Source: Comamonas testosteroni (GTDB lineage: Bacteria > Pseudomonadota > Gammaproteobacteria > Burkholderiales > Burkholderiaceae_C). Taken from it: a stretch of DNA of 64,000 nt. Each line of letters begins with the position of its first letter. Position 1 is the first letter of the stretch. Position numbers and translations under genes: made by a program. Below are positions 1 through 64,000 of the stretch, piece by piece. Where the stretch lies: the NCBI RefSeq assembly GCF_014076415.1, contig NZ_CP043568.1, positions 434,001 to 498,000 of the forward strand, given 5' to 3'. Below the pieces are notes generated by a model. That model searched no databases. It saw nothing but the letters and a program-made list of their open reading frames with translations, and had not been told where the DNA came from.

Positions 1-550
<550 letters not shown>

Positions 551-603
551 GCATGGCACTGGGCCGCAGCCGGCAAGGGCTGCGGTTCGCTGCTGATGCA
601 CCG

Positions 604-640
604 CGCTCCCGCTCTGCCTTGTGCAGACGGGAGCGTTTTT
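604..640 (+). terminator. Rho-independent terminator after rpoC
   Basis: CGCTCCCG at 604-611 pairs with CGGGAGCG at 628-635. TCTGC and GCAGA extend the stem inward, the loop is short, and TTTTT follows at 636-640. It separates rpoC from rsmB and argues against any rsmB start upstream of it. Confidence 0.9.
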
Positions 641-756
641 CATTGATCAAGACACGATTTGCGCAAGTTCGGATCAGGCATGGCGCATGTCGATGGACAT
701 GCCCGCCGTGCCTTGCTGTCTGCGTCAGTTTTCCAAGTTTTTCAGGTCTGCTCTTC

Positions 757-2142
757 ATGACTTCCAAGCCTTCCCAACCCAAGAACGCCGCGGCTGGTGC
801 TGCTGTACCCAACGCTCCTGCCCTGTGGCAACAGCTGGATGCAGTGGCCAAGGCCCTGCACGGCATCCTGGGTGGCCAGTCCAGCAAGGCTGTGCTGGCA
901 CAGGTGCCGCAGCGCTTGCGTCCGGGAGTGCAGGCCTTGCTGTTCCAGGTGCTGCGCAATCTGGGACGTGCCCAGGCGCTGCAAAAGCAGCTGGCGCCGC
1001 GCGCACCTGCACCCAAGGTCAGTGCCTTGCTGAGCACGGCGCTGGCTTTGGCCTGGGATGAGGCGCAAGCCCCGTATCCGCCCTTCACCCTGGTCAACCA
1101 GGCCGTGGAAGCCGCCAAGAATGGCGCGGCACGCGCGCAGTCCGGTTTCATCAATGCCTGCCTGCGCCGCTTTCTGCGCGAGCGCGATGCCTTGGTGAGC
1201 GCGACCGACAGCGATCCAGTGGCCGTCTGGAATCACCCTGCCTGGTGGATTGCCCGGCTCAGGAAAGACCATCCCCGGGATTGGCAGACCATTTTGGCGG
1301 CCAACAATGCCCAGCCGCCCATGACGCTGCGCGTGAATGCACAGAAAAGCACTGCAGCCCGGTATCAGGATGCGCTGCAGGAGATGAACCTGAAGGCGAC
1401 GGCCGTCGCCGAGTGCGGTCTGCAGCTGGAGCAGGCCGTGCCTGTACAGGAGCTGCCGCATTTTGAAGAAGGCTGGGCATCGGTGCAGGACGGCGCGGCA
1501 CAGGCCGCGGCCCCACTGCTGCTGGCCGGCTTGTCCCAGCCCCAGGGGCGCCCGCTGCGCGTGCTGGATGCCTGTGCGGCGCCCGGCGGCAAGACCGCTC
1601 ATCTGCTCGAACGTGCCGCGCCCGGCAGCATCGAAGTCACGGCCTTGGAGATCGACCCCGAGCGGGCTCGCCGCATCGATGAAACCCTGTCGCGCCTGGG
1701 CTTGAAGGCCAAGGTGCTGGTGGCCGATGCGTCCGCGCCCCAGGCGTGGTTCGAGTCGCAATGTGGCGGTCAGCCCTTCGATGCCATCTTGCTTGATGCG
1801 CCTTGCACCGCATCGGGCATTGTGCGTCGCCAGCCCGATGTGCGCTGGCTGCGTCGTGAAAGCGATGTGGCCCAGTTGGCAGACATCCAGTCCAGGCTGC
1901 TGGATACCTTGTGGCCGCTGCTGCAGCCCGGCGGCCGCATGGTCTATTGCACCTGCTCGGTCTTCAAGGCCGAGGGCGATGCCCAGATGCAAGCGTTTCT
2001 TGCACGCAACACTACGGCGGCCAGCTTGCCTGCTCCGGGTCATTTAATTCCCGGCAAAGCTGCCAAACACGATTCAGTGGCAGACAATCCCCTGGGTGAC
2101 CACGACGGCTTTTTTTACGCTCTGCTGGAAAAATTGCGCTAA
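757..2142 (+). CDS. rsmB: 16S rRNA (cytosine-967-C5)-methyltransferase RsmB
   Basis: The product is a 461-residue cytosolic methyltransferase that puts a methyl group on C5 of cytosine 967 of 16S rRNA, using S-adenosylmethionine. The N-terminal third resembles the NusB-like RNA-binding domain (NQAVEAAKNGAARAQSGFINACLRR is typical in style). The C-terminal Rossmann domain has the SAM motif LDACAAPGGKTAHLLE near residue 270. The two cysteines of the m5C family are present, in DAPCTASGIVRR and YCTCSVFKAEGD. The frame is open further upstream, but the rpoC terminator lies there, so the ATG at 757 is the likely start. The 3' end overlaps the next gene by 47 bases, suggesting co-transcription. Confidence 0.93.
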   Translation: MTSKPSQPKNAAAGAAVPNAPALWQQLDAVAKALHGILGGQSSKAVLAQVPQRLRPGVQALLFQVLRNLGRAQALQKQLAPRAPAPKVSALLSTALALAWDEAQAPYPPFTLVNQAVEAAKNGAARAQSGFINACLRRFLRERDALVSATDSDPVAVWNHPAWWIARLRKDHPRDWQTILAANNAQPPMTLRVNAQKSTAARYQDALQEMNLKATAVAECGLQLEQAVPVQELPHFEEGWASVQDGAAQAAAPLLLAGLSQPQGRPLRVLDACAAPGGKTAHLLERAAPGSIEVTALEIDPERARRIDETLSRLGLKAKVLVADASAPQAWFESQCGGQPFDAILLDAPCTASGIVRRQPDVRWLRRESDVAQLADIQSRLLDTLWPLLQPGGRMVYCTCSVFKAEGDAQMQAFLARNTTAASLPAPGHLIPGKAAKHDSVADNPLGDHDGFFYALLEKLR

Positions 2143-2755
2143 CGCTGTAGCGGGGGCCTTGTGGCCTGCGGCCCGTGCAGCTTCGCTGGTGCTGGCCTTG
2201 TCCCTGTTTTTCGTGATGGCCCGGGCGGATACCGTGCCGCCGGACATCAGCTCCATGCAGGTCACGCGTACCGACGAGGGGGTGTTTCTCTCGGCCAATC
2301 TGCAGTTCGAGCTGCCTGGCCAGGTTGAAGATGCCCTGCGTCAGGGCATTCCCATGTATTTCATTGCCGAAGCCCAGGTACAGCGCGAGCGCTGGTACTG
2401 GTCCGATCAGCAATTGGGCGTCGCCACCCGCTATTACCGCATTACGCACCAGCCACTGACCAGGCGCTGGCGTTTGCATATCTCCAATTCCGCCTTCACC
2501 GGCGGCAGCGGCACCGGACTGGCGCTGGGCCAGTCCTACGAGCAGCTGGAGGATGCCATCGCAGCCATTCAACGCATTTACCGCTGGAAGATTCTGGAGT
2601 CCGGCCAGCTCGGCTCCACTTCAGGCGTCTCGGTGCAACTGCGCTTTCGCATAGATCTGTCGTCCCTGCCCAGACCTTTACAGATTGGGGCGCTGGGGCG
2701 CTCGGGCTGGAATCTGCAACTGTCGCGCACACAGACGCTGGAGGCTGCTCCCTGA
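2096..2755 (+). CDS. DUF4390 family exported protein
   Basis: The product is 219 residues long if it starts at the ATG at 2096, inside the end of rsmB. A TTG at 2159 is an alternative start that would remove the overlap. After a hydrophobic stretch near residues 27-42 (AASLVLALSLFFVMARA), which looks like a signal peptide, comes a beta-rich domain with RWYWSDQQLGVATRYYRITH and a C-terminal GRSGWNLQLSR. I recognise this as the DUF4390 family, found in betaproteobacteria between rsmB and an NtrY-like kinase. The function is unknown. The stop codon overlaps the kinase start (TGATG), so the two are probably translationally coupled and may work together at the cell envelope. Confidence 0.85.
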   Translation: MTTTAFFTLCWKNCANAVAGALWPAARAASLVLALSLFFVMARADTVPPDISSMQVTRTDEGVFLSANLQFELPGQVEDALRQGIPMYFIAEAQVQRERWYWSDQQLGVATRYYRITHQPLTRRWRLHISNSAFTGGSGTGLALGQSYEQLEDAIAAIQRIYRWKILESGQLGSTSGVSVQLRFRIDLSSLPRPLQIGALGRSGWNLQLSRTQTLEAAP

Positions 2756-5076
2756 TGGCTGACTTCAAGCTCCTGGATGGCGAAGCCAGCGGCTCCTCTG
2801 CCGCGCGCTGGTCGCGCGCCACGCGCTGGGCCGTTGGCACGGGCGTGGCGCTGATGGTGGTGGTGGGGGTGCTGCTGCTGTTCCTGCTGACCCTGGCCAC
2901 GAATAACCGGCTGGCCTATGAGCGCAACTACAACTGGCTGTTTGCCGCCAATGTCGTTGTGGCCGGATTGCTGCTGCTGGTACTGTTCTGGGGCGGCTTG
3001 CGCCTGGCTCTGCGGCTCAGGCGCGGGCGTTTTGGCAGCAAGCTGTTGCTCAAGCTGGCGGGCATCTTCACCTTGGTGGGTTTGCTGCCGGGCTTGTTGA
3101 TCTATGTGGTGTCCTACCAGTTTGTTTCGCGCTCGATAGAGAGCTGGTTTGACGTCAAGGTCGAGGGGGCCTTGTCTGCGGGTGTGAGCCTGGCCAGTGC
3201 CACACTGGATACCGTGGCCAATGACATGGCCAACAACACGCGCACGGCAGGCCTTCAGCTCTCTCAGACCTCGGATGCCGGTGCGGCACTGATGCTGGAG
3301 CGCATCCGAGATCAGATCGGTGCCTCCGATGTGGTGCTCTGGAATGCATCAGGCAAGGCCATTGCAAGTGCCGGTCAGTCTCAGTTCAGCCTGGCGCCGG
3401 AGCGGCCCAACACCCAGCTGCTGCGCAGCTTGAGGGAGCAGGGCGGTCAGCGTGCCGTGGCCAGCATCGAAGGCCTGGATGATGCCGGTGACGTGCCTGC
3501 CGATCAGGCTGCGGCCAACGCCAAGGTGCGCACACTGGCGCTGGTGCCCAGCTCGGCCGTGAATCTGTTGGAGGAGGCTCGTTATCTGCAGGCCACGATT
3601 CCCCTGCCGCAAGCCCTGGTCAGCAATGCCCTGGCCGTGCAGGAGGCCAATCGCGAATACCAGGAGCGAGCACTGGCTCGCGGTGGGTTGCAGCGCATGT
3701 ATATCGGCACTCTGACGCTGGCGCTGTTTCTGGCCGTGTTTGGTGCCGTGGTGCTGGCCGTGGTGCTGGGCAATCAGCTGGCCAAGCCATTGCTGTTGCT
3801 GGCCCAGGGCATGCGCGATGTGGCGCGTGGAGATTTGCGTCCCAAGCCTGCGCTGCAAAGCAAGGACGAGATTGGCGGGCTGACGCGCTCTTTTGCCGTC
3901 ATGACCCAGCAACTGGCCGATGCACGCTCCGATGCCAACCGCAATCTGCTGCAACTCGATGCTGCGCGCAGCAATCTGCAGACCATTCTGGACAACCTTA
4001 CTTCGGGCGTCATCGTGCTCGATCGCTCCGGGCGCATCGTCCTCAGCAATCCCGGTGCAACACGCATTCTGCGTGCGCCCATGGCGGTGTTCCAGGGCAA
4101 GCGTCTGCGCGATGTCTCGGGTCTGCAGGACTTCGCGCGCGTGGTGCAGGAGCAGTTCGAGATTTTCCTGGGCGATGCTTCGGCCGAGCAGGGGCGCGAC
4201 CGCTGGCAGCAGGTCTATGAGCTGGACGGTGGCAGCGGCAATGGCGATGTGGTGCATAACACCACCAGCCTCGTCATGCGTGGTGCGGAGCTGCCCGATG
4301 ACCAGCGTCTGCTGGTGTTCGATGATATTTCGGAGATCGTCTCGGCCCAGCGTGCACAGGCCTGGGGCGAGGTTGCGCGCCGCGTGGCGCATGAGATCAA
4401 GAATCCGTTGACGCCGATTCAGCTGTCTGCGGAGCGTCTGGCGATGAAGCTGACCGACAAGCTGCAGCCTGCGGAGCAGGCGCTGCTGGCAAAATCGGTC
4501 AAGACTATCGTCGACCAGGTGGGCGCCATGAAGCGTCTGGTCGATGAGTTTCGTGAGTACGCACGTTTGCCGGCAGCCAATCTGCAAGCGCTGGATCTGA
4601 ATGCACTGATCGCAGAGGTGCTGCAGCTCTATGGCGAAGAGAATGCGACGGTGCGTGTGGAGGCATCGCTTGACGAAGCCTGTCCGCTGATTCAGGGCGA
4701 TAGCCAGCAATTGCGCCAGGTCATCCACAATCTTTTGCAAAATGCGCAAGATTCCACGGCGCAAAGAGCGCAGGAAACAGGGCAGACTCCGGGCTCCGTC
4801 ACCATCGAAACCCGCTGGATGGACACGGCCCAGCGTGTGCGCCTGAGCATCAGCGACAGTGGCACAGGTTTTGCTCCCAATATTCTTCAAAGAGCTTTCG
4901 AGCCCTATGTGACCACCAAGTCCCGCGGCACAGGTCTGGGTCTGGCCGTGGTCAAGAAAATCGCCGACGAGCATGGCGCAAGAGTGGACCTGGGTAATCG
5001 AGAGGAAGACGGGGTAGTGCAAGGCGCGCGAGTGTCGCTATCATTTGTACCTAACGACCGTGCGGGGGCGGCTTGA
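2755..5076 (+). CDS. ntrY: NtrY-like membrane sensor histidine kinase
   Basis: The 773-residue inner-membrane kinase has hydrophobic segments near residues 25-48, 57-80 and 97-117, a periplasmic or linker region, and another membrane segment near 320-342. A HAMP-like linker (NQLAKPLLLLAQGMRDVARGD) and a PAS-like domain follow. The kinase core has the H box RRVAHEIKNPLTPIQ, the N box QVIHNLLQNAQDS, and ATP-lid motifs DSGTGF and GTGLGLAVV. The order and the H box are typical of NtrY, which senses nitrogen or redox state in alphaproteobacteria; in betaproteobacteria the signal is unclear. Start at 2755 overlaps the upstream stop by one base. Its partner regulator follows 39 bases downstream. Confidence 0.9.
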   Translation: MADFKLLDGEASGSSAARWSRATRWAVGTGVALMVVVGVLLLFLLTLATNNRLAYERNYNWLFAANVVVAGLLLLVLFWGGLRLALRLRRGRFGSKLLLKLAGIFTLVGLLPGLLIYVVSYQFVSRSIESWFDVKVEGALSAGVSLASATLDTVANDMANNTRTAGLQLSQTSDAGAALMLERIRDQIGASDVVLWNASGKAIASAGQSQFSLAPERPNTQLLRSLREQGGQRAVASIEGLDDAGDVPADQAAANAKVRTLALVPSSAVNLLEEARYLQATIPLPQALVSNALAVQEANREYQERALARGGLQRMYIGTLTLALFLAVFGAVVLAVVLGNQLAKPLLLLAQGMRDVARGDLRPKPALQSKDEIGGLTRSFAVMTQQLADARSDANRNLLQLDAARSNLQTILDNLTSGVIVLDRSGRIVLSNPGATRILRAPMAVFQGKRLRDVSGLQDFARVVQEQFEIFLGDASAEQGRDRWQQVYELDGGSGNGDVVHNTTSLVMRGAELPDDQRLLVFDDISEIVSAQRAQAWGEVARRVAHEIKNPLTPIQLSAERLAMKLTDKLQPAEQALLAKSVKTIVDQVGAMKRLVDEFREYARLPAANLQALDLNALIAEVLQLYGEENATVRVEASLDEACPLIQGDSQQLRQVIHNLLQNAQDSTAQRAQETGQTPGSVTIETRWMDTAQRVRLSISDSGTGFAPNILQRAFEPYVTTKSRGTGLGLAVVKKIADEHGARVDLGNREEDGVVQGARVSLSFVPNDRAGAA

Positions 5077-5115
5077 TCCCGTTCTGCACAAGGCATAGCA
5101 ACAGGCTTTAGACAC

Positions 5116-5781
5116 ATGGCAAACATACTAGTGGTCGACGACGAACTGGGGATCCGGGATTTGTTGTCGGAAATCCTCAACGACGAAGGTCATAGTGTGG
5201 ACGTGGCGGAGAACGCCACGCAGGCACGCGTATCCAGGGCAACCCACAACTACGATCTGGTGCTGCTGGACATCTGGATGCCGGATACCGACGGCGTCAC
5301 CTTGCTCAAGGAATGGGCCACGGCCGGCCAGCTCACCATGCCCGTCATCATGATGAGCGGTCATGCGACCATCGAAACGGCCGTCGAGGCCACGCGCATC
5401 GGTGCACTGTCCTTCCTCGAAAAGCCCATCACCATGCAGAAGCTGCTCAAGGCGGTGGAGCAGGGGTTGGCGCGCAGCACGGCCAGCCAGGGCGCGGAAA
5501 CTGCAGCGCATGCCAGCAACGGCACGGCGCCATCGGCCGTGGTCAGCATCACAGCCCAGGCGGCGGAAGACAACCTGCCCAATTCGCACCAGGGCTTCGA
5601 TCTTGACCGTCCCTTGCGCGAGGCGCGCGACGGCTTTGAAAAAGCCTATTTCGAATTCCACCTGGCCCGCGAAGGCGGCTCCATGACGCGCGTGGCCGAG
5701 AAGACCGGCCTGGAGCGCACCCACCTGTATCGCAAGCTGCGTCAGCTGGGCGTGGACCTCGGACGCAATCGCCGCGGATAA
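5116..5781 (+). CDS. NtrX-like response regulator lacking the AAA+ domain
   Basis: The 221-residue product has a receiver domain at residues 1-120. The acidic pocket is VDDELG, the phosphoacceptor Asp sits in LVLLDIWMPDTDG, the Thr/Ser switch in MSGHAT, and the Lys in FLEKPI. An Ala-rich linker leads to a Fis-type helix-turn-helix at the C-terminus (GSMTRVAEKTGLERTHLYRKLRQLG). Classical NtrX has a sigma54-activating AAA+ ATPase between these two parts; there is no GAFTGA, Walker A or Walker B here. It should therefore act without sigma54. It is co-directional with the NtrY-like kinase, its likely phosphodonor. I recall such short forms in Burkholderiales, so it is probably not a local deletion. 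Confidence 0.88.
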   Translation: MANILVVDDELGIRDLLSEILNDEGHSVDVAENATQARVSRATHNYDLVLLDIWMPDTDGVTLLKEWATAGQLTMPVIMMSGHATIETAVEATRIGALSFLEKPITMQKLLKAVEQGLARSTASQGAETAAHASNGTAPSAVVSITAQAAEDNLPNSHQGFDLDRPLREARDGFEKAYFEFHLAREGGSMTRVAEKTGLERTHLYRKLRQLGVDLGRNRRG

Positions 5782-5800
5782 TTTCCAAAAAAAATCGCAG

Positions 5801-5834
5801 TTTTCGACTTTGGGTCGAAAAGTGTGCCTATAAT
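5801..5834 (+). promoter_or_regulatory. Promoter region of tRNA-Phe copy 1, with inverted repeat
   Basis: A perfect -10 box TATAAT lies at 5829-5834, 31 bases before the tRNA. The region where a -35 box should sit is filled by a perfect 8-base inverted repeat, TTTTCGAC (5801-5808) and GTCGAAAA (5814-5821). The repeat is not followed by T residues on the plus strand, so it is not a terminator for ntrX. It may be a binding site or a weak stem. The stretch TGCCTATAATCG is also found before the second tRNA-Phe. Confidence 0.6.
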
Positions 5835-5865
5835 CGTGGCTTCGGCACTCCAGAGTGTTGATAAA

Positions 5866-5941
5866 GGCCCGGTAGCTCAGTCGGTAGAGCAGAGGATTGA
5901 AAATCCTTGTGTCGGCGGTTCGATTCCGTCCCAGGCCACCA
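5866..5941 (+). tRNA. tRNA-Phe(GAA), copy 1
   Basis: A 76-base cloverleaf with encoded CCA. The D arm is GCTC/GAGC, the anticodon stem GAGGA/TCCTT closes a TTGAAAA loop with anticodon GAA, and the T arm is GGCGG/CCGTC around TTCGATT. The acceptor stem GGCCCGG/CCAGGCC has one C5-A68 mismatch. It is identical base for base to the copy at 15176-15251. Confidence 0.96.
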
Positions 5942-5948
5942 CACATGA

Positions 5949-5979
5949 AGCCCTAGATCAGAAATGATCTAGGGCTTTT
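5949..5979 (+). terminator. Terminator of tRNA-Phe copy 1
   Basis: AGCCCTAGATCA (5949-5960) and TGATCTAGGGCT (5965-5976) form a perfect 12-base-pair stem around a GAAA loop, with T residues after it. The second tRNA-Phe has the same hairpin with a compensated T-A to C-G pair. Confidence 0.92.
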
Positions 5980-6164
5980 CTGTTCGCGCCTGAGGAAAAG
6001 AATCCTTGGCTCCCGGTGCAATGCCAGGGACCTGGGGTGGTCTACACTGCTACACATTTTGTGGTGGCTTATGCTGCAGGTTTCGTGCAAGCTTTGAGCA
6101 CAGAGGCGGTGAGGGTGCTGACGTACCCCCGTTTTCAGTAGCATTGGGCTTTGGAGTCCGGGGA

Positions 6165-7015
6165 TTAATTCAACGGGTCTTGCATCAGCCTTTGAGCATA
6201 TGCCGCCGGGCTCAGTTCGTCGACGGCCTTCTTTGGCCGTTCCTCGTTGTATTCCCGGCGCCAAGCCTCGACGATCACGAGGGCATGTGCCAAGCTGGTG
6301 AACCAATGTTCGTTCAGGCATTCCTCTCTGAAGTGGCCGTTGAACGATTCGATGTAGGCGTTCTGGTTGGGCTTGCCAGGCTCAATGAGTAACAACTGAA
6401 CACCCCTGGCGTGGGCCCAGTTCAGCATGGCTCGACCGCAGAACTCCTTGCCGTAGTAAATGCATAGTAGTTGTCAGTTCGGATCGCTTTGGGCAGTCCC
6501 CTTGTGATGGCGAGTTGATCCACGACGCGCACCAACTGGTTGCCCCCCATTGCTCGCTCGGCCACGATGGCTACCGCCTCGTGGGTCGCGTCATCGACTA
6601 CCGTCAGGCTCTTGATGCTGCGTCCTTCGGCCGTGCGGTCAAAGACAAAGTCCATCGACCACACTTGATTGGCTGTCATCGGACGCTGTAGCGGGTGGCG
6701 ATCGGCCAGCGGGATCTTTTTGCGTTCGCGTTTCCTTACCTGCAAACCAGCCTCGGCGTACAGGCGGTTCACCCGTTTGTGGTTGACGATCTCGCCAGCT
6801 TGCCTGAGCTTGAGATAGATCATGCCGGCGCCGTAACGGCGATGGCGTGGCGCCAGAGCGATGATCTTGTCCTTCAAGGCACCGTTTCGGTCTTCAGCGG
6901 GCTTGTAGCGGTAGGCGCTGGCGCTCATGCCGATGACGAGCAGTGAGCGGCGTTCGCTGAGTCCACAGCTCATCATGTGGCGCACCGACTCGCGCCGTGC
7001 AGGTGCGCTCACCAC
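6165..7015 (-). pseudogene. IS3-family transposase OrfB (DDE integrase), frameshifted
   Basis: The upstream part (7015 down to about 6470) and downstream part (from about 6452 to 6165) are in different frames. Together they give a normal IS3 OrfB: HTH_21-like start, NQVWSMDFVFD with the first catalytic Asp, TRGLPKAIRTDN with the second Asp, then GKEFCGRAMLNWAHARG and the C-terminal IESFNGHFREECLNEHW with the catalytic Glu. A 17-base AT-rich insertion at about 6453-6469 lies directly after the codons for the second Asp and Asn, shifts the frame and makes the enzyme inactive. Removing those 17 bases restores one frame. Confidence 0.88.
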
Positions 7016-7278
7016 TTTTTTCTCAAGGCTTCTTTCGTCACCTCGTTCTCCAGCATGGACTCGGCCAGCAGCCGCTTGAGACGGGCGTTTTCAAGCTCTA
7101 GCTCCTTGAGCCGTTTCGCGTCCGAGACGGTCATGGCGCCGAACTTGTTACGCCAGAGGTAGTAGCTGGCCTCAGAGAAAACGTGCCGGCGGCACAGCTC
7201 TGCCACTGGCAGTCCAGATTCCGCTTCTCGCAGGAAGCCAAAGATCTGTTCTTCTGTAAATCTCTTTTTCACGTCCAA
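7009..7278 (-). CDS. IS3-family transposase OrfA (HTH protein)
   Basis: The 89-residue product has a helix-turn-helix (FTEEQIFGFLREAESGLPV, CRRHVFSEASYYLWRNKFG) and a leucine-rich C-terminal helix (LKELELENARLKRLLAES) used for oligomerisation. It ends in ALRKKW over the slippery run that would allow minus-one frameshifting into OrfB. It is intact, but without OrfB it can only act as a DNA-binding or inhibitory protein. Confidence 0.9.
   Translation of the reverse strand: MDVKKRFTEEQIFGFLREAESGLPVAELCRRHVFSEASYYLWRNKFGAMTVSDAKRLKELELENARLKRLLAESMLENEVTKEALRKKW
7015..7021 (-). other. A6G slippery site for OrfA-OrfB frameshifting
   Basis: Read on the minus strand, bases 7021 to 7015 are AAAAAAG at the end of orfA, inside the orfA/orfB overlap. 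This is the classic minus-one slippage heptamer that IS3-family elements use to make the OrfAB fusion transposase. Confidence 0.75.
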
Positions 7279-7457
7279 TCTCCTGTCTTCGGGATTGGAC
7301 TCCAGAGTCAGACGCTACTCAAATCCGGGAGGCGTCGGTCCAGTCTTGCCTTACCTGATGCGGTTCTGAGGATTCAAACGTCGGGCATCCGTGGCAAAGT
7401 TCATAAAAGCGCGACGATCACTTGGTGCGCCCGGAATTACAAGAAATACACTTCCCT

Positions 7458-9800
7458 TCAATGGGGAGATGCGGTGAGAGGCGTTTGTGACAAGCATCTG
7501 ATCGATGCTTGCACTGCAGCCTCGTCAATCACCAGCGGCGTACCCGGCGCCTGCGGGCCAGGTGTAATCACGACCTGCTCGACTTGGCCTGTGTAGGCGA
7601 AAACTCCCAACCCTGCGCACCGTGCACTCACTGGCATTCTTCTGCTCTGCCCGATGGATAGGCCCCCTGAAGGAATTCGCACCATAGTGGGTGAAAAATC
7701 TGTTTCTTGGCAGATAGGTTGCCCGTTAAGCTGTACTTGGCCGATACCCTGGCGATTGCCCTTGGCCGAGTAGCGGAGCTCAAAGTGTTGCACTCCCGGG
7801 TGTAGCGGTATTGGGGCAATTTCTGTGGGCTTGAACCACCACTGGTAGACGAAGTGAAGTTCCCCATTAAGGACGAAGAGGCTGATGCCGCAAAACGGAT
7901 CTCCAATGGAGAAAATTATCCCTTTGTCCCCAGCCTGCCAGTGGAAAGCTGTGCTCAGCAGGTAGTCGCGATCCGCAATCATGGGCGAGATGACCGTCGG
8001 AGGTATCCAGCGTGCGCTAGGCAGAAATTCCCGGCGCTGATTCAATGATGCCAGCTCGTGCGGAGGTACCGAAACTGCTCGGACATCATCCCGATTGTCC
8101 AGTGGGTAGACATAGTTTGCAGTGGCATCTGTTTCGAACTCCGCAGCGAGCCGCGACACCACATCGGGATGCTGCTGCGAAAGATCCTTGATCTCCGCCG
8201 GGTCGCTCTCGATGTCAAACAGCATCCACTGATCTAGGTTCATCTGCTGTCGAGGTGGCTGCAGCGAAACGATCTTCCAGCGACCGCTGATGTAGCCGCG
8301 GTTGGCCTGTAGTTCGTAGTACTGCCGCTGTCGCTTTTGCTCGACGCCTTCATTGTTCATCATGTCGGCGAAGCTGGTGCCATCCATGCCCCGCGTACGT
8401 AGGCCGTTGAAAGTCTCCGGGTAGGATGCGCCAGTAACGTCCAGCACCGTGGGCAGAAGATCGGTGACGTGTACCCACTGGTGGCGAATTTTTCCCTGGT
8501 GGTGCTTGATTTTCTTGGGCCAGTGCACAACCAGCGGTACCCGGATACCGCCCGCCATGGGGGTACGCTTGTAAAAGCGAAATGGCGTGTTGCTCACCTG
8601 AGTCCATCCGCTTGGATAGGCTCCATATGTGTCCGCGCTGCCCATGCGGCAGGAGTCGAGCAACTGCTTGACCACCTCTTGATCCTCGGGTAGACCCGCG
8701 CGTCGCCCCTGAAGATTGAGTACCCCTTCAGGACCACCAATGGAGTTGGCGCCGTTATCAGAGGTGACTATGACCAGCGTGTTGTCGAGTTGCCCGGAGG
8801 ATTCGAGAAGCCGTAGAACCTTGCCGATGTTCTGATCTGCGTTGTTCACGAGGGCTGCATATACCTCCATGTGGCGCGTAAAGTACTTTTTTTGCCCTGC
8901 ATCCAGCGTGTCCCACGGTGGGATGCCTGGATTGAGAGAGGCAAAACCAAAACGGTCATCAATCAGTCCAAGAGAGCGCTGGCGCTCGAAACGTGCGCGG
9001 CGCGCCTGCTCCCAGCCGTCGTCGTAGAGGCCTGCATTGCGGGCTAGGTCATCCGGCTTGGCTTGCAATGGCGTATGAGGGCTCTGTAGCGCGAGATAGA
9101 GAAAGAATGGTTTCCCGGGGGCGTTGGAATGGTGTTCACTCAGCCACGAAAGAGCACGGTCGGTGTAATCGTCCGGTGCAAAGTAGCCGGGAGCGAACGT
9201 GTCTGCGGAGGCGGGTTCATTGCCCTCCATCATTCGGTCAGGGTGGAAGTAGCTGGTCTCCGCCCCCAGAAATCCATAGAAGCGGTCGAAGCCTCGTTGC
9301 AGGGGCCAGGAACGTAGGTCGCCGCCGGGCCGGGCGTTGGCGTCATAGGTGTTGTGCCATTTGCCTGCGGCGTAGGTCGCGTATCCCTGTGCACGCAGCA
9401 GTTCTGCCATGGTTGGAGAGTCCTGGCTCATCTCCCCTTTGTAGCCAGGGTAGCCAGGATCATTGTGTGTCAACCATCCGCAGCCCACGCTGTGCGGATT
9501 CTTTCCGGTCAGCAAGGCTGCGCGTGCAGGGGTGCACATGGGAACCGTCGTGTAGCCGCTGAAGCGCAGTCCACCGGCTGCCAAGCGATCCACATGAGGA
9601 GTTGCTATCTCACCGCCAAAGCAGCCGAAGTCCGAATAACCCAAGTCGTCCAGCAGAATGACCAGAACATTGGGTACATCCTTTGCCGCCCGTTTGGGCG
9701 TCTGCCAATGGGGGGTCGAGTTTGCGAGTGTGTGTCCAATATGTCCCGCGAAGAATGATGCTGGGTCGCCTGCAAGCTCAGCGTCGAGGGTAGTCGCCAT
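7458..9800 (-). CDS. Arylsulfatase-type sulfatase, long form
   Basis: The product has 780 residues and hydrolyses sulfate esters. The metal-binding start of the family is seen in NVLVILLDDLGYSDFG (Asp51 and Asp52). The formylglycine site is Cys89 in CTPARAALLTG, fitting the C-x-P-x-R rule for oxidation by a formylglycine-generating enzyme, which is not in this window. GKWH and VTSDNGAN are further active-site motifs. A beta-rich C-terminal extension of about 200 residues makes it close in length to the roughly 780-residue mycobacterial AtsA/AtsD type. No signal peptide is obvious, so it is probably cytosolic. The frame is open 19 codons upstream, but ATG 9800 has GGAG at the right distance. 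A TGTC-N8-GACA palindrome lies 66 bases upstream. The substrate is unknown. Confidence 0.9.
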   Translation of the reverse strand: MATTLDAELAGDPASFFAGHIGHTLANSTPHWQTPKRAAKDVPNVLVILLDDLGYSDFGCFGGEIATPHVDRLAAGGLRFSGYTTVPMCTPARAALLTGKNPHSVGCGWLTHNDPGYPGYKGEMSQDSPTMAELLRAQGYATYAAGKWHNTYDANARPGGDLRSWPLQRGFDRFYGFLGAETSYFHPDRMMEGNEPASADTFAPGYFAPDDYTDRALSWLSEHHSNAPGKPFFLYLALQSPHTPLQAKPDDLARNAGLYDDGWEQARRARFERQRSLGLIDDRFGFASLNPGIPPWDTLDAGQKKYFTRHMEVYAALVNNADQNIGKVLRLLESSGQLDNTLVIVTSDNGANSIGGPEGVLNLQGRRAGLPEDQEVVKQLLDSCRMGSADTYGAYPSGWTQVSNTPFRFYKRTPMAGGIRVPLVVHWPKKIKHHQGKIRHQWVHVTDLLPTVLDVTGASYPETFNGLRTRGMDGTSFADMMNNEGVEQKRQRQYYELQANRGYISGRWKIVSLQPPRQQMNLDQWMLFDIESDPAEIKDLSQQHPDVVSRLAAEFETDATANYVYPLDNRDDVRAVSVPPHELASLNQRREFLPSARWIPPTVISPMIADRDYLLSTAFHWQAGDKGIIFSIGDPFCGISLFVLNGELHFVYQWWFKPTEIAPIPLHPGVQHFELRYSAKGNRQGIGQVQLNGQPICQETDFSPTMVRIPSGGLSIGQSRRMPVSARCAGLGVFAYTGQVEQVVITPGPQAPGTPLVIDEAAVQASIRCLSQTPLTASPH

Positions 9801-9866
9801 GCGTTTCTCCGTTCCAATTCCAGATGAATGATGGTGTCGACCATACGAGTCGTACACCTAGAAAAC

Positions 9867-9882
9867 TGTCAAGAATTCGACA
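9867..9882. promoter_or_regulatory. Operator-like palindrome before the sulfatase gene
   Basis: The sequence is TGTCAAGAATTCGACA, an inverted repeat TGTC-N8-GACA. It lies between the divergent sulfatase and porin genes. The same half sites and spacing recur at 9936-9951 and at 11848-11863, the last in front of a Crp/Fnr-type regulator gene, which is the likely binder. Confidence 0.65.
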
Positions 9883-9935
9883 TTGCAGCGCAGACCTCAG
9901 ATGGGCCAGCCATCCTAGCCCCATGGAGGCAGATT

Positions 9936-9951
9936 TGTCTGAAGTTTGACA
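9936..9951. promoter_or_regulatory. Operator-like palindrome before the porin relic
   Basis: The sequence is TGTCTGAAGTTTGACA, with the same TGTC-N8-GACA structure, 47 bases before the porin start codon. It is one of three copies in the island. Confidence 0.6.
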
Positions 9952-9998
9952 GTCCTCGATGGACCTCGTTCGTAGCATCCATCGCTCATGCAACAACC

Positions 9999-11104
9999 AT
10001 GGAGAGACAAACGCAATTTCGATGGAGTGTGCCCTTACTGATGCCGATGCTTGTGTTCCCTGTTGCAGCCGCAGTGGCCCAGACGACAAGCAGTTCATTG
10101 ACGCTCTATGGTCGGACCACTGCCGCGGTGGATTACAGAACGGATCAGGCGAGCGGTAAAGGTTCTGTGAATCTGGCCAACAGCACATTCTCTCCATCGA
10201 ACTTTGGTCTTCGAGGTGTGGAAGACTTGGGTGGTGGCATGCGCGCAATGTTCTGCCTGGAGAGTGGCATCGCCATCGACACCGGGGCACCAGTCAATGC
10301 TGCCAAGTTCTGGAATTGCGAATCCCCCGTGGGGCTGGCACTGAACAGTGTGGTTCTGCTCACGTTGGGGCGCCAACTTCACGCAGGGCCGGAGCGTGTC
10401 GCTCAATCCCTGGATGTCACAACGTATCCGGATCGGGCTTGGAGGTGACACCATTGGTTGCGTTTGGCGTAAACAAGTTTGCACAGAACGACGTTCGCGC
10501 AGATGACAGCATCAAATTGCGCCTCCAAGGTCCGAAGGGGCTAGGTTTGGGTTTGAGCGCTGCATTGAAAAACAGTTCGGGACGCAGTCAGCCCTTTGAT
10601 TTGGTCCAGGTCACGCCGCAGTGTACGGTGGTGGTCTGGGCGGTGAAATACAAAGGACCAGAGGCGGCTGGCAATGGCATGATTTCGGAACACATCGCTT
10701 ACGGTGTTGGTGGACATGTGCCGATCGGACCGAGGCGCGTGTACGCGCACTACGTCGTTGCTACCATGGATCCACTATAGGCGAGTCAGGTCGAATCCCG
10801 AAATCAGATTCCTCATCTTGGTGTTGCGTGGGCGGCGAGTCCCTGCGTTACGCTTAAGTTTGCGCTCTACCCTGACAGAGGAAAATCCTTGGACGGCGTG
10901 GAGGGCAGGGATGGGACTAAGAACTCCTATGTCTTGTCGGGTGACTATGCGATCTCGAAGCGCACGAGCTTGAATGTGGGTGTGTTCACTAATCAGTTCC
11001 AGAAGGGCTGCCGGCTGGAGCCCATCAACATCGCCGCGCTGTAAGGGGACTCCAGCGCGTCTTCTACCTTCGGCATCGGTATCGGAATTAGCCACCGTTT
11101 CTGA
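9999..11104 (+). pseudogene. Outer-membrane porin (general gram-negative type), degraded
   Basis: The start is clear: a signal peptide ending in PVAAAVAQ, then SSSLTLYGRTTAAVDYR and FGLRGVEDLGGGMRAMFCLESG, typical of trimeric Burkholderiales porins. The reading frame then shifts several times (near 10390, near 10620 and again further on), with pieces such as TPLVAFGVNKFAQ, VYGGGLGGEIQ and NSYVLSGDYAISKRTSLNVG in different frames. An in-frame TAA lies at 11041-11043. The last piece ends in GIGIGISHRF and TGA, the expected C-terminal Phe of an outer-membrane barrel. The whole length is therefore recognisable but cannot be translated. It was probably the uptake channel for the island's substrate. 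Confidence 0.85.
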
Positions 11105-11133
11105 GGACCACAAGGCCGGCGCTGCCTCGATGC

Positions 11134-11847
11134 TCATCCCTGGGCGATGGCTTTCAGTCCGGCCTTGTTCGTGATGCTCAGGGCTGCATAGGACAGGCTG
11201 ATGACGCCGGATGCTTCTAACTGCCGGAGGGCAAAATTGATGCGCTGCCGGCTCAGGCCCAGCCAGTCGGCAAGGTCAGACTGAGACAGTTTGACGTCGA
11301 GAAGGATACGGTCTCCGTCTTGTTTTCCGTGCAGGTCAGCCAGGATCTCCAGCATTGAGGCCACACGACTTTCAAGAGGCACGCCAGAGTCTATGGAGAG
11401 CCGCGCCATTGTCAGCCGGTAGCGGAAGGCGATCTGTTTTTCGAATGCCTGGACCAAGATGGGGTGACGTGTACGCAAGGCCTGCAAATCCTCAATCGCC
11501 CAGCCATAGACGAGCGATTCTCCCCGTGAGGAGAGGTCGTTGGAGTAGGTGCCCCCATCGATGACGCAAACAAGTCCGAAGAAGTCGCCGGGCAAGACCA
11601 AGCCCAGCAGATGCCGGTGTCCATTGCTACGCAGTGACACGCTCTCCAGCAAGCCATCGAGCAGCAACCAGGCGCGAGTGGGTTTGTCTCCTCGTCGACC
11701 CAGGTACTCGCCACGCTGAAGCTGGCGTGCGCGCCCCAAGGCCAGCATTTCTTCGATGAGGGCCTTCGAGCAATCCCGGAAACCAAGTGCCTGAGTCATA
11801 CAGGCGTGCGCTTGCTCAGTAACGTTATTGGTCGATTCGAGAGGCAT
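11134..11847 (-). CDS. Crp/Fnr-family transcriptional regulator
   Basis: The 237-residue product has a cyclic-nucleotide-binding-like beta barrel (QLQRGEYLGRRGDKPTRAW, GLVLPGDFFGLVCVIDGG) and a C-terminal winged helix with KLSQSDLADWLGLSRQRINFALRQLEASG, the DNA-reading helix of the Crp/Fnr class. There is no N-terminal cysteine cluster as in Fnr. The ligand is unknown. A GTG at 11874 would add nine residues, but it would put the TGTC-N8-GACA palindrome (11848-11863) inside the gene and lies within another palindrome, so I prefer ATG 11847. No good ribosome-binding site is seen for either. It is divergent from the decarboxylase/oxidoreductase operon and most likely regulates the island and itself. 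Confidence 0.85.
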   Translation of the reverse strand: MPLESTNNVTEQAHACMTQALGFRDCSKALIEEMLALGRARQLQRGEYLGRRGDKPTRAWLLLDGLLESVSLRSNGHRHLLGLVLPGDFFGLVCVIDGGTYSNDLSSRGESLVYGWAIEDLQALRTRHPILVQAFEKQIAFRYRLTMARLSIDSGVPLESRVASMLEILADLHGKQDGDRILLDVKLSQSDLADWLGLSRQRINFALRQLEASGVISLSYAALSITNKAGLKAIAQG

Positions 11848-11863
11848 TGTCGAATTTTTGACA
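11848..11863. promoter_or_regulatory. Operator-like palindrome before the Crp-type gene
   Basis: The sequence is TGTCGAATTTTTGACA, again TGTC-N8-GACA, directly before the chosen start codon of the regulator. Binding here would block expression of the regulator or of the divergent operon. Confidence 0.65.
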
Positions 11864-11869
11864 GTGGCG

Positions 11870-11879
11870 ATCACGTGAT
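11870..11879. promoter_or_regulatory. Perfect palindrome ATCACGTGAT
   Basis: A 10-base perfect palindrome in the 93-base region between the regulator and the divergent operon. It has no known match that I can name. Confidence 0.35.
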
Positions 11880-11910
11880 AGGCGAAGACTACAGCTGTTG
11901 ATTCTATGAC

Positions 11911-11927
11911 GGTGACACAGAGTCACC
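11911..11927. promoter_or_regulatory. Inverted repeat GGTGAC-N5-GTCACC
   Basis: A perfect 6-base inverted repeat with a 5-base spacer, ending 13 bases before the start codon of the first operon gene and just before its AGGAG ribosome-binding site. It could be an operator or a small hairpin limiting translation. Confidence 0.45.
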
Positions 11928-11940
11928 TAGCAGGAGATCT

Positions 11941-12492
11941 ATGACTGTTTCCACACACTTGATGCCGAATCCTCCGGGAGGGCCTAGTGCTTCTTCGATG
12001 CTTTCGGCATTGCAGAACGAAGGCGTGACGCATGCTGTCACCGTCCCGGATTTTGTGCAGTTTGCCCTTCATGAGCGGATTGCGGACCAAGCCTGCGGCA
12101 TCCGGAATGTTTTCGCAGCAACTGAGGATCAAGCGCTGACCACGGCTGCCGGCCTGTATCTGGGCGGGAGAACTCCCGTGGTCATGCTGCAGAACCAGGG
12201 CCTCTACAAGGGCTTCAACTCCCTTCGGGCCGTGTGTCTGGATGCGGGTATCCCCCTCGTGATTTTGGCCGGGCAGTTTGGCCGGGAGGTAGACAACTTT
12301 ACCAAGCCCATGACCCAGTCGCGTCGCAGCATGGTGAGGTTAATGCAACCTTTTCTGGATGCCATCGGATTTCGCTATTGGACGATTGAAGAGGATTCGG
12401 ACGTCGCCGCGATCGCACAAGCCTATACACACGCGCGCCAAGCTCAGACCGCTGCTGTGGTTTTGGTCGGACGCCACATCACTTGGAACTGA
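11941..12492 (+). CDS. Thiamine-diphosphate decarboxylase, N-terminal (alpha) subunit, ComD-like
   Basis: The 183-residue product is the pyrimidine-binding half of a thiamine-diphosphate enzyme, encoded as a separate chain. ATEDQALTTAAGLYLGG includes the conserved Glu that activates the cofactor, and PVVMLQNQGLYKGFNSLRA resembles sulfopyruvate decarboxylase ComD and phosphonopyruvate decarboxylase. The start ATG 11941 has AGGAG eight bases before it. The beta subunit gene follows after 17 bases. The pair should decarboxylate a 2-oxoacid to an aldehyde; the true substrate is not shown by the sequence. It is the first gene of a three-gene operon with the GMC oxidoreductase. Confidence 0.82.
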   Translation: MTVSTHLMPNPPGGPSASSMLSALQNEGVTHAVTVPDFVQFALHERIADQACGIRNVFAATEDQALTTAAGLYLGGRTPVVMLQNQGLYKGFNSLRAVCLDAGIPLVILAGQFGREVDNFTKPMTQSRRSMVRLMQPFLDAIGFRYWTIEEDSDVAAIAQAYTHARQAQTAAVVLVGRHITWN

Positions 12493-12509
12493 CGCGGAGT
12501 CGACGCCTT

Positions 12510-13133
12510 ATGAATAACCATCTTCCGACGCTGGCCCTTGGTAGCGTCATGGCCGAATTGATCCAGGCAAGGGCTGTTCTTGAGCCGAACGCGGTGCTGG
12601 TCGCCACCATGTCTTCGATGCTGGTACTTGATGAGCTGGGCGAGACGCATCGCCGGATCGACTCCGTTCCGCTGATGGGCGGGGCCGCAGGACTGGGGCT
12701 TGGCATCGCTTTGAGCCGGCCTGACGTGCCTGTGGTCGTGCTCGACGGCGATGCGAGCCTCTTGATGGAGCTTGGCAGCCTGGCCACGGTAGCCCGCAAT
12801 CAGCCTAACCGTTACCTGCATGTCGTCATCAACAACCAAGTGCAGTTCAATGGCATAACTAATCTCCCGGTCGTGGCGACAGAGCCGAGTGTGGATTTCA
12901 CCGCAATGGCACTCGCCGCCGGGTACCAGAGTGCGGAGCGAATTGACAGCTTTGCTGCATGGAAGGATGCGCTTCCCCGGCTGCTTTCGGCGAAGGGAGC
13001 AAGCTTTGTTGAATTGTGCGTTCGCCCTGATGCACGTCGAGTCGGGGCGCAGCAGCCGCAGCCAATTCTTCCTGATATTCAGTTTGTACGCATGCGCATG
13101 GCAGCACGCAAGCTGATGGTGGAGCTGGCATGA
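12510..13133 (+). CDS. Thiamine-diphosphate decarboxylase, C-terminal (beta) subunit, ComE-like
   Basis: The 207-residue product is the diphosphate-binding half of the same enzyme. VVVLDGDASLLMELGSL followed by VVINNQVQ is the metal and diphosphate motif GD-G/A-x(n)-N. PLMGGAAGLGLGIALS is also typical. ATG 12510 is chosen because it has GGAG upstream; an in-frame TTG at 12483 would overlap the alpha gene. The stop overlaps the GMC gene as ATGA, so the three genes are probably translated together. It is similar in layout to ComE of sulfopyruvate decarboxylase, but the family also includes other 2-oxoacid decarboxylases. Confidence 0.82.
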   Translation: MNNHLPTLALGSVMAELIQARAVLEPNAVLVATMSSMLVLDELGETHRRIDSVPLMGGAAGLGLGIALSRPDVPVVVLDGDASLLMELGSLATVARNQPNRYLHVVINNQVQFNGITNLPVVATEPSVDFTAMALAAGYQSAERIDSFAAWKDALPRLLSAKGASFVELCVRPDARRVGAQQPQPILPDIQFVRMRMAARKLMVELA

Positions 13134-14746
13134 ACCGCGACACATTCGACTACATTGTTGTGGGGGCAGGGTCTGCAGGCGCTGCAGCTGCGGCTCGGCT
13201 TTCCGAGAACCCTGACCTGAGGGTGCTCCTTCTCGATGCTGGTCCACCCGATGGCAATATATGGAGCAAGATTCCGCTAGGCGTCGGTACGGTGCTGGGT
13301 AGAGGTATCTACCTGCGCAACTTTCACACAGAGCCCGATCCGCAGCTCAATGGGCGTCAGATCTACTGGCCGCGCGGCTGGGTTCTTGGCGGATCGTCGA
13401 CAGTCAACGGGATGATCTGGGTGCACGGGACGCCGCATCTGTATGACGAATGGGCGGCAGACGGTTGTCCTGGTTGGGCCTATGCAGACCTCCTGCCGTG
13501 GTTTCGGCGCATCGAAAGTTTTGGCCGAGGTGATGACAGATTCCGCGGGCATGAAGGTCCCGTGACGATCACGGAGTTCTCTCCGGTGGATCCTCTGGCC
13601 AACGCCTTTCTGGATGCTCTCGAGGCTTCTGGCGTCGGACGCCGTGTCGCAGACTACAACGCGGGCGGATTCGGCGGCAGTCATTTGCAGTTCAATACCC
13701 GGAGAGGCGTGCGCTGCAATACGCGCATGGCATACCTGGACCCAGCCCAATCGCGCGCGAATCTGCAAGTGCTTCCAAACACCTTGGTCACACGTTTGCT
13801 CTTGCAAGAAAAGAGGGCGGTCGGAGTTCAGGCACTCCATGAGGGTAGGGAAGTCAAGCTCTACGCAAAGCATGAGGTTATCCTTTGCGGTGGCACCTTC
13901 AATTCGACACAGCTGCTTGAACTGTCAGGCATAGGCCGACGCGAGGTGCTGGAAGCTGTGGGAGTGCCGGTAGTGCTGGAGTTGCCGATGGTGGGTGAGA
14001 ACCTGTCGGAGCATGTCTATAGTCCCATGGTCTATCGCACCCAAAAAGGGGTGAGCTGGAATAGGCCGCTGAACAGCGTCCTCGGCAAGGCTAGGTGGGG
14101 GGCACGCTGGTTGCTCAGGCGTGATGGGCCGCTGTCCACCAACTCAATCACTGCGCAGGCCTTTGTGGCCGAAGATGGACAGGGCACGAATGCCGATCTG
14201 AAGCTGCAGGTCCAGCAAGTGAGCTCATCGAATAACCGCGCCAAAGGTGCGATGGTCCTGGATGATTTTGAGGGAGTAACCTTGGCCTCCTTTCAAATTC
14301 GTCCGCATTCGCGTGGTACTTGCCATATCGCCAGCAGAGACCCTCAAGGGGATCCTCGTTTGGTTGCCAACCACTTTACTGATGCGCGTGACATCGACGC
14401 TTGCTTGAATGCGCTCAGGCTCTCGCGCCGGATGGCAGCCGCTGCTCCGCTGTCTCATTGGATTGAGGAGGAGCTTCGTCCAGGCCCGAACGGCGCCAGC
14501 GACGAAGCGTTACTGGCCTATCTGCGTGCCACGGGAGCGACCGCCTATCACCCGGTGGGGACTTGTCGAATCGGCTCGGATGCAGCGCAGTCCGTCGTGG
14601 ATCCACAATTGCGTGTACACGGGATGAGTGGCCTGCGCGTGGCTGATGGATCCGTCATGCCCACTATTGCATCGACCAACACCAACGCGATATGCACGGT
14701 CATAGGCGAGCGTGTCGCGGAGTTCATTCGGCAGCAGCGTATGTAG
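13130..14746 (+). CDS. GMC-family FAD-dependent alcohol oxidoreductase
   Basis: The 538-residue flavoenzyme has the Rossmann motif DYIVVGAGSAGAAAAARL at the N-terminus. The GMC signature PRGWVLGGSSTVNGM lies near residue 80, HSRGTCHIASRDPQGDP in the middle, and the C-terminal catalytic region has YHPVGTCRIG and TIASTNTNA. Length and motifs fit choline dehydrogenase or other alcohol dehydrogenases of the GMC class. Enzymes of this type oxidise a primary or secondary alcohol to the aldehyde or ketone, passing electrons to the respiratory chain or oxygen. Here it probably handles the alcohol released by the sulfatase or an aldehyde product of the decarboxylase; this is inference. Confidence 0.88.
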   Translation: MNRDTFDYIVVGAGSAGAAAAARLSENPDLRVLLLDAGPPDGNIWSKIPLGVGTVLGRGIYLRNFHTEPDPQLNGRQIYWPRGWVLGGSSTVNGMIWVHGTPHLYDEWAADGCPGWAYADLLPWFRRIESFGRGDDRFRGHEGPVTITEFSPVDPLANAFLDALEASGVGRRVADYNAGGFGGSHLQFNTRRGVRCNTRMAYLDPAQSRANLQVLPNTLVTRLLLQEKRAVGVQALHEGREVKLYAKHEVILCGGTFNSTQLLELSGIGRREVLEAVGVPVVLELPMVGENLSEHVYSPMVYRTQKGVSWNRPLNSVLGKARWGARWLLRRDGPLSTNSITAQAFVAEDGQGTNADLKLQVQQVSSSNNRAKGAMVLDDFEGVTLASFQIRPHSRGTCHIASRDPQGDPRLVANHFTDARDIDACLNALRLSRRMAAAAPLSHWIEEELRPGPNGASDEALLAYLRATGATAYHPVGTCRIGSDAAQSVVDPQLRVHGMSGLRVADGSVMPTIASTNTNAICTVIGERVAEFIRQQRM

Positions 14747-14758
14747 TGCGCTTAGAAC

Positions 14759-14771
14759 CACATGAAGCCCT
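14759..14771 (+). repeat. 13-base copy of the tRNA-Phe 3' flank
   Basis: CACATGAAGCCCT at 14759-14771 is identical to 5942-5954, which follows the CCA end of tRNA-Phe copy 1. It lies 12 bases after the GMC stop codon. It could mark an old recombination end of the island. Confidence 0.5.
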
Positions 14772-14785
14772 CTCAGGATCACGCC

Positions 14786-14964
14786 ATGAACCACCCCCGG
14801 CTCAAACAATACCCATCTAACATCCCTGCCCATGTCGATGTGAGGTCTTTCCCGTCGCTGGTCGCATTGCTGGAGCAAGCCTTGAACAGCATGCTGCGCG
14901 TGCCGCTATAACCAGCTTGGGTAAGACAGCGTCGTTCGCGGAACTGGACCTGATGTGTCATTGA
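14786..14964 (+). pseudogene. Fragment of a fadD-like long-chain acyl-CoA synthetase
   Basis: Bases 14786-14911 read LKQYPSNIPAHVDVRSF and then PSLVALLEQAL, which matches the start of FadD (compare the YP..VP and SLV..E pattern of E. coli FadD). After a frameshift, 14914-14964 read SLGKTASFAELDLMCH, like the next FadD segment with MGK and the LTF-ELD pattern. Nothing of the remaining 500 residues is present, so this is a 5' scrap. Confidence 0.6.
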
Positions 14965-14977
14965 ATCCCTGGAGGCT

Positions 14978-15085
14978 TTGATAGGTGGTCATATTGATTT
15001 TGCGGCTGCGCTACTCGGACCTTTGGCTTTGCATATACGTCCTGGAAAAATGCGCGCCCTGGCAGTATTCGCAGGTCGGCGAATG
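14978..15085 (+). pseudogene. Fragment of a Bug/TctC-type substrate-binding protein
   Basis: The frame reads GGHIDFAAALLGPLALHIR and PGKMRALAVFAGRR, matching the central segment of tripartite tricarboxylate receptors (GGHID...I-AGKLRALAV). The rest of the gene is missing. Together with the fadD scrap it suggests repeated recombination between the island and the second tRNA-Phe. Confidence 0.55.
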
Positions 15086-15133
15086 CTTCGGGCTGAAATG
15101 CCCCGGCGGGGCAGGAAGCGGAAAAAATATGCC

Positions 15134-15139
15134 TATAAT
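15134..15139 (+). promoter_or_regulatory. -10 box of tRNA-Phe copy 2
   Basis: TATAAT within TGCCTATAATCG, the same context as before copy 1, followed by GCTTCGGCA in both. I see no clear -35 box. Confidence 0.6.
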
Positions 15140-15175
15140 CGCAGCTTCGGCAAATTCAAGTTGCTGGACAGCAAA

Positions 15176-15251
15176 GGCCCGGTAGCTCAGTCGGTAGAGC
15201 AGAGGATTGAAAATCCTTGTGTCGGCGGTTCGATTCCGTCCCAGGCCACCA
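15176..15251 (+). tRNA. tRNA-Phe(GAA), copy 2
   Basis: It is identical over all 76 bases to copy 1, including the C5-A68 acceptor mismatch and the encoded CCA. With its own promoter and terminator it is a full gene, not just a 3' end duplication. Confidence 0.96.
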
Positions 15252-15258
15252 GACATGA

Positions 15259-15289
15259 AGCCCCAGATCAGCAATGATCTGGGGCTTTT
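15259..15289 (+). terminator. Terminator of tRNA-Phe copy 2
   Basis: AGCCCCAGATCA (15259-15270) pairs with TGATCTGGGGCT (15275-15286) around a GCAA loop and is followed by T residues. It differs from the copy 1 hairpin by one compensated pair and one loop base. Bases 15290-15496 hold no gene that I can see. Confidence 0.92.
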
Positions 15290-15496
15290 CTCATTGCCGC
15301 CTCGAATGTCAGCAATGGGCATGGGTACTGGGCAGCAGAAAGCAGAGCGGCTTGCGCTTGCTTTAGCTTGATTTCAAGGTGTTTCAGCTCCAGTTTGCTT
15401 TGTGGGTGAGCGCAACCAGCTTTTCATTTAATAGCGCTTGCATGCTGCCGTTAAGCTTGCAGCTTTCATCGTGCACAGACAGGCACAGGAGCGCGT

Positions 15497-18400
15497 GTGA
15501 CAGCAGAGCAGCAACCAAGGGCGTCGCAACCGGCAGCTAACTGGCAGCCGGGCCTGATCGCCATTCACGGCAACCAGACCGAGGCGCTGGCCGATACCGT
15601 GCTGGCCTGGCTGGCCGCGCACCCCTTGCAGGCGCTGGAGCCCGAGATCGTGCTGGTGCAAAGCAACGGCATGGCCGAGTGGTTCAAGATGCGCATGGCC
15701 GGGCAGCAGGGCGTGTGCGCCGCCGCACAGGTCGAGTTGCCGGCGCGCTTTGTCTGGCGCAGCTACCGGCAGATTCTGGGCAGGCATGAGGTGCCACGTG
15801 AATCGCCGCTGGACAAGACGCCCATGATCTGGCGCCTGATGCGTCTGCTGCCGCAATGTCTGGGCGAGTCTGCATTCGCACCGATCGCCAACTTTCTGCG
15901 CCCTGGCGAGCCGCAGCGCCTGCTGCAGCTGGCAGAAAAGCTGGCGGACCTGTTTGACCAGTACCAGATCTACCGCGCCGACTGGCTGGCCGCCTGGGAG
16001 CAGGGCGAGGATGTGCTGCGCACGGCGGGACGCCCCGATGCGCCCGTGCCCGAAGGGCAGCTCTGGCAACCCCAGCTGTGGCGCAAGGTGCTGGCCGAGC
16101 TCGATGAGCAGGAGCGTGCCGCCACCCGCCCGGCCCTGCTGGCGCGGATTCTGGACGCGCTGCAGAGCGGCCGGCCGCCGGTCACGCCGCTGGCGCGCCG
16201 CGTGGTGGTGTTCGGCATGAGCCAGATGCCTCTGTCGCTGATGCAGTTTCTGAGCGGCATTGCCCAGCACAGCCAGGTGCTGATTGCCGTTCCCAACCCC
16301 TGCCGCTTTCACTGGGCCGATGCCATCGACGGGCGCGAGCTGCTGCGCCAGCAGCGCCGCCGCCACGCCGACAAGGGCGGCAAGGACCTGGCGCAGATTC
16401 CCTTGGCCGCCATGCACGCCCATGCCCATCCGCTGCTGGCGGCCTGGGGACGGCAAAGCCGTGACTACGTGCGTCAGCTCGATGCCTTCGACACCACGGA
16501 TGACACCGCCATGCAATGGGGCTGGCCGCGTGTGGATGTGTATGACGAGGCCGAGGCGGGCGAGCTGATCGACGCACCGCTGCTGGCCCAGGTGCAGCAG
16601 CGCATTCGCGATCTGGTACCCATGTCTGAGCACCCTGCCGTCGAGATCGCGGCGGCCGACCAGTCCATCGTCTTTCGCAAGGCCCATGGCCTGGTGCGCG
16701 AGCTCGAAGTGCTGCACGATCAACTGCTGCAATGGCTGGCCGAGCCTGCCGCTGCGGGCCGCGCAGCGCTGGCGCCGCGCGAGGTGGTGGTCATGCTGCC
16801 GTCGATTGAAGAAGCTGCACCCGCCATCCGCGCCGTGTTCGGTCAGTACGGCCGCCACGATGCGCGCCATATCCCGTTTGACATTGCCGACGTGGGCGCG
16901 CGCGCCAGCAGCCCGCTGGTGACCGCGCTGCAATGGCTGCTCAAGCTGCCTCAGCAGCGCTGCCGCCTGAGCGAGTTGTGCGATCTGCTCGATGTCCCCT
17001 CCGTGGCGGCGCGGGTGGGGCTGGCGGCCGACGATCTGCCCCAGCTCACGCACTGGATGGCCGGCGCAGGCATTCGCTGGGGGCTCAACCATGCGCAGCG
17101 CGCCCAGTTGGGCCTGGCGGCCTGTGGTGATCCCAACAGCGCCTGGTTCGGCCTGCGCCGCATGCTGCTGGGCTATGCCAGCGGGCCGGCGCTGCAGGCC
17201 CCCTTCGACGATGCACAGGCTTTTGCCGGCATGGAGCCCTATGACGAAGTGGGCGGCCTGACGGCCGAGCTGGCCGGATCGCTGGCCAGCTTGCTGGGGC
17301 GCATGCTGCAGTGGTGGCAAACGGCTGCAACGGCCGTGGCTCCCGAGGTCTGGGCCCAGCGTTTTCGCAGTCTGATGGATGACTTCTTTGTCGCGCAGGG
17401 CGATGAGGACCAGGCCTTGTGCGCCGCACTCGACACGGCCCTGGTCGGCTGGCAGTCCGCCTGCGAGCAAGCGGGCTTCGATGCCCTGATTCCGCTGGAA
17501 GTGGCGCAGGAGGCCTGGCTGCAGGCCCTGTCCGAGCCCGCGCTCAACCAGCGCTTTCGCGCCGGCGGCGTGACTTTTTGCACGCTGATGCCCATGCGCG
17601 CCATTCCCTTCGATGTGGTGTGCCTGCTGGGCATGAACGATGGCGACTACCCGCGCCGCGCCATGCGCGTGGACTTCGATCTGATGGCCTTGCCCGGCCA
17701 GCAGCGCCCCGGCGACCGCGCGCGCCGCGACGATGACCGCCAGCTGATGCTGGATGCCTTGCTGTCGGCCCGCAGCAAGCTCTACATCAGCTGGGCCGGC
17801 CGCCATGTGCGCGACAACAGCGAACAGCCCCCCTCGGTGCTGGTCTCGCAGCTGCGTGACTATCTGCGCCAAGGCTGGCAGGGCGAAGGCAGCGCAGGCC
17901 TTTGCGCCAGCGAGCGCGGAGATCTGCTGCTGGCCCAGCGCACCCGCCAGCATCCTTTGCAGCCTTTCAGCCGCCGCTATTTTGAACAGGCTTCGGGGCT
18001 GTCGACTTTCGCGCGCGAATGGTATGGCGCGCATGAAGAGCGGGAGGCGCAGTCGCTGCCTGTCGTGGCCGCATTCGAACCTGACCCCGAAGTACCGCTG
18101 ACGCTGGCACGCCTGACGGAATTTCTGCGCCATCCTGCACGCAGCTTTCTGCGCAACCGCCTGCAGGTACGCTTCGAGCAGGACGAGGAACTGCTGGAGG
18201 ACGACGAGCTTTTCAGCGTCGATGGTCTGACCGCCTACGGCCTGATTCAGCAACTGCAGCAAGGCGTGCGCACGCAGCTGGCGCATGATGCGGCGCTGGA
18301 CGTGGGTCTGCAGGTGCAGCGCCAGGTGCAGCGTCTGGGGCGTGCCGGCGTGCTGCCGCTGGCGGGTCTCGGCAGGCGCGAGGCCGAGGCCTTGCAGGTC

Positions 18401-19084
18401 CAGGCCACGCCGTCGCTGCTGGCCTGGCAGCAGCAGATGCGGTTATGGCCCCATGCGGCGCCGCGCGAGCGGCTGTTGCTGCACTGCGATGCGGTCACGT
18501 TGGATGACTGGGTGGATGGCTTGCAGGAGCGCGAAGAGCCGTCCTCGGATGCGGGCCACAGCCGTTGCTGGTTTGCGCTGGAGCCGCGCACGCTGCTGAA
18601 CAAAAAAGGCGAGCTGCAGGCCTACAAGCTGCTGCCCATCTATGTGCGCAGTCTGGCGCTCTCCAGCACGGGCACCGACACGCTGATGGGCGTGATCGCA
18701 CGCGACACCCTGGTCTGGGTGCAACCGCTGGAGCCGCAGGCGGCCACGCAGCGCTTGCAAGCCTTGATGCAGCTGTGGCTGGCGGGCCAGAACGAGCCCT
18801 TGCCGTTGCCTCTCAAAAGCGCCATCGCAGCCGGCCTGGACGATCTGAGCGCCGCAGCACAGGCCTATGAGGGCGGCTACATGCTGGGCGGCGAATGCGA
18901 AGACCCCAGCTGGGCGCGCTGCTACCCCGGCTGGGAGGCGCTGACGGCCGATCTGCGCTTTCACGCCCTGGCCAAGCAGGTCTATGGCCCGCTGCATGAC
19001 TGGCTGGCCGCGCAGGTGCACACCGAGAGCCTGCCCCTGATACAGCGTGCAGACCAGAACGAACAACCAGGAGAGCTGGCATGA
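15497..19084 (+). CDS. recC: Exodeoxyribonuclease V subunit gamma (RecC)
   Basis: The 1195-residue product is the scaffold of RecBCD, which processes double-strand ends and recognises Chi in E. coli. It starts with LIAIHGNQTEALADTVLAWL and LVQSNGMAEWFKMRMA, the typical RecC opening, and has MPMRAIPFDVVCLLGMNDGDYPR and the HVRDNSEQPPSVLVSQL segment. The start is GTG 15497. It is somewhat longer than E. coli RecC (1122). The last four bases overlap recB as ATGA, so subunits are made in a coupled way. A long antisense open frame over this gene is a GC-content shadow. Confidence 0.95.
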   Translation: MTAEQQPRASQPAANWQPGLIAIHGNQTEALADTVLAWLAAHPLQALEPEIVLVQSNGMAEWFKMRMAGQQGVCAAAQVELPARFVWRSYRQILGRHEVPRESPLDKTPMIWRLMRLLPQCLGESAFAPIANFLRPGEPQRLLQLAEKLADLFDQYQIYRADWLAAWEQGEDVLRTAGRPDAPVPEGQLWQPQLWRKVLAELDEQERAATRPALLARILDALQSGRPPVTPLARRVVVFGMSQMPLSLMQFLSGIAQHSQVLIAVPNPCRFHWADAIDGRELLRQQRRRHADKGGKDLAQIPLAAMHAHAHPLLAAWGRQSRDYVRQLDAFDTTDDTAMQWGWPRVDVYDEAEAGELIDAPLLAQVQQRIRDLVPMSEHPAVEIAAADQSIVFRKAHGLVRELEVLHDQLLQWLAEPAAAGRAALAPREVVVMLPSIEEAAPAIRAVFGQYGRHDARHIPFDIADVGARASSPLVTALQWLLKLPQQRCRLSELCDLLDVPSVAARVGLAADDLPQLTHWMAGAGIRWGLNHAQRAQLGLAACGDPNSAWFGLRRMLLGYASGPALQAPFDDAQAFAGMEPYDEVGGLTAELAGSLASLLGRMLQWWQTAATAVAPEVWAQRFRSLMDDFFVAQGDEDQALCAALDTALVGWQSACEQAGFDALIPLEVAQEAWLQALSEPALNQRFRAGGVTFCTLMPMRAIPFDVVCLLGMNDGDYPRRAMRVDFDLMALPGQQRPGDRARRDDDRQLMLDALLSARSKLYISWAGRHVRDNSEQPPSVLVSQLRDYLRQGWQGEGSAGLCASERGDLLLAQRTRQHPLQPFSRRYFEQASGLSTFAREWYGAHEEREAQSLPVVAAFEPDPEVPLTLARLTEFLRHPARSFLRNRLQVRFEQDEELLEDDELFSVDGLTAYGLIQQLQQGVRTQLAHDAALDVGLQVQRQVQRLGRAGVLPLAGLGRREAEALQVQATPSLLAWQQQMRLWPHAAPRERLLLHCDAVTLDDWVDGLQEREEPSSDAGHSRCWFALEPRTLLNKKGELQAYKLLPIYVRSLALSSTGTDTLMGVIARDTLVWVQPLEPQAATQRLQALMQLWLAGQNEPLPLPLKSAIAAGLDDLSAAAQAYEGGYMLGGECEDPSWARCYPGWEALTADLRFHALAKQVYGPLHDWLAAQVHTESLPLIQRADQNEQPGELA

Positions 19085-22000
19085 GCACGCCCGCCAACCC
19101 CATGAAGCCCGACAGCCAGGCGCTGCAGCCCCTGCATTTCCCGCTCTGGGGCTCGCGTCTGATCGAAGCCAGCGCGGGCACAGGCAAGACCTGGACGATT
19201 GCCGCGCTCTATCTGCGGCTGGTGCTGGGCCATGGCGCAGAAAATGGCTTTGCCCGCGCCTTGATGCCGCCCGATATTCTGGTCATGACCTTCACACGGG
19301 CCGCCACGCGCGAGCTGTCGGACCGCATTCGTGACCGCCTGATCGAGGCCGTGCAATGCTTTCGCGGCGAGGCCGAACCGGCTGCGCACGACAGCTTTCT
19401 GCGCGATCTGCGCGATGCCTATGCCGAAGGCAGGGAGCGCGATACCGCCGCCTGGCGGCTGGATATGGCTGCGCAGTGCATGGACGATGCCGCCATCCAC
19501 ACCATAGATGCCTGGTGCCAGCGCATGCTGCGTGAGCATGCCTTCGACAGCGGCAATCTGTTTGATGAAACACTGGAGGCCGATGAAAGCCAGCGCCAGA
19601 CCGAGGCTGCACAGGATTACTGGCGCCAGCAGTGCTATCCGCTGTCGGGCGAGCTGCTGGAGACGGCGCTGCAGGTCTGGCCCGATGTGCAGGCCCTGGT
19701 CAAGGATATGCAGTCGCTGCTGCGTGAAGACATCGCCGCCACGGCGGGCGCCGGGACCTTGGGTGAATGCATTGCACAGACCCAGGCGGAGCGTGCGCAG
19801 CGGTTGCGGGCACTGGCCGATGGCTGGGACGCCAAGGCCGGGCGCATGCTGCGCTGGATCGAAGGCGAGCTTGACGGCCGCGCTGCGCTGTGGGACAAGC
19901 GCAAGCTGCAGGCCCGCTACTATCAGGGCTGGTTCGACAGCCTCATCGTCTGGGCGCAAGACCCCTTGAACCGGTCGCTGGAACTCAGCGATTCCGCCCG
20001 CAAGCGCCTCCGCCCCGAGGGGATGGCCGAGGCCTTCAAGGGCTCGACCATGGACTTGCTGCTGCCCACTGAATTTTCCGAGCTGGAGCAATTGCTTAAA
20101 GCGTTGACCGAGCTGCCGTCGATCAAGGTGGCGCTGCGCCTGCATGCTGCAGTCCATGTCCAGCAGCGCCTGCTGTGGCTCAAGCGCCAGGCCGGCACTT
20201 TCGGCTTTGCCGATATGCTGCAACGCCTGGACGCTGCCCTGGCCGGAGATAACGGGCCTGCGCTGCAGGCCGGCATTCTGGCCCAGTACCCGGTGGCGCT
20301 GATTGACGAGTTCCAGGACACCTCGCCGCTGCAATACCGGCTGTTCGACCAGATCTACCGTACGGCAGACAACCGCGCGGACAGCGCATTGCTGCTGATT
20401 GGCGACCCCAAGCAGTCCATCTACGGCTTTCGTGGTGCGGATATCTACAGCTATCTGCAGGCCAGGCAGGCGACCGAGGGCCGCCACTATGTGCTGGACA
20501 CCAACTTCCGCTCCACCGAGGCGCTGGTCGATGCGGTCAACCAGTGGTTTGTGCAGGCTGAAGTGCGCGAAGGCGAGGGCGCGTTCATGTTCCGCGCAGG
20601 GCAGAGCAATCCGCTGCCGTTCGAGAGCGTCAAGGCCAATGGCCGCAAGGAGCGGCTGATGCAGGGCAGCCAGCGCATGGCAGCGTTGACCATCGCCTGG
20701 GATGGCAGCAGCGAAGAGCCGCTGAGCAATGACGACATCCGCCGCCGTGGGGCGGAGTTCTGCGCCAGCCAGATCGTGCAGTGGCTGATGGACGCTGCAA
20801 CTGGCTTTGCCGAGGGCGACCAGCCGCTGCAGCGCCTGCGCCCGGCCGATGTTGCGGTGCTGGTGCGCACTGGCAAGGAAGCCACAGCCGTGCGCCGCGC
20901 GCTGGCGCGGCGCAATGTGGCCTCGGTCTATCTGTCCGATCAGGACTCGGTATTCGCCAGCAGCGAGGCGCAGGATCTGCTGCTGTGGCTGCGTGCCGTG
21001 GCCGCCCCCCTGGACGGACTGGCCGTGCGCGCCGGCCTGGCCACGCCCATGATGGGTCTGTCGTTTGACGAGCTGGCCTGGCTGGCCAGCGATGACGAGG
21101 CCTTCGATGCGCGCAGCGAGCTGCTCAAGGAGCTGCACAGCCTCTGGCTGCGCCTGGGCGTGCTGGCCATGCTGCGCCAGACGCTATACCGCTTTGAATT
21201 GCCGGCGCGCTGGCTGCAGGATATGGGCGGCGAGCGCCGTCTGACCAACTATCTGCACCTGGCCGAGCTGCTGCAGGGCGCGAGCGCCCAGCTGGAGGGC
21301 GAGCAGGCGTTGATCCGCTGGCTGGCCACCCAGATCGAGAGCCCGGGCGCGGCCGGCGATGCGCAGATCGTGCGGCTGGAATCGGATGCCGATCTGGTCA
21401 AGGTCGTCACCGTGCACAAGAGCAAGGGGCTGGAGTACCCACTGGTCTGCCTGCCGTTTGGCGGCAGCTTCCGGCCTGTGGACGGCAAGGCGGCCTATCT
21501 TTCGCTGCCCGTGCAGATCGATGGCGCACCCGCGCGCGAGCTGGTGCTGGACTACGACGATGCACAGTTGGCGCAGGCCGACAAGGAACGCCTGCGCGAG
21601 GATCTGCGCCTGCTCTATGTGGCGCTGACCCGTCCGCGTCATGCGCTGTGGATGGGGCTGGCCCCCATGAAGCGCGGCAACAGCAAAAACTGTGCGAACG
21701 AACAGGGTGCGGCGGGCTATCTGCTGGCCGGAGCTGTTTCGCAGTCCGCAGCCCGCTGGCGCGCCAGCATCCAGGCCCTGAGCGAGCGTTGCACGCAGAT
21801 CGCCGTGGTGGATTTGCCGGCCGAACTGCCCGTGGCCTCGCGCTATGTTGCCGCTCAGGCCTTGCCCGCCCTGGCCGCCGCGCCGGTGTACGAGGCGCAG
21901 TTCGACCGCCGCTGGGGCATTGGCAGCTTTTCGTCGCTGACCCGCGCCATGGCCGCACCCAGCCTGCCGGTCCTGCCGGTGGCCGCACAAAGCCCTGCCG

Positions 22001-22893
22001 AGGACGAGCGTGCGCTGCAGGCCCAGGAGGCCGGTGAAGCTGCGCTGGATCTGGGCGTCATCAACGAGGTCATGACCACCCTGCCCACCTTGACCAGATT
22101 CGCCGCCGGTGCGCGCAGCGATGCGGCGGTCTGGCACCGCTTCATGCGCGGCCCGGTGGTGGGCAATTTCCTGCACGACCAGCTGGAATGGCTGGCTGCC
22201 GAGGACTTTGCGCTGCAGCCCGAGGATGATCCCGACAACAGCGAGCCCCTGGCGGCCCGTCTGCTGCGCCGCTGCGAGCGCGCGGGCCGCAAGGAGCAGG
22301 CCGCCGATGTGCTGCAGTGGCTGCGCGCCGTGGTGCACCAGCCGCTGGCGCCGCTCGGTGTCTCGCTGGCCCAGCTGGGCGGAGGTGATGCGCTGTTGCC
22401 CGAGATGGAGTTCTGGCTGCCGGCGCGGCGCCTGTCGGCACCGCGCATCGACGCGCTGTGCCGCCGGCACATCCTTGCCGGCCAGCCGCGCCCGGCGCTG
22501 CCCGAGCGCGAGCTGCACGGCATGCTGATGGGCTTTGCCGACCTGGTGTTTCATCATGGCGGTCGTTACTGGGTGCTGGACTACAAGACCAACCACCTGG
22601 GCCAGGACGGCGCGGCCTACGCACCTCAGGCGCTGGAGCAGGCCATGCTCGAACATCGCTATGACGTGCAGGCGGCGCTGTATCTGCTGGCTCTGCACCG
22701 CCTGCTGCAAAGCCGCCTGGGCGCGGCCTACGACCCCCGGGAACAATTGGGCGGCGCGCTCTATTTCTTCCTGCGTGGTCTCGATGGCGAGGCCGCCGGC
22801 ATGCATGTGCTGAAGCCGCCGCTGGCGCTGCTGCAAGGGCTTGATGCGCTGCTTGGCGACTGCGAGCAAGAATCGAAGGAGGAGCAGCCATGA
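19081..22893 (+). CDS. recB: Exodeoxyribonuclease V subunit beta (RecB)
   Basis: The 1270-residue product is the 3'-5' helicase and nuclease of RecBCD. Walker A is LIEASAGTGKTWTIAALYL near residue 27, motif II is ALIDEFQDTSPLQYRLFDQ, motif III follows as LLIGDPKQSIYGFRGADI, and motif V is VVTVHKSKGLEYPLVCLP. The C-terminal nuclease domain keeps LDYKTNHLG, which carries the catalytic Asp and Lys. It is slightly longer than E. coli RecB (1180). It overlaps recC and recD by ATGA. Confidence 0.96.
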   Translation: MSTPANPMKPDSQALQPLHFPLWGSRLIEASAGTGKTWTIAALYLRLVLGHGAENGFARALMPPDILVMTFTRAATRELSDRIRDRLIEAVQCFRGEAEPAAHDSFLRDLRDAYAEGRERDTAAWRLDMAAQCMDDAAIHTIDAWCQRMLREHAFDSGNLFDETLEADESQRQTEAAQDYWRQQCYPLSGELLETALQVWPDVQALVKDMQSLLREDIAATAGAGTLGECIAQTQAERAQRLRALADGWDAKAGRMLRWIEGELDGRAALWDKRKLQARYYQGWFDSLIVWAQDPLNRSLELSDSARKRLRPEGMAEAFKGSTMDLLLPTEFSELEQLLKALTELPSIKVALRLHAAVHVQQRLLWLKRQAGTFGFADMLQRLDAALAGDNGPALQAGILAQYPVALIDEFQDTSPLQYRLFDQIYRTADNRADSALLLIGDPKQSIYGFRGADIYSYLQARQATEGRHYVLDTNFRSTEALVDAVNQWFVQAEVREGEGAFMFRAGQSNPLPFESVKANGRKERLMQGSQRMAALTIAWDGSSEEPLSNDDIRRRGAEFCASQIVQWLMDAATGFAEGDQPLQRLRPADVAVLVRTGKEATAVRRALARRNVASVYLSDQDSVFASSEAQDLLLWLRAVAAPLDGLAVRAGLATPMMGLSFDELAWLASDDEAFDARSELLKELHSLWLRLGVLAMLRQTLYRFELPARWLQDMGGERRLTNYLHLAELLQGASAQLEGEQALIRWLATQIESPGAAGDAQIVRLESDADLVKVVTVHKSKGLEYPLVCLPFGGSFRPVDGKAAYLSLPVQIDGAPARELVLDYDDAQLAQADKERLREDLRLLYVALTRPRHALWMGLAPMKRGNSKNCANEQGAAGYLLAGAVSQSAARWRASIQALSERCTQIAVVDLPAELPVASRYVAAQALPALAAAPVYEAQFDRRWGIGSFSSLTRAMAAPSLPVLPVAAQSPAEDERALQAQEAGEAALDLGVINEVMTTLPTLTRFAAGARSDAAVWHRFMRGPVVGNFLHDQLEWLAAEDFALQPEDDPDNSEPLAARLLRRCERAGRKEQAADVLQWLRAVVHQPLAPLGVSLAQLGGGDALLPEMEFWLPARRLSAPRIDALCRRHILAGQPRPALPERELHGMLMGFADLVFHHGGRYWVLDYKTNHLGQDGAAYAPQALEQAMLEHRYDVQAALYLLALHRLLQSRLGAAYDPREQLGGALYFFLRGLDGEAAGMHVLKPPLALLQGLDALLGDCEQESKEEQP

Positions 22894-24980
22894 AGGGCCG
22901 CCGCAAAGCCGATCTGCAGACGCTGGACCTGTTTGCCGCCCCCGTGGATGGGGACCGGATTGCGCCGGACACCACGGACTGGCTGGCCGCTCTGGAGCGC
23001 CTGGCAGATGCCGGCCTGCTGCGCCGCCTGGACAGCGCCCTGGCGGCGTTTGTGGCAGCGCAGGACGCCGAGGCCGGGCCCGCGCTGCTGGTGGCCACCG
23101 CCGTGCTGGCGCAGATGGAGGGGCGCGGCCACAGCTGTCTGCCCTTGCAGGCGCTGGCTGGCGATCCCAATCAGATTCTCGCCTGGCCCAAGGAGGCCGA
23201 GCGACTGCAGCATTCGCTATGGGAGCAATTGCCCGGCCGGCTGGCCGACTGGCTGCAGGCCCTGCGCCGCAGCCCCGTGGTGCGTGTCGTGCAGCCGGGT
23301 GCGGTAGCGGCAGACCGAGGTCAGCCGCTGGTGCTGCTGGACGGCGCTGCGCCCTTGCTGTATCTGCGCCGCTACTGGGACTACGAGCGCAGTGTCGCCG
23401 CGCATATGGCGCAACGCACGGCGGCCGATGCGGTGGCGCTTGACGAACCCAGGATCCGCGACTGGCTGGGACGGCTTTTCACCGCGTCTGCCGTTGCCGC
23501 GAATGCGGTGGACTGGCAGAAGCTGGCTTGCGCGCTGGCGCTGCGGGGGGGCATGTCCGTCATCACCGGCGGGCCGGGCACGGGCAAGACCTATACGGCC
23601 GCCCGCCTGCTGGCGCTGCTGTTTGCCACGGCGCCGGATGCCGCGCAGCTGCGCGTTGCGCTGGCTGCGCCAACTGGCAAGGCGGCGGCGCGGCTCAAGC
23701 AGTCCATCGACAGCTCGCTGCTGGAGCTGAAGGAGGCGGTGGGCCGCGAGCTGGATCTGGAAGCCCTGGTCAAGCGCATGGGGGCGGCACGCACCCTGCA
23801 TTCGCTGCTGGGCGCAAGGCCCGACACGCGGCGCTTTGCCCACCATGCGGGCAATCCGCTGGATGTCGACGTGCTCATCGTCGATGAGGCCTCCATGATC
23901 CACCTCGAGATGATGGCCGCGCTGCTGCAGGCCCTGCCGCCCACGGCGCGCCTGATTCTGCTGGGCGACAAGGACCAGCTCGCCTCGGTGGAGGCCGGTG
24001 CCGTGCTGGGCGATCTGTGCCGCGATGCGCAGCGGGGCAATTACGCGCCGGACACCGCGGCCTATGCCGGGCGCGTGACGGGCCAGCGCCTGCCAGAGCA
24101 GTACCTGGCGCCAGCCAGGGCCTTGCCGCTGGCCCAGCACACCGTCATGCTGCGCGAGAGCCGCCGCTTTGGCGGGCCTATCGGTCAGCTTGCACAGGCC
24201 GTGAATGCCGGCGATGCACCTTCTGCCATGGCGCTGCTGCGCATGCAGACCCAGGCCGGCCTGCATGCCGAACTCTGGGCACGTGAAGGCGGTGAGGTCG
24301 AGGCCGTGGTGCGCAGCGCCGTGCAAGGCCGTGGCAGCATGGCCAGCTATGCCGCCTACGCCGAGGTGCTGGAAAGACATGGTCAGGGCAAGGGGCGCGG
24401 CTTTGCCGCCGAGGCCGATCACCAGCAATGGGTGAGGGACGTGCTGGCCGCCTTCGACCGCTACCGCCTGCTCTGCGCCATGCGCGATGGCAGCTGGGGC
24501 GTGGCGGGCCTGAACCGCGCGGTGGAGCAGGCATTGCAGGCCATGGGCGCCATACGCAAGGAGGGCGAGTGGTATATGGGCCGTCCGGTGATGGTCACCC
24601 GCAACGATGCGCAGCTGGGCGTGTTCAATGGCGATATCGGCATGGCACTGCCCAGCTTTGCCGACCCGGCGCGGCTGCGCGTGTACTTCATGCAGGGCGA
24701 GCATCTGCACCATGTCAGCACGGCGCGCCTGGCCCATGTGGAGACCGCATTTGCCATGACGGTGCACAAGAGCCAGGGGTCGGAGTTCGAGCACACGGCG
24801 CTGGTGCTGGCCGCGCAGGGCGGCAATGTGCTCAGCCGCGAGCTGGTCTACACCGGCATCACGCGGGCGCGCAAGGCGTTCTCGCTGTGGACCGAAGTGC
24901 CCGGCCTGTTGGTGTCGGCGATGGGCAGTCCCACGCAGCGCAGCAGCGGTTTGCTGGGATTCATGGAGCGTGCTCAGTAG
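22890..24980 (+). CDS. recD: Exodeoxyribonuclease V subunit alpha (RecD)
   Basis: The 696-residue product is the 5'-3' helicase of RecBCD (superfamily 1B). Walker A is VITGGPGTGKTYTAARLLAL near residue 225, motif II is VLIVDEASMIHLEMMA, motif III is ILLGDKDQLASVEAGAVLGD, and the C-terminal motif is AMTVHKSQGSEFEHTALVL. Residues 1-180 form the RecB/RecC contact region. It is longer than E. coli RecD (608), mainly in the middle. It is the last gene of the operon and is followed by a repeat. Confidence 0.96.
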   Translation: MKGRRKADLQTLDLFAAPVDGDRIAPDTTDWLAALERLADAGLLRRLDSALAAFVAAQDAEAGPALLVATAVLAQMEGRGHSCLPLQALAGDPNQILAWPKEAERLQHSLWEQLPGRLADWLQALRRSPVVRVVQPGAVAADRGQPLVLLDGAAPLLYLRRYWDYERSVAAHMAQRTAADAVALDEPRIRDWLGRLFTASAVAANAVDWQKLACALALRGGMSVITGGPGTGKTYTAARLLALLFATAPDAAQLRVALAAPTGKAAARLKQSIDSSLLELKEAVGRELDLEALVKRMGAARTLHSLLGARPDTRRFAHHAGNPLDVDVLIVDEASMIHLEMMAALLQALPPTARLILLGDKDQLASVEAGAVLGDLCRDAQRGNYAPDTAAYAGRVTGQRLPEQYLAPARALPLAQHTVMLRESRRFGGPIGQLAQAVNAGDAPSAMALLRMQTQAGLHAELWAREGGEVEAVVRSAVQGRGSMASYAAYAEVLERHGQGKGRGFAAEADHQQWVRDVLAAFDRYRLLCAMRDGSWGVAGLNRAVEQALQAMGAIRKEGEWYMGRPVMVTRNDAQLGVFNGDIGMALPSFADPARLRVYFMQGEHLHHVSTARLAHVETAFAMTVHKSQGSEFEHTALVLAAQGGNVLSRELVYTGITRARKAFSLWTEVPGLLVSAMGSPTQRSSGLLGFMERAQ

Positions 24981-24998
24981 CCTATGGGGGAGACTCTG

Positions 24999-25047
24999 TT
25001 TTGATAGCCGCTACCGCAGTTCAGGTAAGCACTGGAGGCTTGTTTCG
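24999..25047 (+). repeat. Palindromic intergenic repeat, family 1
   Basis: This diverged copy begins TTTTGATAGCCGCTACCGCA and continues with GTAAGCACTGGAGGCTTG, 18 bases after recD. It follows the pattern GATAGCTGCTAGCGC...AAGCGCTAGAGGC shared with copies at 29922, 36421, 51907 and 53583. Confidence 0.55.
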
Positions 25048-25127
25048 CTCAAGCTGTACAGGTTTCCCATTTGGCCTGGCTCGAAGTGATGAGCCTGTGA
25101 CGCCGGCGAAGTCCAAGCGCGAGACGG

Positions 25128-25210
25128 CCAGCAAGGGCCGCCCCGCAGCCAGGGGTGTCGCCCCTCTTCGGGGGAAGGCGCGGGGCCGCCCAGGCGAAGC
25201 GGCTCAGGGG
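25128..25210 (-). repeat. Gene-end repeat, family 2, after the VOC gene
   Basis: On the plus strand it runs from GCCAGCAAGGGCCGCC through AGGGGTGTCGCCCCTC and GGGGGAAGGCG to GCGGCTCAGGGG, ending one base before the minus-strand stop codon. The same element follows genes at 30108, 32951 and 62872. Internal stems such as AGGGGTGTCGCCCCT could serve in termination of the minus-strand gene. Confidence 0.65.
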
Positions 25211-25211
25211 A

Positions 25212-25625
25212 TCAGTGTTCGTAAACCGCTTCCCAGTTGGCAAATCCCTTGACCTCGATCGGGTTGCCGCAGGGGTCGGTGAAGAACATCGTCCACTGCT
25301 CGCCGGGCTCGCCTTCGAAGCGCACCTGCGGCTCCAGAATGAAGGCCGTGCCAGCGGCTTTGAGGCGTTCGGCCAGGGCCAGCCAGTCGGGCTTGAGCAG
25401 GATCACGCCCAGGTGGGGCATGGGCACCATATGGTTGCCGACCTTGCCGGTGTTGCTCACGGCAAAGGGTTTGCCCAGGTGCAGGGAGATCTGGTGGCCG
25501 AAGAAGTCGAAATCGACCCAGGTGTCGGTGCTGCGACCCTCGCGGCAGCCCAGCACGCTGCCGTAGAAGCGGCGGGCCTGGTCAAGATCGGTCACGTGGT
25601 AGGCGAGATGAAAAGCGCTTTGCAT
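25212..25625 (-). CDS. VOC (glyoxalase/bleomycin-resistance) family protein
   Basis: The 137-residue product has two beta-alpha-beta-beta-beta modules. The first starts with FHLAYHVTDLDQARRFYGSVLGC and the last ends with FFTDPCGNPIEVKGF, which hold the usual metal ligands His and Glu. Single-domain members of this size include glyoxalase-like and dioxygenase-like enzymes, so the substrate cannot be named. The ATG at 25625 opens directly with the typical family start. It is a single gene ending at a family 2 repeat. Confidence 0.85.
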   Translation of the reverse strand: MQSAFHLAYHVTDLDQARRFYGSVLGCREGRSTDTWVDFDFFGHQISLHLGKPFAVSNTGKVGNHMVPMPHLGVILLKPDWLALAERLKAAGTAFILEPQVRFEGEPGEQWTMFFTDPCGNPIEVKGFANWEAVYEH

Positions 25626-25674
25626 GATGGAGCCGAGCGTAGCATCACCGGATCGAGCCAGGCGCCCAGGCGCA

Positions 25675-26334
25675 TCAGCGCGCAGCCTTGGCCTGTATCC
25701 GTGCCATCAGTTCCTCGGTGTTGCTCTTGCGGTCGGCGTTGACCTTCTGCACCGTGGGACGTTCGCCCATGCGGGCCAGATAGTCGCGCACCGGCAGCTT
25801 GGCCAGCAAATCGCTGCCGCCCACGATCTTGCAGGCGCTGCTGACCAGGGGCAGGTGCACGATGGCGCTGCAGTCGGCCAGCGTGAAGCTGTCGCCCGCG
25901 ATGAACGGGGTGTCGAAGCGGGCCAGCTTGGCGAAGGCTGCAATGTTCTTTTTCAGCTGCTCCAGCGTCTTGTCGCGCGCGCCGTCACTGATCTTGCCGC
26001 CGAAGAAGGCCTGGGGGTAGAGGTTGCGCGCCACCAGCTCCAGGTGCAGGTTCAGATAGACGCAGAGTTCGCGGACCTTGGCGGCAGCAAAGGGGTCCGA
26101 GGGCAACAGCGGCACCTTGCTGGACAGCGTTTCCACATATTCGATGATGGCGTCGGACTCGCTGATGGCGCCATGCTGGGTGCGCAGATATGGCACCTTG
26201 CCCAGCGGCGATTCCTCGGGGTTGGTGCTGCCCAGCCAGGCGAGTTCCTCCGCGAAGGGAATCTGCTTTTCCATCAAGGCCAGCTTGACCTTGTTGTAGT
26301 AGTTGCTGGCCGAAAATCCGCACAAAGTCAGCAT
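25675..26334 (-). CDS. Glutathione S-transferase family protein
   Basis: The 219-residue cytosolic protein has an N-terminal thioredoxin-like domain (MLTLCGFSASNYYNKVKLAL, with a Ser/Asn region at the active site, and PLGKVPYLRTQHGAISESDAI, which holds the cis-Pro and the glutathione gamma-glutamyl contact ESDAI). A C-terminal helical domain has FIAGDSFTLADC, the N-capping box. The start ATG 26334 has GGAG close upstream; the open frame runs further but has no family similarity. It probably conjugates or isomerises a hydrophobic electrophile; the exact class is unclear. Confidence 0.9.
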   Translation of the reverse strand: MLTLCGFSASNYYNKVKLALMEKQIPFAEELAWLGSTNPEESPLGKVPYLRTQHGAISESDAIIEYVETLSSKVPLLPSDPFAAAKVRELCVYLNLHLELVARNLYPQAFFGGKISDGARDKTLEQLKKNIAAFAKLARFDTPFIAGDSFTLADCSAIVHLPLVSSACKIVGGSDLLAKLPVRDYLARMGERPTVQKVNADRKSNTEELMARIQAKAAR

Positions 26335-26369
26335 GCTTGTCTCCTGATCGGTTGCTGTGAATAGGTCAC

Positions 26370-26446
26370 GACTTACGCAAAACGGGTCCAGCCAAGACGA
26401 CTGCCTTGGGAGGCAGGCCGATGCTGCATTCTTGTTTGCGTCAGTC
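26370..26446. repeat. MITE-like 77-base repeat, copy 1
   Basis: The ends are GACTTACGCAAA and TTTGCGTCAGTC, an inverted repeat with one mismatch. The interior is also partly shared with the copy at 26982-27057. No open reading frame fits inside, so it would need a transposase in trans. Confidence 0.6.
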
Positions 26447-26544
26447 CCATAGAGATAGGTATCCGTGGCCACGCTATCGTAGAGGCAAGTGGTGCAAGCC
26501 CTGCGTCGCCAACCGGATAGCGGGCCAGCTCCTACAATCGCCCC

Positions 26545-26946
26545 ATGCATTGGCGCGCACACCCTCCTCGGCACGAACCGGCAGCCCTTATGGCGCGCTG
26601 GGCGCTGGGGGCATGGTTCTGCGTGCTGCTGGTCAGCATGATCACGCCCTGGGCGCGCGCCACGCCGCCTGCCGGCTGGGAGGCTGTGTGCACGGCCAGC
26701 GGCAGCACACACTGGGTGCCCAGCCCCGCCAGCGACGATGCCGCCACCCCGCATGGACTGGATTGCGCGCTGTGCCTGCCGCTGCTGGCGCCGCCGCCAG
26801 CGCAGCAGCCAGATCCGGGCAGTCACCGTGCCATTCTCGATGCCCTGCCTTGGGCCGATGTTGCTCGCAGAGCTTTTGTCTCCACCCTGCCGCCCGTACG
26901 CGCACCGCCCTTTGAGACTCTGAAAAACATAGCTGAGGGCGCTTGA
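26545..26946 (+). CDS. DUF2946 family protein
   Basis: The 133-residue product has one hydrophobic segment near residues 20-37 (WALGAWFCVLLVSMITPWARA), likely a signal peptide or anchor. It keeps the family motif HGLDCALCLPLL, a histidine and two cysteines that may hold a metal. DUF2946 genes are often found with copper genes, and the next gene is a copper chaperone, so a role in periplasmic copper handling is likely but not shown. The gene lies between two MITE-like repeats. Confidence 0.75.
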   Translation: MHWRAHPPRHEPAALMARWALGAWFCVLLVSMITPWARATPPAGWEAVCTASGSTHWVPSPASDDAATPHGLDCALCLPLLAPPPAQQPDPGSHRAILDALPWADVARRAFVSTLPPVRAPPFETLKNIAEGA

Positions 26947-26981
26947 TGGTCAAGCGCTTCAGATCGATTTGAGATTGATAC

Positions 26982-27057
26982 GACTTATGCCAATCAGGCT
27001 CAAGCAAGGGCTTCGTTTCAAGAAGACCATCTTGATGCACCCTTGTTTGCGTAAGTC
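26982..27057. repeat. MITE-like 76-base repeat, copy 2
   Basis: The ends are GACTTATGCCAA and TTTGCGTAAGTC. It is a diverged sister of 26370-26446 and sits directly before the ribosome-binding site of the PCu(A)C gene, so it may carry or replace its promoter. Confidence 0.6.
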
Positions 27058-27085
27058 CAGACTGAATTTGAATGGAGATGGTTTC

Positions 27086-27601
27086 ATGAATATGCGTCGT
27101 TTTACCGTGATGGCCCTGGGTTCGCTGGTCGGTTCGCTGCTGGTTTCCGGTGCCGCCTGGGCCCATGCCGATGCTGCCCATGTCAAGGTTGAAAATGCCT
27201 GGGCCCGCGCCAGCGTGGAGGGTCAGCAGGCCTCGGGGGCCTTTATGCGCCTGACGGCCCAGGAGCCGCTCAAGCTCGTGGGCGTGGAAACCACGGCTGC
27301 TGCAGTGGCCGAGGTGCACGAGATGAAGATGGAGGGAGACGTGATGCGCATGCGCGCCATCGAGGCGCTGGATCTGCCCCAGGGCGTGGCCGTGGAGCTC
27401 AAGCCCGGTGGCTATCACCTGATGCTGCAGCAACTCAAGGCCCCGCTGGTCAAGGACAGCCAGGTGCCCGTGACCCTGGTGTTCAAGGATGCCAAGGGCG
27501 CAGTTTCGCGCCTGAGCCTGCAGTTGCCGGTGCGCGTGGCAGCCCCTGCGGCGGCCGGTGCCGGGCATCAGCACATGGGCCATGGCGCGCATCAGCATTG
27601 A
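27086..27601 (+). CDS. Periplasmic copper chaperone, PCu(A)C family
   Basis: The 171-residue product has a signal peptide (residues 1-26, ending AAWAHA). The copper motif is present: VHEMKMEGDVMRMR followed by GGYHLML, giving the H-x-M...M...H-x-M ligands. A C-terminal tail GHQHMGHGAHQH adds more His/Met. Such proteins deliver Cu(I) to cytochrome c oxidase, often with Sco. ATG 27086 is preceded by GGAG; earlier in-frame starts lie within the MITE-like repeat and are unlikely. Confidence 0.92.
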   Translation: MNMRRFTVMALGSLVGSLLVSGAAWAHADAAHVKVENAWARASVEGQQASGAFMRLTAQEPLKLVGVETTAAAVAEVHEMKMEGDVMRMRAIEALDLPQGVAVELKPGGYHLMLQQLKAPLVKDSQVPVTLVFKDAKGAVSRLSLQLPVRVAAPAAAGAGHQHMGHGAHQH

Positions 27602-27728
27602 TGACTTGAGCCAGGGCTGCGGCCTGCTCCCTTGTTTGCTGCGAACATCGCAAGTGCAGTAAGCTAGTTCCGCATCCGGCCCTGTCCGGATGCGGATTCT
27701 GGTATCCATCCCTGCAGTGGAGAGCACT

Positions 27729-28592
27729 ATGAGCGGCGACGCATCGGCATTTGGTTTCGGCAAGTTCATTCCTGGCTTTGATTTTCTGCAGGGGCTGGCG
27801 CAAAGCGCTGGCGCTGCGGCCAACCCCATGGGCCGTGTGCCGCAATGGGTGGCTCCCACCGTCAGCGTGGAAGAGGTTGACAAGCGCATTGCCGAGCTGA
27901 AAGCCGTGCAGTTCTGGCTGGAGCAAAACAGCCGCGCTCTGGCCGCCACCATCCAGGCGCTGGAAGTGCAGCGCATGACGCTGTCCACGCTCAAGGACAT
28001 GAATGTCAGCATGAGCGAGCTGGCCAAGTCCTTTCCTTTCCCCGGTGCAGCGCCGGTAGAACCCGCAGCGACTGCCAATACCGGCTGGCCCATGGGCAGC
28101 GCCACGGCCAAGGCTGCGGTAGCAGAGCCGTTGGCAAGCCCTGTGCCCGAGCCTGAAGCACAGGCTGCGGCCCAAGAGGAGCAGATCCATGCCGAGGCTC
28201 CTTCTCAGGCTGCCTTGAGTCAGGCCATGCAATGGTGGGGCGCGCTGACCCAGCAGTTCCAGCAGATTGCGGCCAAGGCCATGGCAGAGCCCGTTCCGCC
28301 CGAGACCCTTGCCGCTGCCCAGCGTGCGACCGAGATGGCCAGCGGTTTTGCCAAGTCCACCATGGAAAAGGTGATGGCGCAGGCTGGCGGCTTTGGCGCT
28401 GCAGGTGCAGCAAAGAGTGCAGCAAAGAGTGCAGCGGCAGCCGAGCCCAGGCCTGCACGCAAGGCGGCGGCCAAGACCGGTCAACCCCAAGCGGCAGCCG
28501 GCAAAACGGCAGCCGCTAAAAAAACTGCTGCCAAGCAGCCTGCTGCTAAAAAGACGGCCGCCAAAACCTCTGCTACCTCGCGCAAGCCCTGA
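27729..28592 (+). CDS. phaM: PhaM-like polyhydroxyalkanoate granule protein
   Basis: The 287-residue product starts FGFGKFIPGFDFLQGLA and has the PhaM core WVAPTVSVEEVDKRIAELKAVQFWLEQN. The C-terminus is a histone-like Lys/Ala/Pro-rich tail with repeats such as AAKKTAAKQPAAKK, which binds DNA. In Ralstonia eutropha PhaM activates PHA synthase and tethers granules to the nucleoid; the same job is likely here. ATG 27729 is preceded by GGAG. No PHA synthase gene lies in the window. The low-complexity tail is made of real coding repeats, not a DNA array. Confidence 0.88.
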   Translation: MSGDASAFGFGKFIPGFDFLQGLAQSAGAAANPMGRVPQWVAPTVSVEEVDKRIAELKAVQFWLEQNSRALAATIQALEVQRMTLSTLKDMNVSMSELAKSFPFPGAAPVEPAATANTGWPMGSATAKAAVAEPLASPVPEPEAQAAAQEEQIHAEAPSQAALSQAMQWWGALTQQFQQIAAKAMAEPVPPETLAAAQRATEMASGFAKSTMEKVMAQAGGFGAAGAAKSAAKSAAAAEPRPARKAAAKTGQPQAAAGKTAAAKKTAAKQPAAKKTAAKTSATSRKP

Positions 28593-28664
28593 GCAATCCC
28601 TTCCCGCTAAGGTGGAAAATCGTGGTTGCAAGGCATCTACGCTCCAGCAAGAACAGGAGGGCTT

Positions 28665-29915
28665 ATGTCACTGTTTCCCGTCGCTCATGCCAGCCATGAA
28701 GACTGGCGCGCTGCGACTGAGCAAGTCGTGCTGCAGCTGCGTGGGCAGTTGCTGCGCCAGTCACTGCAGCCGCACCGGCTGGGTCTGGTCTATATCGCGC
28801 AGGGGCTGGTGCCCCATGCGCAGCCCCTGTTGGCGCTGCTGGCGCGCGAGTTGCCCCAGGTCACCGACTGGGTGGGCAGCTCCGGTCACGCCGTACTGGC
28901 CATGGAGCACGAGTATTCCGAAAGCTCCTCGCTGGCGGTCATGCTGCTGGATCTGCCCGCCGCCCATTACCGCGTCTATTCCGGCGTGGCACCGCTGGCG
29001 CAAAGCGGCGCCGAAGCAGGATTCGAGGCGCATTCGGCCCTGGTGCACTCCAGCATCGATCAGCCCGATCTCGCTGAGCTGCTGCTGGAGCTGTCCGAGC
29101 GCATCAGCACTGGAAATCTGTTCGGGGCGCTCAGCAGCGAGCAGGGCGTGCAGTTTGCCTGCCGCGCGGAAGATCTGCCCCGGCTGAGGGCGCAGGCCAG
29201 CGTCGGTATCTTTCATGCCGGCTTTTCCGGCGTGGCCTTCGATGCCGACGTAGCCTGCATTTCAAGACTGGCCCAGGGCTGCGCGCCTTTGGGTGCGGGG
29301 CTTGCGATTACCGAGGCCAGAGGCCCGGTGGTGCTGGAGCTCGAAGGCGAGCCTGCCTTGCCACGACTGCTGCAGATGCTGGATGTGGAAGCCAGCCCCA
29401 GCGCCGGCGGCGGCTGGCAGGCTGCGTTGTCGCAGCTGCGCAAGACCCAGGCCGCGATTGCACCGCTGGGCCGGGGTCTGGAGCGCGGCGCGCTGACCGA
29501 CGAGGCCCAGGTGCTGCATATCGTGGGGCTGGACCCGGTGCGCCAGGGCGTTGCGCTGTCGTCGCCCGTGGAGGCCGAGCATACGGTGATCTTCTGCCAG
29601 CGCCAGAGCAGCGCGGCCCGTCATGAACTGATGCAGATGGGGGCGGCCCTCAAAGATGCGCTGCAGCCCGACTTTGCCGATGCCGGCCCCGAGACCATGG
29701 CCGAGGCGGCCCAGCCCCAGCACATACGCGGTGCCATCTATGTGAGCAGCAAGGGACGGGGCAGCGAGCTGTTTGGCGGCGCCGATGCCGAGCTCAAGCT
29801 GCTGCGCCATGCGCTGGGGCCTGTGCCCCTGATCGGCCTGGTGGCCGAGGCACAGCTGATGGATGCACATGTGCATCAGCTGGCCGGCGTGCTGACGGTG
29901 TTTACCGGTAGGTAG
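28665..29915 (+). CDS. FIST domain sensor protein
   Basis: The 416-residue product has the FIST N domain (HRLGLVYIAQGLVPHAQPLL, GSSGHAVLAMEHEYSES) and the FIST C domain (GVALSSPVEAEHTVIFCQR, AIYVSSKGRGSELFGG). These domains are predicted to bind small ligands such as amino acids and occur in signal transduction. Here there is no attached kinase or cyclase domain. ATG 28665 has AGGAGG upstream. There is no signal peptide. It lies alone between phaM and a repeat. Confidence 0.85.
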   Translation: MSLFPVAHASHEDWRAATEQVVLQLRGQLLRQSLQPHRLGLVYIAQGLVPHAQPLLALLARELPQVTDWVGSSGHAVLAMEHEYSESSSLAVMLLDLPAAHYRVYSGVAPLAQSGAEAGFEAHSALVHSSIDQPDLAELLLELSERISTGNLFGALSSEQGVQFACRAEDLPRLRAQASVGIFHAGFSGVAFDADVACISRLAQGCAPLGAGLAITEARGPVVLELEGEPALPRLLQMLDVEASPSAGGGWQAALSQLRKTQAAIAPLGRGLERGALTDEAQVLHIVGLDPVRQGVALSSPVEAEHTVIFCQRQSSAARHELMQMGAALKDALQPDFADAGPETMAEAAQPQHIRGAIYVSSKGRGSELFGGADAELKLLRHALGPVPLIGLVAEAQLMDAHVHQLAGVLTVFTGR

Positions 29916-29921
29916 CCCGAA

Positions 29922-30013
29922 ATTTGATAGCTGCTAGCGCTTGATAAAAATGGCTTTCAAAATCAATTGGCTCTGAAGTCATGCATTAACTAGCGCAAGC
30001 AGCTATCAAAAAA
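29922..30013. repeat. Palindromic intergenic repeat, family 1
   Basis: The left arm TTTGATAGCTGCTAGCGCTT and the right arm CTAGCGCAAGCAGCTATCAA are inverted over about 90 bases and T/A runs follow. It lies seven bases after the FIST stop codon and can serve as a terminator for both flanking genes. Confidence 0.7.
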
Positions 30014-30055
30014 GAGAGCCGCCCCAAAAACTGGCGCGGCCTGAAATCAGCGATG

Positions 30056-30115
30056 CGGAGCAAGAGCCTCGTCGCGGCGATGGCATCGTCCCCCTCGGCA
30101 AAGCCGCTCAGGGGG
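30056..30115 (-). repeat. Gene-end repeat, family 2, overlapping the CMD gene end
   Basis: This shortened copy has GAGCAAGAGCCTCG, GGCATCGTCCCCCTCGGC and AAGCCGCTCAGGGGG. The TCA at 30108-30110, read as TGA on the minus strand, is the stop codon of the next gene and belongs to the conserved GCTCAGGGG end of the repeat. Confidence 0.6.
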
Positions 30116-31262
30116 TGGAATACAGTTCCACGCCCAGATTCAGCATCAGGCGATTGGCCCAGCCGAACAGTGCGGCCGAGTGCAGCATGTCCAGGATTTC
30201 CAGATCGGACAGACCTGCATCACGCAGCGGCTGCAGATTGTGTTTGCCAAAGCTGCCCGGCGTACGCGTCAGTGCCAGCGAAGCCTGGATGATGGCGCGC
30301 TCGCGGGCATTGGTGCCGGCGGTGTCGGGCTCGTCAAACAGCTGGGCCATCACATCGTTGCGCTTGGCCAGCTGCTCGAAGCGCTGGGCATGCACCGAAG
30401 CGCAGTACACGCAGCCGTTGGAGCGAGAGACGGCAGTTGCCGCCACTTCACGCTCGGCGCGGGACAGGCCGCCGGGCGCATACATGATGGCGTTGAAGGC
30501 CTGGGAGCGCTCCAGCAGCACCTGGGGCTGGCGAGCCAGCAGCAGGTAGAAGTCCATGCTTTTGGCCTTGGGGTGGCTGACTTCCAGCACATGCTGCTGC
30601 TCGGGCGTGGCGGTGTCGGGGTCCAGCACCTGCAGCCAGGCCTTCCAGTCCAGTGTCTCGCTGGTAAAGCCGTTGCGGCGCAGCGGCTCGCCGGGCGGAG
30701 GCAGATTGGCGGGGTGGACAAAGGGCGCGGCATCGGCAGGCTGGGCGGCAGGCGCTTCGGTCGCGCCGCCCAGCTCGCCCATGGCCTTCACACCCGCCAG
30801 CAGGCGGGCCTGATAGGCCACAAAGCCGATCAGCTGAGCCAGCAGCACGGTGTCGTTGAGCGACAGACCGGCGGCCGGAATGGCCAGCAGCGCTGCCTGA
30901 TCGCTCTGGGCCGGGTTCAGGGCCAGCGTGCGCACAAAGTGCAGCATGGCATCCATGCGCGCCTTGCCAGTCTGGGCGCCGGGCTGGTCGAGGATGGCGC
31001 GCAGCTCGGGCGTGATGGCTTGGCCCAGGGCCTCGGCGCGCGCACGGTATTCTGCTTCGAGCACGTTCACGCCGCTGACACGGGCCTGCTCGGCAGCCAG
31101 CACCAGGCGCTCGGCCTGGGTCAGCGCGCTGTCCAGCTGATTGCCCAGCAGCAGGTCTTCGCAGGCCTGGGTGGCCAGAGCGACTTTTTCGCGCTCGTGG
31201 CGGGTGGTGAATGTGGGGCTGCCTTGCTCGAGGCCGGCCAGTCGGTCTATGGTGTCTGTCAT
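30108..31262 (-). CDS. CMD/AhpD-like domain protein (Avi_7169-type)
   Basis: The 384-residue product has two related halves. The C-terminal half has the carboxymuconolactone decarboxylase/AhpD fold with NGCVYCASVHAQRFEQLAK, giving the redox pair C-x-x-C and a His used in peroxide reduction; the N-terminal half has no such pair. The start is ATG 31262. It is 15 bases downstream of the flavin monooxygenase gene and both follow a Bug receptor gene, so they form a unit. It probably acts against a peroxide or quinone by-product, but the substrate is unknown. The stop codon comes from a family 2 repeat. Confidence 0.8.
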   Translation of the reverse strand: MTDTIDRLAGLEQGSPTFTTRHEREKVALATQACEDLLLGNQLDSALTQAERLVLAAEQARVSGVNVLEAEYRARAEALGQAITPELRAILDQPGAQTGKARMDAMLHFVRTLALNPAQSDQAALLAIPAAGLSLNDTVLLAQLIGFVAYQARLLAGVKAMGELGGATEAPAAQPADAAPFVHPANLPPPGEPLRRNGFTSETLDWKAWLQVLDPDTATPEQQHVLEVSHPKAKSMDFYLLLARQPQVLLERSQAFNAIMYAPGGLSRAEREVAATAVSRSNGCVYCASVHAQRFEQLAKRNDVMAQLFDEPDTAGTNARERAIIQASLALTRTPGSFGKHNLQPLRDAGLSDLEILDMLHSAALFGWANRLMLNLGVELYSTP

Positions 31263-31277
31263 GCGAAGTCTCGTGAT

Positions 31278-32738
31278 TTAGGGTTGCAGCTGGCGGATGC
31301 GCGCAGCGCTGTCGGCTGCGGTCCATTCCGTGCCGTCCAGCTCGGGCTCGGCATAGGCCTTGAGCTTGTCGAAGTGCTGCTCGATATCGTCCAGATAGAA
31401 CAGCGAGGCCAGACCTTGTGCGAGTTTGCGCGCCCCGTCGCTGATGGCGGGAATATCGCCCGACACCGTGCCGTGCGAGAGCGCAGCGGGGTAGCAGAAG
31501 CAGTGGATCCGGTCGAGACCGGGAAGGTCTCCCTGGAACTCGAACAGCGGCCCCAGATCGGGCGATGCGGACAGCTCGGCATCCTCATCGGCGGCCTCGG
31601 GCGTGAAGCGGCTGTTCCACAGCTTCACGTGCGGCGCGATGTCGGCAAACTCGGGACGCAGGCTCCAGTCGATGGCAAAGCCCGTGGAGACGATGAGAAA
31701 GTCCAGCAGGAAAACGCCGGCCGAGGTCTGCACCTGCAGCTTGTCGCCCGCTTTCTCCACGCCCTGCACGGCGCAGCCCAGATTGAAGAAGGCGTTGTCA
31801 TGGCGCGAGACGCGCAGCGTGCTGCCGTGGGGCGGCGGCACCTGCTGGGCGTTGATGTAGTGGCGGATGCGCCATTTCCAGGCATCGGGCAGCAGATACT
31901 GGCCGTGGGTCAGACCGGGCACGCCCGAGCCTTTGGACTTGTTGATCAGCGGCAGCTGCTGGCGGCGGATCAGCATGTCCACGCTGGCTGCGCCGTTTTC
32001 GAGAGCCGTCGCTGCGCTGTCCATGGCCGAGGCGCCGGCACCGACCACGCCCACATGCTTGCCGGCCAGCGTGGCGTAGTCCATGGCGTCCGAGGAATGG
32101 GCCCAGAACTTCCTGTCCACGCCCCGCATGAAGGCAGGAACCGTGGCGCCGCCCAGGCCGTCGCGGCCCGTGGCCAGCACCAGGCGGCGGGTCTGCCAGG
32201 TGGCGATCACGCCATTGGCCTTGACATCGACTTCCACCACGCCATCGGCCTGCGGGCGCACGGCTATGACTTCATGGCCGTTGCGCACATCGGCGTTGGT
32301 CACGCGGCGGTACCAGCGCAGATAGTCCATCCACTGCAGGCGCGGGATCTTGTCCAGCGCCGTCCAGGCGTCCAGACCGAACTGGGCGATGAACCAGGCG
32401 CGAAAGGACAGGGCTGCAACTCCCATGGCGGGGCCGGTCAGCTCCTTGGGCGAGCGCAGGGTTTCCATGCGCGCCGTGGTGGCCCATGGGCCTTCGAAGT
32501 CCGGAGCCGACTTGTCCAGCAGCACGGGCTTGATGCCGACCTGCTGCAGCGCCATGCTGAGCGCGAGACCGGCCTGACCGGCGCCGATCACGAGCACGTC
32601 ATGCACCGGCAGCCCCTTGCGCGTGGAGGGGAGAATCCAGGCCTTGGCAGGCCAGCCCAGAGTGACGAAGTCGTCACGCAGGCGCTCTTCCAGCACTGCA
32701 AGCCCCGTGGCGGCTGTCGTAGGAGTTGAAATTGACAT
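31278..32738 (-). CDS. FAD/NAD(P)-binding flavin monooxygenase-like protein
   Basis: The 486-residue product has two Rossmann motifs: VIGAGQAGLALSMALQQVG for FAD near residue 50 and VGVVGAGASAMDSAATALE for NAD(P)H near residue 220. FRAWFIAQFGLDAWTALDKI and LDFLIVSTGFAIDW, with the ATG-like STG motif, fit the flavin-containing and Baeyer-Villiger monooxygenase group. It should add oxygen to a small organic molecule in the cytosol. The start is ATG 32738. It lies between the Bug receptor and the CMD protein on the same strand. Confidence 0.82.
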   Translation of the reverse strand: MSISTPTTAATGLAVLEERLRDDFVTLGWPAKAWILPSTRKGLPVHDVLVIGAGQAGLALSMALQQVGIKPVLLDKSAPDFEGPWATTARMETLRSPKELTGPAMGVAALSFRAWFIAQFGLDAWTALDKIPRLQWMDYLRWYRRVTNADVRNGHEVIAVRPQADGVVEVDVKANGVIATWQTRRLVLATGRDGLGGATVPAFMRGVDRKFWAHSSDAMDYATLAGKHVGVVGAGASAMDSAATALENGAASVDMLIRRQQLPLINKSKGSGVPGLTHGQYLLPDAWKWRIRHYINAQQVPPPHGSTLRVSRHDNAFFNLGCAVQGVEKAGDKLQVQTSAGVFLLDFLIVSTGFAIDWSLRPEFADIAPHVKLWNSRFTPEAADEDAELSASPDLGPLFEFQGDLPGLDRIHCFCYPAALSHGTVSGDIPAISDGARKLAQGLASLFYLDDIEQHFDKLKAYAEPELDGTEWTAADSAARIRQLQP

Positions 32739-32833
32739 AGCTAAAACCCAAAAGCGCCTGAGGCTTGAGCCGCAGACGCATCAAACAAACACCGATAACT
32801 TAACACTGCTTGAACTCGAAGCAGGACCAAGCG

Positions 32834-32949
32834 AGAGACACCTAGGAAGGGCCTGGGCGGCCCCGCCGCCCCGCACCGAGGGTGTCGTTGCTCTCCCTTA
32901 GCGCGCAGTGCGTAGAGAGAGGGGGAAGCGGCAGGGCCGCTCAGGGGGT
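32834..32949 (-). repeat. Gene-end repeat, family 2, after the Bug gene
   Basis: It starts AGAGACACCTAGGAAGGGCC, has GGCGGCCCCGCCGCCCCGCA, then GGGTGTCGTTGCTCTC and the paired GCGCGCAGTGCG region, and ends GCCGCTCAGGGGG just before the minus-strand stop at 32951. It is close to the copy at 62761-62867. Confidence 0.7.
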
Positions 32950-32950
32950 G

Positions 32951-33961
32951 TTAGTCAATACTTATCTTGGCATCCTTGACCACCTTGGCCCATTTGATGC
33001 GATCTTCATGCACGGTCTTCTTGAACTGCTCGGGTGTCTCTTCGCGGATGGTGTTGCCCTGGGAGACAAAGCGCTCGCGCACCTCGGGTTGCTTGAGCAC
33101 GTCGTTGACCGCCAGGTTGAGCTTCTTGATGATCACCGGGTCCGTGCCCTTGGGCGCGAAGATGCCGAACCAGATGGAGCTGTTGAAGCCCTTGGTGCCC
33201 GGCAGGCCGCTGGCGGCAATGGTGGGCACTTCCTTGACGGCTTCCACGGGCTTGGCCGTGGTCACGCCCAGCAGGCGCACCTTGCCGGCCTTGTAGTGGC
33301 TCAGCACGGTCTGTACCTGGTTCATGATGCAGCAGGTCTCGCCGCGCAGCACCGAGGTGATGGCTTCGGGGCCGCCCTTGTAGGGCACATGCACCATGTC
33401 CAGGCCCAGACGCGAGTTGAACTCTGCGAACGCCATATGGGTGCCTGCGCCATTGCCGGTGGAGGCGTAGTTGTACTTGCCGGGATGGGCCTTGACCTCG
33501 TCGACGAACTCCTTGAGGTTCTTGACGTTGATCACATTGGGATTGATGGTCAGCACATTGGCCACGTCCACCAGCGGTGCGACGGGCACAAAGTCGGCCT
33601 CCACGTCGAACGGCAGCTTCTTGTACAGCGCGGCATTGCTGCCATGGGTGGCGGCAGTGCCGAAGTAGATGGTGTAGCCATCGGGCTTGGCGCGGGCCAC
33701 AAACTCGCTGCCGATATTGCCGGCTGCGCCGCTCTTGTAATCAATGATGACGGGCTGGCCCAGGATCTTGCCCAGCGGCTCTTGCGCCACACGACCGATC
33801 ACATCCACACCCGAACCTGCGTTGAAGCCCATGATCATGGTGATGGGCTGGTGCGGATAGCTGGCGGCGCCGGGGTCGGCTGCCTGGCTGGCCAGAGGAA
33901 ACAGGGCGGCGGCCGCCGCTGTGGCTACAAGACCGGAGATGGAACGGGGCAGCAAACGCAT
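32951..33961 (-). CDS. Bug-family (TctC-like) periplasmic substrate-binding protein
   Basis: The 336-residue product has a signal peptide (about residues 1-28, ending ASQAADP). It then shows the Bug family pattern: YPHQPITMIMGFNAGSGVD, KSGAAGNIGSEFVARAKPDG, HVPYKGGPEAI, and KVRLLGVTTAKPVEAVKEVP. Such proteins capture carboxylates or aromatic acids in the periplasm, often without a cognate transporter in betaproteobacteria. It lies upstream of a flavin monooxygenase and a CMD protein, so it may bind their substrate. The start is ATG 33961. Confidence 0.92.
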   Translation of the reverse strand: MRLLPRSISGLVATAAAAALFPLASQAADPGAASYPHQPITMIMGFNAGSGVDVIGRVAQEPLGKILGQPVIIDYKSGAAGNIGSEFVARAKPDGYTIYFGTAATHGSNAALYKKLPFDVEADFVPVAPLVDVANVLTINPNVINVKNLKEFVDEVKAHPGKYNYASTGNGAGTHMAFAEFNSRLGLDMVHVPYKGGPEAITSVLRGETCCIMNQVQTVLSHYKAGKVRLLGVTTAKPVEAVKEVPTIAASGLPGTKGFNSSIWFGIFAPKGTDPVIIKKLNLAVNDVLKQPEVRERFVSQGNTIREETPEQFKKTVHEDRIKWAKVVKDAKISID

Positions 33962-34064
33962 GATGGGACTTGTCCAGAGGAACCTTGAATGCCGTGAATT
34001 GTGTCCGTAATTTAATGATTTGCTTCTATATGCTTATGCAGCATTAAGCTTGTGGGGTTAATGC

Positions 34065-34097
34065 AAAAAAGCCCAGGTCTCTTGCGAGACATGGGCT
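34065..34097 (-). terminator. Terminator after the YXWGXW gene
   Basis: On the minus strand AGCCCATGTCTC and GAGACCTGGGCT form a stem with one mismatch around GCAA, followed by TTTTTT (bases 34070-34065). It ends the gene at 34171. The rest of 33962-34064 holds the upstream region of the Bug gene, with an imperfect palindrome GCTTATGCAGCATTAAGC at about 34032-34049. Confidence 0.85.
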
Positions 34098-34170
34098 GAA
34101 ATCCGCTGGAAAGTGATGACTCGGAGGGCCAGCGGAGGGAGCGATCAAGGCTTGAAGCGTCAACAGGCGC

Positions 34171-34575
34171 TTAGCGACGATACGGGTTGTGGGGGTTGCG
34201 GTCATGGCGGTTGGGCACGCCGTCACCGTCCCTGTCCCAGCGGCTGGCCCGGTAGTCCCAGCGGTTGCCGTGCTGCACCCAGGCGGGCTGGCGGTACACA
34301 TAGCCGGGGCGGTTCTGCACCCAGTGGCCGGCGCGCCAGACATGGCGGTGGCCGCGCGGCTCCCAGTAACCAGGGGCCCAGACATAGCCGCGGCGCGGAG
34401 CGGGCACGGCTTCATAGCGGACCGGGGGCGGTGCGTTGAACTGCACGTTCACATAGGCGCCCTGGCTGGCGCCCGCCCAGTAAGCGCTTTGGGCCTGTGC
34501 GCTGCCGGCAAAGCCCAGCAAGGCGAGTGCGCCTGCGGCAGCGACGGTTTGGATGGTGTTGCGGATTGTCAGCAT
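34171..34575 (-). CDS. YXWGXW repeat-containing exported protein
   Basis: The 134-residue product has a signal peptide (to about residue 27, SAQAQS) and a Tyr/Trp/Arg-rich domain with repeats such as RRGYVWAPGYWEPRGHRHVW and RAGHWVQNRPGYVYRQPAW, which define the YXWGXW family. The C-terminus has DRDGDGVPNRHDRNP, a calcium-loop-like sequence of the EF-hand/TSP3 kind. ATG 34575 is chosen because AGGAGG lies just before it; the open frame extends further upstream. The function is unknown; likely periplasmic or outer-membrane associated. Confidence 0.82.
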   Translation of the reverse strand: MLTIRNTIQTVAAAGALALLGFAGSAQAQSAYWAGASQGAYVNVQFNAPPPVRYEAVPAPRRGYVWAPGYWEPRGHRHVWRAGHWVQNRPGYVYRQPAWVQHGNRWDYRASRWDRDGDGVPNRHDRNPHNPYRR

Positions 34576-34775
34576 ATACGCCTCCTTCATGGGTAGCGGG
34601 CTGTCTGTGGGTCCAGGCATCCCTTGGGCTCCATGTTGGAAGGCCAGCGTCAACCGTGGGTTGCCGCTGTGCGAAGTCTTGCAATCTTGTGTGTCTGTTT
34701 GGTGAAGAATGTATAGAACAGGCAGATAACGCAGATGCAGCAAGCGCATTTAGCTACATATTTGAGAGTGGCCGT

Positions 34776-35507
34776 CTACCGGCGCAAGGCCGCAAAGGCG
34801 GGCAACTCCCATTTGCGCATGCCCAGCACCAGGGTGTAGCCCTCGATCTTGTTGGGCCCCAGGCGCTGATCCTGCAGATGCTGCTGCGAAAAGTCCTGAC
34901 CGATGCGCTGTATACGCTCCACGAAGCTGGGCGCCAGGCTGGGGGCGATGGAGCCATGCACCAGCAGCATGGTCTCGTCCTCGCCGGCAAAAGTGCCGCC
35001 GAAGTAGTCCAGCACGGCGTTCTCGCGGAAGAAGTCCATCACCGGGCCGTTGGTCTGCCAGCGGAAGGTCTTGGCCAGGCGCAGCTTGTAGCGGTTGCCG
35101 GGACGCAGCTCGATGATGCCGATGCGGTCCAGCTGTGCCAGATAGCCTATGCCCTCGGGCTCGCTGATGCGGTAGGTGGCGACGATCTGCTCCAGCGTCC
35201 ATTGGCTGAGCACGCAGATGGCCGTGAGCAGCAGCTTGCGGTCGGCAACCACGGCAATCTCCTGCTCGCGCGTGATCTGTTGCAGCAGCGGCCGGCTGTC
35301 GGCCACATTGCGCGCCAGATCGGCAAAGTCCAGGTGCAGGGCGCGGCAGATCTCGTCGATGCGCGACAGCGGCATGTCGCCCTTGGCCAGCATGCGCTTG
35401 ACGCTGGATTCGGCCATGCCTATGGCCTGTGCCAGGTCGGCATAGGTCATCTGCGCGGCCTTGAGTTCTTTCTTGATGGCGGTGACGAGATCGGCGGTCG
35501 TGCTCAT
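34776..35507 (-). CDS. XRE-family transcriptional regulator
   Basis: The 243-residue product has an N-terminal Cro/CI-type helix-turn-helix (MTYADLAQAIGMAESSVKRMLAKGDMPLSRIDEI). A C-terminal region of about 170 residues has FRENAVLDYFGGTFAGEDE and no known domain that I can name. It lies divergent from the ceramidase-like gene with 110 bases between them, so it may control that gene or itself. ATG 35507 fits the start of the XRE domain, though no strong ribosome-binding site is seen. Bases 34576-34775 downstream hold no gene. Confidence 0.82.
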   Translation of the reverse strand: MSTTADLVTAIKKELKAAQMTYADLAQAIGMAESSVKRMLAKGDMPLSRIDEICRALHLDFADLARNVADSRPLLQQITREQEIAVVADRKLLLTAICVLSQWTLEQIVATYRISEPEGIGYLAQLDRIGIIELRPGNRYKLRLAKTFRWQTNGPVMDFFRENAVLDYFGGTFAGEDETMLLVHGSIAPSLAPSFVERIQRIGQDFSQQHLQDQRLGPNKIEGYTLVLGMRKWELPAFAALRR

Positions 35508-35617
35508 GGTATCGGTTGGTAGTACTGGCAGTGCAGCGATATGGGGCAAGTTTAGAAGATTGATGCCGCTGCTTCGGCTGATTTCCATACTGCGCGGCAA
35601 TCACACAAGGAAGCGCC

Positions 35618-36418
35618 ATGCAACTGCATACCTCATCGATCACGAACGTGGAAATGACGAGCCCCGAGACCTCGGGCACGCTGGAGCAGCGCTTTGCCTT
35701 GTTCGGGGGCATGGCCTTGCTGTTCACGCTGGCACTGCTGATGCCCGGCATGGCCCAGCCCGAGCACTATCACGCCTTTGCCGACCAGCGCGGCTGGCTG
35801 GGCCTGCCGCATGCAGCCGATGTGTTGAGCAACCTGGGGTTTGTGCTGGCCGGACTGGCGGGCGGGCTTGCGCTGTGGCGTGCCGACTATCAGAAGCTCA
35901 ATGGCACGGCGCGTGCCCTCTGTGCTCTCTTCTTTGCGGGCCTGCTGTGCTCGGGGGCGGGCTCGGCCTGGTATCACTGGGCGCCGCAGGATTCGAGTCT
36001 GGTCTGGGACCGGCTGGGCATGAGCCTGGCTTTCGCCGGCTTGCTGGGTCTGGCGGTGCAGACGCGCATTGACGACATCAGCGCCTGCATCACTGCCGGA
36101 GTATTGCTGGTGGCAGCACCCGCCAGCGTGGCAGTCTGGGCGCAGACCAGCAATGTGCTGCCCTGGGTGCTGGTGCAGGGCGGCGGCATGCTGACTCTCC
36201 TGTGGCTGGCCTTTGTGACGCCGCGTCGTCACGCACTGCCCGTGGAGCTGGGCTGGGTGATCGGTCTGTACTTCGTGGCCAAGCTGCTGGAGTTGTCGGA
36301 CGGCGATGTCTTCGATGTGACCGCGCACGCAATCTCCGGCCACAGCCTCAAGCACTGGGTGGCCGCCGCCGCCGCATGGCCTGTGCTGCGTGCCTTGCAG
36401 CAGTGGCGCGAGTCGTAA
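35618..36418 (+). CDS. Ceramidase-like (CREST) membrane hydrolase
   Basis: The 266-residue product has about seven hydrophobic segments. It has the pattern of the alkaline ceramidase/CREST family: DVLSNLGFVLAGLAGG, SGAGSAWYHWAPQDSSLVWDRL with Ser, His and Asp, and SGHSLKHWVAAAAA with two His, which together would bind a zinc ion in the membrane. In eukaryotes relatives cleave ceramides; the bacterial substrate is unknown. ATG 35618 has AGGAAG before it. A family 1 repeat follows the stop codon. Confidence 0.8.
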   Translation: MQLHTSSITNVEMTSPETSGTLEQRFALFGGMALLFTLALLMPGMAQPEHYHAFADQRGWLGLPHAADVLSNLGFVLAGLAGGLALWRADYQKLNGTARALCALFFAGLLCSGAGSAWYHWAPQDSSLVWDRLGMSLAFAGLLGLAVQTRIDDISACITAGVLLVAAPASVAVWAQTSNVLPWVLVQGGGMLTLLWLAFVTPRRHALPVELGWVIGLYFVAKLLELSDGDVFDVTAHAISGHSLKHWVAAAAAWPVLRALQQWRES

Positions 36419-36420
36419 TA

Positions 36421-36467
36421 TTCATAGCGGCTAGCGCATGTTCAACAAGCGCCAGCGGCATAAAACC
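36421..36467 (+). repeat. Palindromic intergenic repeat, family 1
   Basis: TTCATAGCGGCTAGCGCATG and AACAAGCGCCAGCGGC follow the family pattern, two bases after the ceramidase-like stop codon. Confidence 0.6.
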
Positions 36468-36523
36468 TACAAAAAAATCCGGGCAAGTTGGCACAATGCC
36501 AGCAGCGCCACAGGGAGAGATCC

Positions 36524-38476
36524 ATGAATTCCACGCCGACCGTCCATACGGCCGCCACTGCACAGCAGCATGCCCACCCCAACCAGTTTGCCCTGCTGGG
36601 CCAGCGCCGCTTTGCGCCGTTTTTCTGGACGCAGTTTGCCGGTGCGGGCAATGACAATCTCTTCAAGTTCGCCTTCACGGTGATGGTTACCTATCAGCTC
36701 AGCGTCTCGTGGCTGCCGCCTTCCATGGCGGGCCTGGTGATCGGTGCGCTGTTCACCCTGCCTTATCTGCTGTTTTCGGCCACTTCGGGCCAGCTGACCG
36801 ACAAGTGGGACAAGACCCGCATGTTCCGCCTGGTCAAGAATCTCGAGATCGGCATCATGCTGATCGCGGCCTGGGGCTTCATCCAGGCCAATGTGCCGGT
36901 TCTGCTGCTGTGCGTGTTCCTCATGGGACTGCACTCCACGCTGTTCGGCCCCGTCAAGTTCGCCTATCTGCCCCAGGTGCTCAACGACCGCGAACTCACG
37001 GGCGGCAACGGCATGGTGGAGATGGGCACGTTTGTCGCCATCCTGCTGGGTCAGGTCGCTGGCGGCCTGCTGATCGCCGTGCCAGAGGTCGGTCATATGC
37101 AGGTCGCCATGGCCTGCGTGGCCGTCGCGGTCGTGGGCCGCATCTGCGCGCAGTTCATTCCTCACGCACCGGCCACCGATCCGGGCCTGATCATCAACTG
37201 GAATCCGTTTACCGAAACCTGGCGCAACCTCCAGCTGGCTCGTCAGCAGCCCGTGGTGTTCCGCTCGCTGCTCGGCATCAGCTGGATGTGGTTCTTTGGT
37301 GCGGTGTTTCTCTCGCAGTTTCCCAGCTTTGCCAAGGAGGTGCTGCATGGCGACGAGCATGTGGCATCGCTGCTGCTGGTGATCTTCTCGGTGGGCATAG
37401 GCATCGGTTCGCTGTTGTGCGAGGTGTTCAGCCGTCGTCAGGTGGAGATCGGTCTGGTGCCGCTGGGTGCGATTGGCATGAGCGTGTTTGCGATTGATCT
37501 GTTCTTTGCCACGCGCGCGCTGCCGCCGTCCGAGCTGATGGGCGTGAGTGCCTTTTTTGGAGAGGCCAAGCACTGGCGCGTGATGCTGGATCTGGGCCTG
37601 CTGGCGCTGTCGGCGGGCATTTACAGCGTGCCCATGTATGCGCTGATCCAGATGCGCAGCCAGCCCACGCACCGCGCGCGCATCATCGCAGCCAACAATA
37701 TCCTGAACGCGCTGTTCATGATCGCCTCGGCTGTGCTGGCCGGCGCCCTGCTGGCCGCAGGTTGCAGCATTCCACAGGTGTTTCTGATCACCGGCATCGC
37801 CAATGCCATCGTGGCGCTCTATGTGTTCCTGCTGGTGCCCGAATATCTGCTGCGCTTTGTGGCCTGGGTCATTACCCACTTTGTCTACCGCTTCAAGGTG
37901 CGTGGCGACGAGCATATTCCGCACGATGGCGCGGCCGTGCTGGTCTGCAACCATGTGAGCTTTGTCGATGCCATCTTGCTCATGGCGGCCAGCCCGCGCC
38001 CCATTCACTTCGTGATGGATCACCGCATCTTCCAGGCACCGGTGCTGGGCTGGTTGTTCAAGCTGGCCAAGGCGATCCCGATTGCGCCGCACAAGGAGGA
38101 CCCCGCGACCTATGAAGCCGCGTTCGCGCGGGCCGCAGAGGTGCTGCGCGAGGGCGATCTGCTGGCCATCTTCCCGGAGGGCGGCATCACCTCAGACGGC
38201 CAGCTGCAGCCGTTCAAGGGCGGCATCATGAAGATTCTCGACCATGCGCGAGACGACGGCCTGCAGGTTCCCGTCATTCCCATGGCGCTCACCAATCTCT
38301 GGGGATCCTACTTCAGCCGCATCGAGTTGCGCGGCGGCAAGAATGTGGCCATGGTCAAGCCGTTGCGCCGCGGCCTGTTCAACCGGGTGGGGCTGGAAGT
38401 GGGCGAGCCCGTGGCGGCTGCCGCTGTCACGCCGGCCCTGCTGCAGCAGAACGTGGCGGATTTGCTCAGGCGTTGA
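36524..38476 (+). CDS. Fused lysophospholipid transporter (LplT-like MFS) and acyltransferase (PlsC-like)
   Basis: The 650-residue product is a fusion. Residues 1-430 form an MFS transporter with FAGAGNDNLFKFAFTVMVTY and HSTLFGPVKFAYLPQVL, typical of LplT, which flips lysophospholipids across the inner membrane. Residues 440-650 form an acyltransferase with NHVSFVDAIL (the N/H-x4-D motif) and FPEGGITSDG. Together they would import a lysophospholipid and re-acylate it, like LplT plus the acyltransferase half of Aas in E. coli. There is no acyl-ACP synthetase domain. ATG 36524 is preceded by AGGGAG. Confidence 0.9.
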   Translation: MNSTPTVHTAATAQQHAHPNQFALLGQRRFAPFFWTQFAGAGNDNLFKFAFTVMVTYQLSVSWLPPSMAGLVIGALFTLPYLLFSATSGQLTDKWDKTRMFRLVKNLEIGIMLIAAWGFIQANVPVLLLCVFLMGLHSTLFGPVKFAYLPQVLNDRELTGGNGMVEMGTFVAILLGQVAGGLLIAVPEVGHMQVAMACVAVAVVGRICAQFIPHAPATDPGLIINWNPFTETWRNLQLARQQPVVFRSLLGISWMWFFGAVFLSQFPSFAKEVLHGDEHVASLLLVIFSVGIGIGSLLCEVFSRRQVEIGLVPLGAIGMSVFAIDLFFATRALPPSELMGVSAFFGEAKHWRVMLDLGLLALSAGIYSVPMYALIQMRSQPTHRARIIAANNILNALFMIASAVLAGALLAAGCSIPQVFLITGIANAIVALYVFLLVPEYLLRFVAWVITHFVYRFKVRGDEHIPHDGAAVLVCNHVSFVDAILLMAASPRPIHFVMDHRIFQAPVLGWLFKLAKAIPIAPHKEDPATYEAAFARAAEVLREGDLLAIFPEGGITSDGQLQPFKGGIMKILDHARDDGLQVPVIPMALTNLWGSYFSRIELRGGKNVAMVKPLRRGLFNRVGLEVGEPVAAAAVTPALLQQNVADLLRR

Positions 38477-38486
38477 GGCTGGACGA

Positions 38487-39260
38487 TCAGGGCAGGAGTC
38501 GGATATCACCCATGTAGGCAAGTCCTTCGCCATGGGGGTTGTCCGAGTCCGCCGATACGGTGATGCCGATGATGGTGGGCATGGTCTGCGACTCGTCGCC
38601 AAAGGCGTGCATATAGTCGGACGTCAGATTGCGCTGCTCCGTCACCCACTGGCCTTTGTGCGTGCTGCCGCTTTGCAGCACGATATAGCGCATGCGATGC
38701 GTGAACGCGTTGTGCATGACCGTCCCTGCGGGCTGCTTGTTGTCCCAGACATAGCACAGCGTCTCGGCCGGAATATCCTCTCCGGTGCTGATTCTGCCCA
38801 GACGCAGCTTTGCCCGTTCGCCAAAGCTCAGCTGCGATTTGTCAAAGTCGAAGGACACACAGAGCTTGAGCGCCGCATCGTCACCGGCTCTGGTTTTGAT
38901 ATCGGCCTTGTCGATCAGCTGATCCACGCGCCAGCGCCACTGCAGCTGCAGATCGGGCGAGGCAGTCAGGTGCAGCGTGTGAACCATATTGCCGTAGGCG
39001 TCCTGTGTGCTCACGCGCAGCACATGCCCGCCATCCTGATCCACCACATTGAAGGCCGTCGGGTTCTTGTTGGGCAGGGTGGCAAAGTGCCAGGGCCCGC
39101 CCAGCGGGCCCGGCGGCATCTGCGAAAAAGCGGGAATGCTGCTGCCCTGCGCCAGTGCCGAGACAGCTAGCGCGGACATGGCCGTGGCGAGCACCGCCGC
39201 AAGCCGGCTTTGCCGGCGTGAAGGTTTGTGCAGGGCGAAGGTCTGAGAGTGAAGCCGCAT
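38487..39260 (-). CDS. DUF3047 domain exported protein
   Basis: The 257-residue product has a Lys/Arg-rich start and a hydrophobic signal segment ending SALAQGS. The body has LQWRWRVDQLIDKADIKTRAGDDAALKLCVSFD and TLCYVWDNKQPAGT, which I recognise as DUF3047, a beta-sandwich family of unknown function. ATG 39260 is the likely start; an upstream in-frame ATG would add 18 residues. It converges with the LplT-PlsC gene, with only ten bases between the stop codons. Bases 39261-39490 upstream hold no gene; a TTGACA lies near 39394 but no clear -10 box. Confidence 0.78.
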   Translation of the reverse strand: MRLHSQTFALHKPSRRQSRLAAVLATAMSALAVSALAQGSSIPAFSQMPPGPLGGPWHFATLPNKNPTAFNVVDQDGGHVLRVSTQDAYGNMVHTLHLTASPDLQLQWRWRVDQLIDKADIKTRAGDDAALKLCVSFDFDKSQLSFGERAKLRLGRISTGEDIPAETLCYVWDNKQPAGTVMHNAFTHRMRYIVLQSGSTHKGQWVTEQRNLTSDYMHAFGDESQTMPTIIGITVSADSDNPHGEGLAYMGDIRLLP

Positions 39261-39490
39261 GGATTGCCTGATGATTTTTGAAAGTTGTGGGCGCGGGAGT
39301 GAGGCAAGATGCACAAGCTGCAGCCGGTTTGAGAGCTGGCAGCGGGCGGTGAGTATCGATTTGCGATACCGCGAGACCTGCCGCTTGCTGATTTTGACAA
39401 AACACAGGGCCGAAGTTTCGGGCGCGTGGATGATTCGTTCGTCGCCGCACAGAAATTGCGGCCCATTTCAACAACCACCGGGAGCCATTT

Positions 39491-39955
39491 GTGATCAACG
39501 TCCTGACCTTTATCCGTCCTCTTCGCAAAAGCCTGTGCGCCCTGGGCGCGGCCTTTGCCTTGCTGGGCGGCAGTGCGGTCCACGCCCAGAGCGAAGCCTC
39601 TCTGGTGCTATCGGCCCTGCCCGTGGCATCGGTGGTTGCAGCGGTATCGGGTGGCGCTTCGGAGGAAGTCGTGGCAATACCCCTGTTTCTGTCGGCCGCT
39701 GGTGCATCCGTGATCGTTGAGGCCGTGGAGAGCAGTGCCACAGGCGTGACCTATGTGCTCAAGAATGTGGCAGACGGCACTTCGGCCGTGGTCAAGGTCT
39801 CTGGCCAGGCCGCAGGCGCCCTGTCGGTCGGCGTGGGCACGGTGGTGCAGACCAGTGCCACGGCGGCCGGCGTGATTCTGTCCACGGCAGGCAAGGTGCT
39901 GGCCTTCATCCCCAACGAAATCGGCAAGGCGCTGATGCACAACGAGCGTCTGTAA
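39491..39955 (+). CDS. Small exported Ala/Val-rich protein of unknown function
   Basis: The 154-residue product starts with GTG 39491 (GGGAG upstream). It has a signal peptide to about residue 33 (GSAVHAQS) and then a low-complexity region rich in Ala, Val, Ser and Gly (ATGVTYVLKNVADGTSAVVK). I do not recognise the family. It is followed after 21 bases by a DUF2145 gene on the same strand, so the two are probably co-transcribed. Confidence 0.6.
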   Translation: MINVLTFIRPLRKSLCALGAAFALLGGSAVHAQSEASLVLSALPVASVVAAVSGGASEEVVAIPLFLSAAGASVIVEAVESSATGVTYVLKNVADGTSAVVKVSGQAAGALSVGVGTVVQTSATAAGVILSTAGKVLAFIPNEIGKALMHNERL

Positions 39956-39976
39956 TTCAAGAAGCTGGAGGCTCGC

Positions 39977-40834
39977 ATGATCAAGGAACCGAAAAGCGTT
40001 GTACAAGCCATGGCGCCCGCTCAACGCACCGGCATGCCCATTCCCGGCCCTGTGGTGCTGGCGCTGGGCGCCGCGCTGATTGCCTGGGCGGGCTCGGCCC
40101 AGGCCGGTCGCAGCTGTGAGGACCGTCCGCTGACTGCCGATGTCATGGCCAAGGGGCTGAATCTGGCCGCGCGTACCGCCAAGGCGCTGGATGCCGAGTT
40201 TCAGAAGAACGGCACCCAGGTCGTGCTGCTGGCGCGCCAAGGGCAGGACTTGAGCAAATACGATCTCAAGTATTCGCACTATGGCTGGGCTTACAGAACA
40301 CCCGCCGGCCCCTGGCGCGTGGCGCACAAGCTCAACGAGTGCGGCACGGCATCCGGCCATATCTACCGGCAGGGCCTGGGCGAGTTCTTTCTTGACGATA
40401 TGTGGCGCTACGAAGCCGCCATTCAGATCCCGACACCGGCGGTGCAGCAGGCCCTGCTCAAGTTCCTGAGCGCTCCCACGGTACTGCGCCTGCAAAACGA
40501 ACCCTACAGCATGGTCAGCTATGTCTGGAGCAGCAAGTACCAGCAGTCGAACCAATGGGCAACCGAGACGCTGGCCGCGGCCATGGAGCCGGCGACGATT
40601 CAGAACCGCGCACAGGCTCAGGCCTGGCTGCAGGCCAGGGGCTATGAGCCCGGCGCGCTCATCATTCGCGCGTTCTCGCGACTGGGGGGGCGCATGACGG
40701 CAGCCAATATCGCGTTTGACGATCATCCGAATGAAAAGCGCTTTGCCAGTCGTATAGAGACGGTGACGGTGGACTCCGTGACCCAGTGGTTGCAGCGCAC
40801 GCAACTGGCTTCGGCCGTGCGCACCGTGCAATGA
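39977..40834 (+). CDS. DUF2145 family exported protein
   Basis: The 285-residue product has a hydrophobic segment near residues 24-42 (GPVVLALGAALIAWAGSAQAG) as signal peptide. The mature part has LLARQGQDLSKYDLKYSHYGWAYR, HKLNECGTASGHIYRQGLGEFF and EPYSMVSYVWSSKYQQSNQWATE, the pattern of DUF2145. The arrangement of Cys, His and Asn suggests an NlpC/P60-like papain fold, but I am not sure of that. It is co-directional with the small protein upstream. Confidence 0.75.
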   Translation: MIKEPKSVVQAMAPAQRTGMPIPGPVVLALGAALIAWAGSAQAGRSCEDRPLTADVMAKGLNLAARTAKALDAEFQKNGTQVVLLARQGQDLSKYDLKYSHYGWAYRTPAGPWRVAHKLNECGTASGHIYRQGLGEFFLDDMWRYEAAIQIPTPAVQQALLKFLSAPTVLRLQNEPYSMVSYVWSSKYQQSNQWATETLAAAMEPATIQNRAQAQAWLQARGYEPGALIIRAFSRLGGRMTAANIAFDDHPNEKRFASRIETVTVDSVTQWLQRTQLASAVRTVQ

Positions 40835-40903
40835 GCTTGAGCCTTGTTGGCTTCAAGATCTTGCTGAATATGCGCATGGCGCTATGTTTTTGGAGTAGTT
40901 GAA

Positions 40904-42004
40904 ATGAGCAAGTCTCTGCGTTTGCCCGAAAAATGGTTTCGCCGCGGTCTCTGGCTGGTCGCGTTGGTGTTTGCCTTTTTCCTGATCGGTCTGGGTGGGC
41001 TGGTGGTGGGCAATCTACCGCAGCCCAATCGCTCGCTGGAGGTGGAATCCTTTATTCCGCAGGCCGATGCACAGCGCGTGCAGGCCGAAATCGACCAGGC
41101 CCGGAAGATTGCAGTCGTGACCCAGAAGGCACTGGACAGGGCTCAGCTCAAGTTCGACGCCGAGCGTGCGCGCTACCAGTCGGCGCGCGACACCTTTGAC
41201 AACTGGGTGGCGACCCGCCGGGCCACGGAGCGCCCCGAGCAGGATGCAGAGCTGGTGGCGCGCAGCAAGGCTCTTGATGCGCTCAAGCAGGCCGAAGACA
41301 TGGCCCGTCAGGAGCGCGAGAAAGAGGCTCAGACCCATCTGGAAGCCAACCAGGCCGTCTCCAATGCCGAAGCCGAGATGAGCAGTCTGCGCGAGCAGGC
41401 CTATCCTCAATACGAAGCTGCCATGCGCTCCAGCGAGCTGCGCGTGTTTCTGTTCCGCCTGGCCATCACCTTGCCTCTGCTGGGAGTGGCGGGCTGGTTG
41501 TTCGCCAAGAAGCGCAAGAGCACCTGGTGGCCATTTGTCTGGGGCTTCATCTTTTTTGCACTGTTCGCCTTCTTTGTCGAGCTGGTGCCCTATCTGCCTG
41601 ACTACGGCGGCTATGTGCGCTACATCGTAGGCATTTTGGTGACGGTATTGCTGGGGCGCTATGCCATTCTGGCGCTCAACCGCTATCTGGAAAAACAGAA
41701 GCTGCAGGAGTCCCTGCCGGAAGAACAGCGCCGTGAGGAGCTGAGCTATGACGTGGCGCTGGAGCGTCTGTCCAAGAATGTGTGCCCGGGCTGCGAGCGC
41801 CCAGTGGATCTCAAGAACACCGAGATCGACTTCTGCCCCCATTGCGGTATCGGCCTGTTCGACCATTGCGGCAGCTGCAATACCCGAAAGAGCGCGTTCT
41901 CACGCTTTTGCCATAGCTGCGGCACTGCGGCGGGGAAGGTCTTGCCGCGTCTGGATGGGGCGCCGGCGGCTCAGCCGGCGTCCGGGGCGAATGAGGTGAG
42001 ATGA
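40904..42004 (+). CDS. Membrane protein with coiled coil and C-terminal zinc ribbons
   Basis: The 366-residue product has a membrane segment near residues 14-37, then a long charged helical region (about 55-170, e.g. KALDRAQLKFDAERARYQSA) likely to form a coiled coil, and two to three membrane segments near 183-260. The C-terminal part has zinc-ribbon pairs VCPGCERPVD, DFCPHCGIGLFDHCGSCN and FCHSCG. I know no defined function; zinc ribbons of this type often mediate protein contacts. It starts with ATG 40904. A possible family 1 repeat relic lies just upstream. Confidence 0.7.
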   Translation: MSKSLRLPEKWFRRGLWLVALVFAFFLIGLGGLVVGNLPQPNRSLEVESFIPQADAQRVQAEIDQARKIAVVTQKALDRAQLKFDAERARYQSARDTFDNWVATRRATERPEQDAELVARSKALDALKQAEDMARQEREKEAQTHLEANQAVSNAEAEMSSLREQAYPQYEAAMRSSELRVFLFRLAITLPLLGVAGWLFAKKRKSTWWPFVWGFIFFALFAFFVELVPYLPDYGGYVRYIVGILVTVLLGRYAILALNRYLEKQKLQESLPEEQRREELSYDVALERLSKNVCPGCERPVDLKNTEIDFCPHCGIGLFDHCGSCNTRKSAFSRFCHSCGTAAGKVLPRLDGAPAAQPASGANEVR

Positions 42005-42051
42005 GTGCTGGCCGGGCAATCCGGCCGCTGGGAGCAGGCCGCGTGTCGGGC

Positions 42052-43473
42052 TCAGCAAAGCTGTGAACTGACGCGATCGCGCCCGGTGGCCTTGGCCTCA
42101 TACAAGGCCTGGTCTGCCTGCAGTAGCAGCATGTCCAGGCTTTGATGGGCTTGCAGGCTTGCGGCATGGACCAGGCCAATGCTGACCGTGGCACTCATCG
42201 TCTTGTCATTCATGGGCACGCGCAGCTCCCGGATGGCACGGTTGATGCGTTTGGCGATCTCCTGCGCAGCGGTTGCGTCCACCTTGGGCAGGGCCACGGC
42301 GAATTCCTCGCCTCCCATGCGGCCCACGATGTCCTGAGCGCGCAGCACCTGACTCAGGGTCTGGCTGAAGCTGCGCAGCAATTGGTCGCCTCCCGCGTGG
42401 CCGAAGCTGTCGTTGATCTGTTTGAAATGGTCGAGATCCAGCATCAGAATGGCGAAGGGCTGGCCATCCTGTCGGCAACGCTCCAGTATTCTTTGTCCCT
42501 GTTTCATGAAGGCACCGCGTGCCAGCATATCGGTCAGAAAGTCGTGGTTGACGGCATGGCTGAGCTTTTGCATCAGCTCGTTGCGCGCCATATGCGATCC
42601 TGCCACCGCAAGTGGGCCCAGCACCAGCATGCATAGCCCCACGCGAAATGACAAAGCCTCCAGAAAATGTGCGGGTGTGAATTCAAGCGTGCCGAGTGAA
42701 ATGAAAATGATGTTGCTCAGGCAAAGTGATGCCGTGATCAGCGTCAGACTGAAGATGCGATAGCTCAGCGCGCACCATATGAGAGCCGGCAGCGAGAACG
42801 CCAGCGAGCCTGGACCTTTGATCCAGTAGCTGATGGCTTCCAGCGCAATGACAGACAGCAAAGGCAGGATGCGACGCAAGGGGGAGGGCTCGCCCAGATG
42901 CCCAGCCGGCTGCTTGCGTGTCGGCCAGGCCAGGATAATGGGCAAAAGCATCATGTAGTTCAGCCATTCGCTGCTCAGCCACATGGAAAAGGCCTGCCAG
43001 TGCGGCGTCCCGAAAACGGCGCTCAGCACCGGAGTTCCCAGCAGGGCGGCCGTCAGTGCGCCCAGGCCGCTGCCCACAAACAGCAGCAGGGCGGAGGACT
43101 GGCGTTGCATGAACAATGTGGCGTGGCGCTGCCTGTGCATCAGCGCCCAGGCTGCGCCCACACCGGCCATATTGGCGATGCTCAGCAGGATTGCCACATC
43201 GAGCCGGCTGCCTGTGAGCAGATCGGCTGCGATATAGGCGGCAGAAACCGCCAGTACCGAGCTCGGGCGCAGCCAGTCAGGGCGGTGCAGCAAAAAGCCC
43301 AGCAACAGCGCGTTTGCGGGCCAGATCGCCGATAGAAATCCCATGGGGCGCCCCAGTATGCCCAGCAAGGAGGCCAGAAACACCAGGCTCCCAAGCCCGA
43401 GCGCCGCTGCCCATGTCCTGGGGGCAGCGGTCTGCAGCAGCGGCGTTGGCTTGGGTGCGGAGGCGTCGGTCAT
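42052..43473 (-). CDS. Diguanylate cyclase with MASE1-type membrane sensor
   Basis: The 473-residue inner-membrane enzyme has about eight hydrophobic segments over residues 20-300, with the MASE1 hallmark AIWPANALLLGFLL. The C-terminal GGDEF domain has the intact active site MGGEEFAVALP and, five residues before it, RAQD, the inhibitory I-site that binds cyclic di-GMP. DLDHFKQINDSFGHAGGDQLL is the usual GTP-binding stretch. It should make cyclic di-GMP and be feedback-limited. The start is ATG 43473. The gap 43474-43685 holds its upstream region and no gene. Confidence 0.92.
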   Translation of the reverse strand: MTDASAPKPTPLLQTAAPRTWAAALGLGSLVFLASLLGILGRPMGFLSAIWPANALLLGFLLHRPDWLRPSSVLAVSAAYIAADLLTGSRLDVAILLSIANMAGVGAAWALMHRQRHATLFMQRQSSALLLFVGSGLGALTAALLGTPVLSAVFGTPHWQAFSMWLSSEWLNYMMLLPIILAWPTRKQPAGHLGEPSPLRRILPLLSVIALEAISYWIKGPGSLAFSLPALIWCALSYRIFSLTLITASLCLSNIIFISLGTLEFTPAHFLEALSFRVGLCMLVLGPLAVAGSHMARNELMQKLSHAVNHDFLTDMLARGAFMKQGQRILERCRQDGQPFAILMLDLDHFKQINDSFGHAGGDQLLRSFSQTLSQVLRAQDIVGRMGGEEFAVALPKVDATAAQEIAKRINRAIRELRVPMNDKTMSATVSIGLVHAASLQAHQSLDMLLLQADQALYEAKATGRDRVSSQLC

Positions 43474-43685
43474 GGGAGAGGGATCGCGAGCGTTTCGTGG
43501 AGTTTTCTTCAGGGGCTCTTTGCGAATTCGATATCAATCGCCAAAAATGCCTGTTGTTGACGTCAAATGTTGTGGTTTTAACAAAGACATACAGGAAAAC
43601 GATTACCGAAGCGGTTTTGTAGCGCGCAATTGACGATGTTTTTCATTTGACGGACTCCAGGCAAGCCGGAGGTCGCCGCTGAATG

Positions 43686-43715
43686 AAAAAAGCCAGAGAC
43701 TCGCTCTGGCTTTTT
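43686..43715 (-). terminator. Terminator after tgt
   Basis: AGCCAGAG (43691-43698) and CTCTGGCT (43704-43711) form an 8-base-pair stem with an A run on the left and a T run on the right, so it can stop transcription in either direction. It lies 31 bases after the tgt stop. Confidence 0.9.
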
Positions 43716-43746
43716 GGCGGTTCTGCTGCGGCAGACGATGGGTGGC

Positions 43747-44925
<1,179 letters not shown>

Positions 44926-45040
44926 CTATTTTCCCAGATGCCCGCAAGCACTGCTGCAATAGCCGATGCTTGCCCCAGATTCGCAACCCGTCTTTGCAGC
45001 CTGGGCCTACACTGGTGCGCAAGACGAACAGGAGGTTGCC

Positions 45041-45514
45041 ATGCTCAAGATCATGATTGCGGTGGATGGATCGGATGTCGCACTTGAGGCCGTACGCCAC
45101 GGCATCAAGCTTTTGCAGAGCGGACTGGATGCTCACTTTGTGATAGCTCATGTGCAGAAGGAGGCCACGCTGCTGGAGCTTGCAACCACAGATTCAGATC
45201 TGATCGCCAACGCCAGCATCGAAGCCGGCATGGATCTGGTTGCGCCTGCACAGGATCTTCTCAAGGAGGCAGGGGCCTCCTATGAGGTGGAGATCAGCCT
45301 GGGCGAAGAGGCCAATACCCTGATCGATATTGCCGAGAGCAATGAATGCGATCAGATCATCATCGGTGCCACGGGCCAGAGCGGCCTGGGCAGCATTCTG
45401 ATCGGCTCGGTCTCACGCGAGGTGGCCAGACACAGTCGGCTGCCGGTGACGATTGTGAAAATGCCCGAAGTGACCGAGGCGGATGACAGTTCCGCTGAAG
45501 AGGCTGAATCCTGA
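45041..45514 (+). CDS. Universal stress protein, UspA family
   Basis: The 157-residue cytosolic protein has an alpha/beta fold starting MLKIMIAVDGSDVALEAVRHG. It has the ATP-binding motif GATGQSGLGSILIGSVSREV, the G-2x-G-9x-G-S/T form of nucleotide-binding Usp proteins. ATG 45041 is chosen for AGGAGG seven bases upstream; the frame is open further. The C-terminus adds an acidic tail. It faces the hypothetical gene at 45569 tail to tail. Confidence 0.92.
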   Translation: MLKIMIAVDGSDVALEAVRHGIKLLQSGLDAHFVIAHVQKEATLLELATTDSDLIANASIEAGMDLVAPAQDLLKEAGASYEVEISLGEEANTLIDIAESNECDQIIIGATGQSGLGSILIGSVSREVARHSRLPVTIVKMPEVTEADDSSAEEAES

Positions 45515-45568
45515 TTTGATGGCGCTCTGCGCTTGATCTGTAAGAGCTGGCGGAGATTTGAGTGGAGA

Positions 45569-46000
45569 TCAGGCCGCCCGGCGCTGCTGGCCGGACTCCC
45601 GTCTTTGCCAGCTGCTGCGGCTGCCTGCACGATGGGCTGCAAATTTGCCATGCGGCATGTTTGCCAGACGCGTCAGCATCCAGCGGCAATAGCCTTGTAC
45701 GCTCAGGCATTTGTTGATTTCTTCTTCGGGCAGCGGGCCGGAGACCACGACCAGCCGGTTTGCGCCTTCCCAGTCTCCTGCCATGCGCAGACGGCGCTGC
45801 GCTCCCATGGCCCAGGAGTGAATGCGGGTGGGGTGACCATGCTGGTGCACGCGACCGGTGATGCGGTCAAACGCGATGGCGACCAGCTCGGTCTTGAGGC
45901 GATAGGGGCGCTCTCCCGTGATGGCGTTGGGTGCATCACGCATGTCGTAGAGATAGTAGAACCCGGACTTGAGCCGATATCGCAGATGCAGTAAATCCAT
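45569..46000 (-). CDS. Hypothetical protein
   Basis: The 143-residue product (from ATG 46000) begins MDLLHLRYRLKSGFYYLYDM, followed by DAPNAITGERPYRLKTELVA, and has a basic C-terminus. There is no signal peptide or membrane segment, and I do not recognise the family. The codon pattern looks like its neighbours. It lies between a universal stress protein gene (convergent) and a MarR-type regulator gene on the same strand. Confidence 0.55.
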   Translation of the reverse strand: MDLLHLRYRLKSGFYYLYDMRDAPNAITGERPYRLKTELVAIAFDRITGRVHQHGHPTRIHSWAMGAQRRLRMAGDWEGANRLVVVSGPLPEEEINKCLSVQGYCRWMLTRLANMPHGKFAAHRAGSRSSWQRRESGQQRRAA

Positions 46001-46086
46001 GAACCATGCCCCCCAAGCCTGTGTCACGCAGGACTGCGTGCAGGGCATTCTCCATGAAATTGTCACAAAACGGTGTTTTTTCGGGA

Positions 46087-46611
46087 TCACGCACCTTCTG
46101 ACAGGCTCAGCACCTGTCTGAGCTTGCCCAGTTGTTCGTACAGATGGCTGGCGCTTTCGCTGTCCAGCGGCGCCAGCAATTGTTCAAGCCATTGCTCATG
46201 GGCGGTGGCCATGGCCTTGAACTGCTTTCTGCCGGTGCGCGTCAGCCGCACGATCATGGCACGTCGATCTTCTTCGTCGGCCACACGCTCCACCCAGCCT
46301 TCGGCCACCAGCTGGTCGGTCAATCCGGTCACATTGCCCCCGGTCACCATCAGATATTCCGACAAGGTCTTCATCCGCAGCCCTTGGGGAAAGCGGCTGA
46401 GCTGGGCCAGATAGTCAAAGCGAGGCAGGGTGGTGCCGAACTCCGTGCGCAGCTGGCTGCGTATGACTTGTTCGATCTGTGTGCTGCAGGTGAGCAGGCG
46501 AAGCCACAGGCGCACGGCCTGGTGGTCGGAGTCGGACAGGCCGGCCTCGCGGCCAGGCGCCTCGGGCATGTCGATGGAAAAATCCGAATTGTGTTGGGGC
46601 ATGGTTGGCAT
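46087..46611 (-). CDS. MarR-family transcriptional regulator
   Basis: The 174-residue product has a winged helix-turn-helix typical of MarR: LPRFDYLAQLSRFPQGLRMKTL, then MVTGGNVTGLTDQLVAEGWVER for the recognition helix, and DEEDRRAMIVRLTRTGRK for the wing. It is divergent from the 2-aminobenzoate-type operon and probably represses it until an aryl-CoA or acid effector binds. An in-frame ATG at 46671 would add 20 residues but lies inside a palindrome that looks like the operator, so I prefer ATG 46611 (46602 is also possible). No clear ribosome-binding site separates these. Confidence 0.85.
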   Translation of the reverse strand: MPTMPQHNSDFSIDMPEAPGREAGLSDSDHQAVRLWLRLLTCSTQIEQVIRSQLRTEFGTTLPRFDYLAQLSRFPQGLRMKTLSEYLMVTGGNVTGLTDQLVAEGWVERVADEEDRRAMIVRLTRTGRKQFKAMATAHEQWLEQLLAPLDSESASHLYEQLGKLRQVLSLSEGA

Positions 46612-46669
46612 GGTGCGCAAACTGGCGTGCTTTGGGTTCAGGGTTTGGCCGGATTTTAGTAAAAAGTTC

Positions 46670-46690
46670 ATGCATTAATAATTTATGTAT
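46670..46690. promoter_or_regulatory. Palindromic operator candidate for the MarR-type regulator
   Basis: ATGCATTAAT-A-ATTTATGTAT is a 21-base imperfect palindrome (8 of 10 pairs match) in the AT-rich region between the regulator and the operon start at 46743. Size and place fit a MarR-dimer site controlling both directions. Confidence 0.55.
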
Positions 46691-46742
46691 AAAGTAATTT
46701 TCAATGCGTCATTTCTCAACGTGCCAGGAAGGGATTGTTGTC

Positions 46743-49055
46743 ATGAAAATCGTCTGCATAGGTGGCGGCCCCGCCGGCCTGTATTTCGCGCTGCTGATGA
46801 AGCAAATGAACCCTGCGCACGAGGTGACGGTGGTGGAGCGCAACCTGCCCTATGACACCTTTGGCTGGGGCGTGGTGTTCTCCGACGCCACCATGGACAA
46901 TATGCGCGACTGGGACCCGGTGACAGCCGCGCAGATCGAGCAGGCTTTCAATCATTGGGACGATATCGAGTTGCTGTTCAAGGGGCGCAAGATTCGCTCC
47001 GGGGGGCATGGTTTTGTGGGGATTGGCCGCAAGCATCTGCTCAATATCCTGCAAGCGCGTTGCGAACAGCTGGGTGTGAACCTGGTGTTCGAGACCGATG
47101 TGCAAAGCGACGAGGACTATCCGGATGCCGACCTCATCATTGCCTGCGATGGCGTGAACTCGCGCATCCGCAGCAAATACGCCGACATCTTCAAGCCCGA
47201 TATCGTCACCCGCCCCAATCGCTATATCTGGCTGGGAACGAACAAGGTCTACGAGGCATTCACCTTTGACTTCGTGCGCACGCCGCATGGCTGGTTTCAG
47301 GCGCATATCTACAAATTCGACGACAAGACCTCGACCTTTATTGTCGAAACCACGGAGGAGTGCTGGAAGGCCAGCGGCCTCGATGGCGCCAATCAGGAAC
47401 AGTCCATCGCCTTCTGTGAAAAGTTGTTTGCGGACAATCTGCAGGGCGAGAAACTGATGACCAATGCCCGCCATTTGCGCGGCTCGGCCTGGATCAACTT
47501 TCAGCGCGTGGTCTGCGATCAGTGGTGGTTGAAAAACCGCAAGGGCAGCCATGTGGTGCTGATGGGCGATGCCGTGCATACGGCACATTTCGCCATTGGC
47601 TCAGGAACCAAGCTGGCGATCGAGGATGCGATCGAGCTGGCGCGCCAGTTCAGGCAGCGGGGTGATGCGGCTGCGCATATTCCCGAGGTGCTGGCGGCCT
47701 ATCAGGAAGCGCGTCGCGTTGAGACGTTGCGCATCCAGAATGCGGCCTGGAATGCGATGGAGTGGTTCGAGGTCTGCGGTCAGCGCTATTGCGACCAGCT
47801 GGAGCCCGAGCAGTTCATGTACTCCATGCTCACGCGCAGTCAGCGCATCAGCCATGAAAACCTGCGCCTGCGTGATGCGCAGTGGCTTGGCGGCTATGAG
47901 CAATGGCTGGCCGAAAGAAACGGTGTCGCGGTCGATGTCAAGGCGCCGCCGCCCATGTTCCTGCCCTATACCCTGCGCGGCATCACGCTGAAGAACCGTA
48001 TCGTGGTCTCTCCCATGGCGCAGTACTCTGCGGTTGATGGCGTGCCTGGTGAGTTTCATCTCGTTCACCTGGGTGCGCGTGCGCTTGGCGGCGCCGGTCT
48101 GGTGTTCGCCGAGATGGCCTGTGTCAGCGCCGAGGGGCGCATCACGCCCGGCTGCCCGGGTACTTATAGCGCTGAGCAAAAGCAGGCCTGGAAACGCATC
48201 AGCGACTGGATTCACACCAACACCGATGCCAAGTTCGCCATGCAGATCGGCCATGCGGGTGCCAAGGCCTCGACGCGGCTGGCCTGGGAAGGTACGGATC
48301 TGCCGCTGGAGCAGGGCAACTGGCCCGTCATGGCAGCGTCGGAGCAGCAATATCTGCAGGGAGTGAGCCAGATCTCCAGGGCCATGACTCGCGCCGACAT
48401 GGATGAGGTGCAGCAGCAGTTTGTGCATGCTGCGCAAATGGCGGCCGACATAGGCGTGGACTGGCTGGAGCTGCACTGTGCGCACGGCTATCTGCTGTCG
48501 GGCTTTATCTCGCCGCTGACCAATCAGCGCAGCGATGAATATGGCGGCAGCCTGGAAAACCGCTTGCGCTACCCGCTGGAAGTGTTCAAGGCCATGCGCG
48601 CCGTTTGGCCGCAGGACAAGCCCATGTCCGTGCGCATCTCTGCCCATGACTGGGTGCCGGGCGGCATCACGCCCGAAGATGCGGTACAGATTGCCAAGGC
48701 CTTCAAGGCCGCAGGTGCTGATCTGATCGACTGCTCATCGGGGCAGGTCAGCAAGCTCGAAAGGCCGGTGTTTGGCCGCATGTATCAAACCCCGTTTGCA
48801 GACCGCATTCGACAAGAGGCGGGTATTGCGACCATGGCCGTGGGCGCGATTAGCGAGGCCGACCATGCCAACAGCATCATTGCTGCAGGACGTGCCGATC
48901 TGTGTGCGATTGCCAGACCGCATCTGGCCAACCCGGCCTGGACGCTGACCGAGGCCGCCAAGATAGGCTACACGCCTATCGTCTGGCCCAAACAATACTT
49001 CCAGGGTAAGCGCCAGATGGAAACCTTGTTCGAGCGCGAAAAGGCCTTGAAATGA
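46743..49055 (+). CDS. 2-Aminobenzoyl-CoA monooxygenase/reductase-type fusion (annotated elsewhere as salicylyl-CoA 5-hydroxylase/oxidoreductase)
   Basis: The 770-residue product joins two flavoproteins. Residues 1-390 are a class A FAD monooxygenase with [19 protein letters not shown], the middle motif [14 protein letters not shown], and [16 protein letters not shown]. Residues 400-770 are an old-yellow-enzyme-type FMN reductase with [20 protein letters not shown] and [19 protein letters not shown]. In Azoarcus evansii this fusion hydroxylates and then reduces 2-aminobenzoyl-CoA, so the ring loses aromaticity without ring-cleaving dioxygenase. ATG 46743 follows AGGAAGGGA. The neighbouring genes fit the same pathway. 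A salicylyl-CoA substrate cannot be excluded. Confidence 0.85.
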
Positions 49056-49105
49056 AGCATCCCCTGAGCCGCTGCGTGCCAGTTTCCTGAGCGATGGAGA
49101 ACTCA

Positions 49106-49876
49106 ATGACAGGCGATCTGAACGATCAACATGCGCTGGTGACGGGCGCGGGCCAGGGTATTGGCGAGGCGATTGCACGCCAGTTGCTGGTGCAGGGCGC
49201 TCGCGTCACGGTGCTGGGGCGTCGCGCCGAGCCGCTGCAAAAACTGGTGGAAGAACACCCCGGTCAATGCAGGATGGTGCTGGCCGATGTGGCGGATCAA
49301 TCACAGGTGAAAACGGCGTTTGAAAAGGCAGTGGCTGCGCAAGGTGCCATCAGTATCCTGATCAACAACGCAGGTCAGGCCGGCAGTGCACCGTTCATGA
49401 AGATGGATGCCGCGCATTGGCAGCAGATGCTGGCGGTCAATCTCAGCGGCACCATGTACTGCATCCAGCAAGTGCTGCCGGCCATGTCGGCATCGGGCCG
49501 GGGGCGCATCGTCAATGTGGCCAGCACGGCAGGACTGGTGGGCTATGCCTATGTCGCGGCCTATGTGGCGGCCAAGCATGGCGTGGTGGGCCTGACACGA
49601 GCCCTGGCGCTGGAGTACGCCAAGACCGGGATCACCGTCAACGCCGTCTGCCCCGGCTATACCGAAACCGAGATTGTCAAAACCAGCATTGACCGCGTGG
49701 TGGCCAAGACCGGCCGCACACCAGAGCAGGCAATGGCCGAGTTCGTCAAATCCAACCCCCAAGGCCGCCTGGTACAGCCGCACGAGGTGGCTGACGCCGT
49801 GCTGTGGCTGTGTGGTCGAGGCGCATCAAGTATTACCGGGCAAGCCATAGCCGTCGCTGGTGGCGAAGTCATGTGA
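49106..49876 (+). CDS. Short-chain dehydrogenase/reductase (3-hydroxyacyl-CoA dehydrogenase type)
   Basis: The 256-residue enzyme has the NAD(P) motif ALVTGAGQGIGEAIARQL, the NNAG motif ILINNAGQAG, and the catalytic Ser (NVASTAGLVG) with Tyr/Lys (YVAAYVAAKHG). It probably oxidises a hydroxyacyl-CoA in the beta-oxidation-like steps after ring reduction. ATG 49106 has GGAG at the right distance; ATG 49094 is less likely. It is the second gene of the operon, 50 bases after the first. Confidence 0.87.
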   Translation: MTGDLNDQHALVTGAGQGIGEAIARQLLVQGARVTVLGRRAEPLQKLVEEHPGQCRMVLADVADQSQVKTAFEKAVAAQGAISILINNAGQAGSAPFMKMDAAHWQQMLAVNLSGTMYCIQQVLPAMSASGRGRIVNVASTAGLVGYAYVAAYVAAKHGVVGLTRALALEYAKTGITVNAVCPGYTETEIVKTSIDRVVAKTGRTPEQAMAEFVKSNPQGRLVQPHEVADAVLWLCGRGASSITGQAIAVAGGEVM

Positions 49877-49897
49877 CCCGGATTTTTGGAGACAGAC

Positions 49898-50752
49898 ATG
49901 AGCGAATATGCAATCGATCCAGCGCTGCAAGCTGGCAATCACAAGCTGCTGGCGGGCTATAGGGCCACACATTTCCAGTGGCAGGTGCAGGATTGCGTGG
50001 CAACCATCACTCTCAATCGTCCGGAGCGCAAGAATCCGCTGACGTTTGATTCCTACGCCGAGCTGCGCGACCTGTTTCACCAGCTCAAGTGGGCGCAGGA
50101 TGTGAAGGCGGTGGTGCTGGTCGGCGCCGGCGGCAACTTCTGCTCTGGTGGCGATGTGCATGAAATCATCGGTCCGCTGGTCGCGCTCAAGGCCCCCGAG
50201 CTTTTGATGTTCACCCGCATGACGGGCGAACTGGTCAAGACCATGCGTGCCTGCCCCCAGCCCATCATTGCTGCAATCGATGGCGTATGTGCGGGTGCTG
50301 GGGCCATCATGGCCATGGCCTCGGACATGCGCCTTGGCACTGCGCGCAGCAAGACCGCATTCCTGTTCAACCGCGTGGGGCTGGCGGGCTGCGACATGGG
50401 GGCCTGCGCCATGCTGCCGCGCATCATTGGCCAGGGCCGTGCGAGCGAGCTGCTCTATACGGGACGCAGCCTGGGTGGTGAGGAGGGCGAACGCTGGGGC
50501 TTCTTCAACCGTCTGTGCGAACCCGAGAGCTTGCTGGCCGATGCGCAGAAGCTGGCCGCCGACCTGGCTGCCGGTCCCAGCTTTGCCAATGGCATTACCA
50601 AGACCATGCTGCACCAGGAATGGGCCATGACCATAGAGCAGGCTATCGAAGCCGAAGCCCAGGCCCAGGCCCTGTGCATGCTGACCGAGGATTTCTCGCG
50701 TGCCTATCACGCGTTCGTGGCCAAGCAAAAGCCAGTCTTTCAAGGAAACTGA
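49898..50752 (+). CDS. Enoyl-CoA hydratase/isomerase family protein
   Basis: The 284-residue crotonase-fold enzyme has the oxyanion-hole segments [19 protein letters not shown] and [19 protein letters not shown]. In the catalytic segment [17 protein letters not shown] the two Glu of classical hydratases are not at their usual places, so it may be a hydrolase, isomerase or ring-opening relative. It should act on an alicyclic or open-chain CoA ester of the aminobenzoate pathway. ATG 49898 follows GGAG; only one base separates it from the next gene. Confidence 0.85.
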
Positions 50753-50753
50753 T

Positions 50754-51917
50754 ATGGCAGACACCAGCTATCTGAAATGGCCTTTTTTTGAAGCCCATCA
50801 CGCTCGTCTGGCCCAGTCGTTGGATGCCTGGGCCAGGCAGAACATTGCGCATGCGCATGGCCCCGATGTGGATGCCGAATGCCGCAAACTGGTCAAGGCC
50901 CTGGGCGAGGCCGGGTGGCTGCGGCATGCAGTTGCTGGTACGGCCTATGGCGGCGCGGGGGAGCAGATCGACACCAGAGCCATCTGCCTGATCCGGGAGA
51001 CTCTGGCGCGCCACGGCGGGCTGGCCGACTTTGCGTTTGCCATGCAGGGTCTGGGCTCGGGGGCGATCTCTCTGGCGGGCAGCGAGGAGCAGAAAAAGCG
51101 CTATCTGAGCCTGGTGGCCAGGGGCGAGGCGATTTCCGCTTTTGCACTGTCGGAGCCCGACGCCGGCTCGGACGTGGCGGCCATGGCCTGCGAGGCCAGG
51201 CTGGAGGGTGATCACTATGTGATCAACGGCGAGAAGACCTGGATCTCCAACGGCGGCATTGCCGACTTCTATGTCGTCTTTGTGCGCACCGGCGAGGCTG
51301 CGGGTTCGCGGGGCCTGTCGGCGCTGATTGTGGAGGCCGGCACTCCGGGCTTTGAGATTGCCGAGCGTATCAACGTCATCGCACCGCACCCGCTGGCGCG
51401 TTTGACGTTCTCGAACTGCCGCGTGCCTGCCTCCCAGCTCGTTGGGGTGGCCGGCGAGGGCTTCAAGGTGGCGATGCGCACGCTCGATGTGTTCCGTACC
51501 TCGGTGGCCGCCGCATCGCTGGGCTTTGCGCGTCGTGCCATGGATGAGGCCTTGCAGCGCGTGACCAGCCGCAAGATGTTCGGCGGCGTGCTGGCTGATT
51601 TTCAGCTCACCCAGGCCAAGCTGGCGCAGATGGCCACGCAGATCGACAGCGCGGCGCTGCTGACCTATCGCGCAGCCTGGTTGCGTGACCAGGGCGAGAA
51701 CGTGACACGGGAGGCCGCCATGGCCAAGATGACGGCGACGGAAAACGCCCAGCAGGTGATTGATGCCGCCGTGCAGATCTGGGGTGGCCTGGGCGTGGTC
51801 AGCGAGCAGCCCGTGGAGCGCCTTTACCGGGAGATTCGCGCCCTGCGCATCTACGAAGGCGCGACCGAGGTGCAGCAGCTCATCATTGGGCGTGACCTTA
51901 TCAAAAGTCATAGCTGA
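50754..51917 (+). CDS. Acyl-CoA dehydrogenase
   Basis: The 387-residue FAD enzyme has [20 protein letters not shown], the classical signature 1 region, [13 protein letters not shown] for the flavin contact, and signature 2 near the C-terminus, [22 protein letters not shown], where Glu in YEGATE is the catalytic base. It likely introduces the double bond in an intermediate of the operon pathway. ATG 50754 is one base after the upstream stop. Its last codons and its stop lie inside a family 1 repeat (from 51907), so the C-terminus may have been replaced by repeat sequence. Confidence 0.9.
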
Positions 51918-51956
51918 TGGCGCTTTTGTATCAAGCGTTTGATCCTATTTTTGACT
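51907..51956 (+). repeat. Palindromic intergenic repeat, family 1
   Basis: AGTCATAGCTGATGGCGCTT and ATCAAGCGTTTGATCC follow the family pattern. The TGA at 51915-51917 inside the repeat is the stop codon of the acyl-CoA dehydrogenase gene. Confidence 0.6.
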
Positions 51957-51970
51957 GAAAGATCGGAATC

Positions 51971-53581
51971 ATGTCGTACACCGCGCATATCGATACCTTT
52001 GCTGCCGACAACCTGCCGCCACCCGAGCAGCAGCCCGAGTTCATTTTCGAGCTGCCCGAGCTGCGGTTCCCCGAGCGCCTTAACTGTGCCGTGGAGCTGC
52101 TGGATAGACATGTGAGCGAAGGGCGCGGCGACCGTTTGTGCATTCAGGCCGAAGGCCTGCGCTGGAGCTATGCGGATCTGCAGCTCAAGGCCAATCGCAT
52201 CGCCAATGTGCTGACGCAGGAGCTGGGACTGCAGCCCGGCAATCGCGTGTTGCTGTGCGCACCCAACAATCCCATGATGGTGGCCTGCTGGTTTGGCGTC
52301 ATCAAGGCTGGGGGCATTGCCGTGGCCGCCATGCCGCTGTTGCGGGCCAAGGAGCTGTCCACCATCATCGACATAGCGCAAATCAGCCATGCGCTGTGCG
52401 ATGCGGCGCTGCGCACCGAGGTACAGGGTGCACAGGAAAGAACCAGCACGCTCAAGGCCGTGCGCTATTTCAACAGCGTGGAAGCCGATGCACTGGAGCG
52501 TCTGATGGAGCAGGCGGGCGATGACTTCCAGGCCGTGGAAACTGCCGCGACCGATACCTGCCTGCTGGGCTTCACCTCGGGCACCACGGGCGTGCCCAAG
52601 GCCACCATGCATTTCCATCGCGATGTGATGGCAGTCTGCGCCTGCTGGCCCGTGCATACGCTGCGTGCCAATGCCGACGATGTGTTCATAGGCAGTCCGC
52701 CGCTGGCATTCACTTTCGGGCTGGGCGGGCAGGTGCTGTTCCCTATGTCCATCGGAGCCAGCATGGCCTTGCTGGAGAAAGCCGGCCCCGTGCAATTGGT
52801 CGATGGCATTGAGCGATTTGGTGCCAGTGTGGTGTTCACGGCGCCTACGTCCTACCGTGTGATGGCCCAGCAGGGCGAACGCATCCGCCGCACCCGGCTG
52901 CGCAAATGCGTGTCGGCGGGCGAGGCCTTGACCGCCTCCACACGCGCGCTGTGGAAGGATGCGACCGGTATTGAAATCATTGACGGCATCGGTTCTACCG
53001 AGATGCTGCACATCTTCATCTCGCACCGCGAAGAGGAGGCTCGTCCCGGTGCCACCGGCAAGGCCGTGCCCGGCTATCGTGCCAAGGTGGTGGATGATGG
53101 GGGGCTCGAGGTGCCGCCCGGCACCGTGGGCAGGCTGGCCGTGCAGGGGCCAACGGGATGCCGCTATCTCAACGACAGCCGTCAGGCCAAGTATGTGAGC
53201 CGGGGCTGGAACCTGACGGGCGATGCCTATCTGATGGATGTCGACGGCTATTTCGTTTATCAGGCACGCACCGACGACATGATCATCTCGGCCGGATACA
53301 ACATCGCTGCGCCTGAAGTCGAAGAGGCCCTGATGCTGCACGGCTCTGTGGCGGAATGCGCGGTGATTGGCGTGGCCGACAGCGAGCGAGGCCAGATCGT
53401 CAAGGCTTTTGTGGTGCTGCGTGCCGGCCATGTGGCCAGCGATGCCATGGTCATGGAGCTGCAGGATTTTGTGAAGAGCCAGGTCGCTCCCTACAAATAT
53501 CCACGGGCTGTGCAGTTCGTCGATCAACTGCCGCGCACGGCCACGGGCAAGTTGCAGCGCTTTCGCCTGAATCAACCCTGA
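51971..53581 (+). CDS. Aryl acid-CoA ligase (2-aminobenzoate/benzoate-CoA ligase type)
   Basis: The 536-residue enzyme is an AMP-forming acyl-CoA synthetase. The P-loop-like motif is LLGFTSGTTGVPKATMHFHR, the adenylate motif is GIGSTEMLHIFISH, and the C-terminal hinge and Lys are LTGDAYLMDVDGYFVYQARTD and LPRTATGKLQRFRL. GRGDRLCIQAEGLRWSYADL at the N-terminus is like benzoate-CoA ligases. It would activate 2-aminobenzoate to the CoA ester, the first step of the operon pathway, in the cytosol. ATG 51971 is preceded by a weak purine run. Confidence 0.9.
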   Translation: MSYTAHIDTFAADNLPPPEQQPEFIFELPELRFPERLNCAVELLDRHVSEGRGDRLCIQAEGLRWSYADLQLKANRIANVLTQELGLQPGNRVLLCAPNNPMMVACWFGVIKAGGIAVAAMPLLRAKELSTIIDIAQISHALCDAALRTEVQGAQERTSTLKAVRYFNSVEADALERLMEQAGDDFQAVETAATDTCLLGFTSGTTGVPKATMHFHRDVMAVCACWPVHTLRANADDVFIGSPPLAFTFGLGGQVLFPMSIGASMALLEKAGPVQLVDGIERFGASVVFTAPTSYRVMAQQGERIRRTRLRKCVSAGEALTASTRALWKDATGIEIIDGIGSTEMLHIFISHREEEARPGATGKAVPGYRAKVVDDGGLEVPPGTVGRLAVQGPTGCRYLNDSRQAKYVSRGWNLTGDAYLMDVDGYFVYQARTDDMIISAGYNIAAPEVEEALMLHGSVAECAVIGVADSERGQIVKAFVVLRAGHVASDAMVMELQDFVKSQVAPYKYPRAVQFVDQLPRTATGKLQRFRLNQP

Positions 53582-53582
53582 T

Positions 53583-53640
53583 TGCTATGTTTCTTAAAGC
53601 TGCATGCGCCTGATTGAAAAGCGCTGCAGGCAGATTTTGC
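53583..53640 (+). repeat. Palindromic intergenic repeat, family 1
   Basis: AAAGCTGCATGCGCCTGATT and GAAAAGCGCTGCAGGC fit the family pattern. It lies directly after the ligase stop codon and before the thioesterase gene, inside the operon. Confidence 0.55.
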
Positions 53641-53658
53641 TGAAGGAATTGTTTGGGT

Positions 53659-54120
53659 ATGAATGAAGTGGCAATGGCTTCAAAACGCTTTGTGACGCAG
53701 GTGCCGATTCGTTTTGCGCACTGCGATCCGGCGGGCATCATCTTCTTTCCCCAATATCTGGTGTTGTTCAACGGGCTGGTCGAAGACTGGTTCAACCAGG
53801 CGCTGGGCCTGAGCTATGCGGACATGCTGCACAAGGACAAGGTGGGCCTGCCCATCGTGCATCTGGAATGCGACTTTCGTGCCATCACCCGCATGGGCGA
53901 AACCGTGAGTCTGGGCCTGTCGGTTGCCAAGCTGGGCAATCGTTCGTTGACGCTCGATGTGGATTGCAGAGGTCCTGAGGGACAGCTGCGCGTGATGGCG
54001 CAGAAAGTGCTGGTCTTCACCAGTCTTCAAACCCATCAGGCCATCACTGCGCCGCAACATATCCGCCACGCAATCGAGCGTTGGCAAAGTTCATTCAATC
54101 CAACAGAAAACAGGAGTTGA
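53659..54120 (+). CDS. Acyl-CoA thioesterase, 4HBT family
   Basis: The 153-residue hotdog-fold enzyme has RFAHCDPAGIIFFPQYL, the active site of 4-hydroxybenzoyl-CoA-type thioesterases with its catalytic Asp. HLECDFRAITRMGETV is another typical stretch. In the aerobic 2-aminobenzoate operon of A. evansii such a thioesterase may rescue CoA from dead-end CoA esters; the same is likely here. ATG 53659 is chosen; 53674 is possible. It is followed after two bases by the RidA-family gene. Confidence 0.87.
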   Translation: MNEVAMASKRFVTQVPIRFAHCDPAGIIFFPQYLVLFNGLVEDWFNQALGLSYADMLHKDKVGLPIVHLECDFRAITRMGETVSLGLSVAKLGNRSLTLDVDCRGPEGQLRVMAQKVLVFTSLQTHQAITAPQHIRHAIERWQSSFNPTENRS

Positions 54121-54122
54121 AC

Positions 54123-54515
54123 ATGCAAGTACTGCTGCCTCCGGGCTGGCCTCGGCCCAAGGGATATGCGAATGGCGTGGCCGTCAGCGGCCGCCAGATC
54201 TATGTTGCCGGCATGATTGGCTGGGACGCCGAGGGCCGGTTTCATACCGACGATCTCGCGGCGCAGGCGAGACAGGCTCTGCACAATATCGTCGAGGTGC
54301 TGCAGGCAGGGGGAGCCAGGCCTGAACACATCGTGCGCATGACCTGGTATATCACCGACAAGAAGGAATATCTGGCTCAGCAGGCCGAGATCGGCAAGGC
54401 CTATCGCGAGCTGATTGGTTCATTCAACGTAGCCATGACGGCCGTGCAGGTGGCGGCCTTGATCGAGGACCGGGCCAAGGTGGAGATCGAGGTGACTGCA
54501 GTCGTGCCCGACTGA
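54123..54515 (+). CDS. RidA/YjgF family protein without the catalytic arginine
   Basis: The 130-residue product has the family fold (RQIYVAGMIGWDAEGRF, QARQALHNIVEVLQAGGA) and is preceded by AGGAG. In archetypal RidA a PARS motif supplies the arginine needed for imine hydrolysis; here the matching stretch is NVAMTAVQVAALIEDRAKVE, with Met in the arginine place. So it probably is not a classical 2-iminoacid deaminase but one of the Arg-less Rid groups. It is the last gene of the operon. Such a protein was also found in the A. evansii 2-aminobenzoate clusters. Confidence 0.88.
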   Translation: MQVLLPPGWPRPKGYANGVAVSGRQIYVAGMIGWDAEGRFHTDDLAAQARQALHNIVEVLQAGGARPEHIVRMTWYITDKKEYLAQQAEIGKAYRELIGSFNVAMTAVQVAALIEDRAKVEIEVTAVVPD

Positions 54516-54536
54516 TTGGCAATCTGCGCATGCATA

Positions 54537-54564
54537 GCCGCTGGGCCTTGGGCGCAGCGGTTTT
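54537..54564 (+). terminator. Terminator after the aminobenzoate-type operon
   Basis: CCGCTG (54538-54543) pairs with CAGCGG (54555-54560), with G-T and A-T extensions, and TTTT follows. It lies 22 bases after the RidA-family stop. Bases 54565-54694 hold no gene. Confidence 0.7.
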
Positions 54565-54694
54565 CTTACGGCTGCTGCTTTGCAGTTTTACCGTCGTGCA
54601 GCGCGGTCTGCATTGGGGCGGCGGAGGCTGAGCTATCCTCGCGCCCAAGGAGCTGCCTTCCAGCCCTTGCAAACCCGCTGTTTTGTGAGATGCC

Positions 54695-55366
54695 ATGAAA
54701 CCGATATTTGACCCGTACCGACGCCATGTTCTTCAAGGCATGCGTGCCGCAGCATTGCTGACGGGGGGCGCCATGCTGCTAGGTGCCTGTGGCAAGAAGA
54801 CACCCAAGGCCGCTGTCGTTCCTGTCGGGGCTACCGTGCTGGCGCTTGGAGACTCCTTGACGCAAGGTGTCGGAGCCAATGCAGATGCCGGCTACCCCAG
54901 CCTGCTGGCCGAGCGCACGGGTTGGAAGGTGGTGAATGCCGGTGTTTCTGGCGAGACCAGCAAACAGATTGCGGACCGCCTGCCGGGGCTGCTCGATGAG
55001 CACAGGCCATCTTTGACGATTCTGTGCGCTGGTGGCAACGACTGGCTGCAGCGCAGGAGCGAGCAAGTCGTGCAAGGCGAGATCACGCGCATGCTGCAGC
55101 TGTGCAAAGCCAGGGCGACGCCCGTGCTGCTGGTGGCCGTGCCGGAGCTGAGCCTGGGTGCGGCGTTGACGGGGCGCATGAAGGATCACGCCATCTACCA
55201 AACCTTGGCCAAGGACAACCGGGTGGCATTGCTGCCCGATGCCTGGAGCGAGGTGCTGGGCAATAGCGCCTTGCGCGCCGATCAGGTACATGCCAATGCC
55301 GCAGGCTATGCGCGGTTTACCGAACTGCTGGTGGCTCAAGCCCGGGCTTCTGGTTTTCTGGCGTAA
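54695..55366 (+). CDS. SGNH-family arylesterase/lysophospholipase (TesA-like), lipoprotein
   Basis: The 223-residue product has an N-terminal signal with a lipobox (AMLLGACGKK), so it is likely a lipoprotein. The SGNH blocks are all visible: GDSLTQG with the nucleophile Ser, NAGVSGET with Gly, CAGGNDWLQR with Asn, and DQVHANAAG with Asp and His. Relatives such as TesA/EstA cleave aryl and short acyl esters and thioesters. ATG 54695 is the only good start. It stands alone and faces pldA. Confidence 0.88.
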   Translation: MKPIFDPYRRHVLQGMRAAALLTGGAMLLGACGKKTPKAAVVPVGATVLALGDSLTQGVGANADAGYPSLLAERTGWKVVNAGVSGETSKQIADRLPGLLDEHRPSLTILCAGGNDWLQRRSEQVVQGEITRMLQLCKARATPVLLVAVPELSLGAALTGRMKDHAIYQTLAKDNRVALLPDAWSEVLGNSALRADQVHANAAGYARFTELLVAQARASGFLA

Positions 55367-55404
55367 ATCACGGCTCGGCCCGGCGGCAGAGAGCGAAGCC
55401 GGCT

Positions 55405-56607
55405 TCAGAAGTCCAGCAGGCTCAGGCCCACGCTGAGTACCGTGCGCTTGTTGTTGTAGTCGACCAGGCTGTCGCCATAGCCGCTGAACAGCTGAACATG
55501 CAGGCGCAGATTGCTCTTGCCGCCGTTCCAGCCTTCGCCCAGGGTGCGCAGCCACTCGATGCGACCGGAGCCCTTGCCCTGGCCCAGCGAGCCTCGTGCG
55601 GTCAGGCCCAGGTAGTTCTGCTCGTTGACGTTCCAGCCCAGCTTGACTTCGCCGCGACCGATGTAGTCCTGGATATGGGGGTTGTCGTCCTCGAGCGCGC
55701 TTTCCTTCATGCGCTGCCAGGCTTTCAGATGCAGCTGCAAGCGGTTGCCCAGCTCGGCCCCGGTCATCAGATACCAGCGGTTCCAGCTGCGCGACAGCGG
55801 GTTGCTCTGGCCGTTCGACTGATGCGCTATGCCTATGCCCGAGTAGCGCCAGCGCCAGCCTAGCGGAAGCTGGGCGTCCGTCGGGTAGACGTAGAACACC
55901 TCGGGCTCGTGGTCGGTGGTGCGGAAGGGGCGCGAGATATCGCCATTGAACAGCTGCCAGTAGGACTGCTGGGTATAGCCAAACCACAGCGAATCCTTGC
56001 CCGACGAGGTGGGACCGGTCAGCAGGCCGGAGGCAATCTTGGTACGGGCCGAGAGCTGCAGACGCATCTCATGCTTTTGATAAGGCTGCTCGGTCGCAAA
56101 GCCGCGGCTGGGCGAATAGGGCTGCTGATTGACCTCGTCGCCGACGACCACGGAAACGGACATGGGGCGGTAGCCGCGGAAGTTGAAGGTGCCGCAGTCC
56201 GTGCCGGGCTCCAGTTCGTAGTAGCGCGAAACCTCGGTGTAGCGAGGATCGCGACAGCCGCCGTTGGTGGGAGAGAGGCCCAGGCCGCTGTCGGAGCCGG
56301 CCGTGATTGCCACCGCTGAGCTGGCTGGTGCGGCGTGGTTCGCCGATGCAGGGTCCGGTACTGCTTGTGCGCTGGCCGCAGGGGCACTCCAGCTGGTAGC
56401 GGGTGGAGCAACAGCCGGGCTTTGCTTGATTGCCCAGGCGTCAAAACATGCCAGACGGTCGGTGTTGCTGGTGGTGGCTGCGCATTGCTGCCAGTTTTCG
56501 GGGGAGGGTAGTTCTGTGCTTTTGGCGGTAGCTGGGTTCAGGCCGCCGACCAGCGCAAGGCCGATGCTCAGGGTCAGGGGGTGCGGGGTAAAAAAGCGAA
56601 TACTCAT
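55405..56607 (-). CDS. pldA: Outer-membrane phospholipase A (OMPLA)
   Basis: The 400-residue product has a signal peptide (to about residue 29) and a Pro/Ala-rich region with a DRLACFDAWA motif before the barrel. The barrel has the active site GIAHQSNGQSNPLSRSWNR, with His, Ser and Asn as in E. coli PldA. RRYSGIGI-like aromatic strands and a C-terminal LDF end fit an outer-membrane barrel with Phe at the end. It cleaves acyl chains from phospholipids in the outer leaflet. ATG 56607 is chosen; a TTG four codons upstream is less likely. The N-terminal extension is longer than in E. coli (289 residues). Confidence 0.9.
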   Translation of the reverse strand: MSIRFFTPHPLTLSIGLALVGGLNPATAKSTELPSPENWQQCAATTSNTDRLACFDAWAIKQSPAVAPPATSWSAPAASAQAVPDPASANHAAPASSAVAITAGSDSGLGLSPTNGGCRDPRYTEVSRYYELEPGTDCGTFNFRGYRPMSVSVVVGDEVNQQPYSPSRGFATEQPYQKHEMRLQLSARTKIASGLLTGPTSSGKDSLWFGYTQQSYWQLFNGDISRPFRTTDHEPEVFYVYPTDAQLPLGWRWRYSGIGIAHQSNGQSNPLSRSWNRWYLMTGAELGNRLQLHLKAWQRMKESALEDDNPHIQDYIGRGEVKLGWNVNEQNYLGLTARGSLGQGKGSGRIEWLRTLGEGWNGGKSNLRLHVQLFSGYGDSLVDYNNKRTVLSVGLSLLDF

Positions 56608-56657
56608 GGAATCAATCAATGCACAGGCCGGTTGCGGTTGGCAACACCCAGCCCTGC

Positions 56658-57086
56658 TCAGGGTTGGGCCTTGCGCATGATGAACGCACGTGGTGGAACA
56701 TTTTCTCCCTCCTGGTAACTGCCGTGAATTTCTGTACCGCAGCTGCCGTCGACCACCTCGCCCAGCCAGGTGCCGGTGATGCGTGAGCCGTCTGCGCTTT
56801 CTTCTAGAGTGACCGTGCCCTCATTCACATCGCCCACCATGGGGTGGCTGCCCCCGGGGCGGCTGATGCTGCCCTTGACATTGCCTTCCCATTCGGGATG
56901 CGGGCCCAGCACCATGCGGGCGGTTTCTTCGCTGCCGGAGACGGAGCCTGTCCATTCGCCTTGCAGCTGCTTGTCGCTCATCTGCCAGTCTTGCGCGCAA
57001 GTGCTGGCGGGCTTGGAGTCGAGCTGCGCGCAAGCGCTGATGGAAAAAGCGCTGGCAGCTATGAAAATCAGAGTTCTCAAAGTCAT
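56658..57086 (-). CDS. Small lipoprotein of unknown function
   Basis: The 142-residue product has a signal with lipobox FSISACAQL, so it is likely anchored in a membrane. The mature part has LQGEWTGSVSGSEETARMVL and GTWLGEVVDGSCGTEIHGSYQ, which suggests a small beta barrel with one possible disulfide. I do not recognise a named family. It lies nine bases after the rep stop codon on the same strand. Confidence 0.7.
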   Translation of the reverse strand: MTLRTLIFIAASAFSISACAQLDSKPASTCAQDWQMSDKQLQGEWTGSVSGSEETARMVLGPHPEWEGNVKGSISRPGGSHPMVGDVNEGTVTLEESADGSRITGTWLGEVVDGSCGTEIHGSYQEGENVPPRAFIMRKAQP

Positions 57087-57095
57087 CTCGGGTCT

Positions 57096-59168
57096 TCAGT
57101 TGGCGGCGCCCGGCGCCGCCTGGTTCTTGCGTGCGGCAAATTCCTCACGCAGCTTGCGCAGCTTCTCGCGCGGGTCTTCCTTGGCCGTGGCCGCATCGAG
57201 GCCCATCTCCTTGATGAAACGGCTGGGCTGGCAGGCCACCATCTCGCGGCCTTTCTTGCGGCGCTTGGTCCAGCTCACGGCCAGCGTGCGCTGGGCGCGG
57301 GTGATGCCCACATACATCAGGCGGCGCTCTTCCTGCAGCCGTGCTGCCGTTTCATCGCTGACCTTTTGCTGCTTGCCGTCGTCGTCGTCCAGCTTGAACG
57401 GCAGCATGCCCTCGGTCACGCCGACCTGCATGACATGGGGCCATTCCAGGCCCTTGGAGGCATGGAGGGTGGAGAGCACGACCATGTCCTGCTCCTTCTC
57501 GCGCTCGCTGATGGTGGACAGCAGCGCGATGTTCTGCGAGACCTCCAGCAGGCTCTTGACCTCGGTCTGGGGGCCGGCGCCTGCGGCATCTTCTATCTGA
57601 CCACCGGCGCGCTGGGCCATCCAGTCGCAGAACTCCAACACATTGCTCCAGCGCGCGGCGGCGACAGACTCACTGTCTTCGCTGTCATACAGATACTGTT
57701 CGTAGCCAATTTCCTTGAGCCAGTCGATCAGGAAGCTGCGCGAGGCTTCAAAGCCCAGGGTGTGGCGGGCGCGGTATTCCAGGTCGTTGATGTAGCGGCC
57801 GAATTCCAGCAGGCTTTCGAAGGCCTTGCGCGGCAGCGCCTCCTCCAGCATCGCATTGAACAGCGAGCCGAACATGCTGAGCTTGTGCGCGGCAGAGAAT
57901 TCCCCGAGCTTGCCCAGCGTGGTGTGACCGATGCCGCGCTTGGGCGTGCCTATGGAGCGCAGAAAGGCGGGGTCGTCGTCGTTGTTGATCCAGAGACGGA
58001 ACCATGCGCACAGGTCCTTGATCTCGGCGCGGTCGAAAAAGCTGGTGCCGCCCGAGACCTTGTAGGGGATGTTGGCCTTGCGCAGTGCCTTCTCGAAGGG
58101 TTTGGCCTGGTGGTTGGCGCGGTAGAGGATGGCGAAGTCCTTCCACGCGGGCTGCGGGTTCATATTGGCGCGCAGGCCCTGAATGCGGGCCACGGCGCGC
58201 TCGGCCTCATGCTCTTCGGTGTCGCAGTCGACGATGCGCACGGGTTCGCCCTCGCCGAGTTCCGAAAACAGTGTCTTGGGAAACAGCTTGGGGTTGGGGC
58301 CGATCACATTGTTGGCGGCGCGCAAGATGGCGCTGGTGGAGCGGTAGTTCTGCTCCAGCTTGATGACCTTGAGCTGCGGAAAGTCCACGGGCAGCTTCTT
58401 GAGATTGTCCAGCGTGGCGCCGCGCCAGCCGTAGATCGACTGATCATCGTCTCCCACCGCCGTGAAGTGGGCGCGCTCGCCCACCAGGAATTTGAGCAGC
58501 TCGTACTGCGTGGCATTGGTGTCCTGGTATTCGTCCACCAGCACGTGGCCCAGCAGGCGCTGCCATTTCTCGCGCACCTCGGGGTGGCCGCGCAGCAAGC
58601 GCATGGGCATGCCGATCAGGTCGTCGAAGTCCACGCTCTGGTAGGCGGTCAGGCGCTCTTCATAGCGCTGCATGATGAGAGCGGTGCTGCGTTCGTTGTC
58701 GTCCTGTGCCATGGCCAGGGCCTTGCGACTGTCCCAGCCCTGATTCTTCCAGCCGCTGATGGTCCACTGCCACTGGCGGGCCGTCGCCACATCGGTGGTG
58801 CCGCCCGCGCAGTCCTTGAGGATGCCGGTGACGTCGTCGGTGTCCAGAATGCTGAACTGAGGCTTGAGACCGAGAATGTGGCCGTCCTCGCGCACCATGC
58901 GCACGCCCAGCGAGTGGAAGGTGCAGATCAGCACCTCCTTGGCCTGGCGGCCTATCAGACCTGCGGCGCGTTCGCGCATTTCCGCGGCGGCCTTGTTGGT
59001 AAAGGTGATGGCGGCAATGCGGCGTGGCGCCAGACCGGTTTCGATCAGACGGCCGATCTTGTGCGTAATCACACGGGTCTTGCCCGAGCCGGCGCCTGCC
59101 AGAACAAGGCATGGACCTTCGGTGTAATGCACGGCCTGGAGCTGAGCGAGGTTGAGACCAGCAGACAT
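57096..59168 (-). CDS. rep: ATP-dependent DNA helicase Rep
   Basis: The 690-residue product is a UvrD/Rep superfamily 1A 3'-5' helicase. Walker A is CLVLAGAGSGKTRVITHKI near residue 20, motif II HVLVDEYQDTNATQYELLK, motif III FTAVGDDDQSIYGWRGA, motif V VVLSTLHASKGLEWPHV, and motif VI EERRLMYVGITRAQRTL. The start MSAGLNLAQLQAVHYTEGP is close to E. coli Rep (MRLNPGQQQAVEFVTGP in style), so ATG 59168 is chosen. It helps the replisome past bound proteins. The wording RPE/PcrA is possible but Rep fits better. Confidence 0.92.
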   Translation of the reverse strand: MSAGLNLAQLQAVHYTEGPCLVLAGAGSGKTRVITHKIGRLIETGLAPRRIAAITFTNKAAAEMRERAAGLIGRQAKEVLICTFHSLGVRMVREDGHILGLKPQFSILDTDDVTGILKDCAGGTTDVATARQWQWTISGWKNQGWDSRKALAMAQDDNERSTALIMQRYEERLTAYQSVDFDDLIGMPMRLLRGHPEVREKWQRLLGHVLVDEYQDTNATQYELLKFLVGERAHFTAVGDDDQSIYGWRGATLDNLKKLPVDFPQLKVIKLEQNYRSTSAILRAANNVIGPNPKLFPKTLFSELGEGEPVRIVDCDTEEHEAERAVARIQGLRANMNPQPAWKDFAILYRANHQAKPFEKALRKANIPYKVSGGTSFFDRAEIKDLCAWFRLWINNDDDPAFLRSIGTPKRGIGHTTLGKLGEFSAAHKLSMFGSLFNAMLEEALPRKAFESLLEFGRYINDLEYRARHTLGFEASRSFLIDWLKEIGYEQYLYDSEDSESVAAARWSNVLEFCDWMAQRAGGQIEDAAGAGPQTEVKSLLEVSQNIALLSTISEREKEQDMVVLSTLHASKGLEWPHVMQVGVTEGMLPFKLDDDDGKQQKVSDETAARLQEERRLMYVGITRAQRTLAVSWTKRRKKGREMVACQPSRFIKEMGLDAATAKEDPREKLRKLREEFAARKNQAAPGAAN

Positions 59169-59411
59169 GAAGCAGAGTGACCCATCATCAAAAACAAGGA
59201 CTGGGAGCATACCGCTTCGCTGTAAAGAGCCCTGATGACAGCGCTCACAACTGACAAAAATCAGGGACTCAGCGAGCGTTTCACCTACACGTGCGCTCTC
59301 CTGTTACTTGAATAATTGTTGTAATAAGGTGTTAGTTGTGTAGCGTGAAGATTGCATTGTTCCGGCCTTGATCCCGATAGCGCCAGCGAATTTTCGATGG
59401 TTGAGGGATTC

Positions 59412-60185
59412 ATGGTCTTTTCCTCAACCCTCAGGGTGTTGTGCATGGCGAGAACCATCGGTGAAGTGAGCTTGGCCGCAGAACTTTGGACGCCTGCCGT
59501 GCAGCAGCGCTTTGAAGCGCTGTTCGCAGTCGCCGCGCGCAGTTCGCTTTCCGGCTGGCGTCAGGTTCCGCGCCATGCGGCCGAAGTGCTGGTGATTGAA
59601 GGGCTGGAGAGCCTGCTGGCCAGGGCAGAGGCGAGAGCTCCTTGCGTGGTCTATCTCGGCGGCGAGCCGGCCATGCAGCCGCTGGGGCGTTCTTCCCAGG
59701 GCTGGGTAGTACATCTTGATGTGGACTTCACGTTGTCCGACCTGATCGACATGCTCGATCGTGCCGCGGTTTTCCTCATGGACTGGAGGGCCCGGCACAG
59801 GGACGGTGAGCCCCTGTCGCCGCAGCGTGCCTTGCAAGAGCTTCAGTTGCAGGGAGTCGACTGTACGCATTGCTTTCAAATCAAATCCTGGGTTGCTTTG
59901 CCTGGCAGCGACAACAGCGCGCAGAACATGCGCGTGCTGGCGCTGCTCGCGCGTGGGCCTATCGATGCCAGATCGCTGGCGGAGCACGCCGGCATTGAGA
60001 TATCGCAACTATCGACCCTGCTGTCCCTGCCTCAGGTTCAGGCAGTCCTGCGCTGCAGTCTGCGCGGCTCCGAGGAACCCTCTGCTGCGCAGAAATCAAC
60101 TACCCAGAAGCAGCCGGCCGCTTCCGTGACGCGTCAATGGCTCAGCAGGCTGACGGGCTGGATTACCCGTGGAGGACGTACATGA
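59412..60185 (+). CDS. Winged-helix-like protein of a GTPase/roadblock module
   Basis: The 257-residue product (ATG 59412 with GAGGG seven bases before) has an N-terminal alpha/beta region (HAAEVLVIEGLESLLARAE, CVVYLGGEP) and a C-terminal region with MRVLALLARGPIDARSLAEH followed by GIEISQLSTLLSLPQVQAVL, which looks like a winged helix. I do not recognise a named family. It overlaps the GTPase gene as ATGA. By position it may do the job of the winged-helix DUF742 protein of actinobacterial conservons. Bases 59169-59411 upstream hold no gene; TAATAA near 59320 could be part of its promoter. Confidence 0.65.
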   Translation: MVFSSTLRVLCMARTIGEVSLAAELWTPAVQQRFEALFAVAARSSLSGWRQVPRHAAEVLVIEGLESLLARAEARAPCVVYLGGEPAMQPLGRSSQGWVVHLDVDFTLSDLIDMLDRAAVFLMDWRARHRDGEPLSPQRALQELQLQGVDCTHCFQIKSWVALPGSDNSAQNMRVLALLARGPIDARSLAEHAGIEISQLSTLLSLPQVQAVLRCSLRGSEEPSAAQKSTTQKQPAASVTRQWLSRLTGWITRGGRT

Positions 60186-60748
60186 CATCTTTCATGCCCA
60201 TGCAGCCTGGTCAGGGCCTGCTGCGGGTGAGTCTTCTGGGGCCCATGGGCATCGGCAAGACCACGGCGCTGCGCAGCCTGTGCGGGGAATTCATGGCGGG
60301 CAGCGATGTGCGCAACCTGGACAAGGCGACACACGGCAAGGAGTTCACCACGGTAGGGGCGGAGTTTGGCGAGATCGACCTGGGCTCTGGCGAGCGATTG
60401 CAACTGGTAGGCAGCCCCGGTCAGGATCGTTTCGATTTCGTGCGCCGCTGGGTGCTTTCTGCATCGGTGGGAGCGCTGCTGATGGTGGACGTCAACGATG
60501 TAGGCGCGGTGGACTACGCCTGCGAGATGCTGACGGGGATCGCAGAGCTGGATCAGGCGCCATTGATGGTCATTCTGAGTTGCCGTCCCGCCAGCGGAGC
60601 AAGGATGGAAGCATTCAGCTCGGCCCTGGTTGCCAAAGGCCATGACCTCACCCCGCTTGTTGAGGTCGATCCACGCGATCGCCAGCAGATGCTGGATGCC
60701 CTGAGCGTGCTGGCATCGCTGCTGTCCTTGCAAAGTCAGACGCTATGA
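60182..60748 (+). CDS. Ras-like small GTPase (MglA/conservon-type)
   Basis: The 188-residue product has a P-loop LLGPMGIGKTTALRSLCGE near residue 20, a switch region FTTVGAEFGEIDLG, and the G3-like QLVGSPGQDRFDFVR, where the usual Asp-x-x-Gly is changed to a Gly-Ser-Pro-Gly. MVDVNDVGAVDY takes the G4 region; NKxD is not present. These features fit the MglA/CvnD group of prokaryotic small GTPases. ATG 60182 overlaps the upstream stop and its own stop overlaps the roadblock gene (ATGA). The target process is unknown. Confidence 0.82.
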   Translation: MTSFMPMQPGQGLLRVSLLGPMGIGKTTALRSLCGEFMAGSDVRNLDKATHGKEFTTVGAEFGEIDLGSGERLQLVGSPGQDRFDFVRRWVLSASVGALLMVDVNDVGAVDYACEMLTGIAELDQAPLMVILSCRPASGARMEAFSSALVAKGHDLTPLVEVDPRDRQQMLDALSVLASLLSLQSQTL

Positions 60749-61146
60749 AGACCCATACCTCCCTCGTGATTCCGCCACATGCCGTGGAGGCAGGTCAGGA
60801 AATCCTGGCGCGCGTGGTTGCCCCGGTGGCGGGCGTCCACATCGCCTTGCTCTGTACCCCAGACGGTTTCGAGATTGCTGCGCTGCGCATTCGCAGCGAA
60901 CTGCCGACCGAGCGACTGTCGGCCATGGCGGGCTCGCTCATGGCCATGGCCAAGGCCGTGGCCAATGAGATCGGACACAGGGATTGCAAGCGCCTGACTT
61001 TCGAGACGGAGTCGGGCACGGTGGTCTTCCAGGCGGTGAACGGCTCCTTCCCGGCCGTTCTCTGCCTGGTGGTGGATCAGAACGCCTTGCTGGGTCGCGC
61101 GCTCTGGGCGGCCGGTGAGGTCGCCACAGGGTACCTGCCCTCTTGA
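60745..61146 (+). CDS. Roadblock/LC7-type protein, first
   Basis: The 133-residue product has the roadblock pattern AGVHIALLCTPDGFEIAALRI, a central helix with MAGSLMAMAKAVANEIG, and LTFETESGTVVFQAVNG for the last strands. Roadblock proteins such as MglB act as GTPase-activating proteins or scaffolds for MglA-type GTPases. It overlaps the GTPase gene by ATGA, so the two products very probably work as a pair. Confidence 0.8.
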   Translation: MKTHTSLVIPPHAVEAGQEILARVVAPVAGVHIALLCTPDGFEIAALRIRSELPTERLSAMAGSLMAMAKAVANEIGHRDCKRLTFETESGTVVFQAVNGSFPAVLCLVVDQNALLGRALWAAGEVATGYLPS

Positions 61147-61235
61147 TCACAGGTTCACTGGAGTTCTGAGTCTGAGTGGGTGCGCATCTGGCGCACGAGT
61201 TCCTTGTCTTGCTTTTTTTCTCAAAAGGTGGATTT

Positions 61236-61595
61236 ATGGCCTCTATCCAGGATTCTCTGAACGCTCTGATGACCACAGACGGTGCTGTCTGTGGCGCTCT
61301 CGTGGACAGCTCCAGCGGCATGCTGATGGGCAGCGTAGGCGGCGGCGTGGACATGGAGCTGGCTGCGGCCGGCAACACCGAGGTCGTGCGTGCCAAGATC
61401 AAGACCATGCGCATGCTCAATCTCAACGACCAGATCGACGACATACTGATCACTCTGGGCAAGCAATATCACATCATCCGTCCCGTGGCCGCCAATGACG
61501 GCGTGTTCTTCTATCTGGTGCTGGACAAGGCTCGTGCCAACCTGGCGCTGGCGCGCCGCAAGACTGCAGATGTGGAAAAGGAACTCAGGCTCTGA
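61236..61595 (+). CDS. Roadblock/LC7-like protein, second
   Basis: The 119-residue product (ATG 61236 after AAAGGTGG) has VCGALVDSSSGMLMGSVGGG in the first strand-turn, then helix and strands ending VFFYLVLDKARANLALARRK. It fits the roadblock fold. It shares layout but little sequence with the first roadblock protein. It lies 89 bases downstream on the same strand and closes the module. Confidence 0.72.
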   Translation: MASIQDSLNALMTTDGAVCGALVDSSSGMLMGSVGGGVDMELAAAGNTEVVRAKIKTMRMLNLNDQIDDILITLGKQYHIIRPVAANDGVFFYLVLDKARANLALARRKTADVEKELRL

Positions 61596-61716
61596 CGCGC
61601 TGTCCTTGTACCTGTCACAGCAGCCTGCCTTGCGCAGGCTTTGTTCTTGGGTAGGTCTGCACTGAAAAACTTTCATCGAAGGCCGTGAGAGGGTTGGAGC
61701 CGGGCGCTGTCACAAT

Positions 61717-62673
61717 TTGCCGGTGCTGTCCGTTCTACTCATCACCTTTCCCTTCTTTGCGCTGGTGGCCTGCGGCTTTGCCGCCACATGGCGCGGCATT
61801 CTGCCCCAGGCCGCGATCCCCGGCCTCAATGCTTTTGTGCTGTACTTCGCGCTGCCCTGCATGCTGTACCGCTTTGGCGCGCAGACACCGATTCATCAGC
61901 TGCTCGACATCAACGTCACCCTGGTCTATCTGCTCTGTGCAGCGCTGATGGTGGGCGCGACCGTGCTGCTGACACGCGCACGCCTGGGCTGGAACGATGC
62001 CGCATTCGGCGCTTTGGTGGCCGCGTTTCCCAACACCGGTTTCATGGGCGTCCCCATGTTGGCGGCGCTGCTGGGCACGCAGAGCGCGGGCCCGGTGATC
62101 GTGACCATGGCCATCGACATGGTCATCACCACCTCGGCCTGCATTGCACTGTCGCGGCTTGATCTGGCGGGAGGGCAAGGAATCTGGCTGGCGGTGCGCA
62201 ATTCGCTCAAGGGCATGGCATCCAATCCCATGCCCTGGTCGATTCTGCTGGGCGGTCTGGCGTCGGCCATGGGCTGGGTATTGCCCGGTCCGGTGGACAA
62301 GACCGTGGCCATGCTGGCTGCCGCAGCTTCGCCGGTGGCATTGTTCACCATAGGAGCCGTGCTGGCGCGCTCGCAGATGAACAGCCACGAGCGCGTGGCT
62401 GCGCGCGACTATGTGCCGATTGCGCTGGCCAAGCTGGTCGTCCATCCGCTGCTGGTCTGGGCCGTCGGACTGGCCGCAATCTCCATGGGCCAGGGGCTCC
62501 AGCACGAAACCCTGGTGGTGCTGGTGCTGCTGGCGGCTCTTCCCTCGGCCAGCAATGTGTCGCTGCTGACCGAGCGCTACGGCGCCCACAGCGGCCGCGT
62601 GGCGCGCATCATTCTGGTATCGACCAGCCTGGCTTTCCTCAGCTTCTCCGCCGCCGTGGCGCTGATGACCTGA
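61717..62673 (+). CDS. AEC-family (auxin efflux carrier-like) transporter
   Basis: The 318-residue inner-membrane protein has about ten hydrophobic segments in two halves of five. FPNTGFMGVPMLAALLG is the conserved centre of the first half and SVSLLTERYG-like PSASNVSLLTERYGA that of the second, typical of AEC/MdcF transporters for malonate, malate or similar anions. The start is TTG 61717 (or GTG 61723). It follows the roadblock module, but a gap of 121 bases makes a shared transcript doubtful. Confidence 0.87.
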   Translation: MPVLSVLLITFPFFALVACGFAATWRGILPQAAIPGLNAFVLYFALPCMLYRFGAQTPIHQLLDINVTLVYLLCAALMVGATVLLTRARLGWNDAAFGALVAAFPNTGFMGVPMLAALLGTQSAGPVIVTMAIDMVITTSACIALSRLDLAGGQGIWLAVRNSLKGMASNPMPWSILLGGLASAMGWVLPGPVDKTVAMLAAAASPVALFTIGAVLARSQMNSHERVAARDYVPIALAKLVVHPLLVWAVGLAAISMGQGLQHETLVVLVLLAALPSASNVSLLTERYGAHSGRVARIILVSTSLAFLSFSAAVALMT

Positions 62674-62760
62674 TCCAAAACAAGAGCGGCTTGCACAAGA
62701 CCAGCCAGTGCAAACCGCTGTTTTGGCTAAAAGCCGTAAATCAAACACACACCTCAACAA

Positions 62761-62867
62761 AGAGACACCGAGCAAGGGCCTAGGCGGCCCCGCCGCCCCG
62801 CAGCGAGGGTGTCGTCCCCCTCCGGCGCTCAGCGCCGAGGGGGAAGGCGCGAAGCGCCTCAGGGGGA
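62761..62867 (-). repeat. Gene-end repeat, family 2, after the asparaginase gene
   Basis: It starts AGAGACACCGAGCAAGGGCC, has GGCGGCCCCGCCGCCCCGCA, the hairpin CGGCGCTCAGCGCCG, then GGCGCGAAGCGCC, and ends CTCAGGGGG four bases before the minus-strand stop at 62872. It is the fullest copy. Confidence 0.75.
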
Positions 62868-62871
62868 GTGT

Positions 62872-63999
<1,128 letters not shown>

Positions 64000-64000
64000 G

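What the first reader, a model, noticed from the sequence alone, without database searches (positions are those of the whole stretch)
7458..14746. Possible undescribed catabolic system: sulfatase, porin, Crp-type regulator, split ThDP decarboxylase and GMC oxidoreductase
Seen: a long-form sulfatase (Cys89 in CTPAR), a porin relic, a Crp/Fnr-type gene, and a coupled three-gene operon of ComD-like and ComE-like subunits plus a GMC oxidoreductase, all together and nothing else intact. Known: ComDE-type enzymes decarboxylate sulfopyruvate; GMC enzymes oxidise alcohols; sulfatases release alcohols from sulfate esters; choline-sulfatase/choline dehydrogenase is a known pairing but has no such decarboxylase. 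Inference: the set may degrade a sulfated hydroxy compound, releasing the alcohol, oxidising it, and decarboxylating a 2-oxoacid. I know of no pathway with exactly this set.
Basis: partly seen in the sequence, partly recalled or inferred. Interest (0 to 1): 0.78.

Follow-up and report, generated by a model that had tools for sequence, protein, structure and literature searches.

The report
Sulfate-ester catabolic island, decarboxylase-like enzyme
A block of genes inserted into a Comamonas chromosome carries a sulfate-cutting enzyme and a vitamin-B1-dependent enzyme plus an alcohol oxidase under what looks like one shared DNA switch, and related sets recur in other bacteria, pointing to an undescribed way of eating sulfated organic compounds.

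Summary
The genes are as described. They form a ~9.1-kb, GC-poor insertion between two native tandem tRNA-Phe genes. The split ThDP pair (D, E) and the GMC gene are a conserved unit: GMC lies within 4.5 kb of E in 50 of 57 loci. Sulfatase association is real but partial: S1-family genes lie within 9 kb in 16 of 57. A palindrome TGTC-N8-GACA with Crp-like geometry occurs three times in the 64-kb window: two copies before the sulfatase, one in the crp/D promoter. It precedes D exactly in 14 of 22 loci with divergent crp, against 7 of 739 control genes. So sulfatase and ThDP/GMC genes are probably one regulon. The ThDP pair meets neither the sulfopyruvate nor the phosphonopyruvate decarboxylase cut-offs, though its nearest solved relatives are decarboxylases. 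A same-genome paralogous locus has an aldehyde dehydrogenase and no ThDP pair. Best reading: sulfate ester to alcohol (sulfatase), to carbonyl (GMC), then a ThDP step, probably 2-oxoacid decarboxylation. Substrate and chemistry are unproven. The nearest described system found is the alkyl-sulfate slf operon; no paper listed in my searches showed this exact set.

The parts
5866..5941 (+). tRNA-Phe (left flank, native)
   Evidence: ARAGORN; upstream gene plus tRNA matched, at least in part, in 52 of 53 genus genomes
5985..15060 (.). inserted island, approximate ends
   Evidence: homology to relatives stops at 5981-5993 and resumes at 15061-15071 in L138, L140 and L141 (15123 in L143)
6165..7278 (-). 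broken IS3-family transposase (three frame pieces)
   Evidence: Pfam/NCBIfam of the pieces
7458..9800 (-). S1-family (type I) sulfatase, 780 aa, Cys89 in CTPAR
   Evidence: PF00884 5e-66; motif
9867..9882 (.). operator-like palindrome TGTC-N8-GACA, upstream of the sulfatase
9936..9951 (.). second palindrome TGTC-N8-GACA, upstream of the sulfatase
9880..10780 (+). porin relic (frame-broken), approximate ends
   Evidence: Porin_4 1.2e-12 over part of ORF 9828-10448; nothing in ORF 10316-10780
11134..11874 (-). Crp/Fnr-type regulator (an ATG at 11847 is a likely alternative start)
   Evidence: PF00027, PF13545; recognition helix with SRQ
11848..11863 (.). operator-like palindrome between crp and D
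11941..12492 (+). D: ThDP enzyme PYR-domain subunit (ComD-like fold)
   Evidence: PF02776; AlphaFold pLDDT 89, nearest folds AzcB/C and RhiEF
12510..13133 (+). E: ThDP enzyme PP-domain subunit with DGDASLLM motif (ComE-like fold); listed from TTG 12483
   Evidence: PF02775; pLDDT 83, nearest fold RhiEF
13130..14746 (+). GMC oxidoreductase, choline-dehydrogenase-like, HPVGT at residue 474
   Evidence: PF00732/PF05199; below BetA cut-offs; motif
15176..15251 (+). tRNA-Phe (right flank, native tandem copy)
   Evidence: ARAGORN; 15 of 29 fetched relatives carry the pair 170-254 bp apart

Best explanation
A horizontally acquired organosulfate-catabolism module under one Crp-type regulator. Supported by sequence: one island, one probable operator in front of both transcription units, and a conserved D-E-GMC core that repeatedly pairs with sulfatases. 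Inferred: the sulfatase hydrolyses a sulfate ester of a hydroxylated compound; the GMC flavoenzyme oxidises the freed hydroxyl to a carbonyl; the two-subunit ThDP enzyme then acts on that carbonyl compound, most likely decarboxylating a 2-oxoacid to an aldehyde one carbon shorter. Aldehyde dehydrogenase (encoded at a paralogous locus of this genome) and CoA ligases (beside the core in other genomes) would finish the route.
For: GMC within 4.5 kb of E in 50 of 57 loci. S1-family genes near 16 of 57, where this genome's 6 genes would predict about 0.9. Sulfatase-type gene in 10 of 12 loci with the window's GMC subtype vs 8 of 38 with the other (Fisher 1.9e-4; with one locus per 90% E cluster 5 of 5 vs 8 of 34, 0.002; per 80% cluster 3 of 3 vs 6 of 26, 0.023). 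In 397 family genomes a sulfatase of at least 49% identity occurs in 3, all among the 9 with a close E (hypergeometric 8e-6, or 3.6e-4 without the own genome). TGTC-N8-GACA: all 3 window copies lie in the island; D promoters with divergent crp: 14 of 22 exact and 21 of 22 within one mismatch, 8 and 14 of 15 by 80% cluster, vs 7 and 47 of 739 control genes. Exact copies also precede the sulfatases of L038, L078 (own genome) and L129. Paralog L078 pairs sulfatase and GMC with an aldehyde dehydrogenase. L038 holds S1 genes, two D-E pairs, GMC, ALDH and a FadD-type ligase together. The nearest solved split ThDP enzymes are the decarboxylases RhiEF and AzcB/C.
Against: 37 of 57 D-E loci show neither an S1 nor an SdsA-like gene within 9 kb, some on short contigs. 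The GMC-subtype link rests on few independent lineages (3 of 3 at 80% clustering). Four other genomes of the order-level draw carry a 50-59% identical sulfatase without a close E. In G395 sulfatase and D-E lie on different contigs and its D promoter lacks the site. Nothing recognised in the island makes a 2-oxoacid, except possibly the GMC enzyme. The SWRG segment of phosphonopyruvate decarboxylase is replaced by GQFGRE. The operator pattern alone is unspecific: 33 copies in the genome vs 26 for the reversed control; 4 of 100 shuffles of the window reach three copies.
Confidence: 0.5

Rival explanations
1. Same module, but the ThDP enzyme takes the GMC-made aldehyde directly and expels a leaving group from the alpha carbon, as sulfoacetaldehyde acetyltransferase does with sulfite (recalled). 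For an alkoxyacetaldehyde from an alkyl ether sulfate or ethoxylate this would cleave the ether into an alcohol plus an acetyl unit.
For: An ALDH stands with sulfatase and GMC in the paralog L078 and in the slf operon, neither of which has the ThDP pair in what I saw. Long-chain CoA-ligase-like genes flank close relatives L009 and L038, and an acetate-CoA-ligase-like gene follows GMC in L010 (450.9 bits, cut-off 729). Central ether fission of alcohol ethoxylates is described as unknown in detail (PMC7299911, Introduction read).
Against: The nearest solved split relatives are decarboxylases. The chemistry is by analogy. Two other ether-cleaving enzymes for PEG carboxylates are already known. 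Glycolate-oxidase and malate-synthase genes near four D-E loci point to C2 acids other than acetate.
Confidence: 0.17
2. The sulfatase is a sulfur-scavenging or unrelated gene that hitch-hiked in the same island; D-E-GMC is a separate carbon pathway.
For: Sulfatase homologues occur without a close E and 37 of 57 D-E loci show no sulfatase-type gene nearby.
Against: Shared palindrome in front of both, enrichment, and same-strand order D-E-GMC-sulfatase in Limnohabitans, Cupriavidus basilensis and Comamonadaceae loci.
Confidence: 0.15
3. The ThDP pair is a genuine sulfopyruvate or phosphonopyruvate decarboxylase and the locus degrades a sulfonate or phosphonate.
For: The best curated matches are those families; the phosphonopyruvate decarboxylase RhiEF is the top fold match of E and among the top of D.
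Against: Scores 58.3/147.95, 71.5/221.5 and 54.4 or 97/312.5 against cut-offs; motif replaced; no phosphonate or sulfonate gene recognised in the island.
Confidence: 0.04

Closest known systems
slf (slfRCHSL) alkyl-sulfate operon of Psychrobacter plasmid pP62BP1
   Same: Sulfatase plus GMC alcohol oxidoreductase in one regulated unit; SDS decomposition shown experimentally (PMC3346939 and PMC10779009, passages read).
   Different: Sulfatase is MBL-fold type III, not S1; an aldehyde dehydrogenase instead of a ThDP pair; ligase present; AraC-type, not Crp-type, regulator.
ComDE sulfopyruvate / RhiEF phosphonopyruvate decarboxylases, AzcB/C imino-acid decarboxylase
   Same: Split PYR and PP subunits; same fold as RhiEF and AzcB/C.
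   Different: 20-27% identity to the two solved ones; curated cut-offs failed; GQFGRE in place of SWRG; coupled to a GMC gene.
Choline sulfatase / choline dehydrogenase (betC/betA)
   Same: S1 sulfatase with a GMC dehydrogenase (recalled).
   Different: Both window proteins far below the cut-offs (107.8/433.45; 398.3/732.1); no ThDP pair there (recalled).
PEG/ethoxylate degradation (PegA, PegC, PCDH)
   Same: Alcohol dehydrogenase PegA as first oxidation (PMC7299911, passages and Introduction read; that PegA is GMC is recalled).
   Different: Uses an ALDH and a carboxylate dehydrogenase; no sulfatase or ThDP pair in the parts read.

Membership tests
S1 (type I) sulfatase | PF00884 domain and C-x-P-x-R formylglycine motif | tested here: met
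   CTPAR at Cys89
Sulfopyruvate decarboxylase (ComDE) | curated NCBIfam cut-offs TIGR03845 / TIGR03846 | tested here: not met
   58.3 of 147.95 and 71.5 of 221.5
Phosphonopyruvate decarboxylase | TIGR03297 cut-off | tested here: not met
   54.4 and 97 of 312.5 for the two subunits scored apart; the model is of a one-chain enzyme, so the halves cannot reach it easily
Phosphonopyruvate decarboxylase | SWRG segment as in RhiE and in L108 (L108 taken as this enzyme from its neighbours, by eye) | tested here: not met
   GQFGRE instead
ThDP enzyme | GD(G/A)...N cofactor motif, catalytic Glu, fold | tested here: met
   D88-G89-D90-A91 and N118 invariant in 14 E, E62 invariant in 12 D; folds; activity not tested
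Choline dehydrogenase BetA | TIGR01810 / PRK02106 cut-offs | tested here: not met
   398.3 of 732.1; 474.2 of 605
Choline sulfatase | TIGR03417 cut-off | tested here: not met
   107.8 of 433.45
slf-type alkyl-sulfate operon | sulfatase + GMC + ALDH + CoA ligase together | tested here: not met
   no ALDH or ligase recognised in the island; ALDH at paralog locus L078
Crp/Fnr regulator | cNMP-binding and Crp-type HTH domains | tested here: met
Crp/Fnr regulator | binds a palindromic operator | tested here: inconclusive
   candidate TGTC-N8-GACA conserved; binding not testable here
Integrase-type tRNA island | integrase and att duplication of the tRNA end | tested here: not met
   no integrase recognised; the second tRNA is a native tandem copy in close relatives
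Organosulfate catabolic pathway | growth or turnover on a sulfate ester | not testable with these tools
   needs assays

The most novel reading that the evidence does not exclude
The D-E pair is a new ThDP enzyme that cleaves the ether of alkoxyacetaldehydes made by GMC from (de-sulfated) glycol ethers: a hitherto unknown ether-cleaving step in the breakdown of alkyl ether sulfates and alcohol ethoxylates.
Probability: 0.12. Interest if true: 0.88.

Novelty: new variant of a known kind. Interest (0 to 1): 0.6.

Why it matters
The E family is large and uncharacterised: 1274 proteins at E <= 1e-10 among 7999 scored candidates (this may include relatives outside the GMC-linked clade), and the names shown in the best 120 are generic ('thiamine pyrophosphate-dependent enzyme', 'phosphonopyruvate decarboxylase', 'hypothetical protein' and the like). 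The palindrome gives a direct handle to find the inducer and hence the substrate. If the sulfate-ester reading holds, it adds a ThDP step to organosulfate breakdown in Burkholderiales; if the aldehyde-cleaving variant holds, it would be a new way to open ether surfactants.

Tried and rejected
Rejected: tRNA-integrase island, because the two tRNA-Phe genes are a tandem pair in close relatives. Rejected: genuine sulfopyruvate or phosphonopyruvate decarboxylase. Weakened: 'three unrelated sulfatase classes serve the module'. SdsA-like genes sit near E in 5 of 57 loci, where about 0.05 would be expected from 42 genes over the cut-off in 150 genomes (mean genome size taken as 4.6 Mb; one search used 44). 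But the six proteins read from three of these loci (L009, L035, L065) lack the HxHxDH metal motif, the L039 piece aligned badly and the weak L063 hit was not examined, so they are not shown to be sulfatases. TauD-like genes (4 of 57) may be any 2-oxoglutarate dioxygenase. Enolase-type sugar-acid dehydratases near three sulfatases (L079 below its cut-off; L130 and L132 only by eye) did not recur in D-E loci. Literature searches gave no described equivalent (searches returned zero papers). By E tree the window groups with L009, L010, L011, L012 and L038, but its GMC is 71% identical to L009's and 64-68% to the Limnohabitans type and only 41-43% to those of L010-L012, so GMC genes seem exchanged between D-E lineages; I built no GMC tree. 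A first count used 58 loci and 23 promoters; on checking, L080 proved to be the same contig as L057 (equal contig length), so repeats it without L080 (57 and 22) and with E clusters. Other rows dropped there: duplicate contigs listed in the scripts (same species or same locus fetched twice) and loci whose best E piece was under 100 bits, among them L061, which has an S1 gene after GMC. Gene starts in fetched loci come from my own codon-score caller.
Full report
1. What is there. The window is G000:C1:434001-498000. A relative in the same genus (G046, contig 89 of 259131 bases) has the contig length of Comamonas testosteroni JL40 NZ_AWOR01000089, so the organism is most likely a Comamonas. The finding region holds an S1 sulfatase, a porin relic, a Crp-type gene, the two ThDP subunits D and E, and a GMC oxidoreductase. 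D and E are 17 bp apart if E starts at its ATG, and the GMC start overlaps the E stop.

2. How it got there. Two tRNA-Phe genes flank it. They are not a duplication made by insertion. Of 29 relatives' loci fetched, 15 show both copies, with starts 170-254 bp apart; 13 show one copy within the mismatch limit used; one contig ends before. In the window the starts are 9310 bp apart. Homology to relatives stops at 5981-5993; it resumes at 15061-15071 in L138, L140 and L141 and at 15123 in L143. GC is 57.6% for the insert (its parts 56.0-59.1%) and 62.5% and 63.6% for the flanks. No integrase was recognised, only a broken IS3 transposase at the left. E was found at 1e-20 in 2 of 53 genomes of the genus.

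3. The conserved core. A scan of genome contigs with E gave 67 loci; a few came from the genome search. After dropping duplicates that I recognised and weak pieces, 57 loci were scored: GMC within 4.5 kb of E in 50; S1-family gene within 9 kb in 16, of which 10 at 45% identity or more to the window's sulfatase; SdsA-like in 5; TauD-like in 4; S1 or SdsA-like in 20. The window's own S1 density (6 genes in 5.95 Mb) predicts about 0.9 loci. GMC falls into two subtypes: at least 60% identical to the window's (A, 12 loci) and 36-60% (B, 38 loci). Sulfatase-type genes are near 10 of 12 A loci (the two misses, L051 and L056, are contigs that end in or just after GMC) and 8 of 38 B loci. With one locus per 90% E cluster this is 5 of 5 against 8 of 34 (Fisher 0.002), per 80% cluster 3 of 3 against 6 of 26 (0.023). 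In Limnohabitans, Rhodoferax (short piece), C. basilensis and Comamonadaceae loci the sulfatase directly follows GMC on the same strand.

4. Genome-level co-occurrence. Of 397 genomes of the family, 12 have an E match at 1e-25 and 9 at 1e-60; 3 have a sulfatase of at least 49% identity, and all 3 are among the 9. Against this, 4 other genomes of an order-level draw (5 of 399 matched, own genome included) carry such a sulfatase with only distant ThDP relatives (1e-23 to 1e-32). In G395 the sulfatase and D-E lie on different contigs.

5. One regulon. The repeat finder flagged a 22-nt inverted repeat between the sulfatase upstream region and the crp start. It is a palindrome, TGTC-N8-GACA, equal to TGTCN-N6-NGACA, the geometry of the Crp site TGTGA-N6-TCACA with one base changed (Crp site recalled). 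The 64-kb window has exactly three copies, all here; 4 of 100 shuffles reach three anywhere. Upstream of D with a divergent crp it is exact in 14 of 22 and within one mismatch in 21 of 22 loci; by 80% E cluster 8 and 14 of 15, L061 being counted apart. In the first run (23 promoters, L080 included) other spacings gave 0-1 exact, control genes of the same loci 7 and 47 of 739, and shuffles of all 60 D regions a mean of 0.23 exact, at most 2. Where a sulfatase seems by gene order to start its own transcript, the copy is exact for the window, L038, L078 and L129, one mismatch for L053 and two for L060; four more (L049, L052, L055, L058) are cut off by the locus end. Sulfatases L131-L134, from genomes without a close E, show 2, 2, 2 and 3 mismatches; 3 of 5 against 0 of 4 is not significant alone. 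In the 13 distinct loci where the pattern for the Crp recognition helix could be read it carries SRQ or TRQ. E. coli Crp has SRET there, and its Glu181 reads the base that differs here (recalled). In the whole genome the extended pattern occurs 33 times against 26 for the reversed control, so only the clustering and its conservation carry weight.

6. The ThDP step. D and E fold as PYR and PP domains (pLDDT 89 and 83). The nearest solved structures are AzcB/C (imino-acid decarboxylase) and RhiEF (phosphonopyruvate decarboxylase), 20-27% identical. Neither subunit meets the curated cut-offs. The SWRG segment is GQFGRE; five of its six positions are invariant and the Q is at 90% or more in 12 D sequences. 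In the own-genome paralogous locus L078, sulfatase (49%), a second sulfatase (35%) and GMC (42%) accompany a betaine-aldehyde-dehydrogenase-like ALDH and an MFS transporter, and E has a single copy in the genome, in the island. L038 has both kinds together: an S1 sulfatase, FadD-type ligase, D and E; then a second sulfatase, GMC, E, D, crp and an ALDH 77% identical to that of L078. A sister ThDP clade (L105-L107) is paired with ALDH. So D-E plausibly handles or makes an aldehyde-level intermediate. Family precedent favours 2-oxoacid decarboxylation; an alpha-elimination on an aldehyde is the bolder alternative.

7. Known comparisons. The slf operon (PMC3346939, PMC10779009, passages read) degrades SDS with sulfatase, GMC (named so in the first paper), ALDH and ligase, and is the nearest described system found. 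On alkyl ether sulfates and ethoxylates I saw passages of PMC5486822, PMC5445686 and PMC7299911, and the Introduction of the last. It names two ether-cleaving enzymes for PEG carboxylates and says that details of central ether fission of alcohol ethoxylates are not known. My nine topical searches listed no paper recognisable by title or abstract start as describing D-E-GMC with a sulfatase; a tenth asked only for two strain names. The library lacks most subscription journals.

8. Verdict. A real, co-inherited and probably co-regulated catabolic module.

Noticed in passing
L078:7949-19646 (G000:C1:1411948-1423645): Paralogous sulfatase cluster in the same genome: MFS, ALDH, GMC, a Crp-like gene (27% identical), two S1 sulfatases and a Bug-type binding protein (by similarity), with an exact TGTC-N8-GACA before the first sulfatase.
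   Followed up: partly
L009:5896-9358; L035:5220-9065; L065:6031-7785 and 18161-19870: SdsA-like alkylsulfatase homologues near D-E-GMC lack the HxHxDH metal motif and carry HxHY instead; possibly an uncharacterised subfamily.
   Followed up: partly
L021, L029, L030, L099: Glycolate oxidase and/or malate synthase G genes near D-E-GMC loci without a sulfatase within 9 kb (4 loci), hinting at a C2 acid product.
   Followed up: partly
L024, L029, L030, L033, L037, L045, L046, L099, L104: Aconitase X genes recur with D-E-GMC, mostly in one subclade and in some with an ABC transporter.
   Followed up: no
L105, L106, L107: A sister split ThDP family is coupled to ALDH without GMC; glutamine-synthetase-like genes nearby in L105 and L106 by eye.
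   Followed up: no
L189:4554-6144 (G000:C1:5224553-5226143): Another TGTC-N8-GACA site in the genome lies between a short Crp-like reading frame and a porin-like gene (both by eye).
   Followed up: no
37224-37345: Rfam match to Burkholderia sRNA Bcj11 (83.1 bits).
   Followed up: no
6165-7278: IS3-family transposase broken into three frames at the left end of the insert.
   Followed up: partly
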